This document shows, piece after piece, positions 1 to 55,310 of a stretch of 55,310 nucleotides of DNA (the first letter of the stretch is position 1; each line of letters starts with the position of its first letter). Both the position numbers and the translations under genes were made by a program. The notes beneath the pieces were generated by a model. The model did not search any database and had not been told where the DNA came from. It saw nothing but the letters and a program-made list of their open reading frames with translations. The DNA comes from Campylobacterota bacterium (GTDB taxonomy: Bacteria > Campylobacterota > Campylobacteria > Campylobacterales > Nitratiruptoraceae), in contig WGAT01000042.1 in the NCBI GenBank assembly GCA_015494715.1, positions 1-55,310 of the forward strand. The letters run 5' to 3'.

Positions 1-4
1 CTGG

Positions 5-38
5 CACTTTAAGTATAGTCTTAAAGTGTTAATTTTTT
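5..38. terminator. Bidirectional terminator hairpin at window edge
   Basis: CACTTTAAG (5-13) and CTTAAAGTG (20-28) form a perfect 9-bp stem with a 6-base loop. On the plus strand a T-rich tract follows (29-38), so it fits a rho-independent terminator for a plus-strand gene to the left of the window. It also lies just past the stop of the minus-strand coiled-coil gene, so it may end both transcripts. Confidence 0.6.
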
Positions 39-43
39 GTAAA

Positions 44-283
44 TTACTTCTGCTCTTTTTGAGCGCACTTGACGATTTCAACGTTTTTAATGCTCTCCAA
101 TCGCCCGATGAGTCGATCGAGTTCAGAGATATTTTTTTGACACTCCTCCTCAAGTTTTTGCTTTTTCTCTTTGACTATCTGAATTTGACGCTCGATCTCT
201 TCGATGGGAATCTTGCAGTTTTTAGCGGCCTCTTCCTCTTTTTGGAGTATCCACTCCGTCATCCTTTTTAAAAACTCTAACAT
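44..283 (-). CDS. Small coiled-coil protein downstream of carA
   Basis: This 79-residue acidic/basic protein is not one I can name. Nearly all of it is predicted heptad-like coiled coil, with runs such as EIERQIQIVKEKKQKLEEE at about residues 28-46, and it has no signal peptide or membrane segment. It starts 7 bases inside the end of carA, so translational coupling is likely, and it is the last gene of the run from the aminotransferase at 5195. Two cysteines (about 23 and 48) lie in the helical region and a third near the C-terminus. A cytosolic adaptor or scaffold would fit, but no function can be read from the sequence. Confidence 0.75.
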   Translation of the reverse strand: MLEFLKRMTEWILQKEEEAAKNCKIPIEEIERQIQIVKEKKQKLEEECQKNISELDRLIGRLESIKNVEIVKCAQKEQK

Positions 284-1422
284 CTTTTCTCCTTTTGTTC
301 TAAGATTAATTTGGCGAATTCTTCAAAAATATAGGCACTATCGTGCGGGCCCGGACTTGCTTCTGGATGGTGCTGGACGCTAAAGATGGGCTCATCCTTG
401 TAGCGCACTCCTTCTATTGTACCATCAAAAAGGTTTTTATGGGTTACTTCGGCAATAGTCTGGATCCCTGCAGGTACATTGTAGTTATGATTTTGAGCCG
501 TAATCTCCACTCTTTTTGTCTGCTCGTTTCGTACCGGATGGTTGCCCCCGTGGTGACCGAATTTGAGCTTGTAGGTAGGATAGCCGTGGGCTATGGAGAG
601 GAGCTGATGACCAAGACAGATCCCAAACATTGGGATCTTAGCCTCGATGAGGCGCTGAATTTTTTGGTGGATCTCTTCCAAAATGAGCGGATCGCCCGGA
701 CCATTGGAGAGAAAGACCCCATCTATTTTGCCGCTTTTATACTCTTTTATCACCTGCTGCTCATCAAAAGTATGTGGAAGCACTTCCACCTCTAATCCCG
801 CTTCTACCAAGTGATTGAGAATGTTTCGCTTGACTCCAAAGTCACACACATAGATTTTGGCTTTAGCGGACGGCGGCTCCTTGTAGCGAAAATTTTTGGC
901 GTCATAGGTGGCGCTTGTGTGGCGGTAGGGCTTTTTGGTAGAAACCGCTTTGATATAGTCGATCTCTTCGATCCTAGGGGCCGCTGCTAAAAGTCTTGCT
1001 AGCTCCTCTTTGTCATCGATCTCGGTGGAAGCGATCATCATACAGGCCCCCTCGTCTCGGATGCGTTTGGTCAAGGCTCTCGTGTCGATATCACATATCC
1101 CCATTACATCGAACTCTTTAAGCATCTCGTCCAAAGCCTTTTGGGCACGAAAATTGGAGTAACGCTTTTGGTAAGAGCGCACGATGATCCCTTTTGGCCA
1201 TGCTCTTTTACTCTCCATATCCTCTTCGTTGACTCCCACATTCCCGATCTCTGGCATCGTAAAGGTGACAAACTGCCCGGCGTAACTTGGATCGGTAACG
1301 ATCTCCTCATAGCCCGTCATCGAAGTATTAAAGACAATCTCCCCCGTTTTGGTTCCCTCGGCTCCAAAGCTTTTGGCCTCCAGAAAAAGGCCGTTTTCTA
1401 GATAGATCCAGACTCTTTTCAT
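277..1422 (-). CDS. carA: Carbamoyl-phosphate synthase small (glutaminase) subunit
   Basis: CarA hydrolyses glutamine and passes ammonia to CarB to make carbamoyl phosphate for pyrimidines and arginine. The 381-residue length is normal. The N-terminal half is the CPSase small-chain domain (ENGLFLEAKSFGAEG near residue 8). The C-terminal half is a class I glutamine amidotransferase with the nucleophile motif GICLGHQLLS (around residue 268) and the His-Glu pair in SVQHHPEASPGP near residue 350. The start overlaps the end of the DUF507 gene by 4 bases (ATGA), so the genes are coupled. carB is not in the window, which is common in Campylobacterota, where carA and carB are unlinked. Confidence 0.96.
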   Translation of the reverse strand: MKRVWIYLENGLFLEAKSFGAEGTKTGEIVFNTSMTGYEEIVTDPSYAGQFVTFTMPEIGNVGVNEEDMESKRAWPKGIIVRSYQKRYSNFRAQKALDEMLKEFDVMGICDIDTRALTKRIRDEGACMMIASTEIDDKEELARLLAAAPRIEEIDYIKAVSTKKPYRHTSATYDAKNFRYKEPPSAKAKIYVCDFGVKRNILNHLVEAGLEVEVLPHTFDEQQVIKEYKSGKIDGVFLSNGPGDPLILEEIHQKIQRLIEAKIPMFGICLGHQLLSIAHGYPTYKLKFGHHGGNHPVRNEQTKRVEITAQNHNYNVPAGIQTIAEVTHKNLFDGTIEGVRYKDEPIFSVQHHPEASPGPHDSAYIFEEFAKLILEQKEKRC

Positions 1423-1973
1423 ACCATCATCCCTCTTTTGCGAAGCTCATCTTCTAGCAGTTTTTGAAAGACGATCTCAAACTCTTCGGTCCCCGGGATG
1501 AGCTTGCGCTTGTAGTGGCTGATCTTTTCTAATACGATATCCTCGATCTCGTCGTAGGATTTGATATATCCGGTAATCGCGTCGTAAATGATATTTTTGA
1601 CTTTGTTGTCGGGGACATGATAGTTGATGAGATCTTCTTCATAAAGTCTTTTGAGTACTTTGTGGGCAATATCGTTGTATTTATCCTCATAATCCAAAAT
1701 CACGCCATACTCGGGAGCCAATCGCTTTTTTATCATCCAAAAAAGCTGCTTCGTATCGGCTAAATTAAACTCTATCTCCTCTTCGTTCTCCTCCATCAGC
1801 TCTTTAACCCGCTCATCCAAAGCCGCCTCTTTTTTAAGCTCCTCTTCCAAAACCTCTTGCGCTACCCGTACCACGGGCTCTACACCACTGGTTAGAGTGA
1901 CGATCCCGCTTTTTACCAAATCTATCGCAATTTTATGGGCTACATATGGTGCGTGTGCCACTCTAAGTCTCAT
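1419..1973 (-). CDS. DUF507 family protein
   Basis: This 184-residue cytosolic protein begins MRLRVAHAPYVAHKIAIDL and matches the DUF507 family, which is widespread in Campylobacterota and Aquificota and has no assigned role. It is highly charged and helical. The two halves look alike: each has a segment of the type (VA)HKI.(ID)L or (IA)HKVLKRLYEEDLI, followed by an acidic helix and an ILEKISHYKRKL-like end. This suggests an internal duplication. It sits between purA (9-base gap) and carA (4-base overlap), so it is co-transcribed with nucleotide biosynthesis genes. No catalytic motif is visible. Confidence 0.85.
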   Translation of the reverse strand: MRLRVAHAPYVAHKIAIDLVKSGIVTLTSGVEPVVRVAQEVLEEELKKEAALDERVKELMEENEEEIEFNLADTKQLFWMIKKRLAPEYGVILDYEDKYNDIAHKVLKRLYEEDLINYHVPDNKVKNIIYDAITGYIKSYDEIEDIVLEKISHYKRKLIPGTEEFEIVFQKLLEDELRKRGMMV

Positions 1974-1982
1974 CGAGTCTCC

Positions 1983-4084
<2,102 letters not shown>

Positions 4085-4085
4085 C

Positions 4086-5195
4086 TCACTCCTCAAAGTA
4101 GTAGATATTGTTAAAGACTCTATTGGCTTCGCCTCGATACTCGATACGCCCAAGATCGCTAAGAGCCTTTTCCATAGAATCTACCACCCAAGCCGCCTCA
4201 TAAGGCTCGATAAGTCCCATATGATTGATACGGATGAGCTTGCCTTTGAGATGATCTTGACCACCGGCTACCTGAACGCCATAACGATTTTTAAGAATTT
4301 TTCGAATATTCTCGGCATCCTCATCATACACGGCCGTCATAGCATTTGCGGGCTTTTGTGGATAAATCTGCAATCCCAATCCCTCTAACGCCACTCTCGT
4401 AGCCGTAGCCCTACGATCGGTCTGATCGTAGATCTCATCCATCCCGATCTCTTTGAGCAAAATAGTCAGTACTTCCCTAAGACCAATGATAAGCGTAGTG
4501 GCCGCCGTGTAAGCGGTAGTTCCTTCTCTTTGTTTTTTAAGCTCAGCGGCCATATTAAAATAAAAACCCACGCCATCACCGATCTTAGCTAACGCGTGGC
4601 TGCTTAGACCTACCATCGCCAAACCCGGAGGCAGCATCAAAGCCTTTTGGCTCCCCGTAATGAGCGCATCGATATGGGTCGTATCGATAGGCTCTACACC
4701 CACTGCGGTAATCCCGTCGGCTACGACAGTAATCTTTGGATCGATCGCCTTGATCGCTTGGGCAATATCTTCAACTGGATGGCGTAGCCCTCCAGAGCTC
4801 TCACAAATTTGGATAAAAAAAGCGTCGATATCTGGATTTTGGCGGATCGCCTCGATAACATCGTCTTTTTTGGCCGCCGTATTCCAATCATATTGTAGCT
4901 CTACCACCTCTTTATCGAAAGCTTTGGCGATCTTAACGAAACGCTCACCAAATTTTCCGGCATTGACGATAAGAGCTTTGCTCTTACACAAATTGGTTAC
5001 ACACGCTTCCATCGCACCGGTGCCTGTAGAAGCAAAGATTACCGCATCTTTCATATCCAAAAGCTCAATGAGCATAGAGCGGGTCTCTTTGAAGATTTTA
5101 GTAAACTCGGGGGTTCTATGATGGATAGTAGGCGCAGCCATCACTTGTCTGATTCGCTCGGGCACTGGAGTGGGTCCGGGTGTAAAAAGCAGCAT
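4086..5195 (-). CDS. Class V aminotransferase (serine/alanine-glyoxylate type)
   Basis: This 369-residue PLP enzyme begins LLFTPGPTPVPERIRQVM, the hallmark of the alanine-glyoxylate/serine-pyruvate group of fold-type I class V aminotransferases. ASTGTGAMEA near residue 62 is the PLP phosphate-binding segment, VVADGITAVG near 166 holds the PLP-ring aspartate, and ITGSQKALMLPPG near 187 holds the Schiff-base lysine. Related proteins in Hydrogenobacter act as phosphoserine aminotransferase and others are annotated as aspartate or serine-glyoxylate aminotransferases, so the substrate is unclear. Start at 5195: the longer reading adds only 12 unconserved residues, and an AAGG site precedes this ATG. 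It heads the operon that includes hisZ, purA and carA. Confidence 0.88.
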   Translation of the reverse strand: MLLFTPGPTPVPERIRQVMAAPTIHHRTPEFTKIFKETRSMLIELLDMKDAVIFASTGTGAMEACVTNLCKSKALIVNAGKFGERFVKIAKAFDKEVVELQYDWNTAAKKDDVIEAIRQNPDIDAFFIQICESSGGLRHPVEDIAQAIKAIDPKITVVADGITAVGVEPIDTTHIDALITGSQKALMLPPGLAMVGLSSHALAKIGDGVGFYFNMAAELKKQREGTTAYTAATTLIIGLREVLTILLKEIGMDEIYDQTDRRATATRVALEGLGLQIYPQKPANAMTAVYDEDAENIRKILKNRYGVQVAGGQDHLKGKLIRINHMGLIEPYEAAWVVDSMEKALSDLGRIEYRGEANRVFNNIYYFEE

Positions 5196-5305
5196 TGTAA
5201 AGCCTTTTTCATATGGAATTGAAACGCCCAAAAAGTATTTTCGGACATATTAAGACATAATAGTAGAGGGAGTATAACAAAAGAAGGTTTAAAAGAAGTA
5301 TAAAA

Positions 5306-5328
5306 GGGGCAAGCCCCCAAGGGGGCTT
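5306..5328 (-). terminator. Terminator after hsp20 with two alternative hairpins
   Basis: AAGCCCCC (5311-5318) and GGGGGCTT (5321-5328) form an 8-bp stem with a 2-base loop that overlaps the hsp20 stop codon. The centre arm can pair instead with GGGGC (5306-5310). In the minus-strand transcript this second hairpin is followed directly by TTTTAT, so it is the better terminator. The two structures exclude each other. Confidence 0.7.
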
Positions 5329-5770
5329 ATTTCACCTCAATCTTTTTAGCGTTTTGGTGCTGTTCTATTTTAGGAATGGTGATGTAGAGCACACCATCTT
5401 CTACTTTTGCTTCGATTCTCTCAGGATCTGCGTCCGCTGGGAGAGTAAAGCGTCGCTCAAATTTTCCAAAGAAGCTCTCTACACGCTTATAGCCTTTATC
5501 TTCTTCCTCTTTTTTAAATTTTCGCTCCCCGCTGATAACGAGGATATTGTCTTTGACCTCTACGTTGATATCCTCTTTTTTTACACCCGGTAGGTCCACT
5601 TCAATATAGTAGGCTTTTTCGTCCTCTTTTTCATTGACCGCAGGCATCCAGATCGCCTCTTTAGGCATTCGATCGGTAGGAATAACATTTTTTTCCATCT
5701 CGAGCATAGAAGCGATCTTTTTCTCAATATCTCTTAGCTCTCTGAATGGATCTATCATCATTGGTACCAT
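5327..5770 (-). CDS. hsp20: Small heat shock protein (Hsp20/alpha-crystallin)
   Basis: This 147-residue ATP-independent holdase binds unfolding proteins in the cytosol. An N-terminal arm (residues 1-40, MIDPFRELRDIEKKI) precedes an alpha-crystallin domain at about 45-140 with YYIEVDLPGVKKEDINVEV, ILVISGERK, FGKFERRFTLPADAD and the A.(Y/V)EDGVL.ITIPK signature. A terminal IEV resembles the oligomerising IXI/V motif. The gene is monocistronic: it has its own strong promoter (5800-5828), a textbook AGGAGG ribosome binding site 6 bases before the ATG at 5770, and a terminator at its stop. The palindrome in the promoter implies repressor control. Confidence 0.95.
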   Translation of the reverse strand: MVPMMIDPFRELRDIEKKIASMLEMEKNVIPTDRMPKEAIWMPAVNEKEDEKAYYIEVDLPGVKKEDINVEVKDNILVISGERKFKKEEEDKGYKRVESFFGKFERRFTLPADADPERIEAKVEDGVLYITIPKIEQHQNAKKIEVK

Positions 5771-5799
5771 TTTCCACCTCCTTGTGTTATTTTTTGGGA

Positions 5800-5828
5800 A
5801 TTATAGCACTTTAGTGCTATTTTGTCAA
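5800..5828 (-). promoter_or_regulatory. hsp20 promoter with palindromic operator
   Basis: Read on the minus strand, TTGACA (5823-5828) and TATAAT (5800-5805) are separated by exactly 17 bases, a full sigma70 consensus. The perfect palindrome ATAGCACT-TT-AGTGCTAT (5803-5820) fills most of the spacer and overlaps the -10. Its half-sites equal the TAGCACT/AGTGCTA arms of the HrcA CIRCE operator but lie 2 bases apart, where CIRCE has a long spacer. A repressor bound here would block RNA polymerase. Confidence 0.85.
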
Positions 5829-5852
5829 GTTTTTGATATATATTGACTAAAG

Positions 5853-7220
5853 TCATTTTAGTTTCAATACTTTCAAACCATCCCCGCCACAGGTCACATA
5901 TCCTTTATCCCCTTGCGAAGAGATCTTCATATCCGTAGCTGGATAGGGCAGATAGATCTCTTTTTCTTTTTGGGGCACTCCTCCATAAAGCGTATATACC
6001 ATAATGGCAGCTACTTTGTTGAGCACATACAGCCTCTTCTTATCAGGAGCGAGTACGAGTTTGCCCACAGCCTCTCCATTCTCCAAACTCTCTTTTTGGC
6101 CATTAAAGCCGTTAAACATATCAATATGGGCGGAGTTTTCATAAGCTATATAGATACGCTGAGGCCCTACGATAAAATCCTTGATATTTGGTGCATCCAA
6201 AGCACCTAAAAAAGAGGCGGCGCCCACGGCATTTAAACCATATTTTAAAAGACCTTTTGCGCTATCGGCTACATAGAGTCTATCCCCTTGTACCGCAACT
6301 TTAACGGCTGCTCCACAAACATTTTCGATATGATCGATAGGCGTGAAAGTCGAACCTGCCATATGAAATATATAAACGCCTTTGGCATCGGTAGCCACAA
6401 CCACATTATTTCTTGTCGCATCATAGGCGATGTCTACGACACTCGCACCGCTGATGGGAAAGTTAGAGACTTTTTGCATAGCGCTCGTATCGACTACGAC
6501 CAATCCCGCTTGCTCGTCCATCACAAGTTCTCGTCCCTGTCCTCCCGATACCACTTTTAAAGCGTTGGGCGTAGATATATGCGCATAAAGCGTTGGATTG
6601 GTCGGATCGGATAGATCAAGAATTTGGATACCCTCAAGTCCATCGGCTACATAACCAAAAGAGTCACGAATATCTACGAACCAGCTAAAACCGGGCGTAT
6701 CATACGCTCCCATAATATCTACAAACTCTCCCTCGGAGGTATAGACGATAAAAGCTTTTGTATCTTCTATCGTAAAAGTCATATTGTTCAAAGGCAAATA
6801 ATCAAATCGGTGTTGTGGCGTAGCTCCCATTAATTTATAGACTTTTCCACTTTTTATGGAAAGATAAGCCCAAGAGAAAATCCTCTCTTGATCTTTTGGA
6901 AAATCGATAAAGACAAAATAGCCTTGAGGCTCTCGATTTCCAAGATGTACCTCTACGGGCACAAAACCAAAATTATTATTTGGCGTAGGCATAGTCCCCA
7001 AAAGTCTATAGGTACGGCCAGTTATCATACTCTCATAGACCCATTCATTGTACGCAATGTGACCATCGCCATCAAAATCGTACGGATAAAAGGCACCTTT
7101 TAGATCAAAAGGTTTTGCCGTAAGATAAGCTTTAAGCTCTTTGACATAGTATGTATTGGCCGTCGCTCCAAAAAGCCACGACAACATCATACCCGCTACC
7201 ATCAACCATCGTATCATCAT
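5853..7220 (-). CDS. Exported protein with EF-hand loop and LVIVD-type beta-propeller
   Basis: This 455-residue protein has a clear signal peptide (MMIRWLMVAGMMLSWLFGATA). Residues 48-59 are a canonical EF-hand calcium loop (DFDGDGHIAYNE). Two GRTYRLLG/GKVYKLMG segments follow at about 68 and 127. From about 185 there are repeats of the LVIVD/propeller kind, for example YVADGLEGIQILDLSDPTNP, VVVATDAKGVYIFHMAG and YVADSAKGLLKYGL. It probably folds as a periplasmic or surface beta-propeller. It begins directly after ciaB with no gap, so it is co-transcribed with rdgB and ciaB. AAGGAG precedes two adjacent ATG codons (7220 and 7217). The function is unknown; the EF-hand suggests calcium-dependent folding or binding. 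Confidence 0.85.
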   Translation of the reverse strand: MMIRWLMVAGMMLSWLFGATANTYYVKELKAYLTAKPFDLKGAFYPYDFDGDGHIAYNEWVYESMITGRTYRLLGTMPTPNNNFGFVPVEVHLGNREPQGYFVFIDFPKDQERIFSWAYLSIKSGKVYKLMGATPQHRFDYLPLNNMTFTIEDTKAFIVYTSEGEFVDIMGAYDTPGFSWFVDIRDSFGYVADGLEGIQILDLSDPTNPTLYAHISTPNALKVVSGGQGRELVMDEQAGLVVVDTSAMQKVSNFPISGASVVDIAYDATRNNVVVATDAKGVYIFHMAGSTFTPIDHIENVCGAAVKVAVQGDRLYVADSAKGLLKYGLNAVGAASFLGALDAPNIKDFIVGPQRIYIAYENSAHIDMFNGFNGQKESLENGEAVGKLVLAPDKKRLYVLNKVAAIMVYTLYGGVPQKEKEIYLPYPATDMKISSQGDKGYVTCGGDGLKVLKLK

Positions 7221-9062
7221 CTACTCCTTATCCAATTCTCTCCCTATTTTTTGGTATAGGCCATAGTAGTGGCGAACGAATCTATCCACTCTTTTATCTT
7301 TAGGATAATAATTTTTATCCTTAACTATCATCTTATCCAAAAATTTTTTAACATTCTCTTTTTTGAGATAGACTCTGGCTAAATCCTCATAGGTAACCAA
7401 ATACCATTTTTTAAGTCTCTCAAAAGCCTCTAGGCCCATATCTACCTCTAATCGCTCCTCAAAACGCAGTATTCCGCTTTCAAAAAGTCCTTGCAGATGC
7501 AAAAGCCCCTCCACATAATAGGGCAATACCTCTGGTACCTCCATCCAGCCAATGAGTGCAACGGAGCGCTGGATGTGATCGAGCAACAGCTCCTCCCAAA
7601 GCCTAGGCGCTTCATACGAAAAGTAGGCTACGAGTCCTCCCGTAGTGGCTTTGAACTCTTCGGCCAGCTTGAACATCCCAGAAGCGTTCATCACCGCTTC
7701 GCTGCTCTCGTCCATCCACAAGATATGCCCATACTCGTGACCGATAGTGGTGATGTCATAAATGGTATGCCAGCTCTTCTCATCCTCCAAAAGCTCTCTA
7801 AATTTTTGCGCCAACTCTCTCCCAAAGATTTCACGGGTCAGACGCATTTTAGGCTTGGCCCGTTGGGTTTGCAAAATCAGATCGGGATAGGCGAAAATCT
7901 TCTTGCCATACTCTTGGCTTACTTTCTCATCGTTTGGCACCACCTGAGCACTAAAAAGACCATTGAACTCACTGCCATAATAGCTAAAAGGTCTGCCCAC
8001 ATAAAGCTGAACTTTTTGAAGATTGGAGATGGTCTGCTCGAAGATAGTAGGCGCTTCGATACCGATACGCTGATAGAGCGACCGAAACATCGCCTCCATT
8101 TTCTTTGCCCGCTCTCCTTTGGGGTAGTCTGGATCACTGAGGCGCACGTCCCACTCCAGTGCCACCGCTTTTCGATAATGGTCCTCATAGTACTCTAGTG
8201 GATGGCCGATTTGTATAGGTGTAGTAATACCCATCCAAGCCCTATCCACATCGGCCCATTTGGGAATAAGTTTATCTATATCACGCTCTTGTAGTGCTTT
8301 GATAATGGCTTGAAAATAGGCTATCCACTCCTCTTTTTGGCTAAAAACCTCATCCTCTAGGCCACTGAGCCTACTTACGAGTTTTTCAAGTCTTTTAGAG
8401 ACCTCTTGCACCTCCTCCTCGAAAGCTTGGGCATAACAGAGCCGCTCATACGAGCCATCCTCTTTGAGCCTAAGCACCGAGTAGCAGCGATCGCCCACCT
8501 CTCCTTCATGCCCTAGATCCAAAAGATTTTTGGACTGGAGCATTTCGACGATCCTCTCCTCATCGCCGTTGAAGAGGCGAAAAAGCTCTTTGTTGATCCC
8601 ATAGACAATCTGGGCCATCCAGCTGCTTTGCCACTGGCTCATCATCTCCCCAACTTCATGCGCCCCTCGCAAAATCGTGCGATAAAAAGGGGTGAGCAGC
8701 CCCTTGGACTCTATCCACTCCAAACGCCTCTCAAAGTTGGCCAAATAAAACCGACTTACCCACACAAAGGCTCGCTCTTTGGCGGCGATTTTTTCCTCTT
8801 CCTCCCGGTCGCTTAGTACTTGCAGCAGCGCATCCTCTCGCAGATTGACGATGCGGTTGATCGCCGCCAGCATCGTCTCACTATCTTTAGGCAGCCCCAC
8901 AAATTCCAAAAAATCCTCCAGCAGCGCCTCGTACTCCTCCAGCTCGGGCTCAAAGAGGCTACGATGGGGTTGGAGGCATTTGTACATCTTTTGGAGCTGG
9001 CGCTGCTCTTCTTGGAGCTTTTTGTAAATCATTCTTAGATCCTGATAAAACCGCTCTTTCAT
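7221..9062 (-). CDS. ciaB: CiaB family protein with gluzincin-like HEXXH motif
   Basis: The length (613 residues) and overall character match the CiaB invasion-antigen family of Campylobacter, which also occurs in non-pathogenic Campylobacterota. It has no signal peptide or membrane segment. The first 260 residues are mostly charged helix. Residues 442-446 read HEYGH inside [18 protein letters not shown], and [11 protein letters not shown] follows about 22 residues later. This is the HEXXH plus downstream glutamate arrangement of zinc peptidases of the gluzincin type. It overlaps rdgB by 4 bases and abuts the EF-hand protein. Membership of the family is fairly sure; peptidase activity is inference. 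Confidence 0.85.
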
Positions 9063-9646
9063 CCTATCCTCTTGAGTACTATTTTAGCTAGCTCCAAGGC
9101 TTTGGAGCGGTGGCTGATGCGCCGTTTTACACTCCCCTCCAGTTCGCCCAAAGTCTGCTCAAAACCCTCTGGGATAAACATCGGATCATACCCAAAACCT
9201 TTATCGCCTCTGGCCTCATCGATCACCTCCCCCCACATCCAGCCATGGACCGTCTGCTCCATATCTTTACCCACGATAGCGATAGCTGCGGTATAGTATG
9301 CAGGAGTCCTTGTAATCCCTTTTTCTTTAAGCTTTTGGATCAGTTTGGCCAAATTCTCCTTGTCACTGGCCCCCTTGCCCACATATCTAGCGCTATAGAT
9401 CCCGGGCTCACCCCCAAGAGCCGGTACACTGATGCCGCTATCATCCGCAATGACGATGGCCTCGGGGTCATTGAGCGCATCATAAATGGTTTTGGCTTTG
9501 ATGAGTGCGTTTTCTTTGAAGCTTTTGCCGCTCTCTTTGATCACCACATCTGGCAAGATATCCTTGTAGGGCACCGCCTCCACGCCCAAGATATCTTGGA
9601 TCTCTTTGATCTTTCCCTTGTTTGAAGAAGCCAAAATAACTCTCAT
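9059..9646 (-). CDS. rdgB: Non-canonical purine NTP pyrophosphatase (RdgB/HAM1)
   Basis: RdgB cleaves dITP, ITP and XTP to monophosphates and so keeps deaminated purines out of DNA and RNA. The 195-residue protein begins [17 protein letters not shown], the substrate-binding N-terminus of the family. It also has KAKTIYDAL, the [22 protein letters not shown] segment (about 65-87) with the catalytic Asp-Asp pair, [12 protein letters not shown] near 150, and [11 protein letters not shown] near 174. It is first in a three-gene minus-strand operon with ciaB and the EF-hand protein. A 68-base divergent gap separates it from the MFS gene. Confidence 0.95.
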
Positions 9647-9714
9647 TTTATCCCTTTTATCAGCATAGAAGTTCTACAATAAATTCGTCGAAATTTTATC
9701 ATAAAGGATTGTAA

Positions 9715-11043
9715 TTGAAACAGATCGTCAAGAAGGTCTTGCCACTGAGCCTTATCGTGGCTCTGCGCTTCTTTGGGCTTTTCATCGTACTCTCGGTATT
9801 GTCCCAGTATGCCTTACAACTGCCCGGAGGGACCGCCTTTTTGGCCGGTGTGGCCGTGGGCGGCTACGCTTTCACCCAAGCGGTGCTACAGGTGCCCTTT
9901 GGAGTCCTAAGCGACAAGATCGGGCGCAAAAAGACCATCTTCATAGGGCTTTTGATCTTCGCCATAGGCTCCGTGATCTGTGCTTTGGCCGACAACATCT
10001 ATGTACTGCTGCTTGGCCGGTTCTTGCAAGGGGCTGGAGCAATCGGCAGCGTGGTCACGGCGATGATCGCCGATTATGTACGCGAAGACGAGCGGGCCCA
10101 TGCTATGGCCGTGATGGGTATGGTGATCGCTCTGAGCTTCGCCGCGGCTATGATTATCGGTCCAATCATCGGAGGGTTGTATAGCGTCAAAGCACTCTTT
10201 TGGCTCACCGCCATCTTAGCGATCCTAGCCCTTGGCATTCTCTTTACTGCGGTCCCAGAACCCCCCAAAATCGTCCACCACTACAGCGAAGAGGAAGCCA
10301 AGATCAAAGAGGTCTTCAAAGATAAAGACCTCGTACGGATGTACATCACCTTTTTATTCCACTCCTCCACTATGGCGATCGCCTTTTTCCTGATCCCAAT
10401 CCTTATGAAACAAAAATTTGGCATGGGACCAGAGCACTACTGGAAAGTCTATCTGCCGGCGGTAATCTTTGGAATTCTTGCTATGGGTCCTGCAGCCGTT
10501 TTTGGAGAAAAGTATCACAAAGGCAAAGAGGTATTCATCATCTCGGTACTTTTCATCGCCGCCGCCTTTGCGCTGATGGGATTTAGCGACTCTTTCTTGC
10601 TTTTTGCCACCGGAGCGGTTTTCTTCTTCATTGGTTTTAATATGTTCGAGCCGCTTTTGCAAAGTTTTGTGAGTAAATTTGCTAGAGTACACCAAAAAGG
10701 GGCAGCCTTAGGCGTAGCCAACACTTTCGCCTACATCGGTATCTTTCTAGGCGGCGCGATAGGAGGTCTTTTATATCAGTACGGCCATGAAAAAGCCGTA
10801 GCGATCTTCGTGCTTATCGTGTGTGTGGTGTGGATCTATTGGATCGTCGGGATGCGAAATCCGGGAGTGCGAGCCAACCTCTTCTTGGATTTCAATCAGT
10901 ATGATAAAGAGAAACTTCCCGGTCTTAAAGTGATGGATGGCATTACCGACTTTTATATCAACGAGACGGAAAAGCTCATCGTAGTCAAATATGACAAAGA
11001 AAAATTAGACGAACAAACGATCAAGGAGTTTTTGAAAAAGTAG
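9715..11043 (+). CDS. MFS transporter with extra C-terminal domain
   Basis: This 442-residue major facilitator superfamily protein has about 12 membrane segments over residues 1-385. The loop 2-3 signature is GVLSDKIGRKKTIFIGL near residue 63. Residues 385-442 are an extra soluble tail: after an aromatic linker, KLPGLKVMDGITDFYINE and KLIVVKYDKEKLDEQTIKEF look like part of an HMA-type ferredoxin-like fold without the CXXC metal site. The start codon is TTG at 9715 with AAAGGA 7 bases upstream. The transported compound cannot be read; drug or metabolite efflux is typical of this branch. It runs convergent with the TlpA-like gene. Confidence 0.88.
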   Translation: MKQIVKKVLPLSLIVALRFFGLFIVLSVLSQYALQLPGGTAFLAGVAVGGYAFTQAVLQVPFGVLSDKIGRKKTIFIGLLIFAIGSVICALADNIYVLLLGRFLQGAGAIGSVVTAMIADYVREDERAHAMAVMGMVIALSFAAAMIIGPIIGGLYSVKALFWLTAILAILALGILFTAVPEPPKIVHHYSEEEAKIKEVFKDKDLVRMYITFLFHSSTMAIAFFLIPILMKQKFGMGPEHYWKVYLPAVIFGILAMGPAAVFGEKYHKGKEVFIISVLFIAAAFALMGFSDSFLLFATGAVFFFIGFNMFEPLLQSFVSKFARVHQKGAALGVANTFAYIGIFLGGAIGGLLYQYGHEKAVAIFVLIVCVVWIYWIVGMRNPGVRANLFLDFNQYDKEKLPGLKVMDGITDFYINETEKLIVVKYDKEKLDEQTIKEFLKK

Positions 11044-11057
11044 CCTTTTGGCTACTT
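11038..11057. terminator. Bidirectional terminator between MFS and tlpA-like genes
   Basis: AAGTAGCC (11038-11045) and GGCTACTT (11050-11057) form a perfect 8-bp stem with a TTTT loop. It overlaps the stop codons of both convergent genes, with an A-run to the left and TTCTT to the right, so it can work in both directions. Confidence 0.7.
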
Positions 11058-11615
11058 CTTCGTCGCATTGCTCTCTTTTGGAGTCTCAACCTTTGGATTG
11101 GCAAGCTTTTGGACAAACCTTTCTAGGCTACTCTCCTCGGCCATTCCCAGATGGTATCCCGCATAATTGCCGTTGCGATCGAAAAAAAGCATAAAAGGAA
11201 TAGTCCCGCTCCAACCTGTAAGCTCACCCATAAACTCTACAAACTCATAGTTATTTTTGTCTACGGCATAGTCGACTATAGGATAGTCGATCCCCAATTT
11301 TTTTAACATCGCAAGATCGCTAGAAGAGAGTGGTCGCTGTACATGTAGACCAATAATTTGTAAACTATTTGCCATCTTCTTTTGCAAATCGCCTAAAATC
11401 GGAATCTCCATTCGGCACGGAGGGCAGTTTTTGCCAAAGAAGTCTAGGATAATCACCTTGTTTGGATACTCTTTGACCTCAATGCCGTTTTTTTTGATAT
11501 GAACATGGATCTTTTTACCATCCACCGTGGTAAGAGTAAAGTTTTTATCCAGTTTCTTAGCTTCCGCACCAAAAAGTAGAGCCACCGCAAAAAGCAGTAC
11601 AAACAACTTCTTCAT
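11052..11615 (-). CDS. Exported TlpA/ResA-like thioredoxin
   Basis: This is a 187-residue periplasmic thioredoxin-fold protein. The signal peptide is MKKLFVLLFAVALLFGAEA. The thioredoxin domain holds the redox pair in FFGKNCPPCRMEIP (CPPC), followed by QIIGLHVQRP, and a cis-proline-like position in WSGTIPFMLFFD. Such proteins reduce disulphides during c-type cytochrome maturation or protect periplasmic thiols. I start it at 11615 because GAAAGGAT lies 5 bases upstream of that ATG and a signal peptide follows. It begins 11 bases after the end of moeA, at the end of the long minus-strand run that also contains two rhodaneses. Confidence 0.9.
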   Translation of the reverse strand: MKKLFVLLFAVALLFGAEAKKLDKNFTLTTVDGKKIHVHIKKNGIEVKEYPNKVIILDFFGKNCPPCRMEIPILGDLQKKMANSLQIIGLHVQRPLSSSDLAMLKKLGIDYPIVDYAVDKNNYEFVEFMGELTGWSGTIPFMLFFDRNGNYAGYHLGMAEESSLERFVQKLANPKVETPKESNATKK

Positions 11616-11626
11616 CTGTAATCCTT

Positions 11627-12838
11627 TCAAATAGAGTTGATAAGCCACACGAGCACCCGCTCGCCAGCATCCTTGTTACCCTCTATAGGCGAAGTGACCA
11701 CGAGCCCTTTATTCTCGCCTAGCATATTGGTCAGTATCGCACTGCTGCCAACTTTATGTCCGGCGAAATCTACAAAAAACTCCCCATCTTCAATAGAGAC
11801 ATTGCAAGGAGTGAACTCCGTCTTTTTGCTCCGTTTGACAAAGGGCTCTTCGAGGGTGGCATAGACCATCTTTGGCTGGTACTTTGCGCCTTGCATGCGA
11901 TAGATAAGTGGCAAGACATAAAGCATGAAAGTAACGGTACTTGAAAAGGCAAATCCGGGCAAAGAGACGATAAACTTTTGGCCAGCTCTTGCTACCATCA
12001 CATGCTGACCGGGCTTGATCACTACCCCTTTAAAGGCTACCTCTGCTCCCAAAGCTTCTCGTACCACATCTTTGACAAAATCGTAATCCCCTACACTTAC
12101 CCCACCGGTGGTGACCAAGATATCACTGCTTCTTAGCCCTTCGCTCATCGCCTCGGTGATTTGGGCTTTCTCGTCTCCCACCGCTCCTAACTGCACAGGC
12201 TCGCCCCCGTGCAAACGGGTGAGTGCCTCTAGGGTATAGTTGTTGGAGCTTCTTAGCTGGGCCGGGGAGCTTTGCTGCTCTCCGATCTCGAGCACTTCGC
12301 TCCCTGTGGAGAGTATCCCCACTTTTGGCCGCTGGTAGACCAGAGGCATCACCACATTGAGGCTTGCCATCACCCCAACTTCGGCAAAGCCTATACGAGA
12401 GCCTTTTTTGATAAGCACTTCCCCCTTGCTATAATTCTCACCCACCGGACGCACGCTAAAACCCTCGGGTACCGGCTCTTTGATAAGGATTCGCTCACCC
12501 TCCACCTCCACATTTTCGATGGGGATGAGCGTATCGGCGCCCTTTGGCATCAATGAGCCCGTAAAGGTCTTGATCGCCTCACCCTCTCGTAGCTCTTTTG
12601 CCACTTCGCTTCCAGCTGGCGTTTGGCCGACGACTCGCAAGCTCCCCTTTGCCTGGTCTTTGGCCTTGATGGCATATCCGTCCATTGCCGCCGTGGGCGC
12701 TGAGGGATTATCCTCTTTGGCCACGATATCTTCGGCCAAAAAGCCTCCTACCGCTTCGGTTAAAAAGATTTTTTGCACCCCGCTTATTGGGACTTGAAGA
12801 TTTTGAAGTATTTTAACCGACTCCTCAAAACTAATCAT
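11627..12838 (-). CDS. moeA: Molybdopterin molybdenumtransferase MoeA
   Basis: MoeA inserts molybdate (or tungstate) into adenylylated molybdopterin. The 403-residue protein has the full set of domains. DNPSAPTAAMDGYA (around residue 37) carries the conserved Asp of the substrate loop, and ILSTGSEVLEIGE near 176, ILVTTGGVSVGDYDFVK near 237 and SLPGFAFSSTVTF near 287 follow. Start at 12838: its ATG overlaps the M23 peptidase stop as ATGA and has AAAAGGAGCC upstream. With moaD and moaE at the other end of this run it points to molybdo- or tungstoenzymes such as periplasmic nitrate reductase or formate dehydrogenase, which are not in the window. Confidence 0.95.
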   Translation of the reverse strand: MISFEESVKILQNLQVPISGVQKIFLTEAVGGFLAEDIVAKEDNPSAPTAAMDGYAIKAKDQAKGSLRVVGQTPAGSEVAKELREGEAIKTFTGSLMPKGADTLIPIENVEVEGERILIKEPVPEGFSVRPVGENYSKGEVLIKKGSRIGFAEVGVMASLNVVMPLVYQRPKVGILSTGSEVLEIGEQQSSPAQLRSSNNYTLEALTRLHGGEPVQLGAVGDEKAQITEAMSEGLRSSDILVTTGGVSVGDYDFVKDVVREALGAEVAFKGVVIKPGQHVMVARAGQKFIVSLPGFAFSSTVTFMLYVLPLIYRMQGAKYQPKMVYATLEEPFVKRSKKTEFTPCNVSIEDGEFFVDFAGHKVGSSAILTNMLGENKGLVVTSPIEGNKDAGERVLVWLINSI

Positions 12839-13869
12839 TTGGCTCCTTTTTTGATGACTTGTACGCTCAAATAGCGCTTTCGCAAAACTTTTAACAATCC
12901 GTTCCAATCGACTTTAGGAATCCGTTTCATCGAAGCAAAATCGTTCTTTCTATCCCAATAAAGAAATTTTAACGGATCGAGCCAGTAAGAGAGGTAGCGT
13001 ACCTCATAGTGTAGATGGGGTCCGGTGCTTCTTCCCGTATTGCCAACTTTAGCTATCGGTTCGCCCCTTTTGACATACTGCCCCGGCCGTACCAAAATCT
13101 TACTCAAATGCCCATAAGCGGTCATAAAACCAAAAGGGTGCTCTATCATCAAAAAATTGCCATATCCGTTTCGCACACCGGCAAAATAGACCACCCCATC
13201 GGCCGGAGCGTAGACGGTTCTACCAATAGGAGCGCTTAAATCCAAACCAAAATGGAACATTTTGCGATGATAAATTGGATGTTGCCGATAGCCAAATCGA
13301 GCGGATATGCGCCTATAGCGTACGGGAAGTCCGATGGGAATGGTTCTATATAAAAGTTTTTTCTCATATTTTGAGAGTTTTTGCACTTTGGAAAAGTAGA
13401 TCAAACTCTTTTGTTCGAGTTTTTCCACACGTTTTGGGAGCGTAGAAACATTACTCTCCGCTCCCACCTCTTCTATACCCAAAATCTTCTCTACCTCTTT
13501 TAACTTGTCGTTCAAAGATAAAAGTTTCTCTTTTTGCTCTTGTATGGCTTGACGCAGCTCTTGGTTTCTTGACTCTAGATCTCTTTGCTGCAAAAGCAAA
13601 AAATTGCCAAATCGCTCCAAACGCCTCTTTTTGGCTGCAAGCTGCTTGTTTTCACGCTTTAATCTTTTGGCAGTTTGTTCTAAAATCTGGGTTTGGCTTC
13701 GTAAATTCTCCACATCTTGGATCAAGAAGTGTGAGAGCATCATAGCCAAACCCACCGCAATCACTATTAAAACGATAATGCCCAATATAACCTTTTTGAC
13801 AATTTGATGCAGCGTATACTGCTTGGTTCCATGTACATCGGTTATGGTTATAATAAATTTGTTCTTCAC
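12835..13869 (-). CDS. Membrane-anchored M23 peptidoglycan peptidase (Csd1/TagE-like)
   Basis: This 344-residue LytM/M23 zinc endopeptidase probably trims peptidoglycan crosslinks. The order is a short cytosolic N-terminus, one membrane helix (about 25-50), a periplasmic coiled coil (about 53-145, containing LEQTAKRLKRENKQLAAKK), and a C-terminal M23 domain with HFGLD (first His and Asp ligands), then GYGNFLMIEHPFGFMTAYGHL and GPHLHYEV (HXH). All metal ligands are present, so it should be active. In Helicobacter, relatives Csd1/Csd2 set helical cell shape with the bactofilin CcmA, and a bactofilin is encoded about 4 kb upstream in the same run. It overlaps moeA by 4 bases. Confidence 0.9.
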   Translation of the reverse strand: MKNKFIITITDVHGTKQYTLHQIVKKVILGIIVLIVIAVGLAMMLSHFLIQDVENLRSQTQILEQTAKRLKRENKQLAAKKRRLERFGNFLLLQQRDLESRNQELRQAIQEQKEKLLSLNDKLKEVEKILGIEEVGAESNVSTLPKRVEKLEQKSLIYFSKVQKLSKYEKKLLYRTIPIGLPVRYRRISARFGYRQHPIYHRKMFHFGLDLSAPIGRTVYAPADGVVYFAGVRNGYGNFLMIEHPFGFMTAYGHLSKILVRPGQYVKRGEPIAKVGNTGRSTGPHLHYEVRYLSYWLDPLKFLYWDRKNDFASMKRIPKVDWNGLLKVLRKRYLSVQVIKKGAK

Positions 13870-13882
13870 CTACACTCTACTC

Positions 13883-14974
13883 TCAATATTTGGGGATTCT
13901 TAACTTTTGCCCCGGAAAAATAAGTTTTGGATCTTTAATGATATCCTGATTGGCCTCATAGATTTTTACATATGCAGAGGCTTGACCATAAAATCGCTTG
14001 GCAATTTTTGACAATGTATCTCCCGGTGCCACGATATAGTATCGGTTGACCGCCTCTCTGGTTTGAGCTTCTCGTACCAATCCTTTGATATAACTTTTCT
14101 CTTTGGCTTCTTTAATTACAGGAGGAGTTTTCACGATAGCGGCAAGTTTTTGGCTCAATTGAGCAATTGGAGTAGCCTCTTTTTTCTTTTTTTGTATATT
14201 TTTATCCAGAACAACTTGGTTGTTTAGATATTCAGTCTTGGCTACCGCCACTTTTTTTTTAGATCCGGAGCTTTTTTTACGCTCTAAAATCAATTTTTCA
14301 ATATCTATATTTTTTAGCTGATCGGGTTTTAAAGAGCGAAGATATTCAATCAACTCCTCGTCACTCATCTCTTGTACGCTTTTTTGCCCTACCGAAGATG
14401 ATGCGACTTTTTTGGTCTGCTTGGTACTCGCTTGTACGGAAGCTAAAGCACTAGAGACCGAAGAGTTCGTTGTGGACTGAGCCACTTTTTGAGATAAAGC
14501 AGAAACAGACTGAACCTTTTGGGCCACCATAGTACTTTGGACTTGTGCAGACACACTTTTTTTGGAATTAGACGAGACGGCAGCCGTCTGTTTAGTTTGG
14601 GATACAAAAGATGCTGCCGCTAAGGAACTTTTTGATTGGTTGGAGTGTGTCGCCGTGGTTAGAGTGCTAACTCCTTGCGATATGAGGGAGGATTGTGGGG
14701 CCGTCGTGGAAGCATGTTGCTTTTTTTTTTCCACCGCGGCTACCGGTTTTGCACCTTGATGTTCAGCAAAAGCCTTTTTGGCATACATATATCCTATAAT
14801 ACCCAACACGATCAAAAGAGCGATCAGTACAATAATAAGAAGTATTTGAATTATCTTGGAAAAAGGACTCGGAGTCGGAGCAGCCTTGAAATGATGATCA
14901 TTTGGATCATGTGCTCCATTAGCGCCTTCTCCATAAGCAAAGAATTCTTCTTCAACACTTGTATTTCGTTTCAT
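13883..14974 (-). CDS. Membrane-anchored LysM peptidoglycan-binding protein
   Basis: This 363-residue protein has a short cytosolic N-terminus, one membrane helix (about 38-67), and a long Ser/Gln/Ala/Lys-rich low-complexity periplasmic stretch (about 75-225). It ends with a LysM domain (about 312-363: YIVAPGDTLSKIAKRFYG to IFPGQKLRIPKY). LysM binds GlcNAc-containing glycan, so the protein probably tethers the inner membrane to peptidoglycan or places a partner there. It lies 13 bases upstream of the M23 peptidase and 12 bases after the rhodanese gene. The two wall proteins may act as a pair. Confidence 0.88.
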   Translation of the reverse strand: MKRNTSVEEEFFAYGEGANGAHDPNDHHFKAAPTPSPFSKIIQILLIIVLIALLIVLGIIGYMYAKKAFAEHQGAKPVAAVEKKKQHASTTAPQSSLISQGVSTLTTATHSNQSKSSLAAASFVSQTKQTAAVSSNSKKSVSAQVQSTMVAQKVQSVSALSQKVAQSTTNSSVSSALASVQASTKQTKKVASSSVGQKSVQEMSDEELIEYLRSLKPDQLKNIDIEKLILERKKSSGSKKKVAVAKTEYLNNQVVLDKNIQKKKKEATPIAQLSQKLAAIVKTPPVIKEAKEKSYIKGLVREAQTREAVNRYYIVAPGDTLSKIAKRFYGQASAYVKIYEANQDIIKDPKLIFPGQKLRIPKY

Positions 14975-14986
14975 GGTTTTTCCTTT

Positions 14987-15661
14987 CTATTTGGTTTGAC
15001 TGTTTTTGATAAAGTTTCCTTTTTCGACCACAGTCGTAAGTCCCAACAGCTTCCATCCTTGCATACCGTTGCGGTAATACAGGATTTTGTCTGCGGGATA
15101 TCCATACTTTATTAAATTTCTAATCAACCGTGGCGATTGGTCACACCATACGCCATTACAAAAAATTAATAACTCTTTTGCGTTTGAAAAGTCTAGCTTG
15201 CCGTTTTTCTCTTTTGCACCAAGCAGTTTAAAAAAAGCGACGATTTTTTCCTTGGAAGGATTGGACTCCAAAAAAGTAAAAGGAACATTAATGGCTGAGG
15301 GAATAGTCTCGGCATAATACCATTTAGGAAGCCGTGCATCGATAATAATCCCTTTCCCACTATTTACTTTATCTCTCATAAATTTCACGACTTCTACCGT
15401 TGCCACCGTCTTGACCCTTTTATCCACCTTGATAGGATGGATACAAAAGGGAGGACAAGGCCGAGAAGTTTTACTATAATCGTCGGTAAGAAGATGATTG
15501 GTATCTTGAATACGCATCACTTTGACCTTAACACCCTTATGATCTACATAAACATAAGGGATATCTGGGGTGATTTTGACAAGATAGATCTCATCTTCTT
15601 TTTTCTTCGTCGCACCAAAGGCTAGACCCACCAACAAAACAAGAGTGACCACAATTCTCAT
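14987..15661 (-). CDS. Exported rhodanese-like protein 1
   Basis: This 224-residue protein has a signal peptide (MRIVVTLVLLVGLAFGA). An N-terminal module of about 90 residues (VMRIQDTNHLL, TSRPCPPFCI) is shared with the paralogue at 17397-18050. A rhodanese domain (about 95-215) follows, with IIIDARLPKWYYAETIPSA, the loop LIFCNGVWCDQSPR and LYYRNGMQGWKLLGL. The loop carries two cysteines. Only the second, in NGxWCxQ, is kept in the paralogue, so it is probably the sulfur carrier. CPPFC in the N-terminal module could form a disulphide. It lies 12 bases downstream of the tetra-PilJ gene. A periplasmic sulfane-sulfur role is inferred. Confidence 0.87.
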   Translation of the reverse strand: MRIVVTLVLLVGLAFGATKKKEDEIYLVKITPDIPYVYVDHKGVKVKVMRIQDTNHLLTDDYSKTSRPCPPFCIHPIKVDKRVKTVATVEVVKFMRDKVNSGKGIIIDARLPKWYYAETIPSAINVPFTFLESNPSKEKIVAFFKLLGAKEKNGKLDFSNAKELLIFCNGVWCDQSPRLIRNLIKYGYPADKILYYRNGMQGWKLLGLTTVVEKGNFIKNSQTK

Positions 15662-15673
15662 CGACGATCCTTT

Positions 15674-17341
15674 TTAATATTCAAGTACTACTTCTGAAAG
15701 TTTAACAGCTTTATCCATCTCTTTCAAAAGAATGGGATTTTTTTGAATAATGCGATTAAGTTCTTTAGGACTATTTTTCTTTTTTAAATAAAGAGGTTTG
15801 AGCTCTTGCCACAAAGAGGCCACTTTCTTATACTGAGCCACCAGTTTTGGATTGGTGGGCTTGATGATATAGTGCTTTTTGTCTCCATACATCAATCGTT
15901 TTAGCGAAGTATCAAACAATTCTACAGTCGTTACCATCTTTTTCCAATTGGTTTGAGGATCGATACCCAATGTCACAAGCATCTTCTCTTTTGTCATTTT
16001 TTGCGTCAACATCCGTTGACGTCCCGCAATATCGACAATCTCTTTTCTGGCGTCTTCCAAAAAATTATGAGTAGCATACTCTTTTTTGAAAGTTTGCACG
16101 AGATCGTTCGATCTTTTTAAAAGCTCTTCGTTATCGGCTATGATATAAGCCAAAGCGTTGGGATCCTTTCCTTGTGAGGCGAGTACTTGCTCTACACTTT
16201 TTTTAAAAGGTTTCCAAACCTCTTGCACTTTTGCGATCTCCTTTTTAATAACCTCGTTTTTTGCGGGCGGTAGCTGCAGCTCCTTATCCCCCACCAAAAA
16301 ACCGCGAAGAGTTTTATCGTACAATTGATAGGAATTTTTAAGTAATTTTTGCGTTTTTTGTTTATCGATATTCAAAGCATCCATCAACGCCAATTTACTC
16401 ATACGCTGGGTCAACATTCGCTGTTTACCGGCAAGATTGATAATATGTTTGGCCTCTTGCTCTTGTTTTTCAAAACTGCTTACCAACTGCGAAAGGGCTC
16501 GCGCGCGCTTTTCTCGATTGATAGACTTCTCATACATTTTGGTAATCTTATCCATCTGGCTCAACAAAAGATTACTTTTTTGCACCAATGCCCTTAATTT
16601 TTCTTTGGATAGTTTTTTAGGTACGGCTAGTTTCTCATACTCTTGCCACATCTTTTGGGCTTTATGCAGTTCCTTATTGATCCACGGCAGTTTCGTCTCT
16701 TCTAGCCCAAGCTTTTTATCCCCTTTTTGCAATCCATGTAAAATTCTGGCAAATAATTTTTTATCTTCGCGAAGGATTGGTGCTTGATCTTTATATCCGT
16801 ATTGTACGAGCAGTACGTCTTTAGCAATTTTTTGAGAGAGCATTCTCTCTTTACCCGCAAGATTTATCGCTTGCGCTCTTTTTATCTTAGCCCCTTTGTT
16901 TAAGGCTACATACATCTCCACGATCGCATTCATCCGTTTTAATAGATCTAAATTATTCTTTTTTATATATTCAATCGTTTTTTTATCAAAATTTCCATCT
17001 ATTACTTTTTCTAAAGCCTGCTTAAAAGGCGCCCAACGCTTTTGCAAATCACTAATTGCCTCTTTGATCTTTTGATCTTCTACGGGGACAAGCCCTAACT
17101 CTTTATCCCCTTGCAACAGACCTTGTAAAGTCCTTGAAAAAAGCTCCATATCTTTTTTTAAATCTTTTTTTGCCTCTTGCTCATTCACATGAAGAGCTAC
17201 CATCAAGGCCTCTTTGCTCATTCTTTGTATCAACATCCTTTGTTTACCGGCCAAATTGATATCCTTGGCCAACTCACTCGTCGTCGGGCCCGCATTGCCC
17301 AAAGTAAATAGTAGAAAAAAAGCGATAAGTAATCGTGTCAT
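15674..17341 (-). CDS. Exported protein of four tandem PilJ/NarX-like sensor repeats
   Basis: This 555-residue protein has a signal peptide (MTRLLIAFFLLFTLGNA), no other membrane segment and no signalling domain. Four repeats of about 130-140 residues each begin with a P-box-like helix: INLAGKQRMLIQRMSK (about 28), INLAGKERMLSQKIAK (about 159), INLAGKQRMLTQRMSK (about 301) and VDIAGRQRMLTQKMTK (about 436). Each also carries a later GDK motif (LLQGDKELGL, LQKGDKKLGL, FLVGDKELQL, LMYGDKKHYI). This is the PilJ-type domain of chemoreceptors and of the NarX/NarQ nitrate sensors. A free periplasmic tetramer of sensor units suggests a binding protein, possibly for nitrate or nitrite. I chose 17341 as start, with AAAGGA upstream. 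Confidence 0.88.
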   Translation of the reverse strand: MTRLLIAFFLLFTLGNAGPTTSELAKDINLAGKQRMLIQRMSKEALMVALHVNEQEAKKDLKKDMELFSRTLQGLLQGDKELGLVPVEDQKIKEAISDLQKRWAPFKQALEKVIDGNFDKKTIEYIKKNNLDLLKRMNAIVEMYVALNKGAKIKRAQAINLAGKERMLSQKIAKDVLLVQYGYKDQAPILREDKKLFARILHGLQKGDKKLGLEETKLPWINKELHKAQKMWQEYEKLAVPKKLSKEKLRALVQKSNLLLSQMDKITKMYEKSINREKRARALSQLVSSFEKQEQEAKHIINLAGKQRMLTQRMSKLALMDALNIDKQKTQKLLKNSYQLYDKTLRGFLVGDKELQLPPAKNEVIKKEIAKVQEVWKPFKKSVEQVLASQGKDPNALAYIIADNEELLKRSNDLVQTFKKEYATHNFLEDARKEIVDIAGRQRMLTQKMTKEKMLVTLGIDPQTNWKKMVTTVELFDTSLKRLMYGDKKHYIIKPTNPKLVAQYKKVASLWQELKPLYLKKKNSPKELNRIIQKNPILLKEMDKAVKLSEVVLEY

Positions 17342-17396
17342 TTTATATCCTTTTATCAATACACTTTAAAAACCTCTAATCAAAATCTTTTCACTT

Positions 17397-18050
17397 TTAA
17401 TATTTAACCTCTTTTAACGTAATAGGATTAAAGACAGTCAGTCCGACAATTTGCCAATACTGCATCCCGCCTCTATAATACTTGATCTTCTCTTTTGGAT
17501 ATCCAAGCGCCACAAGATGTTTTATCGCCGTAACGGCTTGTTGACACCAAGGCCCGTTATCAAAGACTAAAATGGTCAAAGCTTTAGAAAAATCCCACTT
17601 ATCCCCTTTTTTTTGCGCACCAAACAACGAAAGAATTTTCTCGGTATAACGCTTATCCGCCAACATGGAAAAGGGGATGTTCATCGCTCCGGGGATAGTC
17701 CCTTGCTTGTACCACTGAGGCATTCGCCCATCTATGAGCAGCCCTTGATCGCTGTTTAATTTATCACGAATAAAGTAGATAGTCTCTAGCTCCCCATAAG
17801 TCTCTATCCCCGGAATCGGCTGAAACTTTTGGATATAAAAGGGCGGAGTGGGGCGAGAAGTTCGTATATAGCTGTTGCGTAATTTATGATGGGTATCTTG
17901 AATGCGCTGTATCCGTACGGGCACGCCCCACACGTCCACATCCACATATGGCAAATCTTTTGTGATATTGACCTTTAATTTTTCGGCAAACAAACTATTA
18001 GCCCCGAGCATCCATATCATCAAAAAAAACAGAGCTGTAAAACTTCTCAT
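17397..18050 (-). CDS. Exported rhodanese-like protein 2
   Basis: This 217-residue paralogue of the 14987-15661 product has a signal peptide (MRSFTALFFLMIWMLGANSLFA), the same N-terminal module (RIQRIQDTHHKL, TSRPTPPFYI) and a rhodanese domain with LLIDGRMPQWYKQGTIPGA, LVFDNGPWCQQA and YYRGGMQYWQIVGL. The first loop cysteine of protein 1 is Asp here and the CPPFC pair is lost, leaving the NGPWCQQ cysteine as the only loop thiol. Its ATG overlaps the bactofilin stop by 4 bases, and the PilJ-repeat gene follows after 55 bases. The two rhodaneses bracket the PilJ protein, so a joint role is likely. Confidence 0.87.
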   Translation of the reverse strand: MRSFTALFFLMIWMLGANSLFAEKLKVNITKDLPYVDVDVWGVPVRIQRIQDTHHKLRNSYIRTSRPTPPFYIQKFQPIPGIETYGELETIYFIRDKLNSDQGLLIDGRMPQWYKQGTIPGAMNIPFSMLADKRYTEKILSLFGAQKKGDKWDFSKALTILVFDNGPWCQQAVTAIKHLVALGYPKEKIKYYRGGMQYWQIVGLTVFNPITLKEVKY

Positions 18051-18817
18051 CGTTTCTCTCCTTTTTTATTGTCTATGAGCACTTCTATACACTCGTTTTC
18101 CCCTTGTTCTTTCTCTTTTTTTAGCTCCTCTTCCACATCCACTTCATACTCTTTATCTTCTAAAAGAATGTAGTCGCTGCGGGAGTTAAAGATATTAAGA
18201 TAATAGGCCATCTCTTGATCTTGAGCGGCAAGATCGGTATATCGTCCAATATACCCTTCTATCCTTCCACCCTCGTTTTGTATCTCGTCGGCAAACATTT
18301 TACCCCGCAAGACGCATGTTGGAAGGGTTCGAAGCTCTTTACAGGCCACGTTTCCTTCCAATAATCCGGCCACCACCACCTTTTTTATCTGAGCATCGGC
18401 ATAGGTTTCTCCCCCTGCATCGATAAAAAGTCCGCCGGCCAAAAGCTTTCCTTTATAATGTCCTTTGATCAAGACTTTATTAGCTTGTATCTTGCCCTCA
18501 CACTTCCCTTTTTCCAATATCTCTACGCTATCTGCAATGATATCGCCTTGAAAATGGCCATTGATAATGACCCGTTGGGCTTTAATATCCCCATAAAGCT
18601 CTCCCGTAGTTCCCAAAATAACTATGTTATTGACCTTGATATTCCCTTGGTAGTATCCATCCAAATGGACAGAATCATTGCCTATTATGCGACCCGTTAC
18701 GTTGGTTCCCCTAGGGATAATCATCGTATGGGTCGGATCGACCTCCGTCTCCTCTTCATTATTTTGATAGTTGACGCCAAAAATACTCATAAGCCATTTT
18801 TTCGGTTTTAAAGCCAT
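18047..18817 (-). CDS. Bactofilin (polymer-forming cytoskeletal protein)
   Basis: This 256-residue bactofilin polymerises into filaments that guide cell shape. The right-handed beta-helix core shows as short repeats: IGNDSVHLDGYYQGNIKVNN, GELYGDIKAQRVIINGHFQG, DSVEILEKGKCEG and NKVLIKGHYKGKL, over about residues 40-180. An acidic C-terminal tail of about 60 residues (VDVEEELKKEKEQGENE) is unusually long for the family. In Helicobacter pylori the bactofilin CcmA works with M23 peptidases, and an M23 peptidase and a LysM protein lie downstream here. It starts after a 72-base gap with a candidate promoter and an AAGGAG site, and overlaps rhodanese 2. Confidence 0.92.
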   Translation of the reverse strand: MALKPKKWLMSIFGVNYQNNEEETEVDPTHTMIIPRGTNVTGRIIGNDSVHLDGYYQGNIKVNNIVILGTTGELYGDIKAQRVIINGHFQGDIIADSVEILEKGKCEGKIQANKVLIKGHYKGKLLAGGLFIDAGGETYADAQIKKVVVAGLLEGNVACKELRTLPTCVLRGKMFADEIQNEGGRIEGYIGRYTDLAAQDQEMAYYLNIFNSRSDYILLEDKEYEVDVEEELKKEKEQGENECIEVLIDNKKGEKR

Positions 18818-18838
18818 TTATCAACTCCTTATTGGTTT

Positions 18839-18867
18839 ATTCTATCATAAAATCATAATGCAATTAA
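18839..18867 (-). promoter_or_regulatory. Candidate promoter upstream of bactofilin gene
   Basis: On the minus strand TTAATT (18862-18867) and TAGAAT (18839-18844) are separated by 17 bases in the moaE-bactofilin gap. The -10 is good and the -35 weak, as is usual in Campylobacterota. It could start a bactofilin-rhodanese-PilJ transcript independent of moaDE. Confidence 0.4.
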
Positions 18868-18889
18868 AAGATATTCATCCCTATGAGGG

Positions 18890-19333
18890 TTATGTATCCG
18901 CAAGCAAACCGCTGCCAACTATCTTATGACTGCGTTCACGCGCGTAGCGGCGCTTCCCAGTTATGACATCGTATTTCCATATGGGGGCGTTTGCCTTAAA
19001 ATCCTCTACAAACTCGTCAATAAGTTCCAAAGCTACTCGGCGCTTTGGACTAAAGACCGCCGCCATATAACTGGATGTATGCACCGGCACATCACCAATG
19101 GAGTGGGCCATCATCAAATAAGCCCCCTTGGCTCTAGCTTTTTGCTGCCACTCCTCAAACCATTGAGTCAAAATAGGCTCATATACATCAAAACTCAAGG
19201 CCTCTATATCGTTTTCGGCTCGCACCGTGCCTACAAAAGTAATAAAGGCTCCATAATTTTTCCTCTCCCCCCACTTTCGCCATCGAAAAAATATCTTGTC
19301 CACATCCAGCTCTCCACGATAAAGCTCTAACAT
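18890..19333 (-). CDS. moaE: Molybdopterin synthase catalytic subunit MoaE
   Basis: MoaE is the large subunit of molybdopterin synthase and converts cyclic pyranopterin monophosphate to molybdopterin using thiocarboxylated MoaD. The 147-residue protein has GAFITFVGTVRAEN near residue 29, LSFDVYEPILTQWFEEW, AHSIGDVPVHTSSYMAAVFS near 75, and the conserved basic end WKYDVITGKRRYARERSHKIVGSGL. Typical length is 140-150. It starts 2 bases after moaD, as expected for a stoichiometric complex. Confidence 0.94.
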   Translation of the reverse strand: MLELYRGELDVDKIFFRWRKWGERKNYGAFITFVGTVRAENDIEALSFDVYEPILTQWFEEWQQKARAKGAYLMMAHSIGDVPVHTSSYMAAVFSPKRRVALELIDEFVEDFKANAPIWKYDVITGKRRYARERSHKIVGSGLLADT

Positions 19334-19334
19334 C

Positions 19335-19556
19335 TTAACCTCCGCATACGGGAGGAAGAAGCGTTACTCTATCTCCCTCTTTGAGCTCTACATCCAAAGT
19401 TTGCACAAGCCGATCGTTGACAGCGACCGCACACTCGCCAAGCCATTTTTTAAGCTCCTCATCTTTTTGAAGCTCTTTGGCCACATCCTTGAGATTTTTA
19501 GCCTCTAAAGCGATTGGATTCTTTCCAATAGGCCCTAAAAATTCCACTTGTACCAT
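19335..19556 (-). CDS. moaD: Molybdopterin synthase sulfur carrier MoaD
   Basis: This 73-residue ubiquitin-like sulfur carrier ends in VTLLPPVCGG. The C-terminal Gly-Gly is adenylated and thiocarboxylated before MoaE uses its sulfur. Rhodanese-type proteins can supply sulfur to such carriers, but the two rhodaneses in this run have signal peptides and so are unlikely donors. The gene heads the minus-strand run and is divergent from mqnA. Confidence 0.93.
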   Translation of the reverse strand: MVQVEFLGPIGKNPIALEAKNLKDVAKELQKDEELKKWLGECAVAVNDRLVQTLDVELKEGDRVTLLPPVCGG

Positions 19557-19606
19557 CTTTTTTCCTTTTTTTACTTTCTTTGGACCTATTTTATCAAAAA
19601 TTTGAA

Positions 19607-19612
19607 TATAAT
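19607..19612 (+). promoter_or_regulatory. mqnA -10 element close to its start codon
   Basis: TATAAT lies 7 bases before the mqnA ATG at 19620, in an A/T-rich stretch with no Shine-Dalgarno sequence. Transcription from this -10 would begin at about the A of the ATG, giving a leaderless mRNA. TTGGAC at 19580-19585 is too far away for a normal spacer. Confidence 0.45.
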
Positions 19613-19619
19613 AATTTTT

Positions 19620-20354
19620 ATGATTATCGGCAAAATAGACTATATTAATTTACTTCCTTTTTATACTTTCTTAAAAAAAGAGCTCAAAAACTCCAGCAGT
19701 CGCAAAGCTTTGGAATTTTATAAAGGCACTCCTGCACAGGTCAACAAAAAATTTGTCAAAAGGCGGGTGGAAGCGGCGGTAATATCGAGTATATTCTCCC
19801 CAAAATATCGTTGTAGCGACTTTGGGATCGTGGCTTACCAAAGAGTTTTGAGCGTTCTTGTTTGTCCCGGTCCGCCCAAAGAGGACGAGGAGTCCAATAC
19901 CTCCAATGTTTTAGCCAAGGTGCTTGGCATACAAGGAGAGGTGCGCATAGGGGATAAAGCTCTGCTTCAAAAAAATCCTACCTGTAAGGATCTAGCCTCT
20001 TTATGGTATAAAAGGACGGGTTTGCCTTTTGTTTTTGCCAGATTTTGCTACCACCCCCAAAAAGCTAAAGAGTATGCGGCCTTAGCCGATAATTTTTTAA
20101 AGTCCCATACCAAAATACCTACCTACTTACTCAAACGCTACGCCAAGCGAAGCGGAGTAAGTCAAAAAGAGATCAGGCACTACTTAAAACTCATTGGATA
20201 TAAAATCCAAAAAAAAGAGAAAATGGGGCTTAAAAAATTTTTATATCTGGCTAAAAGAGTAAAAAATGAGACTAATTCTACCACTCATACTACCGCTGCT
20301 TCTTCTTGCCCAGCTCCCCTTTGCACCCATTCCCAAAAAGATAGCCTACGATAA
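19620..20354 (+). CDS. mqnA: Chorismate dehydratase MqnA (futalosine menaquinone pathway)
   Basis: MqnA converts chorismate to 3-enolpyruvylbenzoate, the entry to futalosine-dependent menaquinone synthesis used by Campylobacterota. The 244-residue protein starts MIIGKIDYINLLPFY, the family's N-terminus, and has AAVISSIFSPKYRC near 51, VLVCPGPP near 82, IGDKALL near 111 and YKRTGLPFVFARFCYHP near 130. It has a periplasmic-binding-protein-like fold but no signal peptide, so it is cytosolic. No ribosome binding site is visible. Its last 89 bases overlap the peroxidase gene in another frame. The tail after KFLYLAKRVKN looks unconserved and Ser/Thr-rich, as if an earlier stop had been lost. Confidence 0.88.
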   Translation: MIIGKIDYINLLPFYTFLKKELKNSSSRKALEFYKGTPAQVNKKFVKRRVEAAVISSIFSPKYRCSDFGIVAYQRVLSVLVCPGPPKEDEESNTSNVLAKVLGIQGEVRIGDKALLQKNPTCKDLASLWYKRTGLPFVFARFCYHPQKAKEYAALADNFLKSHTKIPTYLLKRYAKRSGVSQKEIRHYLKLIGYKIQKKEKMGLKKFLYLAKRVKNETNSTTHTTAASSCPAPLCTHSQKDSLR

Positions 20355-21186
20355 GAAACTAGCACTACTTGGCAAAAGCCTCTTTTTTGATCCGCTCCTC
20401 TCAAGCGACAAATCCGTCTCTTGCGCTAGCTGTCACAAACCATCCCACGCCGGAGCGGACGACCACGCTCTTTCCCAAGGAGTAGGGGGTCAAAAAGGAG
20501 AGCTCAACGCACCTACGGTGTATAACGCCTTTTTTCAATTTGCCCAGTTTTGGAACGGCAGAGCCTCCTCGCTGCAAGAGCAAGCGGCCCGCCCTTTACA
20601 TAATCCCAAAGAGATGAATATGAGCACAAGCTCGCTCCTTGCCCGTTTACAAAACTCTCCTTACTACAAAAAAGCTTTTGAGCGTCTGTTTGGCGGCCAA
20701 AAAATCACGTTTGATATGCTCACCCAAGCTCTTGCCGAATTTGAAAAAGCTCTTTATACTCCAAACTCCAAATTCGATCGCTTCTTGCGAAAAGAGGTCT
20801 CTCTTACTCCCAAGGAGCGGCGAGGCTATTTGCTCTTTAAAGAGCTCGGATGCGTCACCTGCCACAACGGCGTCAACTTAGGGGGCAACTCTTTCCAAAA
20901 GATAGGCACGCTCATCCCCTATCCGGGTCCTTTACCCCACGACCGCTACGAAGTGACCAAAAATCCCAAAGATAAAGGGGTTTACAAAGTCCCCTCACTT
21001 CGCAACGTCGCTTTAAGCGCTCCATATTTCCACGATGGCTCTATCCCTACGCTGCGCCAAGCCGTCGCCAAGATGACATACTACAACTTAGGCTTTTACC
21101 TCTCTGCCAAAGAGCAAGAGGCTATCGTAGCCTTTCTTAAGACCCTAACGGGCCGACCACCGGCCATTCTCCAAGAGGAGGAGTAG
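20266..21186 (+). CDS. Periplasmic di-haem cytochrome c peroxidase
   Basis: This 306-residue protein of the CcpA/MauG family reduces hydrogen peroxide in the periplasm with electrons from cytochrome c. A signal peptide (MRLILPLILPLLLLAQLPFA) precedes two c-haem sites: SCASCHKPSHAG (near 54) and GCVTCHNGVNLGG (near 198). GKSLFFDPLLSSDKSVSC, NAPTVYNAFFQFAQFWNGRA and YKVPSLRNVALSAPYFHDGS are classical peroxidase segments. The start is at 20266: a weak AAAAGAG precedes it and the signal peptide follows directly. It overlaps mqnA by 89 bases and is followed after 1 base by the GGDEF-EAL gene. Confidence 0.93.
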   Translation: MRLILPLILPLLLLAQLPFAPIPKKIAYDKKLALLGKSLFFDPLLSSDKSVSCASCHKPSHAGADDHALSQGVGGQKGELNAPTVYNAFFQFAQFWNGRASSLQEQAARPLHNPKEMNMSTSSLLARLQNSPYYKKAFERLFGGQKITFDMLTQALAEFEKALYTPNSKFDRFLRKEVSLTPKERRGYLLFKELGCVTCHNGVNLGGNSFQKIGTLIPYPGPLPHDRYEVTKNPKDKGVYKVPSLRNVALSAPYFHDGSIPTLRQAVAKMTYYNLGFYLSAKEQEAIVAFLKTLTGRPPAILQEEE

Positions 21187-21187
21187 G

Positions 21188-23236
21188 ATGCGACTCCTTT
21201 TTACTATCTTTTTAGGAGTCGTAGGATTTGCGCTTTTTTGGTTTTTCCAGCAATATAGTCAACACTATTTCCAAACCCGCACCCAACTCTCCTCTTGGAC
21301 CAAAGAGATGCTACACGATGAGACCCGTTTGGAATATGAGGTACTCAAAAACTCCTTTTTCCTCTATCAAAATTATGATGAGCTCTCCTCCATTCAAAAA
21401 CGGCTGCAAACAAGCATCCAACAGGCAAAAACTTTTCCTATCCTAAACCAAAATGAAGAGCTTCGTACCATCTATGAACGCTACGAAAAACTGCTTGTAC
21501 ACAAACTAGAACAAATAGAAAAATTCAAACAGACCAACGCTACCATCAAAAATTCCATCACCTATCTTTTGCGGATGCTTCAAAACATGCCCCCCAAATA
21601 TCTCAAACAAAAAAAGATCGCCACAGCCATTTTGCGTTTGGAAGGAGATATCCTACTAGCCAAAAATGCTCTGGATCCAGATTTTTTACATCCTATTCAA
21701 AAAGAGGCGGATTTACTGAACTCTTTTATCAAACACAAAAATCCCAAAGAGTATCTTTTTCGCCTCCTCATCCATACCAAACTCTTCGTACACGCCTTTC
21801 CCTCCTACACTACCACGCTGCATACCATCACCCATTTGCAAACCATACAGACCCTCAAAAGTTTAGAAAACAGCCTAGAGCGATATTTTGCCCAGCAAGG
21901 CAAAAAGGTGCAAGAGCTCTTTTATCTCTTGCTCTTTTTTTATTTTCTCTCCATTCTTGGCATCTTGTACCTCATCCATCGGCTCTCTCAAGAAAACAGC
22001 GCTCTTAAAGAGCTGCAGAGCAAACTGCAACACTACGCCATTACCGACGATTTGACCGGACTTTTAAACAGACGGGCCTACAAACAAGATATCCGACGAA
22101 TCGCCTCCCCTTTCTTTGCCATCGTCGATATCAATAGATTCAAGCAGTACAACGACTTTTACGGGAATAAAGTGGGGGACCATATCCTACGACAAAGTGC
22201 AAAGATTCTCCAAAAAGCCTTGCCTTTGCATTACGAGGCAAAACTCTATCGGCTAGGCTCGGACGAATTTGGGGTTTTGATAGACGAAAAGACGCCCATT
22301 GACGAGAAAAGGTTCGCCTCGTCGATTATAGAGACTTTCAACAAAGAAAAGATCACTTTTAAAAATATCGAATTTTTTGTCAGCGTTTCTGTGGGAATGA
22401 CGCGAAAACGGCCTTTACTCGAGAGTGCGGATATGGCTTTGCGATCCATCAAAGAGCGTTATCACCGCAACTACGCCATTTTTAGCAAAGAGCTGGACTA
22501 TTTTGAGCAGATAAAAGAAAATATCAAAAAAAGCAAAACCATCAAAGAGGCGGTACAAAAAGATTATATCGTCCCATTTTTCCAACCCATCATCCACAAC
22601 GCCACGGGAGCCATAGCCAAGTACGAATCTTTGGGCAGGATTAGAGAAAAGGATCGCTATGAGAGCATCTATCCCTACTTGGACTTGGCCAAAGAGATGG
22701 GTTTGTATCCTAAAATCACCAAAGCAATGCTCTACAAAAGCTTCCTTGCCCTAAAAAAACTCCAAAAACCGATCTCTTTGAACATCTCGATGAACGATAT
22801 CGAAAATCCCGATATTCTTAAACTCTTAGGAGAGCTCCTCAAACAAAACGCCAATATGGCTCCTTTTATCACTTTTGAAATCTTAGAGAGTGAAACCCTC
22901 AAAGACTATAAAACGGTCAAAGATTTCATCTCCATCATCAAAGCTCAAGGCTGCCAAGTAGCCATTGACGATTTTGGCAGCGGCTACTCCAACTTTGCCC
23001 ATATTTTTAATATGGAGATCGATTACATTAAAATAGACGGCTCGCTTATTGAACAGCTTCCAACGAGCCAAAACGCAAGGCGAGTAGTACGAGCCATCCA
23101 CGATCTAGCCAAGGAGTCGGGTATCCAGACCATAGCGGAGTTTGTCAGCAACGCCGCCATATTCGAGGAGGTCAAAAATATCGGTATCGACTACTCCCAA
23201 GGCTACTTTTTTGAAAAACCAAGACCCATTATTTGA
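21188..23236 (+). CDS. Membrane GGDEF-EAL protein (c-di-GMP turnover)
   Basis: This 682-residue protein has an N-terminal membrane helix (about 2-18), an all-helical periplasmic sensor (about 20-238), a second membrane helix (about 240-262), GGDEF at about 280-425, and EAL at about 445-680. The GGDEF signature reads RLGSDEFGVLI, so the second Gly is Ser. In the EAL domain the first motif is KYESLGRI, with Ala changed to Ser. FEILES, IDDFGSGYSNF, YIKIDGS and AEFVSN are intact, so the phosphodiesterase metal ligands look present. The protein may be mainly a phosphodiesterase. It follows the peroxidase gene by 1 base and overlaps maeB by 8 bases at the end. Confidence 0.92.
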   Translation: MRLLFTIFLGVVGFALFWFFQQYSQHYFQTRTQLSSWTKEMLHDETRLEYEVLKNSFFLYQNYDELSSIQKRLQTSIQQAKTFPILNQNEELRTIYERYEKLLVHKLEQIEKFKQTNATIKNSITYLLRMLQNMPPKYLKQKKIATAILRLEGDILLAKNALDPDFLHPIQKEADLLNSFIKHKNPKEYLFRLLIHTKLFVHAFPSYTTTLHTITHLQTIQTLKSLENSLERYFAQQGKKVQELFYLLLFFYFLSILGILYLIHRLSQENSALKELQSKLQHYAITDDLTGLLNRRAYKQDIRRIASPFFAIVDINRFKQYNDFYGNKVGDHILRQSAKILQKALPLHYEAKLYRLGSDEFGVLIDEKTPIDEKRFASSIIETFNKEKITFKNIEFFVSVSVGMTRKRPLLESADMALRSIKERYHRNYAIFSKELDYFEQIKENIKKSKTIKEAVQKDYIVPFFQPIIHNATGAIAKYESLGRIREKDRYESIYPYLDLAKEMGLYPKITKAMLYKSFLALKKLQKPISLNISMNDIENPDILKLLGELLKQNANMAPFITFEILESETLKDYKTVKDFISIIKAQGCQVAIDDFGSGYSNFAHIFNMEIDYIKIDGSLIEQLPTSQNARRVVRAIHDLAKESGIQTIAEFVSNAAIFEEVKNIGIDYSQGYFFEKPRPII

Positions 23237-24464
23237 CCAAACTCCTCTCATACTCTTCCCAATTGGGCACTACTCTAGCCGCCCCGCTCGCAACCGCCGC
23301 TTTGGCAACGGCCAAACTCACCTTTGGTAAAAGTCTTGGATCAAAGGGGGTTGGGATGATGTAGTCTGGTCCAAATCGCAAATCCTTGCCATAGATCTCT
23401 TTGATCTTTTGAGGTACCTCCTCTTTTGCCAAAGCCGCTAAAGCTTTGGCGGCAGCCACCATCATATCGTAATTGATGGCCTTGCTTCTCGTATCTAGCG
23501 CCCCTCGAAAAATATAAGGAAAACCTAAGACGTTGTTCACCTGATTTGGAAAATCGCTACGCCCCGTAGCGATGATCGCCTCCGGACGCACTTCTCGTAT
23601 TTCGTCTGGCATAATTTCAGGCACTGGATTGGAGCAAACGAAGACAATGGGTTTTGGTGCCATTTTGGCGATATCCTCTTTAGTTACGGCTCCTGGCTGA
23701 CTAAGCCCCAAAAGCATATCGGCTCTTTCAAAAGCCTCGGCCCGACTAATAATTTTAGGATAGGCAAACTCCCTTTTATAGCGATTGATGTCTTGGCGTG
23801 CGGTATGTACTACGCCTTTGGAATCGATAAGGATGATATCCTCCACACCAAAATGGCGATACATCCTAGCACTCGCAATGGCTGCCGCCCCGCTGCCTAC
23901 GATCACAACTTTAAGCTCTTGCGTACGCCGATTAGTGAGGGCACAAGCGTTAATCATCCCCGCGCTCGTCACGATGGCCGTGCCGTGCTGATCATCGTGC
24001 ATCACTGGAATGTCGGTGATCTCTTTGAGCTTCTCCTCTATCTCAAAACATTCGGGCGCTTTGATATCTTCAAGATTGATCCCTCCAAAGGTCGGAGAGA
24101 TGGCTTGGACGATCTGGATAAATTTTTGGGGATCTTTTTCATCCACTTCTATATCGAAACTATCGATATCGGCAAACTTTTTAAACAAAATCGCTTTACC
24201 CTCCATCACCGGTTTGCTAGCAAGCGCTCCGATATCCCCTAGTCCCAGTACCGCCGTGCCGTTGCTAATGACGGCTACGAGATTGGACTTGGCCGTATAG
24301 TCGTAGGCAAGATCGGGCTTTTCTTCGATGACTTTGCATACTTCTCCTACCCCCGGGGTATAGGCAAGACTCAGATCCTCTTGGGTCTCAAAAGGCTTTG
24401 TAATGCATATCTCAAACTTGCCGCTCCTTTTTCCTTTGTGGTACTCCAACGCCCTTTGTCTCAT
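23229..24464 (-). CDS. maeB: Malic enzyme (oxaloacetate-decarboxylating)
   Basis: Malic enzyme oxidatively decarboxylates malate to pyruvate with NAD(P)+. The 411-residue protein is the short bacterial form without the phosphotransacetylase tail found in long MaeB. Motifs are [14 protein letters not shown] near 35, [24 protein letters not shown] split around 68-90, [18 protein letters not shown] near 155, [16 protein letters not shown] (Rossmann) near 187 and [14 protein letters not shown] near 276. It overlaps gltX by 4 bases (ATGA). In an autotroph it probably links the reductive TCA cycle to pyruvate. Confidence 0.94.
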
Positions 24465-25843
24465 ACATCAGCCTTTAGTAAATTTTCTATTCGTTTTATC
24501 GTCTCCTCTTTGCCAATGATAGCCATCACATCGGCCAGATCGGGGCCACTCATACGACCAAGCAGTGCTACTCTAAGAGGCTGGCCTATTTTTCCAAAAC
24601 CGATCTGTTTGTCTTTGACCACCTCCTCTAGCACCCCATGAAAATCTACGGGTAGATGGGGCTCTTTTTCTTGGAGTTTGGCCAAAAAGTAGTGCAAAAT
24701 TTCCCTCCACTCCCCTTTGAGAGCCTTTTTTAGGGCTTTTGGTTCATACTCTTTGGGAGCTTCCAAGATCTCCTTGGCCATATCGGCTAGCTCTTTGATC
24801 GTCCTGGCTCGCTCTTTGAGGGCGTCGAGCAATATCTCCTTGCGGTCATGATCGGCTAAAAACACTCCAAAATCCTCCAGGAGTTTCACAAGCCGCTCGT
24901 TAGGAGAGTTTTTGATATAGTGGGCGTTGAGCCACTCCAGCTTGGAGAGGTTGTAGGCCGAAGCCGATTTGTTGATATCTTTGGGATCAAAAAGCTCCCT
25001 CATCTCCTCAAGACTAAAGATCTCTTGATCGCCGTGACTCCACCCAAGACGCACCAAAAAGTTGAGCAGCGCCTCTGGTAAATAGCCCATACGCTTATAC
25101 TCCATCACATCCATCGCCCCATCACGCTTGGAGAGCTTTTTGCCCTGTTCGTTGAGGATCATCGGCACGTGATAAAACCTTGGCAAAGGGAGGCCAAGAG
25201 CCTCGTATACGATGATTTGCTTTGGGGTATTGTACAAATGATCGTCCCCTCGAATCACATCCGTCACGCCCATAAGCGCATCGTCGATAGCCACCACGAA
25301 ATTGTAGGTGGGCGTCCCGTCGCTTCTGGCGATAATAAAATCGTCTAGTTCCTCAGCTTTAATGGTAATCGTGCCTTTTATGCCGTCTTCAAAAACGATA
25401 TCGCCCTCTAGCGGCGCTTTGATACGTACCACCGGCTTGATCCCCTCAGGAGGCGTACCGGTAAAATCTCGATATCTTCTATCGTATCTAGGCCGCTCGC
25501 CTCGCTTCATCTGCTCCTCTCGCAGCTGATCGAGCTCCTCTTTTGTCATATAGCAGTAGTAGGCTTTGCCCTCATCAAGCAGCTTTTGGATATAGCGTTT
25601 ATAGATATCAAAACGCTTAGATTGATAGGCCACCTCTCCATCATAATCGAGTCCTACCCACTCAAAGGCCTCCAAAATGGCCTGCGTGGCTTCTTGGCTG
25701 TTTCTAGCTAGATCCGTATCTTCGATACGCAAAATAAACTTCCCGCCATTTTTTCTAGCCCACAGCCAGTTAAAAAGTGCCGTACGAAGCCCGCCTATGT
25801 GCAAATAGCCCGTAGGACTGGGCGCAAATCTAGTTACAACCAT
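24461..25843 (-). CDS. gltX: Glutamyl-tRNA synthetase
   Basis: This class Ic synthetase charges tRNA with glutamate. The 460-residue length is normal. The HIGH motif is FAPSPTGYLHIGGLRTALF at residues 5-23 and the KMSKS motif is KKLSKRDGA near 242. Many Campylobacterota carry two GltX paralogues, one specific for tRNA-Gln, and I cannot tell from this window which this is. It is the upstream partner of maeB, and its promoter is in the 83-base divergent gap with the chaperone gene. Confidence 0.95.
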   Translation of the reverse strand: MVVTRFAPSPTGYLHIGGLRTALFNWLWARKNGGKFILRIEDTDLARNSQEATQAILEAFEWVGLDYDGEVAYQSKRFDIYKRYIQKLLDEGKAYYCYMTKEELDQLREEQMKRGERPRYDRRYRDFTGTPPEGIKPVVRIKAPLEGDIVFEDGIKGTITIKAEELDDFIIARSDGTPTYNFVVAIDDALMGVTDVIRGDDHLYNTPKQIIVYEALGLPLPRFYHVPMILNEQGKKLSKRDGAMDVMEYKRMGYLPEALLNFLVRLGWSHGDQEIFSLEEMRELFDPKDINKSASAYNLSKLEWLNAHYIKNSPNERLVKLLEDFGVFLADHDRKEILLDALKERARTIKELADMAKEILEAPKEYEPKALKKALKGEWREILHYFLAKLQEKEPHLPVDFHGVLEEVVKDKQIGFGKIGQPLRVALLGRMSGPDLADVMAIIGKEETIKRIENLLKADV

Positions 25844-25878
25844 TTTTATCCCTCTTTTTTTGTCTTTATTTTAACCAA

Positions 25879-25908
25879 ATATTAGTTATAAAGTGGTAAA
25901 ATGGTCAA
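25879..25908 (-). promoter_or_regulatory. gltX promoter
   Basis: On the minus strand TTGACC (25903-25908) and TAATAT (25879-25884) lie 18 bases apart, with the gltX ATG 36 bases downstream of the -10. TAAAAT at 25897-25902 on the plus strand is a candidate -10 for the divergent chaperone gene, so the two promoters would overlap. Confidence 0.5.
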
Positions 25909-25926
25909 AAACAACAAAGGCTTTGT

Positions 25927-26763
25927 ATGAAAAAAGCGCTTTTGGCCCTACTCGCAACCGGCGTCTTGTACGCCAAATTTTTAGATGGCCTCGCCATTAT
26001 CGTCAATAATGAGCCCATTACTACATATGAGATAGAGCAAACGGCCCAAGCTTTGCATATTTCTAAAAAAGATGCGATCGATCTGCTCATCCAAAAAAAA
26101 CTCGAAGCCGCTCAAGCCAAAAAGCTAGGCATCGCCGTAAGCGACTTTGAAGTCCAAAACGCCATTGATGATTTTGCCAGATCAAAAGGAATGGATATCT
26201 TTTCGCTCCGTGAAGCCATAGAGTCCAAAGGGCTCTCGTGGCAAGAGTATAAAAACAGCTTTAAAGAGCAGCTTCTTCGCAAGAAGCTCTACCAAACCAT
26301 CGCCAAACTCCAATCCAAAGCCCCTACTCAAGAGCAGCTCAAGGAGTACTACCAAAACCATCCCAAAGAGTTTGAAGTGGCCAAAGCGGTCGATATCGTC
26401 AAATACATCTCCCCATCCAAAGAGATTTTGGAACAAATTGCCCAAAATCCTTTGTATCAGCCCCAAAATCCATCACTGCTCCAAAAAGGAAAAGAGAGGA
26501 TAGAGCTAGATAAGGTCAACCCCCAATTTGCTACCTTGCTCTCCCAAATCCCAGAGGGTCATTTTGGTCCGGTACTGCCGCTAGGGGATCGCTATATGCT
26601 CCTCTATGTGGCCAAAAAGGAAGGAAGCGAAAAGATCCCTTTTGAAGAGGCCAAAGGCTACATCCTTAAAAAACTGGCCAATACGACCAGAGGCAAAAGC
26701 GTCAAAGAGTATTTCCAAAAGCTCAAGGCCTCGGCCAACATCAAAATCATCCGTTTGCCTTGA
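25927..26763 (+). CDS. Periplasmic SurA-like chaperone/peptidyl-prolyl isomerase
   Basis: This 278-residue protein has a signal peptide (MKKALLALLATGVLYA). A SurA N-terminal-like helical domain follows (LAIIVNNEPITTYEIEQTA, then KKDAIDLLIQKKLEAAQAKKLG) and a C-terminal parvulin-like domain (about 130-255, with HFGPVLPLGDRYMLLYV). The parvulin part is short and may lack isomerase activity. Such proteins escort outer-membrane proteins; Helicobacter and Campylobacter relatives include the Cbf2/PEB4 group. It leads a plus-strand operon: the agmatine deiminase gene begins 6 bases after its stop. Confidence 0.87.
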   Translation: MKKALLALLATGVLYAKFLDGLAIIVNNEPITTYEIEQTAQALHISKKDAIDLLIQKKLEAAQAKKLGIAVSDFEVQNAIDDFARSKGMDIFSLREAIESKGLSWQEYKNSFKEQLLRKKLYQTIAKLQSKAPTQEQLKEYYQNHPKEFEVAKAVDIVKYISPSKEILEQIAQNPLYQPQNPSLLQKGKERIELDKVNPQFATLLSQIPEGHFGPVLPLGDRYMLLYVAKKEGSEKIPFEEAKGYILKKLANTTRGKSVKEYFQKLKASANIKIIRLP

Positions 26764-26769
26764 GCCTTG

Positions 26770-27708
26770 ATGCGAGCCGAGTGGCAAAAACAGCAAGCGC
26801 TGCTTGTAACCTATCCCCACGAGGAAAGCGACTGGCTCCCCTATCTAGATGAGGTGCGAGCCTTTTACGACCATTTCATCCGCCTTGTCTCAAAATACCA
26901 AAAAGTGATCGTCATCACCGCCGAAGAGCTCAATTTCTCCCCCTCAAAATATCCGATCCAAACCATCACACTGCCTACCAACGACACATGGATCAGAGAC
27001 TACGGCCCCATTAGCGTTCATACAAAAAAAGGGCTCAAGCTAAGAGATTGCATCTTTAACGGCTGGGGACTAAAATACCCGGCCAACCTAGACAACCAGC
27101 TCAATCGCCGCCTCTTTGGCACGAAAAAGCTGGGCTTCGTACTAGAGGGCGGAAGTATCGAGAGCAACGCAGAGGGGGTTATACTAACGACGTCGAGCTG
27201 TTTACTCGAAGCCAACCGCAATCCCCACCTCAACAAAGCCCAAATAGAAACCTATCTCAAAAAAATCCTCCACGCCCACACGATCCTCTGGCTCGACTAC
27301 GGCTTTCTCGAAGGCGACGATACCGACGGCCATATCGATATGTTGGCCCGTTTCATCAATCCTCACACCATCGCATATATAGGATGTGACGATCCAAAGG
27401 ATCCCCATTATGAAGAGCTTCGTAAAATGAAAGGGCAGCTAAAAAGTTTTGGCTATGATCTAGTGGAGCTGCCTTGGGTAGCGCCCATTTACTATCAAGG
27501 TCAAAGACTTCCGGCTAGTTACGCCAACTTTGTTATAATTAACGACGCACTTTTAGTCCCTCAGTACGGCGATCCAAAAGACGAAGAGGCTCTAAAAATT
27601 TTAGGACGATACTTCGCAGATAGAGAGATCATAGGCATTGATGCGAGGATTCTTATCCGTCAGGGGGGCTCGCTGCATTGTAGCTGTATGAATCTGTATG
27701 AGGATTAA
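26770..27708 (+). CDS. aguA: Agmatine deiminase (peptidyl-arginine deiminase family)
   Basis: This enzyme converts agmatine to N-carbamoylputrescine. The 312-residue protein has WIRDYGPISV near residue 78, LEGGSIESNAEGV near 128, LDYGFLEGDDTDGHID near 178 (catalytic His and Asp) and the terminal QGGSLHCSCMNL holding the nucleophilic cysteine. The usual GGGNIHCITQQ is altered but the Cys position is kept. The start at 26770 (ATG) is preferred over a TTG one codon earlier. The next pathway enzyme, N-carbamoylputrescine amidase, is encoded 2.3 kb downstream in the same operon, with a zinc transporter between. Confidence 0.92.
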   Translation: MRAEWQKQQALLVTYPHEESDWLPYLDEVRAFYDHFIRLVSKYQKVIVITAEELNFSPSKYPIQTITLPTNDTWIRDYGPISVHTKKGLKLRDCIFNGWGLKYPANLDNQLNRRLFGTKKLGFVLEGGSIESNAEGVILTTSSCLLEANRNPHLNKAQIETYLKKILHAHTILWLDYGFLEGDDTDGHIDMLARFINPHTIAYIGCDDPKDPHYEELRKMKGQLKSFGYDLVELPWVAPIYYQGQRLPASYANFVIINDALLVPQYGDPKDEEALKILGRYFADREIIGIDARILIRQGGSLHCSCMNLYED

Positions 27709-27712
27709 AAAT

Positions 27713-28543
27713 ATGAAATTGCTGTTTTTTGTACTCTTTGCGCTACCAATACTAGCCAAGGAGACCCTTTTAGTCTCTATCTTGCCCCAAAAATACTTTA
27801 TCGATCAAATTGCCAAAGATCGTTTTGAAGTGATACCCCTAATCCCCAAAGGGGCAAGTCCTGCCACCTACTCCCTCAAACCCTCCCAGCTGCTTCAAAT
27901 CAAAAAAGCCAGACTCTACTTTACCATCGGTGTACCCTTTGAGCGAGCATGGAAAGATCGCATATCCTCGGCAAACCCAAAGCTCCGCCTCGTTGACTCC
28001 ACCAAATATATCAGACGCTATCCCATCACCGAGCATACCTATCAAAAGAATCGCGAAAAAGAGCTTTTAGACCCCCATGTCTGGCTGGCTCCCAACTTGG
28101 TCACACAAATAGCTAGAATGGTCCTTGAGGAGCTGGTACGACTCGATCCGGCCCACCAAGAGGAGTATCTCGACAATTATAAAGCTTTCATCGCCAAAAT
28201 AGCTCAAATAGATACCCAAATTTTTTCGATGGTACTGCACAGCCACACCAAAGCCTTTTTGATATCCCATCCATCTTTAGGTTACTTTGCCAGAAGCTAC
28301 GGCCTCAAGCAGCTCGCCATTGAAACCGGGGGCAAAGAGCCTAAAATGGCCCAACTGATGCGTTTGATCCAAACGGCCAAAGAGCTTGGCATTCGCGTCA
28401 TCTTCATCGAACCCCAATTTCCCCAAAAAAGCGCCCGTTTTTTGGCCAAAAAGCTTGGCGCCAAAGTGATGCGCATCGATCCGCTAGCCCAGGATTGGGA
28501 GCAAAATATCCTCAGGATTGCCCGTGCGATTACCGGCAGTTGA
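27713..28543 (+). CDS. znuA: Metal ABC transporter substrate-binding protein (ZnuA-like)
   Basis: This 276-residue cluster A-I binding protein captures Zn2+ (or Mn2+) in the periplasm. A signal peptide (MKLLFFVLFALPILAKE) precedes the ILPQKYFIDQIA segment. Likely metal ligands are the His in DPHVWLAPN, the His in ISHPSLGYFA, and the acidic residues in FIEPQF and RIDPLAQDW. The long His-rich loop of many ZnuA proteins is absent. The ATG at 27713 is preferred because the signal peptide starts there, 4 bases after aguA. The 3' end overlaps znuC by 20 bases. Confidence 0.9.
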   Translation: MKLLFFVLFALPILAKETLLVSILPQKYFIDQIAKDRFEVIPLIPKGASPATYSLKPSQLLQIKKARLYFTIGVPFERAWKDRISSANPKLRLVDSTKYIRRYPITEHTYQKNREKELLDPHVWLAPNLVTQIARMVLEELVRLDPAHQEEYLDNYKAFIAKIAQIDTQIFSMVLHSHTKAFLISHPSLGYFARSYGLKQLAIETGGKEPKMAQLMRLIQTAKELGIRVIFIEPQFPQKSARFLAKKLGAKVMRIDPLAQDWEQNILRIARAITGS

Positions 28544-29252
28544 GGTTCGTAGGCTCTACTTTCGCTACGATAAAGAGTATGTGCTCGAAGATGTCACCGC
28601 TACTATCTGGGATCAAGAGTACATCGCTATCATCGGGCCAAACGGAGGGGGGAAAAGCACTTTTATACGGCTTTTGCTAGGACTCGTGCAGCCTACCAAA
28701 GGAGAGATCTTGCTATACAACAAGCCTCCTTTGCAAGCCCGCCACCTAGTAGGGTATCTGCCCCAAAACGTCAATTTCAATCTTGAGATTCCGTTGCTGG
28801 CTCGTGAAGTCATCCTGCAAGGACGACTTGGGCCCAAAAAATTTCGCTTTGACGCAACGGACTATAAACTGCTTGCTCAAGTGGCCAAAGAGTTAGAAAT
28901 TGATACTCTGCTCGATAAAAAAATAGCGAACCTCAGCGGCGGGGAACGCCAGCGAGTCTTGCTGGCTCGAGCTTTAATCACCAAACCAAAACTTTTGATT
29001 CTCGATGAACCCACGGCCGCCGTGGATATAAACGCCCAAAAACGGATTTATGCGATACTCAAAACCCTCAAGATGACCAAAATCGTCATTAGTCACGACA
29101 TCAATATCCTCCTTGAGGGAGTGGATCGGGTCTTTTATCTCAATAGAAGACTCTTTATACACGAAAATATTCCTCTCAAACTCAAAAATAACGGAGGGCA
29201 TTTTTGCGAAATGGAGCTGTTTGAAGAGCTTAAGAGGCGATGCGATGGGTGA
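28524..29252 (+). CDS. znuC: Metal ABC transporter ATPase (ZnuC-like)
   Basis: This 242-residue ABC ATPase powers the zinc/manganese importer. Walker A is GPNGGGKSTFIRLLLG near 36, the signature is NLSGGERQRVLLARAL near 138, Walker B is PKLLILDEPTAAVD near 156, and the switch His is in VISHDINIL. GTG at 28524 is the likely start: AGGA lies 6 bases before it, whereas the TTG at 28518 directly abuts the AGGA. It overlaps znuA upstream and znuB downstream, so the three are translationally coupled. Confidence 0.92.
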   Translation: MRLPAVEVRRLYFRYDKEYVLEDVTATIWDQEYIAIIGPNGGGKSTFIRLLLGLVQPTKGEILLYNKPPLQARHLVGYLPQNVNFNLEIPLLAREVILQGRLGPKKFRFDATDYKLLAQVAKELEIDTLLDKKIANLSGGERQRVLLARALITKPKLLILDEPTAAVDINAQKRIYAILKTLKMTKIVISHDINILLEGVDRVFYLNRRLFIHENIPLKLKNNGGHFCEMELFEELKRRCDG

Positions 29253-30036
29253 GATGCTCCACTTTTTTGCCAACTCATTCTTTGCGGCGGCTCTTTTGAG
29301 TGTGGCCATTGGCGTGGTAGGATCGCTTATGCTTATCAACCGATACAACTACCTCGCCGCCAGCATCGCCCACGGCAGTTACGGCGGGGTGGGAATGGCT
29401 TTGTATCTTGGGAGCTCCATCCTCCTTGGCGCTACTCTTTTTGCCGTGGCTTTGGCGCTGCTTCTTGCATTTATGACCTATCGTCGCCACCGACACCTAG
29501 ATATCTTTATTGGCGTACTTTGGGCCGTAGGGATGAGCATAGGAATTATTTTCACCGATTTGACCCCCGGATATACAACCGATCTTTTAAGCTATCTCTT
29601 TGGCGACATTTTGATGATTCCAAACTCGGATCTATGGTTTATGGGAGCGGTTGATCTGCTAGCGACTCTTTTTTTGTCCGTTTTTTACCACCAGCTTCTT
29701 GCCATCGCCTACGATAAAGAGTTTGCTCTTACGAGAAGCGTGCCCGTAGCCTTGCTCCATACTTGTACGCTCCTCCTCATAGCCTTGACGATCGTGATGA
29801 GCATTCGCTCCATCGGTCTTATCCTCGTCATCGCCCTTTTTAGCATACCGCCCTACATCGCCGAGCGTTTTGCCAAAAATTTTTGGCAAATGGTACTGCT
29901 AAGCGTCCCAATAGCCTTTTTCATCATCGCATCGGGACTTACGATAGCCTACTATCTTGATATCTCGGCTACGGCCACCATCATTTTGCTAGCAGCCTTA
30001 GCTTTTAGCATCACATTCTTACAAGGAGAGAGATGA
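29245..30036 (+). CDS. znuB: Metal ABC transporter permease (ZnuB-like)
   Basis: This 263-residue ABC-3 family permease has about eight membrane helices. Typical segments are INRYNYLAASIAHGSYGGVG near 32, FTDLTPGYTTDLLSYLFGDI near 108, and the terminal SIGLILVIALFSIPPYIAERF near 190. The GIALSFHLI-like IAHGSYGGVGMAL segment is the coupling region with the ATPase. Start at 29245: GAGGCG precedes it and it overlaps znuC by 8 bases. Its stop overlaps the amidase start by 4 bases (ATGA). Confidence 0.92.
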   Translation: MGEMLHFFANSFFAAALLSVAIGVVGSLMLINRYNYLAASIAHGSYGGVGMALYLGSSILLGATLFAVALALLLAFMTYRRHRHLDIFIGVLWAVGMSIGIIFTDLTPGYTTDLLSYLFGDILMIPNSDLWFMGAVDLLATLFLSVFYHQLLAIAYDKEFALTRSVPVALLHTCTLLLIALTIVMSIRSIGLILVIALFSIPPYIAERFAKNFWQMVLLSVPIAFFIIASGLTIAYYLDISATATIILLAALAFSITFLQGER

Positions 30037-30893
30037 AAGCCGCCCTCATCCAACAAAGCTACCAAGGCTCCAAAGAAGCGACGATCAAACACAGCCTCGA
30101 ACTAATCGATCAAACCGATGCCCAGCTTATAGTACTGCCAGAGCTCCATCAAGGTCCATACTTTTGTCAAAACGAAGATATAGCCAACTTTGATTTGGCC
30201 AAAGATTTTGAGACCGATGTGGAGTTTTGGCGATGGGTAAGCGAAGAGAAACAAAAGGTATTGGTAGCTAGCCTCTTTGAACAGCGCGCTCCGGGTCTAT
30301 ACCATAATACCGCCGTTATCTTCGACCATGGCAAGATAGCTGGCAAATATCGCAAGATGCATATCCCAGACGATCCGGGTTTTTACGAAAAATTCTACTT
30401 TACCCCCGGAGATTTGGGATTTGAGCCGGTGGAGACGAGCGTAGGCAGACTTGGAGTACTCGTATGCTGGGATCAGTGGTATCCAGAAGCGGCTCGAATT
30501 ATGGCGCTCAAAGGAGCACAGATACTTATCTATCCAACGGCTATTGGCTGGTTTGACCAAGACAACGATGAAGAAAAGAGCCGCCAACTCGATGCTTGGA
30601 TCACTATCCAGCGCGCCCACGCCATCGCCAACGCCTTACCGCTGCTTAGCGTCAACAGGGTAGGATTTGAGCTCGATAGCAGCGGCTGTCTGGCCGGTAT
30701 CCGTTTTTGGGGCCATAGTTTTGCGTGCGGTCCTCAAGGGGAGTTTTTGGCCAAAGCCAAAGAGGAAGAGGAGGTGGTAGAAGCTCTTATCGATTTTGAG
30801 CGTATAAAAGAGGTACGCGATACCTGGCCGTTTCTAAGAGACAGGCGGATCGATGCGTATGATTGCTTACTGAAGAGGTATTGCGAGAAATAG
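30033..30893 (+). CDS. aguB: N-carbamoylputrescine amidase
   Basis: This nitrilase-superfamily enzyme releases putrescine from N-carbamoylputrescine. All three catalytic residues are visible in the 286-residue protein: Glu in VLPELHQGPYFCQ (near 38), Lys in KYRKMHIPDDPGFYEKFYF (near 112) and Cys in VLVCWDQWYPEAARIM (near 148). The HIPDDPGFYEKFYF segment is characteristic of AguB. With aguA it completes agmatine-to-putrescine conversion. Its ATG overlaps the znuB stop, so it is coupled to the metal transporter. A decayed globin gene follows after 4 bases. Confidence 0.95.
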   Translation: MKAALIQQSYQGSKEATIKHSLELIDQTDAQLIVLPELHQGPYFCQNEDIANFDLAKDFETDVEFWRWVSEEKQKVLVASLFEQRAPGLYHNTAVIFDHGKIAGKYRKMHIPDDPGFYEKFYFTPGDLGFEPVETSVGRLGVLVCWDQWYPEAARIMALKGAQILIYPTAIGWFDQDNDEEKSRQLDAWITIQRAHAIANALPLLSVNRVGFELDSSGCLAGIRFWGHSFACGPQGEFLAKAKEEEEVVEALIDFERIKEVRDTWPFLRDRRIDAYDCLLKRYCEK

Positions 30894-30897
30894 CAAA

Positions 30898-31112
30898 ATG
30901 TATAAGATAAGCGATACCCAAAAAGGCGAAAAGGTGGAGTTTTCCAATCCGCCCAAAGAGTTTTTCGAGGCGTTGGGAGTGGAGGAAATGCGTCGTTTTA
31001 TAATCGTATCGGCTAAAGCGATAATAGCCTTTTTTTCCTAAACGATAAAAAGCCCAAACCGGCTTTTTGGGAGTATGTGGAGGCTTTTTCCAAACTTTGC
31101 GTCAATCGCTAA
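30898..31112 (+). pseudogene. Remnant of a truncated haemoglobin gene
   Basis: From the ATG at 30898 the frame gives MYKISDTQKGEKVEF, then PPKEFFEALGVEEMRRF. At a T-run (about 30995) the sense passes to another frame, FYNRIG-stop-SDNSLFFLNDKK, and it ends PAFWEYVEAFSKLCVNR with a stop at 31110-31112. The order G-x-R/K..P..FFEALG.E.MRRFY.RI..SD...LF resembles the start of bacterial truncated haemoglobins, and FWEYVEAFSKLCVN resembles their final helix (FW.Y...FS.WMVNT). The middle, with the haem-binding helices, is missing. One frameshift, one stop and one large internal deletion would explain this. The end overlaps the Nudix gene by 11 bases. Confidence 0.55.
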
Positions 31113-31641
31113 AACGCTCAAACCACCAGCAAAAGGCAAAAAGTAGTCCGGGAGTTTTGGGTTTGGACTCATCCATCATAAAAGCTTTTGCCTCACGTAT
31201 AGGTAGATGCACCACTTCTATGCGCTCATCCTCTATCCCGCCACCCTTGCCTATACGCTCATGCACTTGGGCATAAAAGAGCGTCTGGCGACTGCCGGCA
31301 AAACCTACGGAAGTGTAGTAACTGGTGATCTTGTTGATTGTGTCCACCTTATAGCCTGTCTCTTCCACCACTTCCTCAATGGCGATCTGCTCTAGGCTTT
31401 TGTCTTTGTCCACGATACCGGCACATAGCTCGTAGCTATATTCTAAGCCTTGCTGCATATACAGAGCCGGCCGAAACTGCTTGACCAGCACAAAAGCCTC
31501 TTGGACAGAATCAAACAGCAAGATCGCTACGCTATCATAAGCCTGCACCGCCTCCCAGCGTAGTTTCTTCCCGTCTCGCTCATACCAGATGGTTACTGGC
31601 TTGATAAATTTTGGTTTTGTCAAAGGCTCTATTTTGATCAT
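31102..31641 (-). CDS. Nudix hydrolase, NUDT14-like (UDP-sugar/ADP-ribose diphosphatase)
   Basis: This 179-residue Nudix hydrolase probably cleaves a nucleoside diphosphate sugar. The Nudix box starts at the Gly of AGIVDKDKSLEQIAIEEV and continues VEETGY. Against GX5EX7REUXEEXGU the first Glu is Lys and the Arg is Glu, but the metal-binding E..EE core is kept. The segments YELCAGIVD, SVGFAGSRQTLFYAQV, GGGIEDERIEVVHLP and KTPGLLFAFCWW recall animal NUDT14 (UDP-glucose diphosphatase) more than bacterial NudF. It lies 1 base downstream of mgtE. The substrate is inferred from family resemblance. Confidence 0.88.
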   Translation of the reverse strand: MIKIEPLTKPKFIKPVTIWYERDGKKLRWEAVQAYDSVAILLFDSVQEAFVLVKQFRPALYMQQGLEYSYELCAGIVDKDKSLEQIAIEEVVEETGYKVDTINKITSYYTSVGFAGSRQTLFYAQVHERIGKGGGIEDERIEVVHLPIREAKAFMMDESKPKTPGLLFAFCWWFERFSD

Positions 31642-31642
31642 T

Positions 31643-33001
31643 TCAATGCACCAACATCATTTTCGCAAGTCCCAAAAAGGCGAAAAATCCTACCACATCC
31701 GTGACGGTGGTGAGCAGTACGCTGCTGCCCACTGCGGGATCCGAACCAATTTTTTTAAGAAACAAAGGGATAACGGCCCCAAAAAATCCGGCTGCTAAAA
31801 GATTGATCACCATGGCCAAAGCGATTACGACCCCCAACATCGGGTCATGAAACCATATCCAAGCGATCGCTCCCATTACAACGGCAAAGATGAGCCCATT
31901 GAAAAAGGAGATCATCGTCTCTTGCAAAAGCGCCTGTTTGGCATTTTGCCAGTCTATCTCGCCAAGAGCCAGCTTTCGCACCACTACCGTCAGGGTCTGG
32001 GTCCCGGCATTGCCACCCATAGAGGCAACGATTGGCATCAAAACGGCTAGGGCTACATATTTTTGGATTGTCTGGTCAAAAAGACCTATGACAAAAGAGG
32101 CCAAAATCGCCGTACCGAGGTTGATTAGCAGCCACCAGGCCCGCTTCTTGGTCACCTCTTTGAGATCGCCATCCTCTTCAACCTCTTCCTCCACGCCCGC
32201 AAGGTTATAGATCTGTTCGGTAGCCTGTTCTTCAATGAGATCGATGATATCATCAGAGGTGATTCGCCCAAGCAGTTTGCCATCTTTGTCCACTACGGCT
32301 ACCACCGCCAGATCATAGTCCTCAAACTTTTTGATCAAATCGTGTACGGGCTCATCTACTCGCACCGTGATTGGCTCATAGCGCTTATCTTGGATAATCT
32401 CTTTGAACTTTTTATTGAAGTCATACAAGATCAGATCTTCAAGGGGAATAATCGCTTTGAGTCTATCCTCAGAATCGACGACATAAACTTGGTGGACATT
32501 GGAGAGTTCGCCTTGGGCCTTGAGCCGCCGCAGCCGCTCGATCGCCTGCTCGATAGTCTCATCTTCATAGGCCTTAAAGACCTCCGTTTGCATATAGGCT
32601 CCAGCGTGGGCCTCGTCATAGGAGCTGAGCTCTTCAATCTCCTCTTTGGTCTGTTTGTCCACATTCTCAAGGACCGCACGCTCTAACTCCTCGTCAATCG
32701 ACTCGATATCTTTGACCAGATCCACCGCATCGTCACTATCGAGCTCCTCTAAGGCTTTGGCCAATCTCTTGGCCGAGAGGTGCTCGATGGCGTCGTCTTT
32801 GATATTTTCTGGCAGATGTAAAAGCACCTCTCCTAAAATATCTTCTGGAAGCTGGCGAAGCAGCTCGTAAAACTCTTCTCTCTCCTCGCCGTACAGATAT
32901 TTTAAATAGGCCGCTATCTCGCTAGGATGGAGCGAAATCTCACCGCTTTTAAGCTCGGCTCGGAGGACGTGGCCGACTTTTAGCACCTCAGCTTTTTCCA
33001 T
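31643..33001 (-). CDS. mgtE: Magnesium transporter MgtE
   Basis: MgtE is a magnesium-gated Mg2+ channel of the inner membrane. The 452-residue protein has the cytosolic MgtE N domain (about 20-130, with superhelical repeats such as LPEDILGEVLLHLPENIKDD), two CBS domains (about 135-260), a plug helix, and five membrane helices (about 290-450). The pore segment is MPIVASMGGNAGTQTLTVVVR near 318. It overlaps the M23 peptidase gene start region by 14 bases on the same strand and is followed by the Nudix gene. Confidence 0.95.
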   Translation of the reverse strand: MEKAEVLKVGHVLRAELKSGEISLHPSEIAAYLKYLYGEEREEFYELLRQLPEDILGEVLLHLPENIKDDAIEHLSAKRLAKALEELDSDDAVDLVKDIESIDEELERAVLENVDKQTKEEIEELSSYDEAHAGAYMQTEVFKAYEDETIEQAIERLRRLKAQGELSNVHQVYVVDSEDRLKAIIPLEDLILYDFNKKFKEIIQDKRYEPITVRVDEPVHDLIKKFEDYDLAVVAVVDKDGKLLGRITSDDIIDLIEEQATEQIYNLAGVEEEVEEDGDLKEVTKKRAWWLLINLGTAILASFVIGLFDQTIQKYVALAVLMPIVASMGGNAGTQTLTVVVRKLALGEIDWQNAKQALLQETMISFFNGLIFAVVMGAIAWIWFHDPMLGVVIALAMVINLLAAGFFGAVIPLFLKKIGSDPAVGSSVLLTTVTDVVGFFAFLGLAKMMLVH

Positions 33002-34181
33002 CTTTCTCTCCTTTATACTCCACTAACCTCTTGACAATCTCTACCCTCTTCGGTGCTCTAGGATTGTGCGTTAAGGCTTTGAGCTCCCTTTTATACTTGG
33101 CTACCAAACGTCTAAACTCTCTTAGCTTCTTTCCGCTCAAATACCCCTTGGCTATTTTAACGACTTGTAAAGGATTGATGGCCCTGCCGTTTTTATACAG
33201 ACCAAAATGCAGATGCGGCCCCGTACTCAATCCCGTTGAGCCCACATATCCTATCACCTGCCCTTGATGAATACGTCTACCTACACGAATACCTCTACGA
33301 ATTTTTGAGAGGTGGGCATACAAGGTCTTATAACCTTGCCCGTGATAGAGGATGATAACATTACCATATCCTCCCTTACGTCCGGCAAAAACTACGCGTC
33401 CATCGCCCGCAGCCATGACCGGTGTGCCTCGTCTGGCGCCAAAATCCACTCCTAGATGGGCCCGATAACGATGTAAAATAGGATGCCAACGCCGACGGGT
33501 AAAACCAGAAGTGATGCGTACATGACGCAAAGGGCGCTTGAGAAAAAAGTGCTCTAATTCGTTGCCCCTCTCGTCGTAGTAGCGGTCGTGGTAGTTAAAA
33601 ACATAATACTTTCGCCCCCGAGCCTCCACCAAAGCAGCCTTGATGGTCGGTACTCCAAAAGGCTCGCCCAATCGAAACTTTTGCGTATAAATAAGAGCGA
33701 GCTTATCTCCTTTACGTATCAAACGAGAAAACCGAACACTTTTTTTAAATGCGGCGATAAACTCATTGGCCAGCTTCTTGTTGCCACCAGTCTCTCGCAA
33801 AATATCGATATAGGGAGAATGCTGCATAGAAAGAGAAAAAGCGTCTTGAATTTTTTGGTAGTAGATTGGATCAAAGCGGAGTTTATATTTCCCGTCCTCT
33901 TTGTAAATATGGATCTGTAACTCTTCGCTCACCGGAATGAGCACATGCTCTATCCTGCCCTTTGCGCTTGTGAGTAAAATATATTTCCTACCAGCTCGAA
34001 TCTCGGCGGCAAGCTCTTTTTCCTCCCTATCCAAGTTATAGTACAGTTTCGTTGGAATATGGTGTTTGGACAAAAAACCTACGAGCGTCTCTCCTTTGGG
34101 CCATCTTTTTTGCTCTATAATCGAAGCTTGCGACAAAATCGTCATCAATAAAAAAAACCATGCTATCTTTTGCACCCTCAT
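32988..34181 (-). CDS. Csd3-type M23 peptidoglycan peptidase
   Basis: This 397-residue exported LytM/M23 peptidase has a signal peptide (MRVQKIAWFFLLMTILSQA). An N-terminal domain with LVGFLSKHHIPTKLYYNL and a two-part Csd3-like inhibitory region follows. The C-terminal M23 domain has HLGVDFGARRGTPVMA (His and Asp ligands), KTLYAHLSKI and GPHLHFGLY (HXH). Csd3/HdpA of Helicobacter is a DD-endopeptidase/carboxypeptidase that controls cell shape. Start at 34181 (ATG) with AAAGG upstream; a GTG two codons earlier is possible. It is divergent from the pgbA-like gene, as in the H. pylori HP0506-HP0508 region. Confidence 0.9.
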   Translation of the reverse strand: MRVQKIAWFFLLMTILSQASIIEQKRWPKGETLVGFLSKHHIPTKLYYNLDREEKELAAEIRAGRKYILLTSAKGRIEHVLIPVSEELQIHIYKEDGKYKLRFDPIYYQKIQDAFSLSMQHSPYIDILRETGGNKKLANEFIAAFKKSVRFSRLIRKGDKLALIYTQKFRLGEPFGVPTIKAALVEARGRKYYVFNYHDRYYDERGNELEHFFLKRPLRHVRITSGFTRRRWHPILHRYRAHLGVDFGARRGTPVMAAGDGRVVFAGRKGGYGNVIILYHGQGYKTLYAHLSKIRRGIRVGRRIHQGQVIGYVGSTGLSTGPHLHFGLYKNGRAINPLQVVKIAKGYLSGKKLREFRRLVAKYKRELKALTHNPRAPKRVEIVKRLVEYKGEKDGKS

Positions 34182-34310
34182 CCCCACCTTTACGATATAA
34201 ATTTGTTTGTTGGTATTTTATCGGTATAAAAAAGATTTTATTTTATCTAATAGCTACTTCAAAAATCGGATACTTTGGTTGCAAATCTTACAGCTTTATA
34301 AGCTAAGCGT

Positions 34311-34319
34311 TGGTATGAT
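34311..34319 (+). promoter_or_regulatory. Candidate extended -10 upstream of pgbA-like gene
   Basis: TGGTATGAT fits the extended -10 (TGnTATnnT) and lies about 30 bases before the TTG start at 34348. An AGCTT-TAT-AAGCT inverted repeat sits just upstream at about 34290-34302. The 166-base divergent gap (34182-34347) otherwise holds A/T-rich sequence with possible minus-strand -10 elements for the M23 gene. Confidence 0.4.
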
Positions 34320-34347
34320 TAAAAGAACTTATGCCAAAGGAGATCAC

Positions 34348-35037
34348 TTGATACGTTTACTCTTACTCTTCTTGCTCTTTCTTCCCCTCTGGGCTCAGCT
34401 TGAGACTACGATTACGAAAATACAAGGCTCTAGCGCCAAAATAGAGCCGATACAGGCCGTCAAAGGCATGAGCGGTATCGTCATCCATCACTTCGACGCC
34501 GACCACTCCACCATCGTAGCCCGTGCTATCTACCAAGGCAACGACACCATCATTTTTGATGTCTATGACGCCTTGGCCCAAGAGTCTTTGCCCAAACCAA
34601 AGATTTTGCCCCAAGTGGGTGATGAGGTGATTTTGGGCTATTTATACGATAGATCCTTGCTCATCGCCCCAAACCTACAAACCTATCAGCACTATGTGGC
34701 CGCCCATCCAGAAATTCAGTGGCTCCATCCCGACCTCTTCGCCGTAGAGCTTTCCAAAGCCCGCCATCCCGTGCCTCAAAAAGAGGATTTTAAAAATTTT
34801 TGCAACAAGTTTGCAGCGGGTACGATCCATTTCGCTTTGAAAGATAAAGTAGTAGAAGCGGACTGCTATACCCTATCGGCTGTACACAGCGATCCTTTTG
34901 CGATGGAGGGGACCAAAATCAAACTCCCTTTTTACAGCCGTATCAAAGAGATAGAGAGCTCCATTTTTGACTTTTTTGGACCAAAAGAGATTCCCGACTA
35001 TTTTGGTTACTACACCCATTTGCTGGAGGCGAAATGA
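34348..35037 (+). CDS. PgbA N-terminal family protein (plasminogen-binding protein homologue)
   Basis: This 229-residue exported protein has a signal peptide (LIRLLLLFLLFLPLWAQ). The rest resembles the N-terminal domain of Helicobacter PgbA/PgbB: QAVKGMSGIVIHHFDADHST near 40, LPQVGDEVILGYLYDRSLLIAPN near 90, and DFKNFCNKFAAGTIHF with a Cys pair near 150 and 170. It lacks the Lys-rich C-terminal region used for plasminogen binding in H. pylori, so that function is unlikely. TTG at 34348 is the probable start because AAAGGAGA lies 5 bases upstream; an in-frame ATG at 34315 would precede the signal peptide with a charged stretch. It overlaps glcD by 4 bases. Confidence 0.8.
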   Translation: MIRLLLLFLLFLPLWAQLETTITKIQGSSAKIEPIQAVKGMSGIVIHHFDADHSTIVARAIYQGNDTIIFDVYDALAQESLPKPKILPQVGDEVILGYLYDRSLLIAPNLQTYQHYVAAHPEIQWLHPDLFAVELSKARHPVPQKEDFKNFCNKFAAGTIHFALKDKVVEADCYTLSAVHSDPFAMEGTKIKLPFYSRIKEIESSIFDFFGPKEIPDYFGYYTHLLEAK

Positions 35038-36416
35038 TAGGCAAAAATCATATCGAAGCACTCAAAAAACTCATCGGCCAAGAAAATGTCAAAAACGACA
35101 AGCCCCATCGCCTCGCTTACTCCTATGACGCCACGAGGGAGCATTTCAAGCCCGATGTGGTGGTCTTCCCAAAAGATGAGGGCGATGTAAGCAAAGTATT
35201 GCGATATTGCAACGAGCATAAAATCCCGGTGGTACCCAGAGGTGCGGGCAGCGGTTTTACGGGTGGGGCTTTGCCCGTAAGCGGCGGCGTAGTGCTCGCG
35301 GTAGAAAAACATATGAACAAAATCCTTGAGATTGACACCAAAAATATGGTGGCGGTGGTACAGCCGGGCGTGCTCAACAAAGAGCTCCAGCGCGAAGTGG
35401 AAAAAGTAGGACTCTTCTATCCTCCCGATCCAGCCAGCCAAGAGTACTCCACCATCGGTGGTAATGTAGCCGAAAACGCAGGAGGGATGCGGGCGGCAAA
35501 ATATGGCATTACTAAAGATTACGTAATGGCACTGCGGGCGGTGCTGCCCAATGGGGATATTATCCGAGCGGGCAAAAAGACGATTAAAGATGTGGCGGGA
35601 TACAATATCGCCGGTATCCTCATAGCCAGCGAGGGAACGCTGGCCGTCATCACCGAAATCACCCTCAAACTGCTCTCCAAACCCAAACGCACCAAAACGG
35701 CAATGGGAGTCTTTCCCACCGTCACCGAAGCGATGAACGCCGTATACAAATCTCTTGCGGGTGGAGCAAACCCCGTAGCAATGGAGTTTTTGGACAATCT
35801 GACCATCAGGGCCGTCGAAGAGAAATTCCACAAAGGCCTACCCACGGAGGCTGGAGCGATCCTCATTAGCGACATCGACGGCAATGTTGAAGAGGAGATC
35901 GACTACCAAATCGAGCTACTGCGCAAATATTTCAAGGAAAACGGCTGCAGCGAATTTCGAGTGGCCAAAGACGAAAAAGAGGCGGCTGATATCTGGTTTG
36001 CCAGACGAAACGCCAGCCAAAGCATCACCATCTATGGCAGCAAAAAGATAAACGAAGATGTCACGGTCCCCCGCAGCGAACTGCCAAGATACCTCGAAGA
36101 GGTGGACAAAATCTCCAAAAAGTATAATGTCAAAATCCCTTGCTTTGGCCATACCGGCGATGGCAACGTCCATACCAACGTCATGGTAGATGGCAGCGAT
36201 CCTCAACAAGTCGAAATCGGTTATAAAGCGATCGAAGAGATTTTTAAGATGACCATCGAGATTGGGGGGACATTAAGTGGAGAGCATGGCATAGGCTTGT
36301 CTAAAGCCCCTTTTATGAAGCTCGCTTTTACCCCGCAAGAGTTGCATCTCTTTCGAGCCATCAAAAAAGCTTTTGATCCTAATAACATCTTAAATCCGGG
36401 CAAAATGGGGCTTTAA
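35034..36416 (+). CDS. glcD: FAD-linked 2-hydroxyacid oxidase/dehydrogenase, GlcD-like
   Basis: This 460-residue flavoprotein of the VAO/PCMH family oxidises glycolate or D-lactate. The FAD-binding PCMH domain (about 40-220) shows VVPRGAGSGFTGGALPVSGG near 63, PPDPASQEYSTIGGNVAENAGG near 123, and DVAGYNIAGILIASEGTLAVI near 182. The C-terminal FAD-oxidase domain has FGHTGDGNVHTNV near 365 and SGEHGIGLSKAPFM near 410. The gene is downstream of, and overlaps, the pgbA-like gene, an order also known in H. pylori (HP0508-HP0509). No glcE or glcF partner is nearby. Confidence 0.92.
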   Translation: MIGKNHIEALKKLIGQENVKNDKPHRLAYSYDATREHFKPDVVVFPKDEGDVSKVLRYCNEHKIPVVPRGAGSGFTGGALPVSGGVVLAVEKHMNKILEIDTKNMVAVVQPGVLNKELQREVEKVGLFYPPDPASQEYSTIGGNVAENAGGMRAAKYGITKDYVMALRAVLPNGDIIRAGKKTIKDVAGYNIAGILIASEGTLAVITEITLKLLSKPKRTKTAMGVFPTVTEAMNAVYKSLAGGANPVAMEFLDNLTIRAVEEKFHKGLPTEAGAILISDIDGNVEEEIDYQIELLRKYFKENGCSEFRVAKDEKEAADIWFARRNASQSITIYGSKKINEDVTVPRSELPRYLEEVDKISKKYNVKIPCFGHTGDGNVHTNVMVDGSDPQQVEIGYKAIEEIFKMTIEIGGTLSGEHGIGLSKAPFMKLAFTPQELHLFRAIKKAFDPNNILNPGKMGL

Positions 36417-36422
36417 TACTCT

Positions 36423-37286
36423 ATGCTCGATACGGCAAAAAAATGGTGGAAGCGCTTTTACGATAAAGATATGACGATATACGCCTCCTCCCTAAGCTTT
36501 AACACCATCTTTGCCATCGTCCCTCTCCTCCTTGTTATTTTTTCCCTTTTTATTCGATTGCCAAGCTTTGAGCGCTATTCGGCTAAACTCAAAAACTTTA
36601 TCTTCTCCCATCTCATCCCAGCCCATCAAGAGACTATCGTGCACTATATCGATACCTTTATGCAAAATAGCTCCAAAATGAGTATCATGGGTTTTGTTTT
36701 TGTACTTTTTGCTTCGGTCATGTTTTTTCAAAACTACGAACATATCGTCAACAAAATCTTCCAAAGCCCCCCCAGAAGCTTTTGGGACTCCATTACCACC
36801 TATTGGACCCTTGTCACTTTGGCTCCCATCGGTTTGGCTCTCTCTTTTTATCTCTCCTCCCAAATCCAAACTCTGCTCGATAGCTCCCGTTATACCGATT
36901 GGATCGACTTTTTATCCATCTTCCCCTACCTCATCATATGGCTTATATTTTTCATCACTTATAAAATATCGGCTACGGCTTGGATAGATCCAAAAGCGGC
37001 TATGCTCTCCTCCTTTATCTCCTCTTTTGTTTGGGACGTGAGTAAAAATCTCTTCGTCTACTATGTAGTCTACAACAAAACTTACACCACTTTATACGGC
37101 TCTTTTAGCGCTATTTTGTTTTTTTTGCTCTGGATTTATATCTCTTGGCTTATATTCTTGTATGGCCTAAAACTATGCTATTTGATAAATCAAAAATATA
37201 GCCACGGCGCCGTATGCCAAATAGAGTGCTTTAAGTCGCCAAATAGCGATCAAAGAAGCCAAGAGATAGCATCCAAAGAGCCATAG
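36423..37286 (+). CDS. YihY/BrkB family inner-membrane protein
   Basis: This 287-residue protein has about six membrane segments. The YihY signature region is YASSLSFNTIFAIVPLLLV near 20, then MGFVFVLFASVMFFQNYE near 86, and YTTLYGSFSAILFFLLWIYI near 225. It is wrongly called ribonuclease BN in older annotation; the function is unknown, perhaps transport. The final 114 bases overlap the 3' end of comEC on the other strand, so both C-terminal tails are encoded by the same DNA. Confidence 0.88.
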   Translation: MLDTAKKWWKRFYDKDMTIYASSLSFNTIFAIVPLLLVIFSLFIRLPSFERYSAKLKNFIFSHLIPAHQETIVHYIDTFMQNSSKMSIMGFVFVLFASVMFFQNYEHIVNKIFQSPPRSFWDSITTYWTLVTLAPIGLALSFYLSSQIQTLLDSSRYTDWIDFLSIFPYLIIWLIFFITYKISATAWIDPKAAMLSSFISSFVWDVSKNLFVYYVVYNKTYTTLYGSFSAILFFLLWIYISWLIFLYGLKLCYLINQKYSHGAVCQIECFKSPNSDQRSQEIASKEP

Positions 37287-38399
37287 AGGCAACTCGACTC
37301 TTATCCCATCCCCTGCCAATGCGAGCAGATCCACAATGCCATCCAACATTCCGCCGCTGCCTATGAGATGTAACAGCAAAGCCAAAGGATAAAAAACGAC
37401 AAAAAGCATGCTCAGCAGAGGCGAGAGGAGCATCAAAGGATTGAATACCCCAAAAACGAAGAGCGATAAAGGCAGCATCGCCAAAAAGACCCAAACATTG
37501 AGTAAAAGAAAGCTCCACAGCTTGGATAACTTAAAATGGTGTACAAAAAGATAGATATAAAAGACTCCGGCCACCGAGAACCAAAACCCTACGCTCCAAA
37601 GCAGTCTTGGCCAAAATGCGAGCACCAAAAGTACGATCCAGCCAAGAGTTTCAAAACTAAGCAGCCGCACACCGCGATCGAGCATAAAAAGTCCTACCCC
37701 CATCATCATGACCGAGCGTATCACCGAGGGCACCAAACCCAAAAGGGCGGCATAGCCCGCAACGACTCCAAAAGCAAGGAAAAAGACTACTCTTTTGAGA
37801 TTGGCCCAAGGCCACAGGCGCTGCCATATTGGACGCAATAAAACATAAAGGGCAAACGCTAAAGTAGCAAACAAAAGACCCATATGAAACCCGCTGATCG
37901 CCACAAGGTGGCTGATGCCAAAGCGTGCGAGCATCCGGCGGTAGTCATATTGGAGGGGCATGGCTAAAAAAAGGGCGCCAAAAAGCTCTTTGGCCAATTG
38001 GGTATGATGTTGGGAAGCTATTTTTTGCCAAAGGAATTGGCGCAGATTTTTAGGCAGTAGGCCAAGAATATACGAGGGAGCGTAAAAGGAGTGCAGATAA
38101 TCAAAAAAGGAGGGCTGTTTGCCAAAAACAAGCAGCTCGACTCGTCTACCCCGCAGATCTTTGAGATCCTCGTAGGATGTGGTGTAGAGCGAGGCGCCCT
38201 CCCTCGTGCGAAGCTTCAAGACCCAATGACCCTTTTTTCGATACTGATTGAGTACCTCAGCCTCGGTATACCGAGGCTTTTTGGACCAAAAATTTTGATA
38301 GGTGCGGTATTCAAGAGCAAGATTTGCCAAAAATATGCTCAACAAAACGCCAAGCGCCCCCAACCGCTCTTTCCAAGAGCAAAAGAGTGCGACGCTCAC
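37173..38399 (-). CDS. comEC: Short ComEC/Rec2-type DNA uptake channel
   Basis: ComEC carries single-stranded DNA across the inner membrane during natural transformation. The 408-residue protein has N-terminal membrane helices, an OB-fold-like periplasmic part (about 45-90) and the competence domain (about 135-400) with RMLARFGISHLVAISGFHMG near 158. It has no C-terminal metallo-beta-lactamase domain, which is the usual state in Campylobacterota. It overlaps dnaB by 4 bases and is encoded downstream of pseudopilins and priA, so a DNA uptake link is plausible. The 3' end overlaps the yihY-like gene. Confidence 0.88.
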   Translation of the reverse strand: MSVALFCSWKERLGALGVLLSIFLANLALEYRTYQNFWSKKPRYTEAEVLNQYRKKGHWVLKLRTREGASLYTTSYEDLKDLRGRRVELLVFGKQPSFFDYLHSFYAPSYILGLLPKNLRQFLWQKIASQHHTQLAKELFGALFLAMPLQYDYRRMLARFGISHLVAISGFHMGLLFATLAFALYVLLRPIWQRLWPWANLKRVVFFLAFGVVAGYAALLGLVPSVIRSVMMMGVGLFMLDRGVRLLSFETLGWIVLLVLAFWPRLLWSVGFWFSVAGVFYIYLFVHHFKLSKLWSFLLLNVWVFLAMLPLSLFVFGVFNPLMLLSPLLSMLFVVFYPLALLLHLIGSGGMLDGIVDLLALAGDGIRVELPLWLFGCYLLASLIAIWRLKALYLAYGAVAIFLIYQIA

Positions 38400-39808
38400 A
38401 AATCGGGCACCTCGAAACTGCTCTCTTTTGGTTCATACGCCCGCACGGTCTCGGCTGCCTCTTCGGCAAATTTCACATACTCTTTATGAAACCAGAGCTT
38501 TACTACGCCAGTTGGCCCGTTTCTTTGCTTGCCAATGATGATCTCCGCCTCTTCCACACTCTTTTCTTGAATCTCCACATCAATCTTTTCTCCTCTCGCC
38601 CGAGCCTCCTTTTGCTTTTGCTTCGCCTCTTTGAGTCTGTACACATCCTCTCGATAGACAAACAAAATCACATCGGCATCTTGCTCAATAGCTCCAGATT
38701 CTCTAAGGTCGCTGAGCATTGGGCGCTTATCTACGCGACTCTCTAGCGAGCGGTTGAGCTGGGAGAGGGCTATGATGGGGATTTGCAGCTCACGAGCGAG
38801 CATCTTGAGGCTTCTGCTGATTTCACTAATCTCTAAATGACGATCTTTGCTCCCGCTGCCGCTCATAAGCTGCAAATAATCGATAACCGCCAATTCGATC
38901 TGGGGATGCTGGGATTTGAGTTTTCTTAGCTTCGCCCGCAGCTGATGGACGTTTAGGCTCCCCTCGTCGTCGATAAAGAGCTGCTTTTGAGCGTAGTAGT
39001 CGCTCAGTCGGCTAATCTCGCTCCACTCTATATCGTCTAGATTCCCCACACGCAAACGCTGCAGCGGAATGGAAGCTTTGGCGCTGAGCATTCTCATCAT
39101 TAATTGTTCTGCTGGCATCTCCAAAGAAAAAATCACCACCCCTTTGTCTTGATCCAAAACCGATTGAGCGATATTGAGGCTAAAAGCGGTCTTACCCATA
39201 GAGGGTCTAGCGGCGATGATGATCAAATCCCCGGCATTAAAACCGGCTGTCTTGTGATTGAGCTCCTCAAATCCGGTATCAAGACCGATGAGGATAGAGT
39301 TGCCCCGCTCTTTCATCTTCAAAAGATGGGCCAATGTATCTTTTATCACCTCGCCAGAAGTCTTAAAATCTTGGGAGCTGGTCTGGGAGGTAATTTTGTA
39401 GAGTTTGGATTGAATCTCGTCAATTACATCCACCGCGGGCAGATCCTGCTCTACCGTGATCTTTTTGATTTCACTCGTAAGATGCACGAGCTCTCGTTTG
39501 AGGGCTTTTTCTTTTAGCTCTTTGATATAGGCTGTGGTATTGGAGAGGGGATTGGCAGCCATAACCTCTAAAAAGGCCTCCTCCTCAAACTGCCCTTTAA
39601 GCTCTAGTTTCTCCTTTAAAAACTCCTCGTCAATGGGCTGATCCTCTCGCCACAGCTCCTCCATCGCAGCAAAGAGATTACGATGAAAAGGGTGATAAAA
39701 GTCGCTTGGCTTTAATACTGCGGCCACCTCTTCAAAAATCTGAGGATCAAACAAAATGGAGCTAAGGACCGCGCGCTCAATATTGAGATTGTATAGATGT
39801 GATTCCAC
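38396..39808 (-). CDS. dnaB: Replicative DNA helicase DnaB
   Basis: DnaB is the hexameric 5'-3' helicase of the replication fork. The 470-residue protein has the N-terminal primase-interacting domain (about 1-105, NIERAVLSSILFDP), a linker helix and a RecA-like C-terminal domain. Walker A is ARPSMGKTAF near 205, Walker B-type is LAVIDYLQLMSG near 300, and DLRESGAIEQDADVILFVYR near 370 carries the arginine-finger region. There is no intein. It starts after a 91-base leader with its own promoter. Confidence 0.96.
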   Translation of the reverse strand: MESHLYNLNIERAVLSSILFDPQIFEEVAAVLKPSDFYHPFHRNLFAAMEELWREDQPIDEEFLKEKLELKGQFEEEAFLEVMAANPLSNTTAYIKELKEKALKRELVHLTSEIKKITVEQDLPAVDVIDEIQSKLYKITSQTSSQDFKTSGEVIKDTLAHLLKMKERGNSILIGLDTGFEELNHKTAGFNAGDLIIIAARPSMGKTAFSLNIAQSVLDQDKGVVIFSLEMPAEQLMMRMLSAKASIPLQRLRVGNLDDIEWSEISRLSDYYAQKQLFIDDEGSLNVHQLRAKLRKLKSQHPQIELAVIDYLQLMSGSGSKDRHLEISEISRSLKMLARELQIPIIALSQLNRSLESRVDKRPMLSDLRESGAIEQDADVILFVYREDVYRLKEAKQKQKEARARGEKIDVEIQEKSVEEAEIIIGKQRNGPTGVVKLWFHKEYVKFAEEAAETVRAYEPKESSFEVPDL

Positions 39809-39834
39809 GAAACTCCTCTAAAAATTTTTCTTAC

Positions 39835-39869
39835 GATGGGAGTTTTGAAGCTTTGATTTGTATCCCATC
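39835..39869 (-). promoter_or_regulatory. Inverted repeat in dnaB leader
   Basis: GATGGGA (39835-39841) and TCCCATC (39863-39869) can pair across a 21-base loop within the 5' untranslated leader of dnaB, about 27 bases before the start codon. There is no T-run, so it is more likely an mRNA structure or protein site than a terminator. Confidence 0.35.
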
Positions 39870-39888
39870 AAACTCGCACCAAATCGTT

Positions 39889-39894
39889 ATTATA
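39889..39894 (-). promoter_or_regulatory. dnaB promoter -10
   Basis: TATAAT on the minus strand lies just beyond the ispG stop codon. Any -35 would fall inside the end of ispG and is weak. The expected transcript would have a leader of about 74 bases before the dnaB ATG at 39808. Confidence 0.5.
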
Positions 39895-39899
39895 GTACA

Positions 39900-40958
39900 T
39901 TACTCTTGATTGGCTACGAATTTCTCTACCTCTTGGATAAAGCGCTCCACCAGCTGCTCTTCTGGCAGTTTTGCCACCACTTCGCCTTGTACCATAATAA
40001 GTCCGCTCCCTTTGCCATAAGCGATCGCCACATCGGCGTGTTTAGCCTCTCCGATAGCGTTGACCACGCAGCCCATCACCGAGACGTTTAGGGGTGTTTT
40101 GATATGTTTGGTACGCTCCTCCACCTCGGCCACTGCCTTGACAAGATCGGCTTCGATCCGCCCACAGGTGGGACAGCTAATGATATTGAGCCCCTCCTCG
40201 CTTCTGCCAGCATCCTTGATGATGGCTCGCCCCACTTCGATCTCTTTTTCCAGCTCTCCGGTGATGGAGACTCGTATCGTATCGCCTATGCCATCGAGCA
40301 GCAAACTGCCAATACCGATGGCGCTTTTGATCGTGGCGTGGAATATGGTCCCAGCCTCCGTCACCCCAAGATGAAAGGGATAGGGCACCAAGGGGCGCAG
40401 CTGGCGGTAGGCTCTGACTGTTCGCTCCACATCGCTGGCTTTTAGGCTCACTTTGATGTCGGTGAAGTCTAGATCTTCGAGAAATTTGATGTTGTACAGC
40501 GCACTTTGGACCATCGCCTCCGCCGTAGCTCCATATTTGGCCTCGATCTCTTTTTCCAAGCTTCCAGCGTTGACGCCGATACGGATGGGGATATTTCGCT
40601 CTTTACAGGCTCTTACCACCTCTTTGATCCTATCCTTGCTACCGATATTGCCCGGATTGATACGGATGCAGTCCACTACCTCGGCGGCTATGAGAGCGAG
40701 GCGATAGTTAAAATGGATATCGGCCACAAGCGGCAAGGAGGTACGCTCTTTAATCTGTCTCAAAGCCAAAGCATCCTCCATCTGGGGCACCGCCACGCGC
40801 ACGATATCGGCTCCGGCGAAATGGAGCCTGTTGATCTGCTCTATGGTAGCTTCCACATCCGCCGTACGGCTATAGGTCATCGACTGCACCGAAATGGGCG
40901 CATCGCCTCCCACCGCTACATCGCCTACATAGATTTTTTTGGTTGGATAACGCTCCAT
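39900..40958 (-). CDS. ispG: 4-hydroxy-3-methylbut-2-enyl diphosphate synthase (IspG/GcpE)
   Basis: IspG is the penultimate enzyme of the MEP isoprenoid pathway, a [4Fe-4S] protein that converts MEcPP to HMBPP. The 352-residue protein is the short bacterial form. The TIM-barrel half begins [24 protein letters not shown] and has [10 protein letters not shown] near 96. The cluster ligands are in [15 protein letters not shown] near 258 (two Cys) and [17 protein letters not shown] near 295 (third Cys). It starts 32 bases after priA and is probably co-transcribed with it. Confidence 0.96.
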
Positions 40959-40990
40959 CTTATCCTCATTTTTTGCAATATTATATCACG

Positions 40991-42805
40991 TCACGATATT
41001 TGAAGCGGATCCATATCCACTTCCGTCAAACCGTTCTTACACGCATAGATCGCTTGGAGAAGCTTTTTAACCGAATCGCTGCGTAAAAGAATATGAAAAC
41101 GAAATTTTCCGGCAATCTTCTCAACGGCGGCAGGACCAAAGCCTACTATTTCTATATCAAAATTTTGTACGCACGCCAATACTTCCTCCATCGCTTTTTG
41201 GGCACTCGCTCGATTTTTATGGGCAAAAAGGAGCTGGGCCAATCGGCGAAAAGGAGGATAAAGATCACGGCGAAACTCCAGCTCTTCACGCAAAAAGAGC
41301 TCGTAATCTTGGTATCGTTGGAAAAAATCCCGGTTTTTGGTCTGAACGATCACTTTGCCCTCTTCCTTGCGCCCCGCTCGCCCGGCAATCTGCAAAAAAA
41401 GGCTCACCGCCCGCTCGCGCGCACGAAAATCGGCCATCGCCAAAGTATAGTCGATATCCATGATCACGGCCAGCGCCACGTCTGGATAGTCGTGCCCTTT
41501 GGAGAGCATCTGGGTACCTACCAAAATATCGATCGCACCTTTTGCAAAAGAGGTCAGACACTTTTCCAACTTCTTGTGTGTAGTAATGGCATCACGATCA
41601 AACTTCTCCACTCTGGCTTTTGGAAAAAGGGATCGTAGCTCTTGGGCTATCTCACCAGTGCCGTGACGCTCGGCACTAAGCTCGCCGCTTCCACAATTGG
41701 GACATCTTTGCACAATTGGCTCGGTGTAGTTGCAGTAGTGACACATGAGGGCTCTCTTGTCGAAATGCACACTCATCCCAACATCGCAAAAGGGACACCG
41801 CACCGCCTGGCCGCACTCTTGGCATATCAGATATTTAAAATAGGCCCTGGTAGGCAAGAAAATAAGAGCCTGCTTGCCTCTTCGTAGCACTTCATCCAAT
41901 GAGTCCAAAATAGTTGGGGACAAAGCTTTCGCCCCATCGTAGACAAACTCTTTCTTGGCTTTTGCAAAGGAGCGAAGACGCACGCTTTTGTAGCGGTAGT
42001 AGCTCACCACACTTGGCGTAGCACTCCCAAGCACAATGGGGATCTTCAGCAATTGTCCCATATAAACGGCCATATCTTTGGCATTGATACGGGGTCGGCT
42101 CTGGGCTTTGTAGCTCTCGTCGTGCTCTTCGTCCACCACGATGAGACCGGGACTCTTCAAAGGCAAAAAAAGCGCACTCCTAGGCCCCGCCACGATCTTG
42201 GCCTGACCGCTTCTAATCTTTTGCAGTGCCTCGCTGCGCCGCTTTTTGGTAAGTTTGCTGTGCCACATTACCACCATATCCCCAAAGACTTTGCGCAGTC
42301 TTTTCTCCATCTGAGGCGTCAGAGAAATTTCTGGCATCAAAAAGATCACCTCTTGACCTTTGGCCACAATCTCTTTGAAATATTCGATATAGACCTCCGT
42401 CTTACCGCTGCCCGTCTGGCCAAAGAGCAAAGAGATATCGTGTCTTTTGATAAATTCCAGCGCATTTTGCTGCTCGGGCGTAAGAATGGAGGGAGTAGGA
42501 GTGTAGGAGAGACTTTTTTGCTCACACTTTTTAAAAGGAACAAAGAGCGACAAAGCCTCCCCCATGGAGCAGACATAGTAGCTGGCAATGAAGCTAGCCA
42601 ATTCCAACTGCCAGGACAGCAGATACTCCTCGCTAGGCTCCAAAGCGAGTGTCTTGAAAGTAGGCTTGGCCACTTTTTGCAGCACTACGCCTTTTTGGAG
42701 GCGATTTTTGAGGGGTACTTGGACGATCTGACCCTTTTCAAGCTCTTTGGAGGAGTGGTAAGTAAGTAGGAGCGGTTTGCCAAGGATCGCTATTTCATAG
42801 TACAT
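40991..42805 (-). CDS. priA: Primosomal helicase PriA
   Basis: PriA restarts stalled replication forks by loading DnaB. The 604-residue protein is shorter than E. coli PriA at the N-terminus, as in other Campylobacterota. Walker A is LLFGQTGSGKTEVYIEYF near 129, the DEAH box is IVVDEEHDESYK near 223, and the zinc-binding region has eight cysteines (ICQECGQAVRCPFCDVG, MCHYCNYTEP, RCPNCGS) near 330-375. VGTQMLSKGHDYPDVALA near 430 is helicase motif V. The ATG at 42805 overlaps the pseudopilin stop (TGATG). dnaB is about 1.2 kb downstream. Confidence 0.95.
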   Translation of the reverse strand: MYYEIAILGKPLLLTYHSSKELEKGQIVQVPLKNRLQKGVVLQKVAKPTFKTLALEPSEEYLLSWQLELASFIASYYVCSMGEALSLFVPFKKCEQKSLSYTPTPSILTPEQQNALEFIKRHDISLLFGQTGSGKTEVYIEYFKEIVAKGQEVIFLMPEISLTPQMEKRLRKVFGDMVVMWHSKLTKKRRSEALQKIRSGQAKIVAGPRSALFLPLKSPGLIVVDEEHDESYKAQSRPRINAKDMAVYMGQLLKIPIVLGSATPSVVSYYRYKSVRLRSFAKAKKEFVYDGAKALSPTILDSLDEVLRRGKQALIFLPTRAYFKYLICQECGQAVRCPFCDVGMSVHFDKRALMCHYCNYTEPIVQRCPNCGSGELSAERHGTGEIAQELRSLFPKARVEKFDRDAITTHKKLEKCLTSFAKGAIDILVGTQMLSKGHDYPDVALAVIMDIDYTLAMADFRARERAVSLFLQIAGRAGRKEEGKVIVQTKNRDFFQRYQDYELFLREELEFRRDLYPPFRRLAQLLFAHKNRASAQKAMEEVLACVQNFDIEIVGFGPAAVEKIAGKFRFHILLRSDSVKKLLQAIYACKNGLTEVDMDPLQIS

Positions 42806-43224
42806 CAAAATTGGTCACAAAGCTCCGCCGGAGTGGTTTGATCGGGATCGCAAAGAAAACGACCGCTTGTAGAATCATATTTAAATACCAGCTTTTGACT
42901 CCCATCCACATGAAAAATATAGCGATCATTCGCTTTACTCCAACCGCCGGGCTTGCCAGAAGGAGAGATCGCATAGGGCAAAACTTTATCAAAAAGATGA
43001 TTGTTGTCACTATCGAGAGTGGAGGGATAGGGAGATTGGCCTAGTAGGATATGCTTGTTTTTATACACTTGCAGCCCGCTACGCACGGCTGCAATGGTGG
43101 ATTTGGCTTTGGAAATGTCGGCTTGACCCAACATAGCTTTGAATTTTGGCAAAGCCACCGCTGCCAAAATGCCCAAAACCACGATGACAAAAATCACTTC
43201 CACAACGGTAAAGGCTCGTCTCAT
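42805..43224 (-). CDS. Type II/IV pseudopilin-like protein A
   Basis: This 139-residue class III signal protein begins MRRAFTVVEVIFVIVVLG, a prepilin leader followed by the hydrophobic N-terminal helix with Glu at position 5 of the mature form. The residue before the cleavage site is Ala, not Gly. The C-terminal half is globular with a Cys pair (FLCDPDQTTPAELCDQF) that probably forms the D-loop disulphide. Third of three tandem pilin-like genes and coupled to priA by a 1-base overlap. Such minor pilins serve type II secretion, type IV pili or DNA uptake. Confidence 0.88.
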   Translation of the reverse strand: MRRAFTVVEVIFVIVVLGILAAVALPKFKAMLGQADISKAKSTIAAVRSGLQVYKNKHILLGQSPYPSTLDSDNNHLFDKVLPYAISPSGKPGGWSKANDRYIFHVDGSQKLVFKYDSTSGRFLCDPDQTTPAELCDQF

Positions 43225-43677
43225 CTAAAAAGTATGACTCTCTTCTTTGGACACCACAAATTTTGGCGCATTCGTCGCGTTGCCGTCACGGCAAAAGATA
43301 TTATATTCCCCCCCTTGCCCACTATTTTTTTGGATAAAAGGGCTGGCACTCTCTCCCTCCTTGACGCAATTATCAAAATTGACCGAAGTTTTATCGAAGT
43401 ATTTTGGAATTGAGACATACTCCTCCAAACTACGCCCATAAAACTTCGAGCTATCCCCATCGTTGTCGGCTTTGATACTGCCATGTGCACCCATAGCTAG
43501 GGACTTGGACCAGAGGGAGTGCCCCACGGTCCGAGTCAATGTAGCCGCAAAAGATGTAGCCACCGCCGCTTTTGCCTGCTCTCCCATAGCAAAATATCGG
43601 GGCAAAGCCACGGCGGCCAATATTCCTAGCACTATTATTACGAAGATCAGTTCGATCATCGTAAAAGCGTATTTCAT
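43225..43677 (-). CDS. Type II/IV pseudopilin-like protein B
   Basis: This 150-residue protein begins MKYAFTMIELIFVIIVLG, with Ala before the predicted cleavage site and the conserved Glu5. The C-terminal part carries NCVKEGES and IFCRDGNATNAPKF, a Cys pair and a motif nearly identical to one in the next protein (ILCRDGNATTAPAF), which shows that B and C are recent paralogues. It begins 2 bases after C and directly abuts A. Confidence 0.88.
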   Translation of the reverse strand: MKYAFTMIELIFVIIVLGILAAVALPRYFAMGEQAKAAVATSFAATLTRTVGHSLWSKSLAMGAHGSIKADNDGDSSKFYGRSLEEYVSIPKYFDKTSVNFDNCVKEGESASPFIQKNSGQGGEYNIFCRDGNATNAPKFVVSKEESHTF

Positions 43678-43679
43678 TC

Positions 43680-44120
43680 TTAGCTTTCAGGGCCTGCAAT
43701 AACCTCACCAGCTGGATTTTTGAGTTGAAATGCTGGCGCTGTCGTAGCGTTTCCGTCTCGACAAAGGATCTTATATCCGTTTGTTCCAACGAGCGTAGCG
43801 TTTGATTCTAATACCGCGCTTGTGCCAAAGCTACCAGTTCCACAATTGTTCAAACTATTATCTTTCAACACAAGCTCTTTAGGAATATCTATGTAATTAG
43901 CCAAATTTTCTTTATTTTTGACATTTCCACCCTCACCAATATGTTTGCTCCAGATTGTAGGCGAAACGGTTCTATTGAGTGTACCGACAAAAGCTTTCAT
44001 CTTCCCTTCGCGTGCCTGTTGACTCACACCGACAAACTTAGGCAATGCAACGGCCGCCAAAATACCCAAGATCACGATCACGAAGATCAACTCGATCATA
44101 GTAAAACCACCACGTCTCAT
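43680..44120 (-). CDS. Type II/IV pseudopilin-like protein C
   Basis: This 146-residue protein begins MRRGGFTMIELIFVIVILG with the standard Gly before the cleavage site and Glu5. The C-terminal region has NNCGTGSFG and ILCRDGNATTAPAF. It is the first of three tandem pilin-like genes and is preceded by an AAGGAG site and a small GCAGG-AAGC-CCTGC hairpin in the 71-base gap. An inner-membrane anchored minor pilin for DNA uptake or secretion is the best reading; no assembly ATPase is in the window. Confidence 0.9.
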   Translation of the reverse strand: MRRGGFTMIELIFVIVILGILAAVALPKFVGVSQQAREGKMKAFVGTLNRTVSPTIWSKHIGEGGNVKNKENLANYIDIPKELVLKDNSLNNCGTGSFGTSAVLESNATLVGTNGYKILCRDGNATTAPAFQLKNPAGEVIAGPES

Positions 44121-44191
44121 GACGTCTCCTTATGATGAAATTTTAGCAGGGCTTCCTGCACACATTATTATCGGAAGAAGTGAAAAAATTT

Positions 44192-44416
44192 TTATTTCAC
44201 CTGGAGTTTATCGAGAAGTTCGTGCAGCTTTTTTTCTAGCAAATAGCAGTCATAGCACTTTTTGAAGTAGGCGTGCAGCAGATCTTTTACCGAATTGTTA
44301 TGGTGAAGAGGGAGCTCCTTTTCGAGCTCTTTTTCAATACTCTTGGCAAAATCCTCCTCTTGGAGAGTGATATCGTAATCCCTCCCATCTATCCTAATAG
44401 TGAAAGTACGCAACAA
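44192..44416 (-). CDS. Small hypothetical protein, partner of upstream coiled-coil gene
   Basis: This 74-residue protein is not one I recognise. It has a beta-rich start (LRTFTIRIDGRDYDITL) and a helical second half with two cysteines (FKKCYDCYLLEKKLHELLDKL, near residues 54-57, CYDC). It starts 1 base after the coiled-coil gene at 44418-44645, so the two are co-translated. The beta start plus helix is distantly like ZapA, and with the ZapB-like neighbour a cell-division role can be imagined, but this is weak. Confidence 0.7.
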   Translation of the reverse strand: MLRTFTIRIDGRDYDITLQEEDFAKSIEKELEKELPLHHNNSVKDLLHAYFKKCYDCYLLEKKLHELLDKLQVK

Positions 44417-44417
44417 A

Positions 44418-44645
44418 TTATCCCACGAGGCTTTCGATCTTTTTGATAATCTCGTCTATCTCCATATTTTTCATGGCCAGCTCGTCTCTGAGGTGCTCGA
44501 TCTCTTTGTCCTTTTCTTCGCTTGCGGCCTTGCAAGTCACCAAATCTCGGCGCAGAGCCTCGTTTTCTTGAGCGAGCTCTTGATAGCGTACCACCATCGC
44601 CTCAATCTTTTCGTTGAGTTTCTCCATCAAATCTAGATGTTCCAT
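44418..44645 (-). CDS. Small coiled-coil protein (ZapB-like in form)
   Basis: This 75-residue protein is one continuous predicted coiled coil: LMEKLNEKIEAMVVRYQELA, then NEALRRDLVTCKAASEEKD and KEIEHLRDELAMKNMEIDEI. In size and make-up it resembles the division factor ZapB, but such short coiled coils are hard to assign. It is divergent from uvrB, with a 67-base gap, and upstream of the 74-residue gene by 1 base. Confidence 0.7.
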   Translation of the reverse strand: MEHLDLMEKLNEKIEAMVVRYQELAQENEALRRDLVTCKAASEEKDKEIEHLRDELAMKNMEIDEIIKKIESLVG

Positions 44646-44676
44646 CGCCCCTCTTTTAAGCTTAGTTTAATTTTTG

Positions 44677-44682
44677 TATAAT
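44677..44682 (+). promoter_or_regulatory. uvrB promoter -10
   Basis: TATAAT lies about 31 bases before the uvrB TTG start in an A/T-rich gap. TTTTAA at 44654-44659 is at the right distance (17 bases) for a weak -35. No LexA-type operator is visible. Confidence 0.5.
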
Positions 44683-44712
44683 TCTATCAAAAATTACTGA
44701 AAAAGGATAGAA

Positions 44713-46743
44713 TTGGCAAAATTTAAAATGGTCTCTCCCTACGAGCCGGCGGGCGATCAGCCCCAAGCGATAGAGAAGCTCAGCCTCTCCATCAAAGAGG
44801 GCAATCGCTACCAGACCTTGTTAGGGGTTACTGGCAGCGGCAAGACCTATACCATGGCCAAAATCATAGAAAAGCTCCAGATCCCGACTCTCATCATGAC
44901 CCACAACAAAACACTAGCGGCCCAACTCTACAGCGAATTCAAGCACTTTTTCCCAAAAAACCATGTGGAGTACTTCATCAGCTACTATGATTACTATCAG
45001 CCAGAGGCCTACTTGCCCCGCCAAGACCTTTTTATAGAAAAGGACAGCTCCATCAACGAGGAGCTCGAGCGCTTGCGCCTCTCGGCCACGGCCAGTCTGC
45101 TAGAGTACGAGGATGTGATCGTGGTGGCCTCTGTGAGCGCCAACTACGGACTTGGCGATCCGAGAGAGTACCGCAAGATGGTCTACACATTTGAGGTAGG
45201 CAACGAGATAGGCCAGCGAGAGCTGCTACTGCGGCTTTTGGAGATGGGCTACAAACGCAACGACAAGTTTTTCGATCGCGGGGAATTTCGGGTAAACGGC
45301 GATGTAATCGACATCTATCCGGCCTACTTTGAAGAGGAGGTTTTGCGGGTAGAGTTTTTTGGTGACGAAATCGAGTCGATCACTTTGTTTAATCCACTGA
45401 CAAATGAAAAATATAAAAAGCTACCACGAGTGACGCTCTACGCCGCCAATCAGTTTATCGTAGGTCAGGAGCGATTACGCCACGCCATTAAAAGTATCGA
45501 AAAGGAGCTAGCAAAACGGCTTGAATACTTCAAAAAAGAGAATAAAATGGTAGAGTACCAACGCCTCAAACAGCGTACCGAGTTTGATCTAGAAATGTTA
45601 GAGACTACGGGTACTTGTAAAGGCATAGAAAACTACTCAAGACATCTCACCGGCAAGAAGCCCGGCGAGACCCCCTACTCCCTCATTGACTACTTTGAGG
45701 CGATGGGCAAGCCCTACCTTATCATCGTGGATGAATCCCATGTAAGCCTCCCTCAGTTTCGGGGGATGTACGCAGGAGACAGGAGCCGCAAAGAGGTACT
45801 GGTCGAGTATGGCTTTAGGCTCCCAAGCGCTCTGGACAACCGCCCCCTCAAATTCGAGGAATTTATCGACAAAGCCCCCCACTACCTCTTCGTCTCGGCT
45901 ACTCCGGGGGAACTAGAGCTTAAGCTAAGCCAAAGGGTGGCCACCCAAATCATCCGACCCACGGGACTGCTCGATCCTCTGGTAGAGCTGGCTCCTAGTC
46001 AAGATCAAGTAGCGATCTTACACGACGAGATCAAAAAAGAGATCCAAAAAGGCAACAAGATACTGGTGACGACACTGACCAAAAAGATGGCTGAGGAGCT
46101 TACCAGCTACTACGCGAATCTTGGCATCAAGGTACGCTATATGCACTCCGATATCGACGCCATCGAGCGTAATCAGCTCATCCGAGGTCTTAGGCGAGGC
46201 GAGTATGACGTGCTGGTGGGGATCAACCTGCTGCGAGAGGGGCTAGACCTGCCGGAGGTGAGCCTCGTAGCTATCCTCGATGCGGATAAAGAGGGCTTTT
46301 TGCGTAGCGAAACCAGCCTCATCCAGACTATGGGACGAGCGGCCAGAAACGCCCAAGGACGGGTGATAATGTTTGCCGACAAGATCCAAAATCGCCAGAA
46401 AGTGGAGGATATCCAGACACTAGAGCAGCTCAAAGACCAGATCACCGGCTCGATGTACAGAGCCATCGAGACCACCATCGAGCGGCGTCAAAAACAAGAG
46501 GCATACAATAAAAAACACGGCATCACGCCAAAGAGCGTCCAGCGCCAATTAGACGAAAATCTTAAAAGCGATGATTTGGATACACTCTACCAAAAGAAGA
46601 AAAAATTGGACAAAATCCCTCCAAAAGAGAAAGAAAAGATCATCAAAGAGCTCAGACACGCCATGAACGAAGCGGCTAAAAAATTAGAATTCGAAGAGGC
46701 GGCAAGGCTACGGGATGAGATCGAAAAAATTAAAGCCCTATAG
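44713..46743 (+). CDS. uvrB: Excinuclease ABC subunit B
   Basis: UvrB verifies DNA damage handed over by UvrA and recruits UvrC in nucleotide excision repair. The 676-residue protein has Walker [18 protein letters not shown] near 36, the beta-hairpin [12 protein letters not shown] near 93, the DEAD-like [10 protein letters not shown] near 336, helicase motifs V/VI ([21 protein letters not shown], then [19 protein letters not shown]) and the C-terminal UVR domain ([13 protein letters not shown]) that contacts UvrC. The start is TTG preceded by AAAAAGGA. The 3' end overlaps the carbonic anhydrase gene by 14 bases. Confidence 0.96.
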
Positions 46744-47365
46744 GCTTGAAGCTCTCGCTCTCCTCATCGAAATACTCGATCTCACCGCTTTCTATTTTAT
46801 AATACCACCCATGCAAAAAGAGCCTCCCCTCCTCCACGCGGCGCTTCACCGCCGGATAGGTGAGCAGGTTGGCCAACTGCACTACCACATTGAACCGCTC
46901 GGTGGTGCGAAACAACAACTCTTTATCTTTTTCTCCTACCTCTTTCATTGCCGCTTCTTTAGCCGGATATCCTAAACGCAGCCAAGTTTTCGTATGGACG
47001 AGCTCCAAAGAGTCCGGCAGCTTTTTAAAAAGCGAGGCACAAGCCCCACAATGGCTATGTCCCACGATCACGATATCGCTTACTTCCAGCACACTCACCG
47101 CATACTCGATGGCACTGGCCGTGGCGTGAAAATCGTTATCGGGTTTAAAAGGAGGGACGAAATTGCCGATATTGCGAAATATAAAAAGATCCCCCGGTTT
47201 GGCCCCCGTGATAAGATCGGGCACGACTCTAGAGTCACTACAGCCTATGAAAAAGGTCCTGGGACTTTGACCACGACGCACCAGCTCTTTAAAAAGCTTC
47301 TCATACTCTTTGAAGTGGATTGTTTTAAACTCTCGATAGTTTTGGATCAACTGCTCTATTTTCAC
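46730..47365 (-). CDS. Beta-class carbonic anhydrase
   Basis: This zinc enzyme interconverts CO2 and bicarbonate. The 211-residue protein has ligand motifs [14 protein letters not shown] (Cys, with the catalytic Asp-Arg pair) and [13 protein letters not shown] (His and Cys), [11 protein letters not shown] near 82, and [18 protein letters not shown] at the C-terminus. No signal peptide is seen, so it is cytosolic and probably supplies bicarbonate to carboxylases. It starts at GTG with AAGGAG upstream. A gamma-class homologue is encoded at 49520-50056, on the far side of ppk. Confidence 0.94.
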
Positions 47366-47426
47366 TCTAACTCCTTTGTTCCATTCTAATTATTTTTTGA
47401 TAAAATCGATATAAAAAAGGAGAAAC

Positions 47427-49520
47427 ATGGATCTTAGCGACCCAAAACTCTACATCAACCGAGAAATCTCCTGGCTCAAATTCAACACCAGAGTGCTAGA
47501 AGAGGCCCAAGATAAAGAGAACCCTCTGCTTGAGCGTCTCAAATTCATCGCCATTTACGGCACCAACCTAGACGAGTTTTATATGATCAGAGTAGCGGGG
47601 CTCAAAAAGCTCTTTAAGTACCGCATTCCGGTTACGGGTCCTGATAAAATGACTCCTTTGGAGCAGCTGCGCGCCATTAGAAACTACTTGCACGAAGAGC
47701 AAAAGAGTCTAGAAACTACCTTTTTTGAGATTATTGAAGCTTTGGCCAAAGAGGGCTTATACCTCAAAGAGTACCACGAACTTGATCAAAAGACAAAAGA
47801 GGAGGTGGATAGATATTTTTCGACCAACCTCTATCCAGTCATTATTCCCATCGCCGTAGACGCAACCCACCCTTTTCCCCATCTGAACAACCTCAGCTTC
47901 GCTTTGGCCTTGAAACTTAGCGACAGCTCCGATCCAAACCAGATCAAATACGGCCTTGTGCGCATTCCTAGAGTCTTACCAAGATTTATTCAAATCTATA
48001 ACACCTACATCCCCATCGAGTCGGTCGTTCAAGCCCATCTTGACTCTTTATTTCCGGGCTATACCCCAATCTCTAGCGCCCCCTTTCGCATTACCCGAAA
48101 CGCCGACATCGAGATCGAAGAGGAGGAAGCGGATGATTTCATGGAGCTGCTCGAAGAGGGGTTAAAACTCAGACGACACGGAGAGATCGTACGGCTAGAA
48201 ATCGGAGCCGATGCCGACCAAGACCTTATAGATTTTTTAAACGAACATCTTAATGTCTTTAAAGAAGATATCTACAAATACCGCATTCCCCTCAATCTGG
48301 GTGGACTTTGGCAAATTGCCGCCAATAAAAACTTCCCCCATCTCCTCTTTCCCCCTTTTACCCCAAAAATCCTACCACCTCTTGATAGTGCCGATTCGGT
48401 AATGGATGTGGTGGAAAAAGAGGATGTGATGCTCTACCACCCGTATGAGAGCTTCGATCCGGTGGTACGCTTCATCACCGAGGCGAGCAAAGACCCCAAT
48501 GTGTTGGCCATTCGGATGACATTGTATCGCGTGGGCAAAAACTCCCCTATCGTCCGCTCCCTCATCCAAGCGGCCGAGAGCGGCAAGCAAGTGACGGCGA
48601 TGGTGGAGCTTAAGGCAAGATTCGATGAAGAGAACAACCTCATCTGGGCTAGAGAACTAGAAAAAGCGGGAGCCCATGTCATTTTTGGCATCCCCGGATT
48701 CAAAGTCCACGCCAAAATCGCCCAAGTGATTAAAAAAGATGGGGAGAAACTCAAGCAGTATGTCCATCTGGCCACGGGCAACTATAATCCCCAAACGGCC
48801 AAAGTCTATACCGATGTAAGCCTCTTTACCTCTCGCAAGGAGATTACCGAAGACGCTACGAAATTTTTCCATTTTCTTACCGGCTTTAGCAAAAAGACCA
48901 AACTCTCCACTTTGTATATGTCCCCTTTCCAAATCAAGCCAAAACTTTTGCAACTCATCGACGAGGAGCGCAAAAAAGGGAGCGAGGGACATATCATCGC
49001 CAAGATGAACTCTTTGGTCGATCCTGATATCATCAAAGCTTTGTACAAAGCGAGTATGGCAGGTACCCGTATCGAGCTCATCGTACGAGGCATTTGCTGC
49101 TTGCGTCCGGGTATAGAGGGGGTAAGCGAAAATATTAGCGTCATCTCCATCGTAGGCAAATATCTCGAACACGCCAGAATCTTTTATTTCAAACACTCCG
49201 ATCCCAAACTCTTTATCGCAAGTGCGGACTGGATGCCAAGAAATCTAGAGCGCCGGATCGAGCTTATGAGTCCGATTTTAGATCCTGAAATTGCCGAGCG
49301 ACTTTACGAAATACTCCAAATACAGCTCAAGGACAATGTCAAAGCAAGAGAGCTCAAAAGCGACGGCAACTATGTTAAGCGTCACCCCAAACCCGGCAAA
49401 CCGCCGATCAATTCCCAACTCGTCATGGAAGAGTATGTCAAACTTTTGCAATCTTCCCGCAAAAAAAATACCACATCCAAGGCAAAAAGACTTGCCAAAC
49501 GACTACTAAAGGAGAGCTGA
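47427..49520 (+). CDS. ppk: Polyphosphate kinase 1
   Basis: Ppk1 reversibly makes inorganic polyphosphate from ATP. The 697-residue protein has the N-terminal helical domain ([19 protein letters not shown] near 9), the head domain, and two phospholipase D-like catalytic domains. The autophosphorylated His is probably in [14 protein letters not shown] near 428 and the second His in [20 protein letters not shown] near 583. The segment [20 protein letters not shown] near 452 is strongly conserved in the family. AAAAAGGAGAAAC precedes the ATG. The stop overlaps the start of the gamma carbonic anhydrase gene (TGATG). Confidence 0.96.
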
Positions 49521-50056
49521 TGATACTACGATACAAAGAGTGGTTTCCCCAATTTGGCCAAAACTGCTGGGTAGCCCCAGAGGCCACGATAATTGGTAAT
49601 GTAACAGTGGGCGAGGACTCCTCGATCTGGTTTGGCTGCGTCGTGCGAGGGGACGTGCATAAAATTCGCATAGGCAATCGCACCAATATCCAAGATCTTA
49701 CGATGATCCACGTCACCCACTACAAAAAGCCCGATATGAGCGACGGCCATCCCACTATCATCGGCGATGACGTGACGGTGGGCCATCGGGTGATGTTGCA
49801 CGGCTGCACTATAGAAGATGCCTGTTTGATCGGTATGAACTCTACCATACTCGATGGAGCGGTGATTGGCAAAGAGTCGATCGTAGGAGCCGGAGCGCTT
49901 GTCACTGGCGGCAAAAAATTCCCCCCACGCAGTCTCATACTAGGAAGTCCCGCCAAAGTGGTGCGAGAGCTTAGCGACCAAGAGGTGGCTCAACTTTACG
50001 CCAGCGCCAAACGATATGTGGATTTTAAAGAGGAATATAGAGAGTACATAAGATAA
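49520..50056 (+). CDS. Gamma carbonic anhydrase-like hexapeptide-repeat protein
   Basis: This 178-residue left-handed beta-helix protein belongs to the gamma-CA/YrdA group. The repeat region runs from about 15 to 140 (ATIIGNVTVGEDSSIWFGCV). Likely zinc ligands are in MIHVTHYKK (near 65) and VGHRVMLHGCTIED (near 90), the three-His pattern of the family. The Cam proton-shuttle loop is absent, as in other short YrdA-type members, so activity is uncertain. It is coupled to ppk by a 1-base stop/start overlap. Confidence 0.92.
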   Translation: MILRYKEWFPQFGQNCWVAPEATIIGNVTVGEDSSIWFGCVVRGDVHKIRIGNRTNIQDLTMIHVTHYKKPDMSDGHPTIIGDDVTVGHRVMLHGCTIEDACLIGMNSTILDGAVIGKESIVGAGALVTGGKKFPPRSLILGSPAKVVRELSDQEVAQLYASAKRYVDFKEEYREYIR

Positions 50057-50145
50057 ATTTATGATTTTGTTCGTAAATAGTTATGACATTTAAAATTTTA
50101 GATTACTTTATTCATTTTATAATTTTTCTTTAAACCCAAAGTTAT

Positions 50146-50151
50146 TATAAT
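50146..50151 (+). promoter_or_regulatory. sqr promoter -10
   Basis: TATAAT lies 32 bases before the sqr start in a 127-base A/T-rich gap (50057-50183). A second TATAAT is at 50118-50123. Neither has a strong -35. The leader carries AAAGGGGCACAA as ribosome binding site. Two -10 elements fit a gene with tuned or strong expression. Confidence 0.5.
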
Positions 50152-50183
50152 AGGGGGCATCGAAATTTTTTAAAGGGGCACAA

Positions 50184-51650
50184 ATGGCAAGAATTGTGGT
50201 GTTAGGAGCAGGTGTTTCTGGACATACTGCTGCTACTTTCGCAAAACATTGGCTTGGAGACAAACATGAAGTAGTAGTAGTGTCTCCAAACAGCAAATGG
50301 AACTGGATCCCTTCCAACATCTGGGTTGGTGTGGGCGAGATGAGTCCTGATGACGTAGTTTTCGAGCTGGCACCAGTCTATAAAAAAGCCGGTATCGATT
50401 TCAAACAGGCAAAAGCCCTCTCCATCCATCCAGAAGGAAAAGAAGGGAGTGAGCGACCATACGTCACCATCGAATACACCGATCCCAACAAAGCGGGTCA
50501 AACCGAAGAGGTGGAATATGACTACCTCATTAACGCCACCGGACCCAAGCTCAACTTCGCAGCCACTCCAGGTCTAGGACCTGATGAGGGCAATACTCTC
50601 TCAGTCTGTACATATCTCCACGCCGCTGAAGCCAACACCCACTTCCAAAACGCCATCGAGCGGATGAAAAAGGGTGAAAAGCTCAAGTTCCTCATCGGTA
50701 CGGGTCATGGAATGTGTACCTGCCAAGGGGCGGCTTTTGAGTATATCTTCAACATCGAGCACGAACTCAACAAAGCGGGCGTACGGGACAAAGCGGAAAT
50801 CAAATGGATCTCTAACGAGCAGATGCTTGGAGACTTCGGTGTCGCTGGGCTACATATCAAATGGGGTGGACATATCGTCAGCTCCAAAGTACTCGCAGAG
50901 TCCCTTTTTGCAGAGCGAGGGGTAGATTGGATCACTGGAGCCCACGTCAAAGAGATCCAAAAAGGCAAGCTCCAGTACGAACTCCTCGATGGAACAGAGG
51001 GTGAAGAGACTTTCGACTTTGCTATGCTCATCCCTCCATTTAGCGGTGTAGGGCTCAAAGCCTACGATAAAAAAGGAGAAGATATCACCAGCAAAGTCTT
51101 CGCACCTAACGGCTTTATGAAAGTGGACGCAGATTATAGCGGTAAGCCTTTTGAAGAGTGGAAAGCAAGCGACTGGCCAAGAATTTACCAAAACCCAGAC
51201 TACAAAAATATGTTCGCAGCGGGTATCGCTTTCGCTCCGCCACATCCTATCAGTAAGCCGGCAAAATCTCCAAACGGCACGCCTATCACTCCAGCACCTC
51301 CACGAACCGGTATGCCCTCTGGTATCATTGGAAAGACTATCGCCCAAAATATCGTAGAGGTGATCGAGGGTAAAGCGGATCTAGACAACCTCAGACACCA
51401 TGCCTCCATGGCGGAGATGGGTGCGGCGTGTATCGCATCCACCGGTAAAGGGCTCTTCGACGGATCTGCGGTGGCACTCACAGTCTATCCGGTCGTGCCT
51501 GATTACGACAGATTTCCAGGAACCGGACGAGATCCTGAGTATACCTTTGGTGAAATCGGACTTGCGGGCCACTGGATCAAGCACATCTTGCATCACCTAT
51601 TTATGTGGAAAGCTCAGCTCAAGCCGGGTTGGACACTGATCCCAGAATAA
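50184..51650 (+). CDS. sqr: Sulfide:quinone oxidoreductase
   Basis: This membrane-attached flavoprotein oxidises sulfide to sulfane sulfur and passes electrons to the quinone pool. The 488-residue protein has an N-terminal FAD Rossmann motif (RIVVLGAGVSGHTAA), SPNSKWNWIPSNIWVGVG near 35, the second dinucleotide site around residue 170 and NMFAAGIAFAPP near 342. Its only cysteines are 142, 178, 180 and 416, so the catalytic pair must lie among them. CTC at 178-180 and the lone 416 are the likely partners. The C-terminal 30 residues (HWIKHILHHLFMWKAQLKPGW) are amphipathic, fitting membrane attachment. It leads a cluster with a 59-residue protein and a membrane-fused deformylase-like protein. 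Confidence 0.92.
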   Translation: MARIVVLGAGVSGHTAATFAKHWLGDKHEVVVVSPNSKWNWIPSNIWVGVGEMSPDDVVFELAPVYKKAGIDFKQAKALSIHPEGKEGSERPYVTIEYTDPNKAGQTEEVEYDYLINATGPKLNFAATPGLGPDEGNTLSVCTYLHAAEANTHFQNAIERMKKGEKLKFLIGTGHGMCTCQGAAFEYIFNIEHELNKAGVRDKAEIKWISNEQMLGDFGVAGLHIKWGGHIVSSKVLAESLFAERGVDWITGAHVKEIQKGKLQYELLDGTEGEETFDFAMLIPPFSGVGLKAYDKKGEDITSKVFAPNGFMKVDADYSGKPFEEWKASDWPRIYQNPDYKNMFAAGIAFAPPHPISKPAKSPNGTPITPAPPRTGMPSGIIGKTIAQNIVEVIEGKADLDNLRHHASMAEMGAACIASTGKGLFDGSAVALTVYPVVPDYDRFPGTGRDPEYTFGEIGLAGHWIKHILHHLFMWKAQLKPGWTLIPE

Positions 51651-51662
51651 GAAGGAGAAAAA

Positions 51663-51842
51663 ATGGCAAAAGATTACAAAGAGATCCAAAAAAATATCAC
51701 TCCGTACGATGGAAAGACTTTTGGGACTATGATCCCCGGACCTTTCCAGAGGTTCTTGAGAAAATGCCTTATCTGGCAATTTATCAGATTTATCATCATC
51801 AACCTTAAAATGCTTCGCGTCGTAGCGAAATCCCACCATTAA
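51663..51842 (+). CDS. 59-residue membrane-associated protein downstream of sqr
   Basis: This short gene starts 12 bases after the sqr stop with an excellent AAGGAG ribosome binding site 6 bases before the ATG. It encodes 59 residues: a polar start (MAKDYKEIQKNITPYDGKTF), a Gly/Pro turn (GTMIPGPFQR) and a basic hydrophobic helix (residues about 31-55, KCLIWQFIRFIIINLKMLRV) ending AKSHH. It looks like a single membrane-surface or membrane-spanning helix. I do not recognise a family. Position and signal strength suggest an accessory of sulfide oxidation, perhaps an anchor or quinone-side partner of Sqr. Confidence 0.75.
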   Translation: MAKDYKEIQKNITPYDGKTFGTMIPGPFQRFLRKCLIWQFIRFIIINLKMLRVVAKSHH

Positions 51843-51847
51843 TCCAC

Positions 51848-51861
51848 GGGGCTTCGGCCCC
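51848..51861 (+). other. UUCG-tetraloop hairpin between small gene and deformylase-like gene
   Basis: GGGGC-TTCG-GCCCC is a perfect 5-bp G/C stem closed by C(UUCG)G, the most stable RNA tetraloop. No T-run follows, so it is not a standard terminator. It sits 5 bases after the stop of the 59-residue gene and 20 bases before the next ATG, where it could protect the 3' end of an sqr transcript or partly stop transcription. Confidence 0.65.
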
Positions 51862-51881
51862 AATCCATCTAAAGGCAGATT

Positions 51882-52667
51882 ATGGCCAAACTTCTTACCT
51901 ATCCTGACCAAACTCTCTTGCAAATCTCTGGCTTTGTGCGCCACTTCGACGATCCAAAGATCGATGCAGTGATCGAGCAGATGAAAGAGACGATGCAAGA
52001 GCATAATCTAAACGCCCTAGCCGCCATCCAGATCGGCGTACCGCTGCGCATCATTTTACTTAAAAAAGAAGATCAATATATGCTCTTTATCAACCCGGCG
52101 ATTTATGGCAAAGAGGGTACATATTTTCCTTCTACCGAAAGTGATGAGAGTCTGCCAGGAGCCAGACTCACCGTCAAGCGATACCCCGTAGTCAAGATTA
52201 TGTACCAAGATAGAGAAGGTAAGGATCATTTCTACAAAGCCGAGGGGGAAGAAGCGGTGACACTGCAGCGCAAGATCGATATGATTCTTGGCGGCTATCT
52301 TTTTGACAAACTGGATAAAAAAGAGCGTAAGAAATTTTTCAAAGAGCATGGTACCTACGGCGATACCTGCCCCAATGTTTTCATCAAAGATAAGATACTC
52401 AAAGCCTTGCGTCTTTTTCTTACCCTGCACGGCCTTGCCATTTTGCTCTCACCCTTTGTAGAGATCGCCAAAATCGTACTCCGATACAATACGGCACTTT
52501 TTGTCTTGGAATTTGCGTGGATACTCTTGTATGCGCTGTACGCCAAATACGAAACGACCAAGTATAAAAACTGCACCTCCTGCCAAGGGGCCAATGTCCT
52601 TGGGACTTCGGCTATCTATACTGGGGTGGCTACGATTTTGTATATCATCTCTTGGCTGGTGCGATGA
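51882..52667 (+). CDS. Membrane-fused peptide deformylase-like protein lacking metal ligands
   Basis: This 261-residue protein has a deformylase-like domain at about residues 1-145 followed by a membrane domain. Deformylase motif 1 (GxGLAAxQ) reads LNALAAIQIGVPLR at 43-56. Motif 2 (EGCLS) is reduced to SDESLPGARL, with the metal Cys gone. Motif 3 (QHEIDHLNG) reads LQRKIDMILGGYLFDKL at 128-144, so both His and the catalytic Glu are lost. Three hydrophobic segments follow (about 172-200, 203-222, 240-260), with a CTSC motif at 231-234. It cannot be a standard deformylase. It follows the sqr cluster, with AAAGG before the ATG, and overlaps the symporter by 4 bases. Confidence 0.85.
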   Translation: MAKLLTYPDQTLLQISGFVRHFDDPKIDAVIEQMKETMQEHNLNALAAIQIGVPLRIILLKKEDQYMLFINPAIYGKEGTYFPSTESDESLPGARLTVKRYPVVKIMYQDREGKDHFYKAEGEEAVTLQRKIDMILGGYLFDKLDKKERKKFFKEHGTYGDTCPNVFIKDKILKALRLFLTLHGLAILLSPFVEIAKIVLRYNTALFVLEFAWILLYALYAKYETTKYKNCTSCQGANVLGTSAIYTGVATILYIISWLVR

Positions 52668-53899
52668 AAAGATTTTTAAGCGTAGAAAACCTTACGCTTA
52701 TAGCTATCGTTTTGGGTATCGCCTTTGGCTACTTCTTCCCAAAGGCTGCCATAGCCACCGAAGTCGTAGGCCAAATCTATCTCGCTTTGCTCAAGATGCT
52801 TATCATCCCACTCGTGATTGCCTCTATTTTTGTCGCCATCACCTCACTAGAGGATACGAGCGAGCTCAAATCCATAGGATTGCTCGCTTTTGCCTACTAC
52901 TTTACCACCACGGCCCTAGCCGTTACCCTGGGACTGGTGCTTTTTAACATTTTCGAGCCCGGAGCCGGTACCACATTAGTTGCAAACATAAACACCCCAA
53001 ACCATATAATCCAGCCAAAAGAGCTCGGTATCTCGGACTTTTTGCTCTCTTTTATCCCGACAAACATCTTTGCCGCTCTGGCAAAAGGGGCAATTTTACC
53101 CATTATTTTCTTTACGATCCTCTTTAGCGTAGCGGCCCTTTTTATCCTACCGCCCAAGCGCCAAACTCTTTTTAACTTTTTTGACGCCCTGAACGACTCG
53201 ATGATGGTATTGGCAAAATGGGTCATCACTCTGACGCCTCTTGGAGTCTTTGCACTGCTTGGAGCTACCGTAGCCAAAAACGGGCTTGAGCCCATTCTCA
53301 ATCTTTATGGCTATGTCCTCACCGTCTTGGCCGCTTTGGCGATCCATGCGGCTCTCGTGCTGCCCGCCATCGCCTACCTTATTGGGCGTTTTAACCCCTA
53401 CTCCTATTTCTGGCAGATCAAAGAGGCACCTCTTATCGCCTTTTCTACCGCATCGAGCTCCGCAACCTTGCCCGTCTCCATAGAGGTGGCCGAGACAAAA
53501 GGGGGTGTGAGCAAGAAAGTAGCGGGTTTTGTGCTGCCGCTAGGGGCTACGATCAATATGGACGGTACGGCTCTGTATGAGTCGATCGCCGTGATGTTTA
53601 TCGCAAACATAAGCGGCGTAGAGTTAACGCTTGCTCAGCAGATCACCATTTTTTTGACCGCTACTTTCGCCTCCATCGGGGCTGCGGGCATTCCGGGAGC
53701 TGGTCTTGTCATGATGACGATGATTCTTGATAGCGTAGGCTTACCAAGCGAATATATCGCTTTAATCATCACCGTGGATAGATTTTTGGATATGTTTCGT
53801 ACCGCAGTCAATAACTGGGGGGATCTTTTGGGTACCAAGATCATTGACTCTTTGCTTGCTCGCCATTTTCGATCGCAACACAGGGGGCTCGCTTACTAA
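52664..53899 (+). CDS. Dicarboxylate/amino acid:cation symporter (DAACS family)
   Basis: This 411-residue secondary transporter of the GltP/DctA family has eight helices and two re-entrant hairpins. Signature segments are LLKMLIIPLVIASIFVAI near 42, FSTASSSATLPVSIEVAE near 264 (the serine-rich hairpin), LPLGATINMDGTALYESI near 297 (substrate and Na+ site) and PGAGLVMMTMILDSVGLP near 345. It would import glutamate, aspartate or C4-dicarboxylates. The ATG at 52664 overlaps the upstream stop (ATGA). The last 59 bases overlap the dnaQ-like gene on the opposite strand. Confidence 0.93.
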   Translation: MKRFLSVENLTLIAIVLGIAFGYFFPKAAIATEVVGQIYLALLKMLIIPLVIASIFVAITSLEDTSELKSIGLLAFAYYFTTTALAVTLGLVLFNIFEPGAGTTLVANINTPNHIIQPKELGISDFLLSFIPTNIFAALAKGAILPIIFFTILFSVAALFILPPKRQTLFNFFDALNDSMMVLAKWVITLTPLGVFALLGATVAKNGLEPILNLYGYVLTVLAALAIHAALVLPAIAYLIGRFNPYSYFWQIKEAPLIAFSTASSSATLPVSIEVAETKGGVSKKVAGFVLPLGATINMDGTALYESIAVMFIANISGVELTLAQQITIFLTATFASIGAAGIPGAGLVMMTMILDSVGLPSEYIALIITVDRFLDMFRTAVNNWGDLLGTKIIDSLLARHFRSQHRGLAY

Positions 53900-54626
53900 A
53901 GATTATCAACTCTTCGGCATTATGCACGCGTTTGGGCAATCGTCTTAAAGCTCTTCGCATAATCTCATAGGCGGTCAAAGCATCGGCATAGGCCCGGTGG
54001 CTCACCGCCGTCTTGATTCCCAAACTCTCATTTAAAAATTCCAATCCATACCGCTCGCTAGGGATTGTACGCTTGGCCAAATCGATAGAGCACAGCTTCC
54101 TGTTGGCCAGTTTGCCGTATCCTAGCTCATCGAGTTTATTGGAGATAAAGTTGTAATCAAACCCCACATTATGCGCCACAAAAACCGCATCGCCCAAAAA
54201 CTCCTTGAAGCGCAGCAGTACTTCCCTTTGGCTAGGAGCGTGTTCGAGGTCTTTTAGCTCAATACCGGTGAGCTTGGTGATATACTCTGGAATCTCCTTG
54301 GCATAGATAAAACTCTCAAAACGATCGATAATCTTGCTCCCTTTGCTTTTTAGGGCTCCAATCTCGATCACTTGGGAGTTATGGGGCTTGCTCCCGTTGG
54401 TCTCGATATCGACAATAACGAACTCTTGCTCTTTCAAAGGTGTAGAAGCGGTTTTAAGCTCAATTTTTTCCCCTTTTTCTTGAAGAGGAAAGCCTCGAGC
54501 CAAAAGCGTTTGATACAACAGCTCTGGATCCTCATTTTTTCCAAAAAGGGTCTGCAAGAGCCCTAAAAATCGTACCTTTGCCATCGGTATTTTGAGCTTA
54601 TGAGCAAGCTTGTCCAATGTACTCAA
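53841..54626 (-). CDS. DnaQ-like 3'-5' exonuclease (DEDDh)
   Basis: This 261-residue exonuclease has an N-terminal extension of about 60 residues, then the DEDDh domain: FVIVDIETNGSKPHNSQVIE (Asp, Glu) near 71, AHNVGFDYNFI (Asp) near 157, and SHRAYADALTAYEIM (His, Asp) near 213. The pattern is complete, so it should be active, as a polymerase III epsilon-type proofreader or a free exonuclease. The start is probably TTG at 54626, which has AAAAGG upstream; an ATG at 54584 lacks a site. It overlaps trpF by 29 bases upstream and the symporter gene at its 3' end. Confidence 0.9.
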   Translation of the reverse strand: MSTLDKLAHKLKIPMAKVRFLGLLQTLFGKNEDPELLYQTLLARGFPLQEKGEKIELKTASTPLKEQEFVIVDIETNGSKPHNSQVIEIGALKSKGSKIIDRFESFIYAKEIPEYITKLTGIELKDLEHAPSQREVLLRFKEFLGDAVFVAHNVGFDYNFISNKLDELGYGKLANRKLCSIDLAKRTIPSERYGLEFLNESLGIKTAVSHRAYADALTAYEIMRRALRRLPKRVHNAEELIIFSKRAPCVAIENGEQAKSQ

Positions 54627-55212
54627 ATTTTGCCTTTTGGATAAACTCTCGCACTTTTGCCGGATCCTTTTTACCTTTGGCAGCCTCTACGCCGCTACTC
54701 ACATCCACGCCGTAAAAGCCATACTTTTTTACCTCTTTGACATTGCTCGGATCCAATCCCCCAGCGAGGATAATTTTGGAGGTATCCACACCATCAAACC
54801 ACTCCAACGCCACCCGCTTGCCCGCTCCGCCGTACTGAGGCACATAGGCATCTACGAGTCGATAGCGATCCTCAAAACGATGGATATCTTGGGGATCTTT
54901 GGCCCGTACCACAGGCAAGGCTTTCACATCCAAAGAGTCCACAAACGCCTCGTCCACATCAAAATGGAGCTGGGCCAAGCTCATACCGCTTTGATGACAA
55001 ATCTCTTCGATACGCTCCTGCGACGCATCCACAAAAAGCCCCACCCGCTCCACGAACGGGGGCAATTGGGCGGCAATGGCGGCGGCTTTGGCCGGAGTAA
55101 TATAGCGAGGAGAGTTTGGATAAAAAACAAATCCCAAAGCGTCGGCTCCCGCCTCTATGGCTAGGAGGGCATCTTCGAGGTTGGTGATACCGCAGATCTT
55201 GACTCGAAGCAC
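54598..55212 (-). CDS. trpF: Phosphoribosylanthranilate isomerase
   Basis: TrpF converts phosphoribosylanthranilate to CdRP in tryptophan synthesis. The 204-residue (beta/alpha)8 protein begins LRVKICGITNLEDALLAIE with the catalytic Cys in KICGIT, and has GADALGFVFYPNSPRYITP near 24, LVDAYVPQYGGAGKRVALEWF near 117, IILAGGLDPSNV near 147 and GVDVSSGVEAAKGKKD near 168 carrying the phosphate-binding loop. The start is GTG at 55212, 1 base after the rpe stop. It is not next to other trp genes in view. Confidence 0.95.
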   Translation of the reverse strand: MLRVKICGITNLEDALLAIEAGADALGFVFYPNSPRYITPAKAAAIAAQLPPFVERVGLFVDASQERIEEICHQSGMSLAQLHFDVDEAFVDSLDVKALPVVRAKDPQDIHRFEDRYRLVDAYVPQYGGAGKRVALEWFDGVDTSKIILAGGLDPSNVKEVKKYGFYGVDVSSGVEAAKGKKDPAKVREFIQKAKFEYIGQACS

Positions 55213-55213
55213 C

Positions 55214-55310
55214 TCAGACCTTTAGACTCTTTATGGCCGTTGCATAATCTTTATGACCAAAGACATAGCTGCCTGCCACTACCACATCCACGCCCGCCTC
55301 TTTGAGCTGA
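55214..55310 (-). CDS. rpe: Ribulose-phosphate 3-epimerase, C-terminal fragment
   Basis: The last 31 codons before the window edge encode a C-terminus with AGVDVVVAGSYVFGHKDY followed by ATAIKSLKV and a stop. The V(V/I)AGSYVF segment is the phosphate-binding end of Rpe, which interconverts ribulose-5-phosphate and xylulose-5-phosphate. The start lies outside the window. It is just upstream of trpF, so the two are co-transcribed. Confidence 0.8.
   Translation of the reverse strand, partial: QLKEAGVDVVVAGSYVFGHKDYATAIKSLKV

Follow-up and report, generated by a model that had tools for sequence, protein, structure and literature searches.

Exported rhodanese-fold proteins, a membrane-anchored LysM protein and an optional four-PilJ protein in a conserved gene block of Campylobacterota

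Which function could unite two exported rhodanese paralogues with an exported protein built from four PilJ repeats? The question is raised by a contig of a Campylobacterota bacterium of the family Nitratiruptoraceae (GenBank assembly GCA_015494715.1, contig WGAT01000042.1), analysed as a stretch of 55,310 nucleotides (the window). The two rhodanese genes and the PilJ gene bracketed by them, as described in an initial annotation based on the sequence alone, were recovered on the minus strand with their domains confirmed by Pfam (Table 1). They belong to a minus-strand series of genes for a bactofilin, RhodA, PilJ4, RhodB, a LysM protein with a transmembrane helix (TM-LysM) and an M23-type peptidase, followed by MoeA- and redoxin-type genes. 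The bactofilin and RhodA genes overlap by 4 nt, and the intergenic gaps within the block measure 12 to 55 nt. A terminator scan of the minus strand found no terminator-like site from RhodA to the LysM gene, and promoter counts in the block scan were little higher than in shuffled sequences. RhodA, PilJ4 and RhodB form a single operon, which continues into the conserved TM-LysM gene. The PilJ4 reading frame is open from TTG 17359, with ATG 17341 appearing on inspection as the likelier start. The claimed export of all three products is also supported, in that their N-termini resemble Sec signals and a heuristic hydrophobicity scan found the hydrophobic N-terminal stretch kept in 62 of 64 RhodA, 57 of 58 RhodB and all 24 PilJ4 relatives.

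Table 1. Features of the gene block and its flanks (positions in the window)
Feature	Position	Strand	Remarks
Bactofilin, flanking cell-shape gene	18047..18817	-	PF04519 3.8e-27; membership uncertain
RhodA, exported rhodanese-fold protein	17397..18050	-	Pfam Rhodanese 8e-13
PilJ4, exported soluble protein, four PilJ domains	15674..17341	-	Pfam PilJ 1.8e-70, 4 stretches
PilJ4 N-box, repeat 1 INLAGKQRMLIQ	17225..17260	-	One position off the pattern; G32, R35, M36 invariant in 23 proteins
PilJ4 N-box, repeat 2 INLAGKERMLSQ	16832..16867	-	One position off the pattern; G163, R166, M167 invariant in 23 proteins
PilJ4 N-box, repeat 3 INLAGKQRMLTQ	16406..16441	-	Exact; G305, R308, M309 invariant in 23 proteins
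PilJ4 N-box, repeat 4 VDIAGRQRMLTQ	16001..16036	-	Exact; G440, R443, M444 invariant in 23 proteins
RhodB, exported rhodanese with catalytic Cys	14987..15661	-	Pfam Rhodanese 1.6e-10
TM-LysM protein	13883..14974	-	LysM 2.1e-10
M23 peptidase-type gene, flanking, 3' of the LysM gene	12835..13869	-	Membership uncertain
Thioredoxin/redoxin-type gene, downstream in the operon	11052-11648		

The two rhodaneses differ at the catalytic position. RhodB carries the predicted catalytic Cys168 (codon 15158-15160) within the motif CNGVWC, whereas its place in RhodA is occupied by Asp164 (codon 17559-17561), the loops reading FCNGVWC and VFDNGPWC, respectively; RhodA likewise has PTPPFY where RhodB has CPPFC. 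Relatives were collected by a scan with an eight-sequence RhodA alignment over one genome per species (GTDB), which yielded 67 loci, 65 of them tallied. The catalytic column of RhodA contains Asp in 64 of the 65 and Ser in one, but never Cys, a tally biased towards Asp by its inclusion in one of the two scan patterns; a protein search without any pattern, run on 397 Campylobacterota genomes, also gave Asp in 8 of 8 RhodA loci. Since Asp (once Ser) replaces the catalytic Cys throughout, RhodA is probably a non-catalytic pseudo-enzyme, and the plural “sulfur-transfer enzymes” of the initial annotation has to be given up. The CPPFC motif occurs in just 12 of 65 RhodA sequences. The conservation of FDNGPW among RhodA relatives despite the consistently absent Cys fits a retained pseudo-enzyme.

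A maximum-likelihood tree parts RhodA (65 rows) and RhodB (58 rows) by single supported branches (95/90 and 100/94), and the split, as judged from these sequences, is an old one in which one line was kept non-catalytic. Both rhodaneses are equally conserved, each with 82% identity to the nearest distinct species, and RhodA is therefore not decaying; its sequence is 99% identical to that in a Nitratiruptor MAG, the closest relative with a name, which places the DNA in Nitratiruptor. The dN values are close (0.134 for RhodA, 0.110 for RhodB), dS is saturated for RhodA and 1.9 for RhodB, and dN/dS of RhodB amounts to 0.058, dS being saturated for the other genes compared. In some related genomes a rhodanese pair adjoins a short transmembrane protein without LysM; the upstream rhodanese of these pairs retains the Cys (CNGAWC) and is placed by the tree outside the RhodA clade.

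PilJ4 accounts for all four PilJ places detected by Pfam in its own genome. Pfam found no domain other than PilJ in the protein and accordingly no cytosolic output domain, in agreement with the initial annotation, and a hydrophobic 19-mer after residue 45 is absent from 23 of 24 PilJ4 sequences. Nitrate-binding PilJ domains are characterized by the N-box [IVL][ND]xAGxQRML[ST]Q, and in the nitrate chemoreceptor McpN Arg61 forms hydrogen bonds to nitrate, with Gly58 and Met62 among the further contacts (PMC6381276). An exact N-box is present in 59 of 96 repeats from 24 four-repeat proteins, and all 4 x 23 aligned repeats, from proteins down to 39% identity, keep the contact Gly, Arg and Met without exception. 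The predicted structure consists of four 4-helix bundles (mean pLDDT 87.8), for which the best single-domain structure match is McpN (6gcv; TM 0.79-0.81, rmsd 2.0-2.2 Å). Nitrate binding by PilJ4 is predicted because both contact residues and fold are conserved; the suspected ligand-binding potential thus receives support, and we regard PilJ4 as a soluble, exported, putative oxyanion binder with nitrate as the most likely ligand. In comparisons among PilJ4 proteins repeats of the same index were the best matches in 1770 of 2024 cases, and the four-repeat layout is therefore old and its order ancestral. McpN binds one nitrate on the symmetry axis of its dimer. For PilJ4, the modelling (pTM 0.53) leaves a homodimer with stacked repeats and an intra-chain pairing of repeats 1+2 and 3+4 into nitrate sites equally likely.

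The 67 RhodA loci stem nearly all from Campylobacterota MAGs, many of them from vents, besides one titled only “bacterium” and one from Rhodobacteraceae. The TM-LysM protein, composed of one N-terminal transmembrane helix, a long low-complexity linker and a C-terminal LysM domain, adjoins RhodA/RhodB in nearly all loci having enough downstream sequence, a constant partner overlooked in the initial annotation. PilJ4 follows directly 3' of RhodA in 26 of the 65 tallied loci, with RhodB-LysM or LysM-RhodB further 3'; 28 loci have RhodA-LysM-RhodB without PilJ4, and a few RhodA-RhodB-LysM. Five loci were scored as RhodA alone, of which three lie at a contig edge, one has LysM and RhodB slightly further away and one is a true lone RhodA locus. 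On the RhodA tree the presence of PilJ4 (26 of 60 rows) requires five changes and the gene order behind PilJ4 three, from which we conclude that the block was mostly inherited, with few gains or losses. It is found again in further genomes of the genus and also outside the family, which argues against chance, and both RhodA and PilJ4 are absent from four genomes of the same genus. Among the 397 Campylobacterota genomes, seven, which are related to each other, contain a full-length PilJ4, all within the eight with an Asp-type RhodA, and two of the seven encode stand-alone PilJ4 paralogues as well. The absence of PilJ4 from most loci together with these paralogues indicates that the core does not require it. 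RhodA, TM-LysM and RhodB are the core of the block and PilJ4 is an optional part. The three-gene unit envisaged initially is consequently retained as a conserved block but not in its composition, and the independent scattering that would speak against a unit is found in part, for the PilJ gene.

The rhodanese-LysM link extends beyond the Campylobacterota. The one clear match outside the phylum, from Rhodobacteraceae, is an Asp-type rhodanese gene overlapping a TM-LysM gene, and related rhodaneses occur in 66 of 199 genomes of its family. At the best 20 loci of Paracoccaceae, a family of Alphaproteobacteria, a TM-LysM gene lies beside an exported rhodanese on the same strand in 19, the rhodaneses usually carrying CPPFC and CNGPWC; the loci read place the pair at accD-folC (gene names from sequences). 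The 20 loci look like one vertical locus and therefore count as one event, in a genomic setting different from that in Campylobacterota. Exported rhodaneses thus accompany a LysM protein anchored in the membrane in two groups that are far apart, and two families often annotated only by domain gain a function-linked partner. Plasmid relatives of RhodB without a LysM neighbour also exist, near DsrE, DoxX, DUF302 and multicopper oxidase genes, a sulfur/redox setting.

We tentatively propose, at a probability somewhat short of even, that RhodB, RhodA and the LysM scaffold constitute an envelope-tethered periplasmic sulfur-transfer station, to which PilJ4 was added as an oxyanion binder. The TM-LysM protein would serve as the scaffold reaching from the inner membrane to the peptidoglycan, and RhodB would hold sulfane sulfur, with thiosulfate or polysulfide as source, bound to Cys168 in persulfide form. 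The non-catalytic partner of RhodB would be RhodA, whose catalytic Cys is replaced by Asp, a role suggested by two-domain rhodaneses, in which an active C-terminal domain is assisted by an inactive N-terminal one; the association of RhodA, TM-LysM and RhodB is proposed because their genes are linked in two groups. Some members of the lineage might have PilJ4 docked onto this assembly, where it would report nitrate or a similar oxyanion (nitrite, sulfite) and tune the assembly to the nitrate supply. The gene block itself, its domains, the loss or retention of the catalytic residue and the conserved N-boxes and fold are observed; persulfide chemistry, peptidoglycan binding and nitrate binding are ascribed to the block by analogy with known families, while the physical complex, the docking of PilJ4 and the direction in which control runs, from binder to rhodaneses, are conjectural. 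A more specific version appears to us improbable. In it, the pseudo-rhodanese/rhodanese pair anchored at the wall would be gated by the soluble nitrate binder with its four N-boxes, bypassing kinases, receptors and transcription altogether; if true, periplasmic sulfur transfer would respond directly to nitrate and the block would be an extracytoplasmic control unit of a new kind. Most genomes, with or without PilJ4, contain NapA, either complete or as a large fragment, and since NapA is near-universal its co-occurrence neither supports nor refutes a coupling of PilJ4 to nitrate respiration.

A main rival is a cell-wall role, suggested by the exact placement of the Nitratiruptor block between a bactofilin and an M23 gene; relatives lacking the block have the homologous M23 gene directly beside a small bactofilin. 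On this view, the block would belong to the shape machinery of bactofilin and M23: LysM would anchor it to the wall, the rhodanese folds would contribute binding or redox functions, and PilJ4 would be either a sensor or a helical spacer. The flanking bactofilin gene is the only one in the genome, and a bactofilin adjoins RhodA in 17 of 65 loci, with M23 next in several. Most loci, however, have no bactofilin beside RhodA, the Paracoccaceae pairs adjoin accD-folC instead, and invariant N-box contact residues are unexpected for a spacer; we give this role a low probability.

Alternatively, the core and PilJ4 might be co-transcribed but unrelated in role, PilJ4 acting as a soluble nitrate-binding co-sensor for a distant kinase. 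Besides the loci lacking PilJ4 and its stand-alone paralogues, this possibility is backed by exported two-repeat PilJ proteins adjoining a hybrid histidine kinase in four genomes. Against it speak the position of linked PilJ4 genes, always directly 3' of RhodA, and the small number of presence changes on the RhodA tree, and we likewise attach a low probability to it.

A third alternative concerns the activity of RhodB. The catalytic Cys is present in 49 of 58 RhodB relatives and missing in nine, while CPPFC (Cys69, Cys73) is kept more strictly, in 58 of 58. CNGVWC has a Cys at its sixth position and lacks the Arg closing the CX4R active-site loop, a loop type that is common but not universal in active rhodaneses. 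RhodB might be a thiol-redox or metal-handling protein acting through the cysteine pairs of CPPFC and CNGVWC, as suggested by the conservation of the four Cys, the thioredoxin/redoxin-type gene downstream in the operon and the multicopper oxidase genes near the plasmid relatives. The rhodanese fold and the catalytic-loop position are nevertheless retained (Pfam; Foldseek matches to rhodaneses), and we consider such a function rather unlikely as well. The RhodB model is of moderate quality (mean pLDDT 73.4; about 50-74 around CPPFC), and a sequence search retrieved no solved relative better than E 0.01. PspE, MnmH, PQQ-CXXCW and TsoB were considered as identities for the rhodaneses of the block and rejected, all models (for PspE that of NCBIfam) scoring far below cut-off. 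A last option, that PilJ4 senses sulfite released by thiosulfate sulfurtransfer instead of nitrate, draws on RhodB being encoded in the same block and on the binding of nitrate, nitrite and sulfite by NarX and NarQ, which are structurally homologous to McpN, but McpN, which among solved structures matches a single repeat best, is nitrate-specific (PMC6381276), which leaves this option very unlikely.

Of the sulfur- or nitrogen-oxide handling system first suggested for the locus, export, a conserved block and binding potential are supported, but not two enzymes or a three-gene unit. A published match to this make-up was likewise not found; searches of titles and abstracts, covering few subscription journals, for PilJ or LysM with rhodanese and for combinations with Nitratiruptor and bactofilin gave no account of the block. 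To our knowledge its families are known and their combination is undescribed to date. Sulfur oxidation with nitrate is a major lifestyle of vent Campylobacterota, and we know of no worked-out account of how sulfur handling is matched to nitrate supply in the periplasm. A conserved block that combines four nitrate boxes and a wall anchor with two rhodaneses, one active-looking and the other apparently dead, provides a concrete, testable candidate for such matching.

Parts of the block resemble known systems. Sud of Wolinella succinogenes is a periplasmic single-domain rhodanese handling polysulfide. Neither Sud nor PspE is known to us to have a partner pseudo-enzyme, a LysM anchor or an associated PilJ protein. 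The latter, from E. coli, is a periplasmic single-domain rhodanese that handles thiosulfate (PMC10215317). In two-domain rhodaneses the inactive domain comes first and the active one second, and the lost Cys is often replaced by Asp or Gly (PMC6272796, PMC7995614). Bovine rhodanese, RhdA and the mercaptopyruvate sulfurtransferases combine both domains in one chain, whereas RhodA and RhodB are two exported chains from two genes, which are adjacent at some loci and separated by other genes elsewhere. A membrane-linked inactive rhodanese domain with Asp for Cys is also found in TROL of the Arabidopsis thylakoid (PMC12295754); TROL, however, is a plant protein with its own transmembrane helices and an FNR-binding domain, and has neither LysM nor PilJ. 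Tandem PilJ domains as in PilJ4 form the periplasmic region of the PilJ chemoreceptor (PDB 7ZJR, 8WDF), the best PDB sequence match of PilJ4 (1e-9), which differs in having only two domains, N-boxes that are not conserved and a place within a chemoreceptor; its domains are reported not to bind nitrate (PMC6381276). The ligand-binding domain of McpN (P. aeruginosa PA2788, PDB 6GCV) shares with PilJ4 the four-helix PilJ fold and the N-box Gly, Arg and Met (TM 0.81, rmsd 2.0 Å and 28% identity to a repeat). McpN presents this fold as one domain of a membrane chemoreceptor, whereas PilJ4 comprises four exported domains whose mature form is devoid of transmembrane helix and signalling domain.

In four related genomes, two exported rhodaneses lie next to each other and are followed by a short transmembrane protein (L119–L122). 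The upstream rhodanese of each pair keeps its Cys, and the pair is possibly a Cys-keeping relative of the arrangement of RhodA, the exported rhodanese-fold protein with Asp in place of the catalytic Cys, and RhodB, its Cys-containing exported counterpart. Elsewhere, a GNGAWD rhodanese without the Cys and a divergent LysM gene adjoin a PstS-like exported binding protein. In G096, RhodB is followed by an OmpA-domain protein with TSP3 repeats. Upstream of the block and on the opposite strand, the window carries one di-haem cytochrome c peroxidase-type gene and one GGDEF/EAL-type gene, as read from the sequence.

PilJ proteins also occur in other settings. At two loci, napA is flanked by a Crp/Fnr-type regulator and a PilJ-type protein that is membrane-bound and whose cytosolic tail is short; regulator and PilJ-type protein likely constitute a nitrate sensor pair. 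At another locus, a [NiFe]-hydrogenase gene series is followed by a two-repeat PilJ protein that is exported and carries N-boxes, the published motif of nitrate-binding PilJ domains.

Coordinates of rhodanese, PilJ and neighbouring genes
Locus	Positions	Feature
Window	20266-23236	Peroxidase-type gene, GGDEF/EAL-type gene
L065 (G096)	10711-11925	OmpA-domain protein
L117 (G392)	4576-6846	PstS-like protein, rhodanese, LysM gene
L119	6388-8099	Rhodanese pair
L072	4972-5964	PilJ-type protein, regulator
L074	4372-5373	PilJ-type protein, regulator
L067	9504-10415	Two-repeat PilJ protein

Finally, exported two-repeat PilJ proteins stand two in tandem in four genomes (L069, L070, L076 and L077; G003, G058, G131 and G047). 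The genes beside them encode a large hybrid histidine kinase as well as a further exported protein, a small one. The arrangement looks like a separate PilJ co-sensor system.
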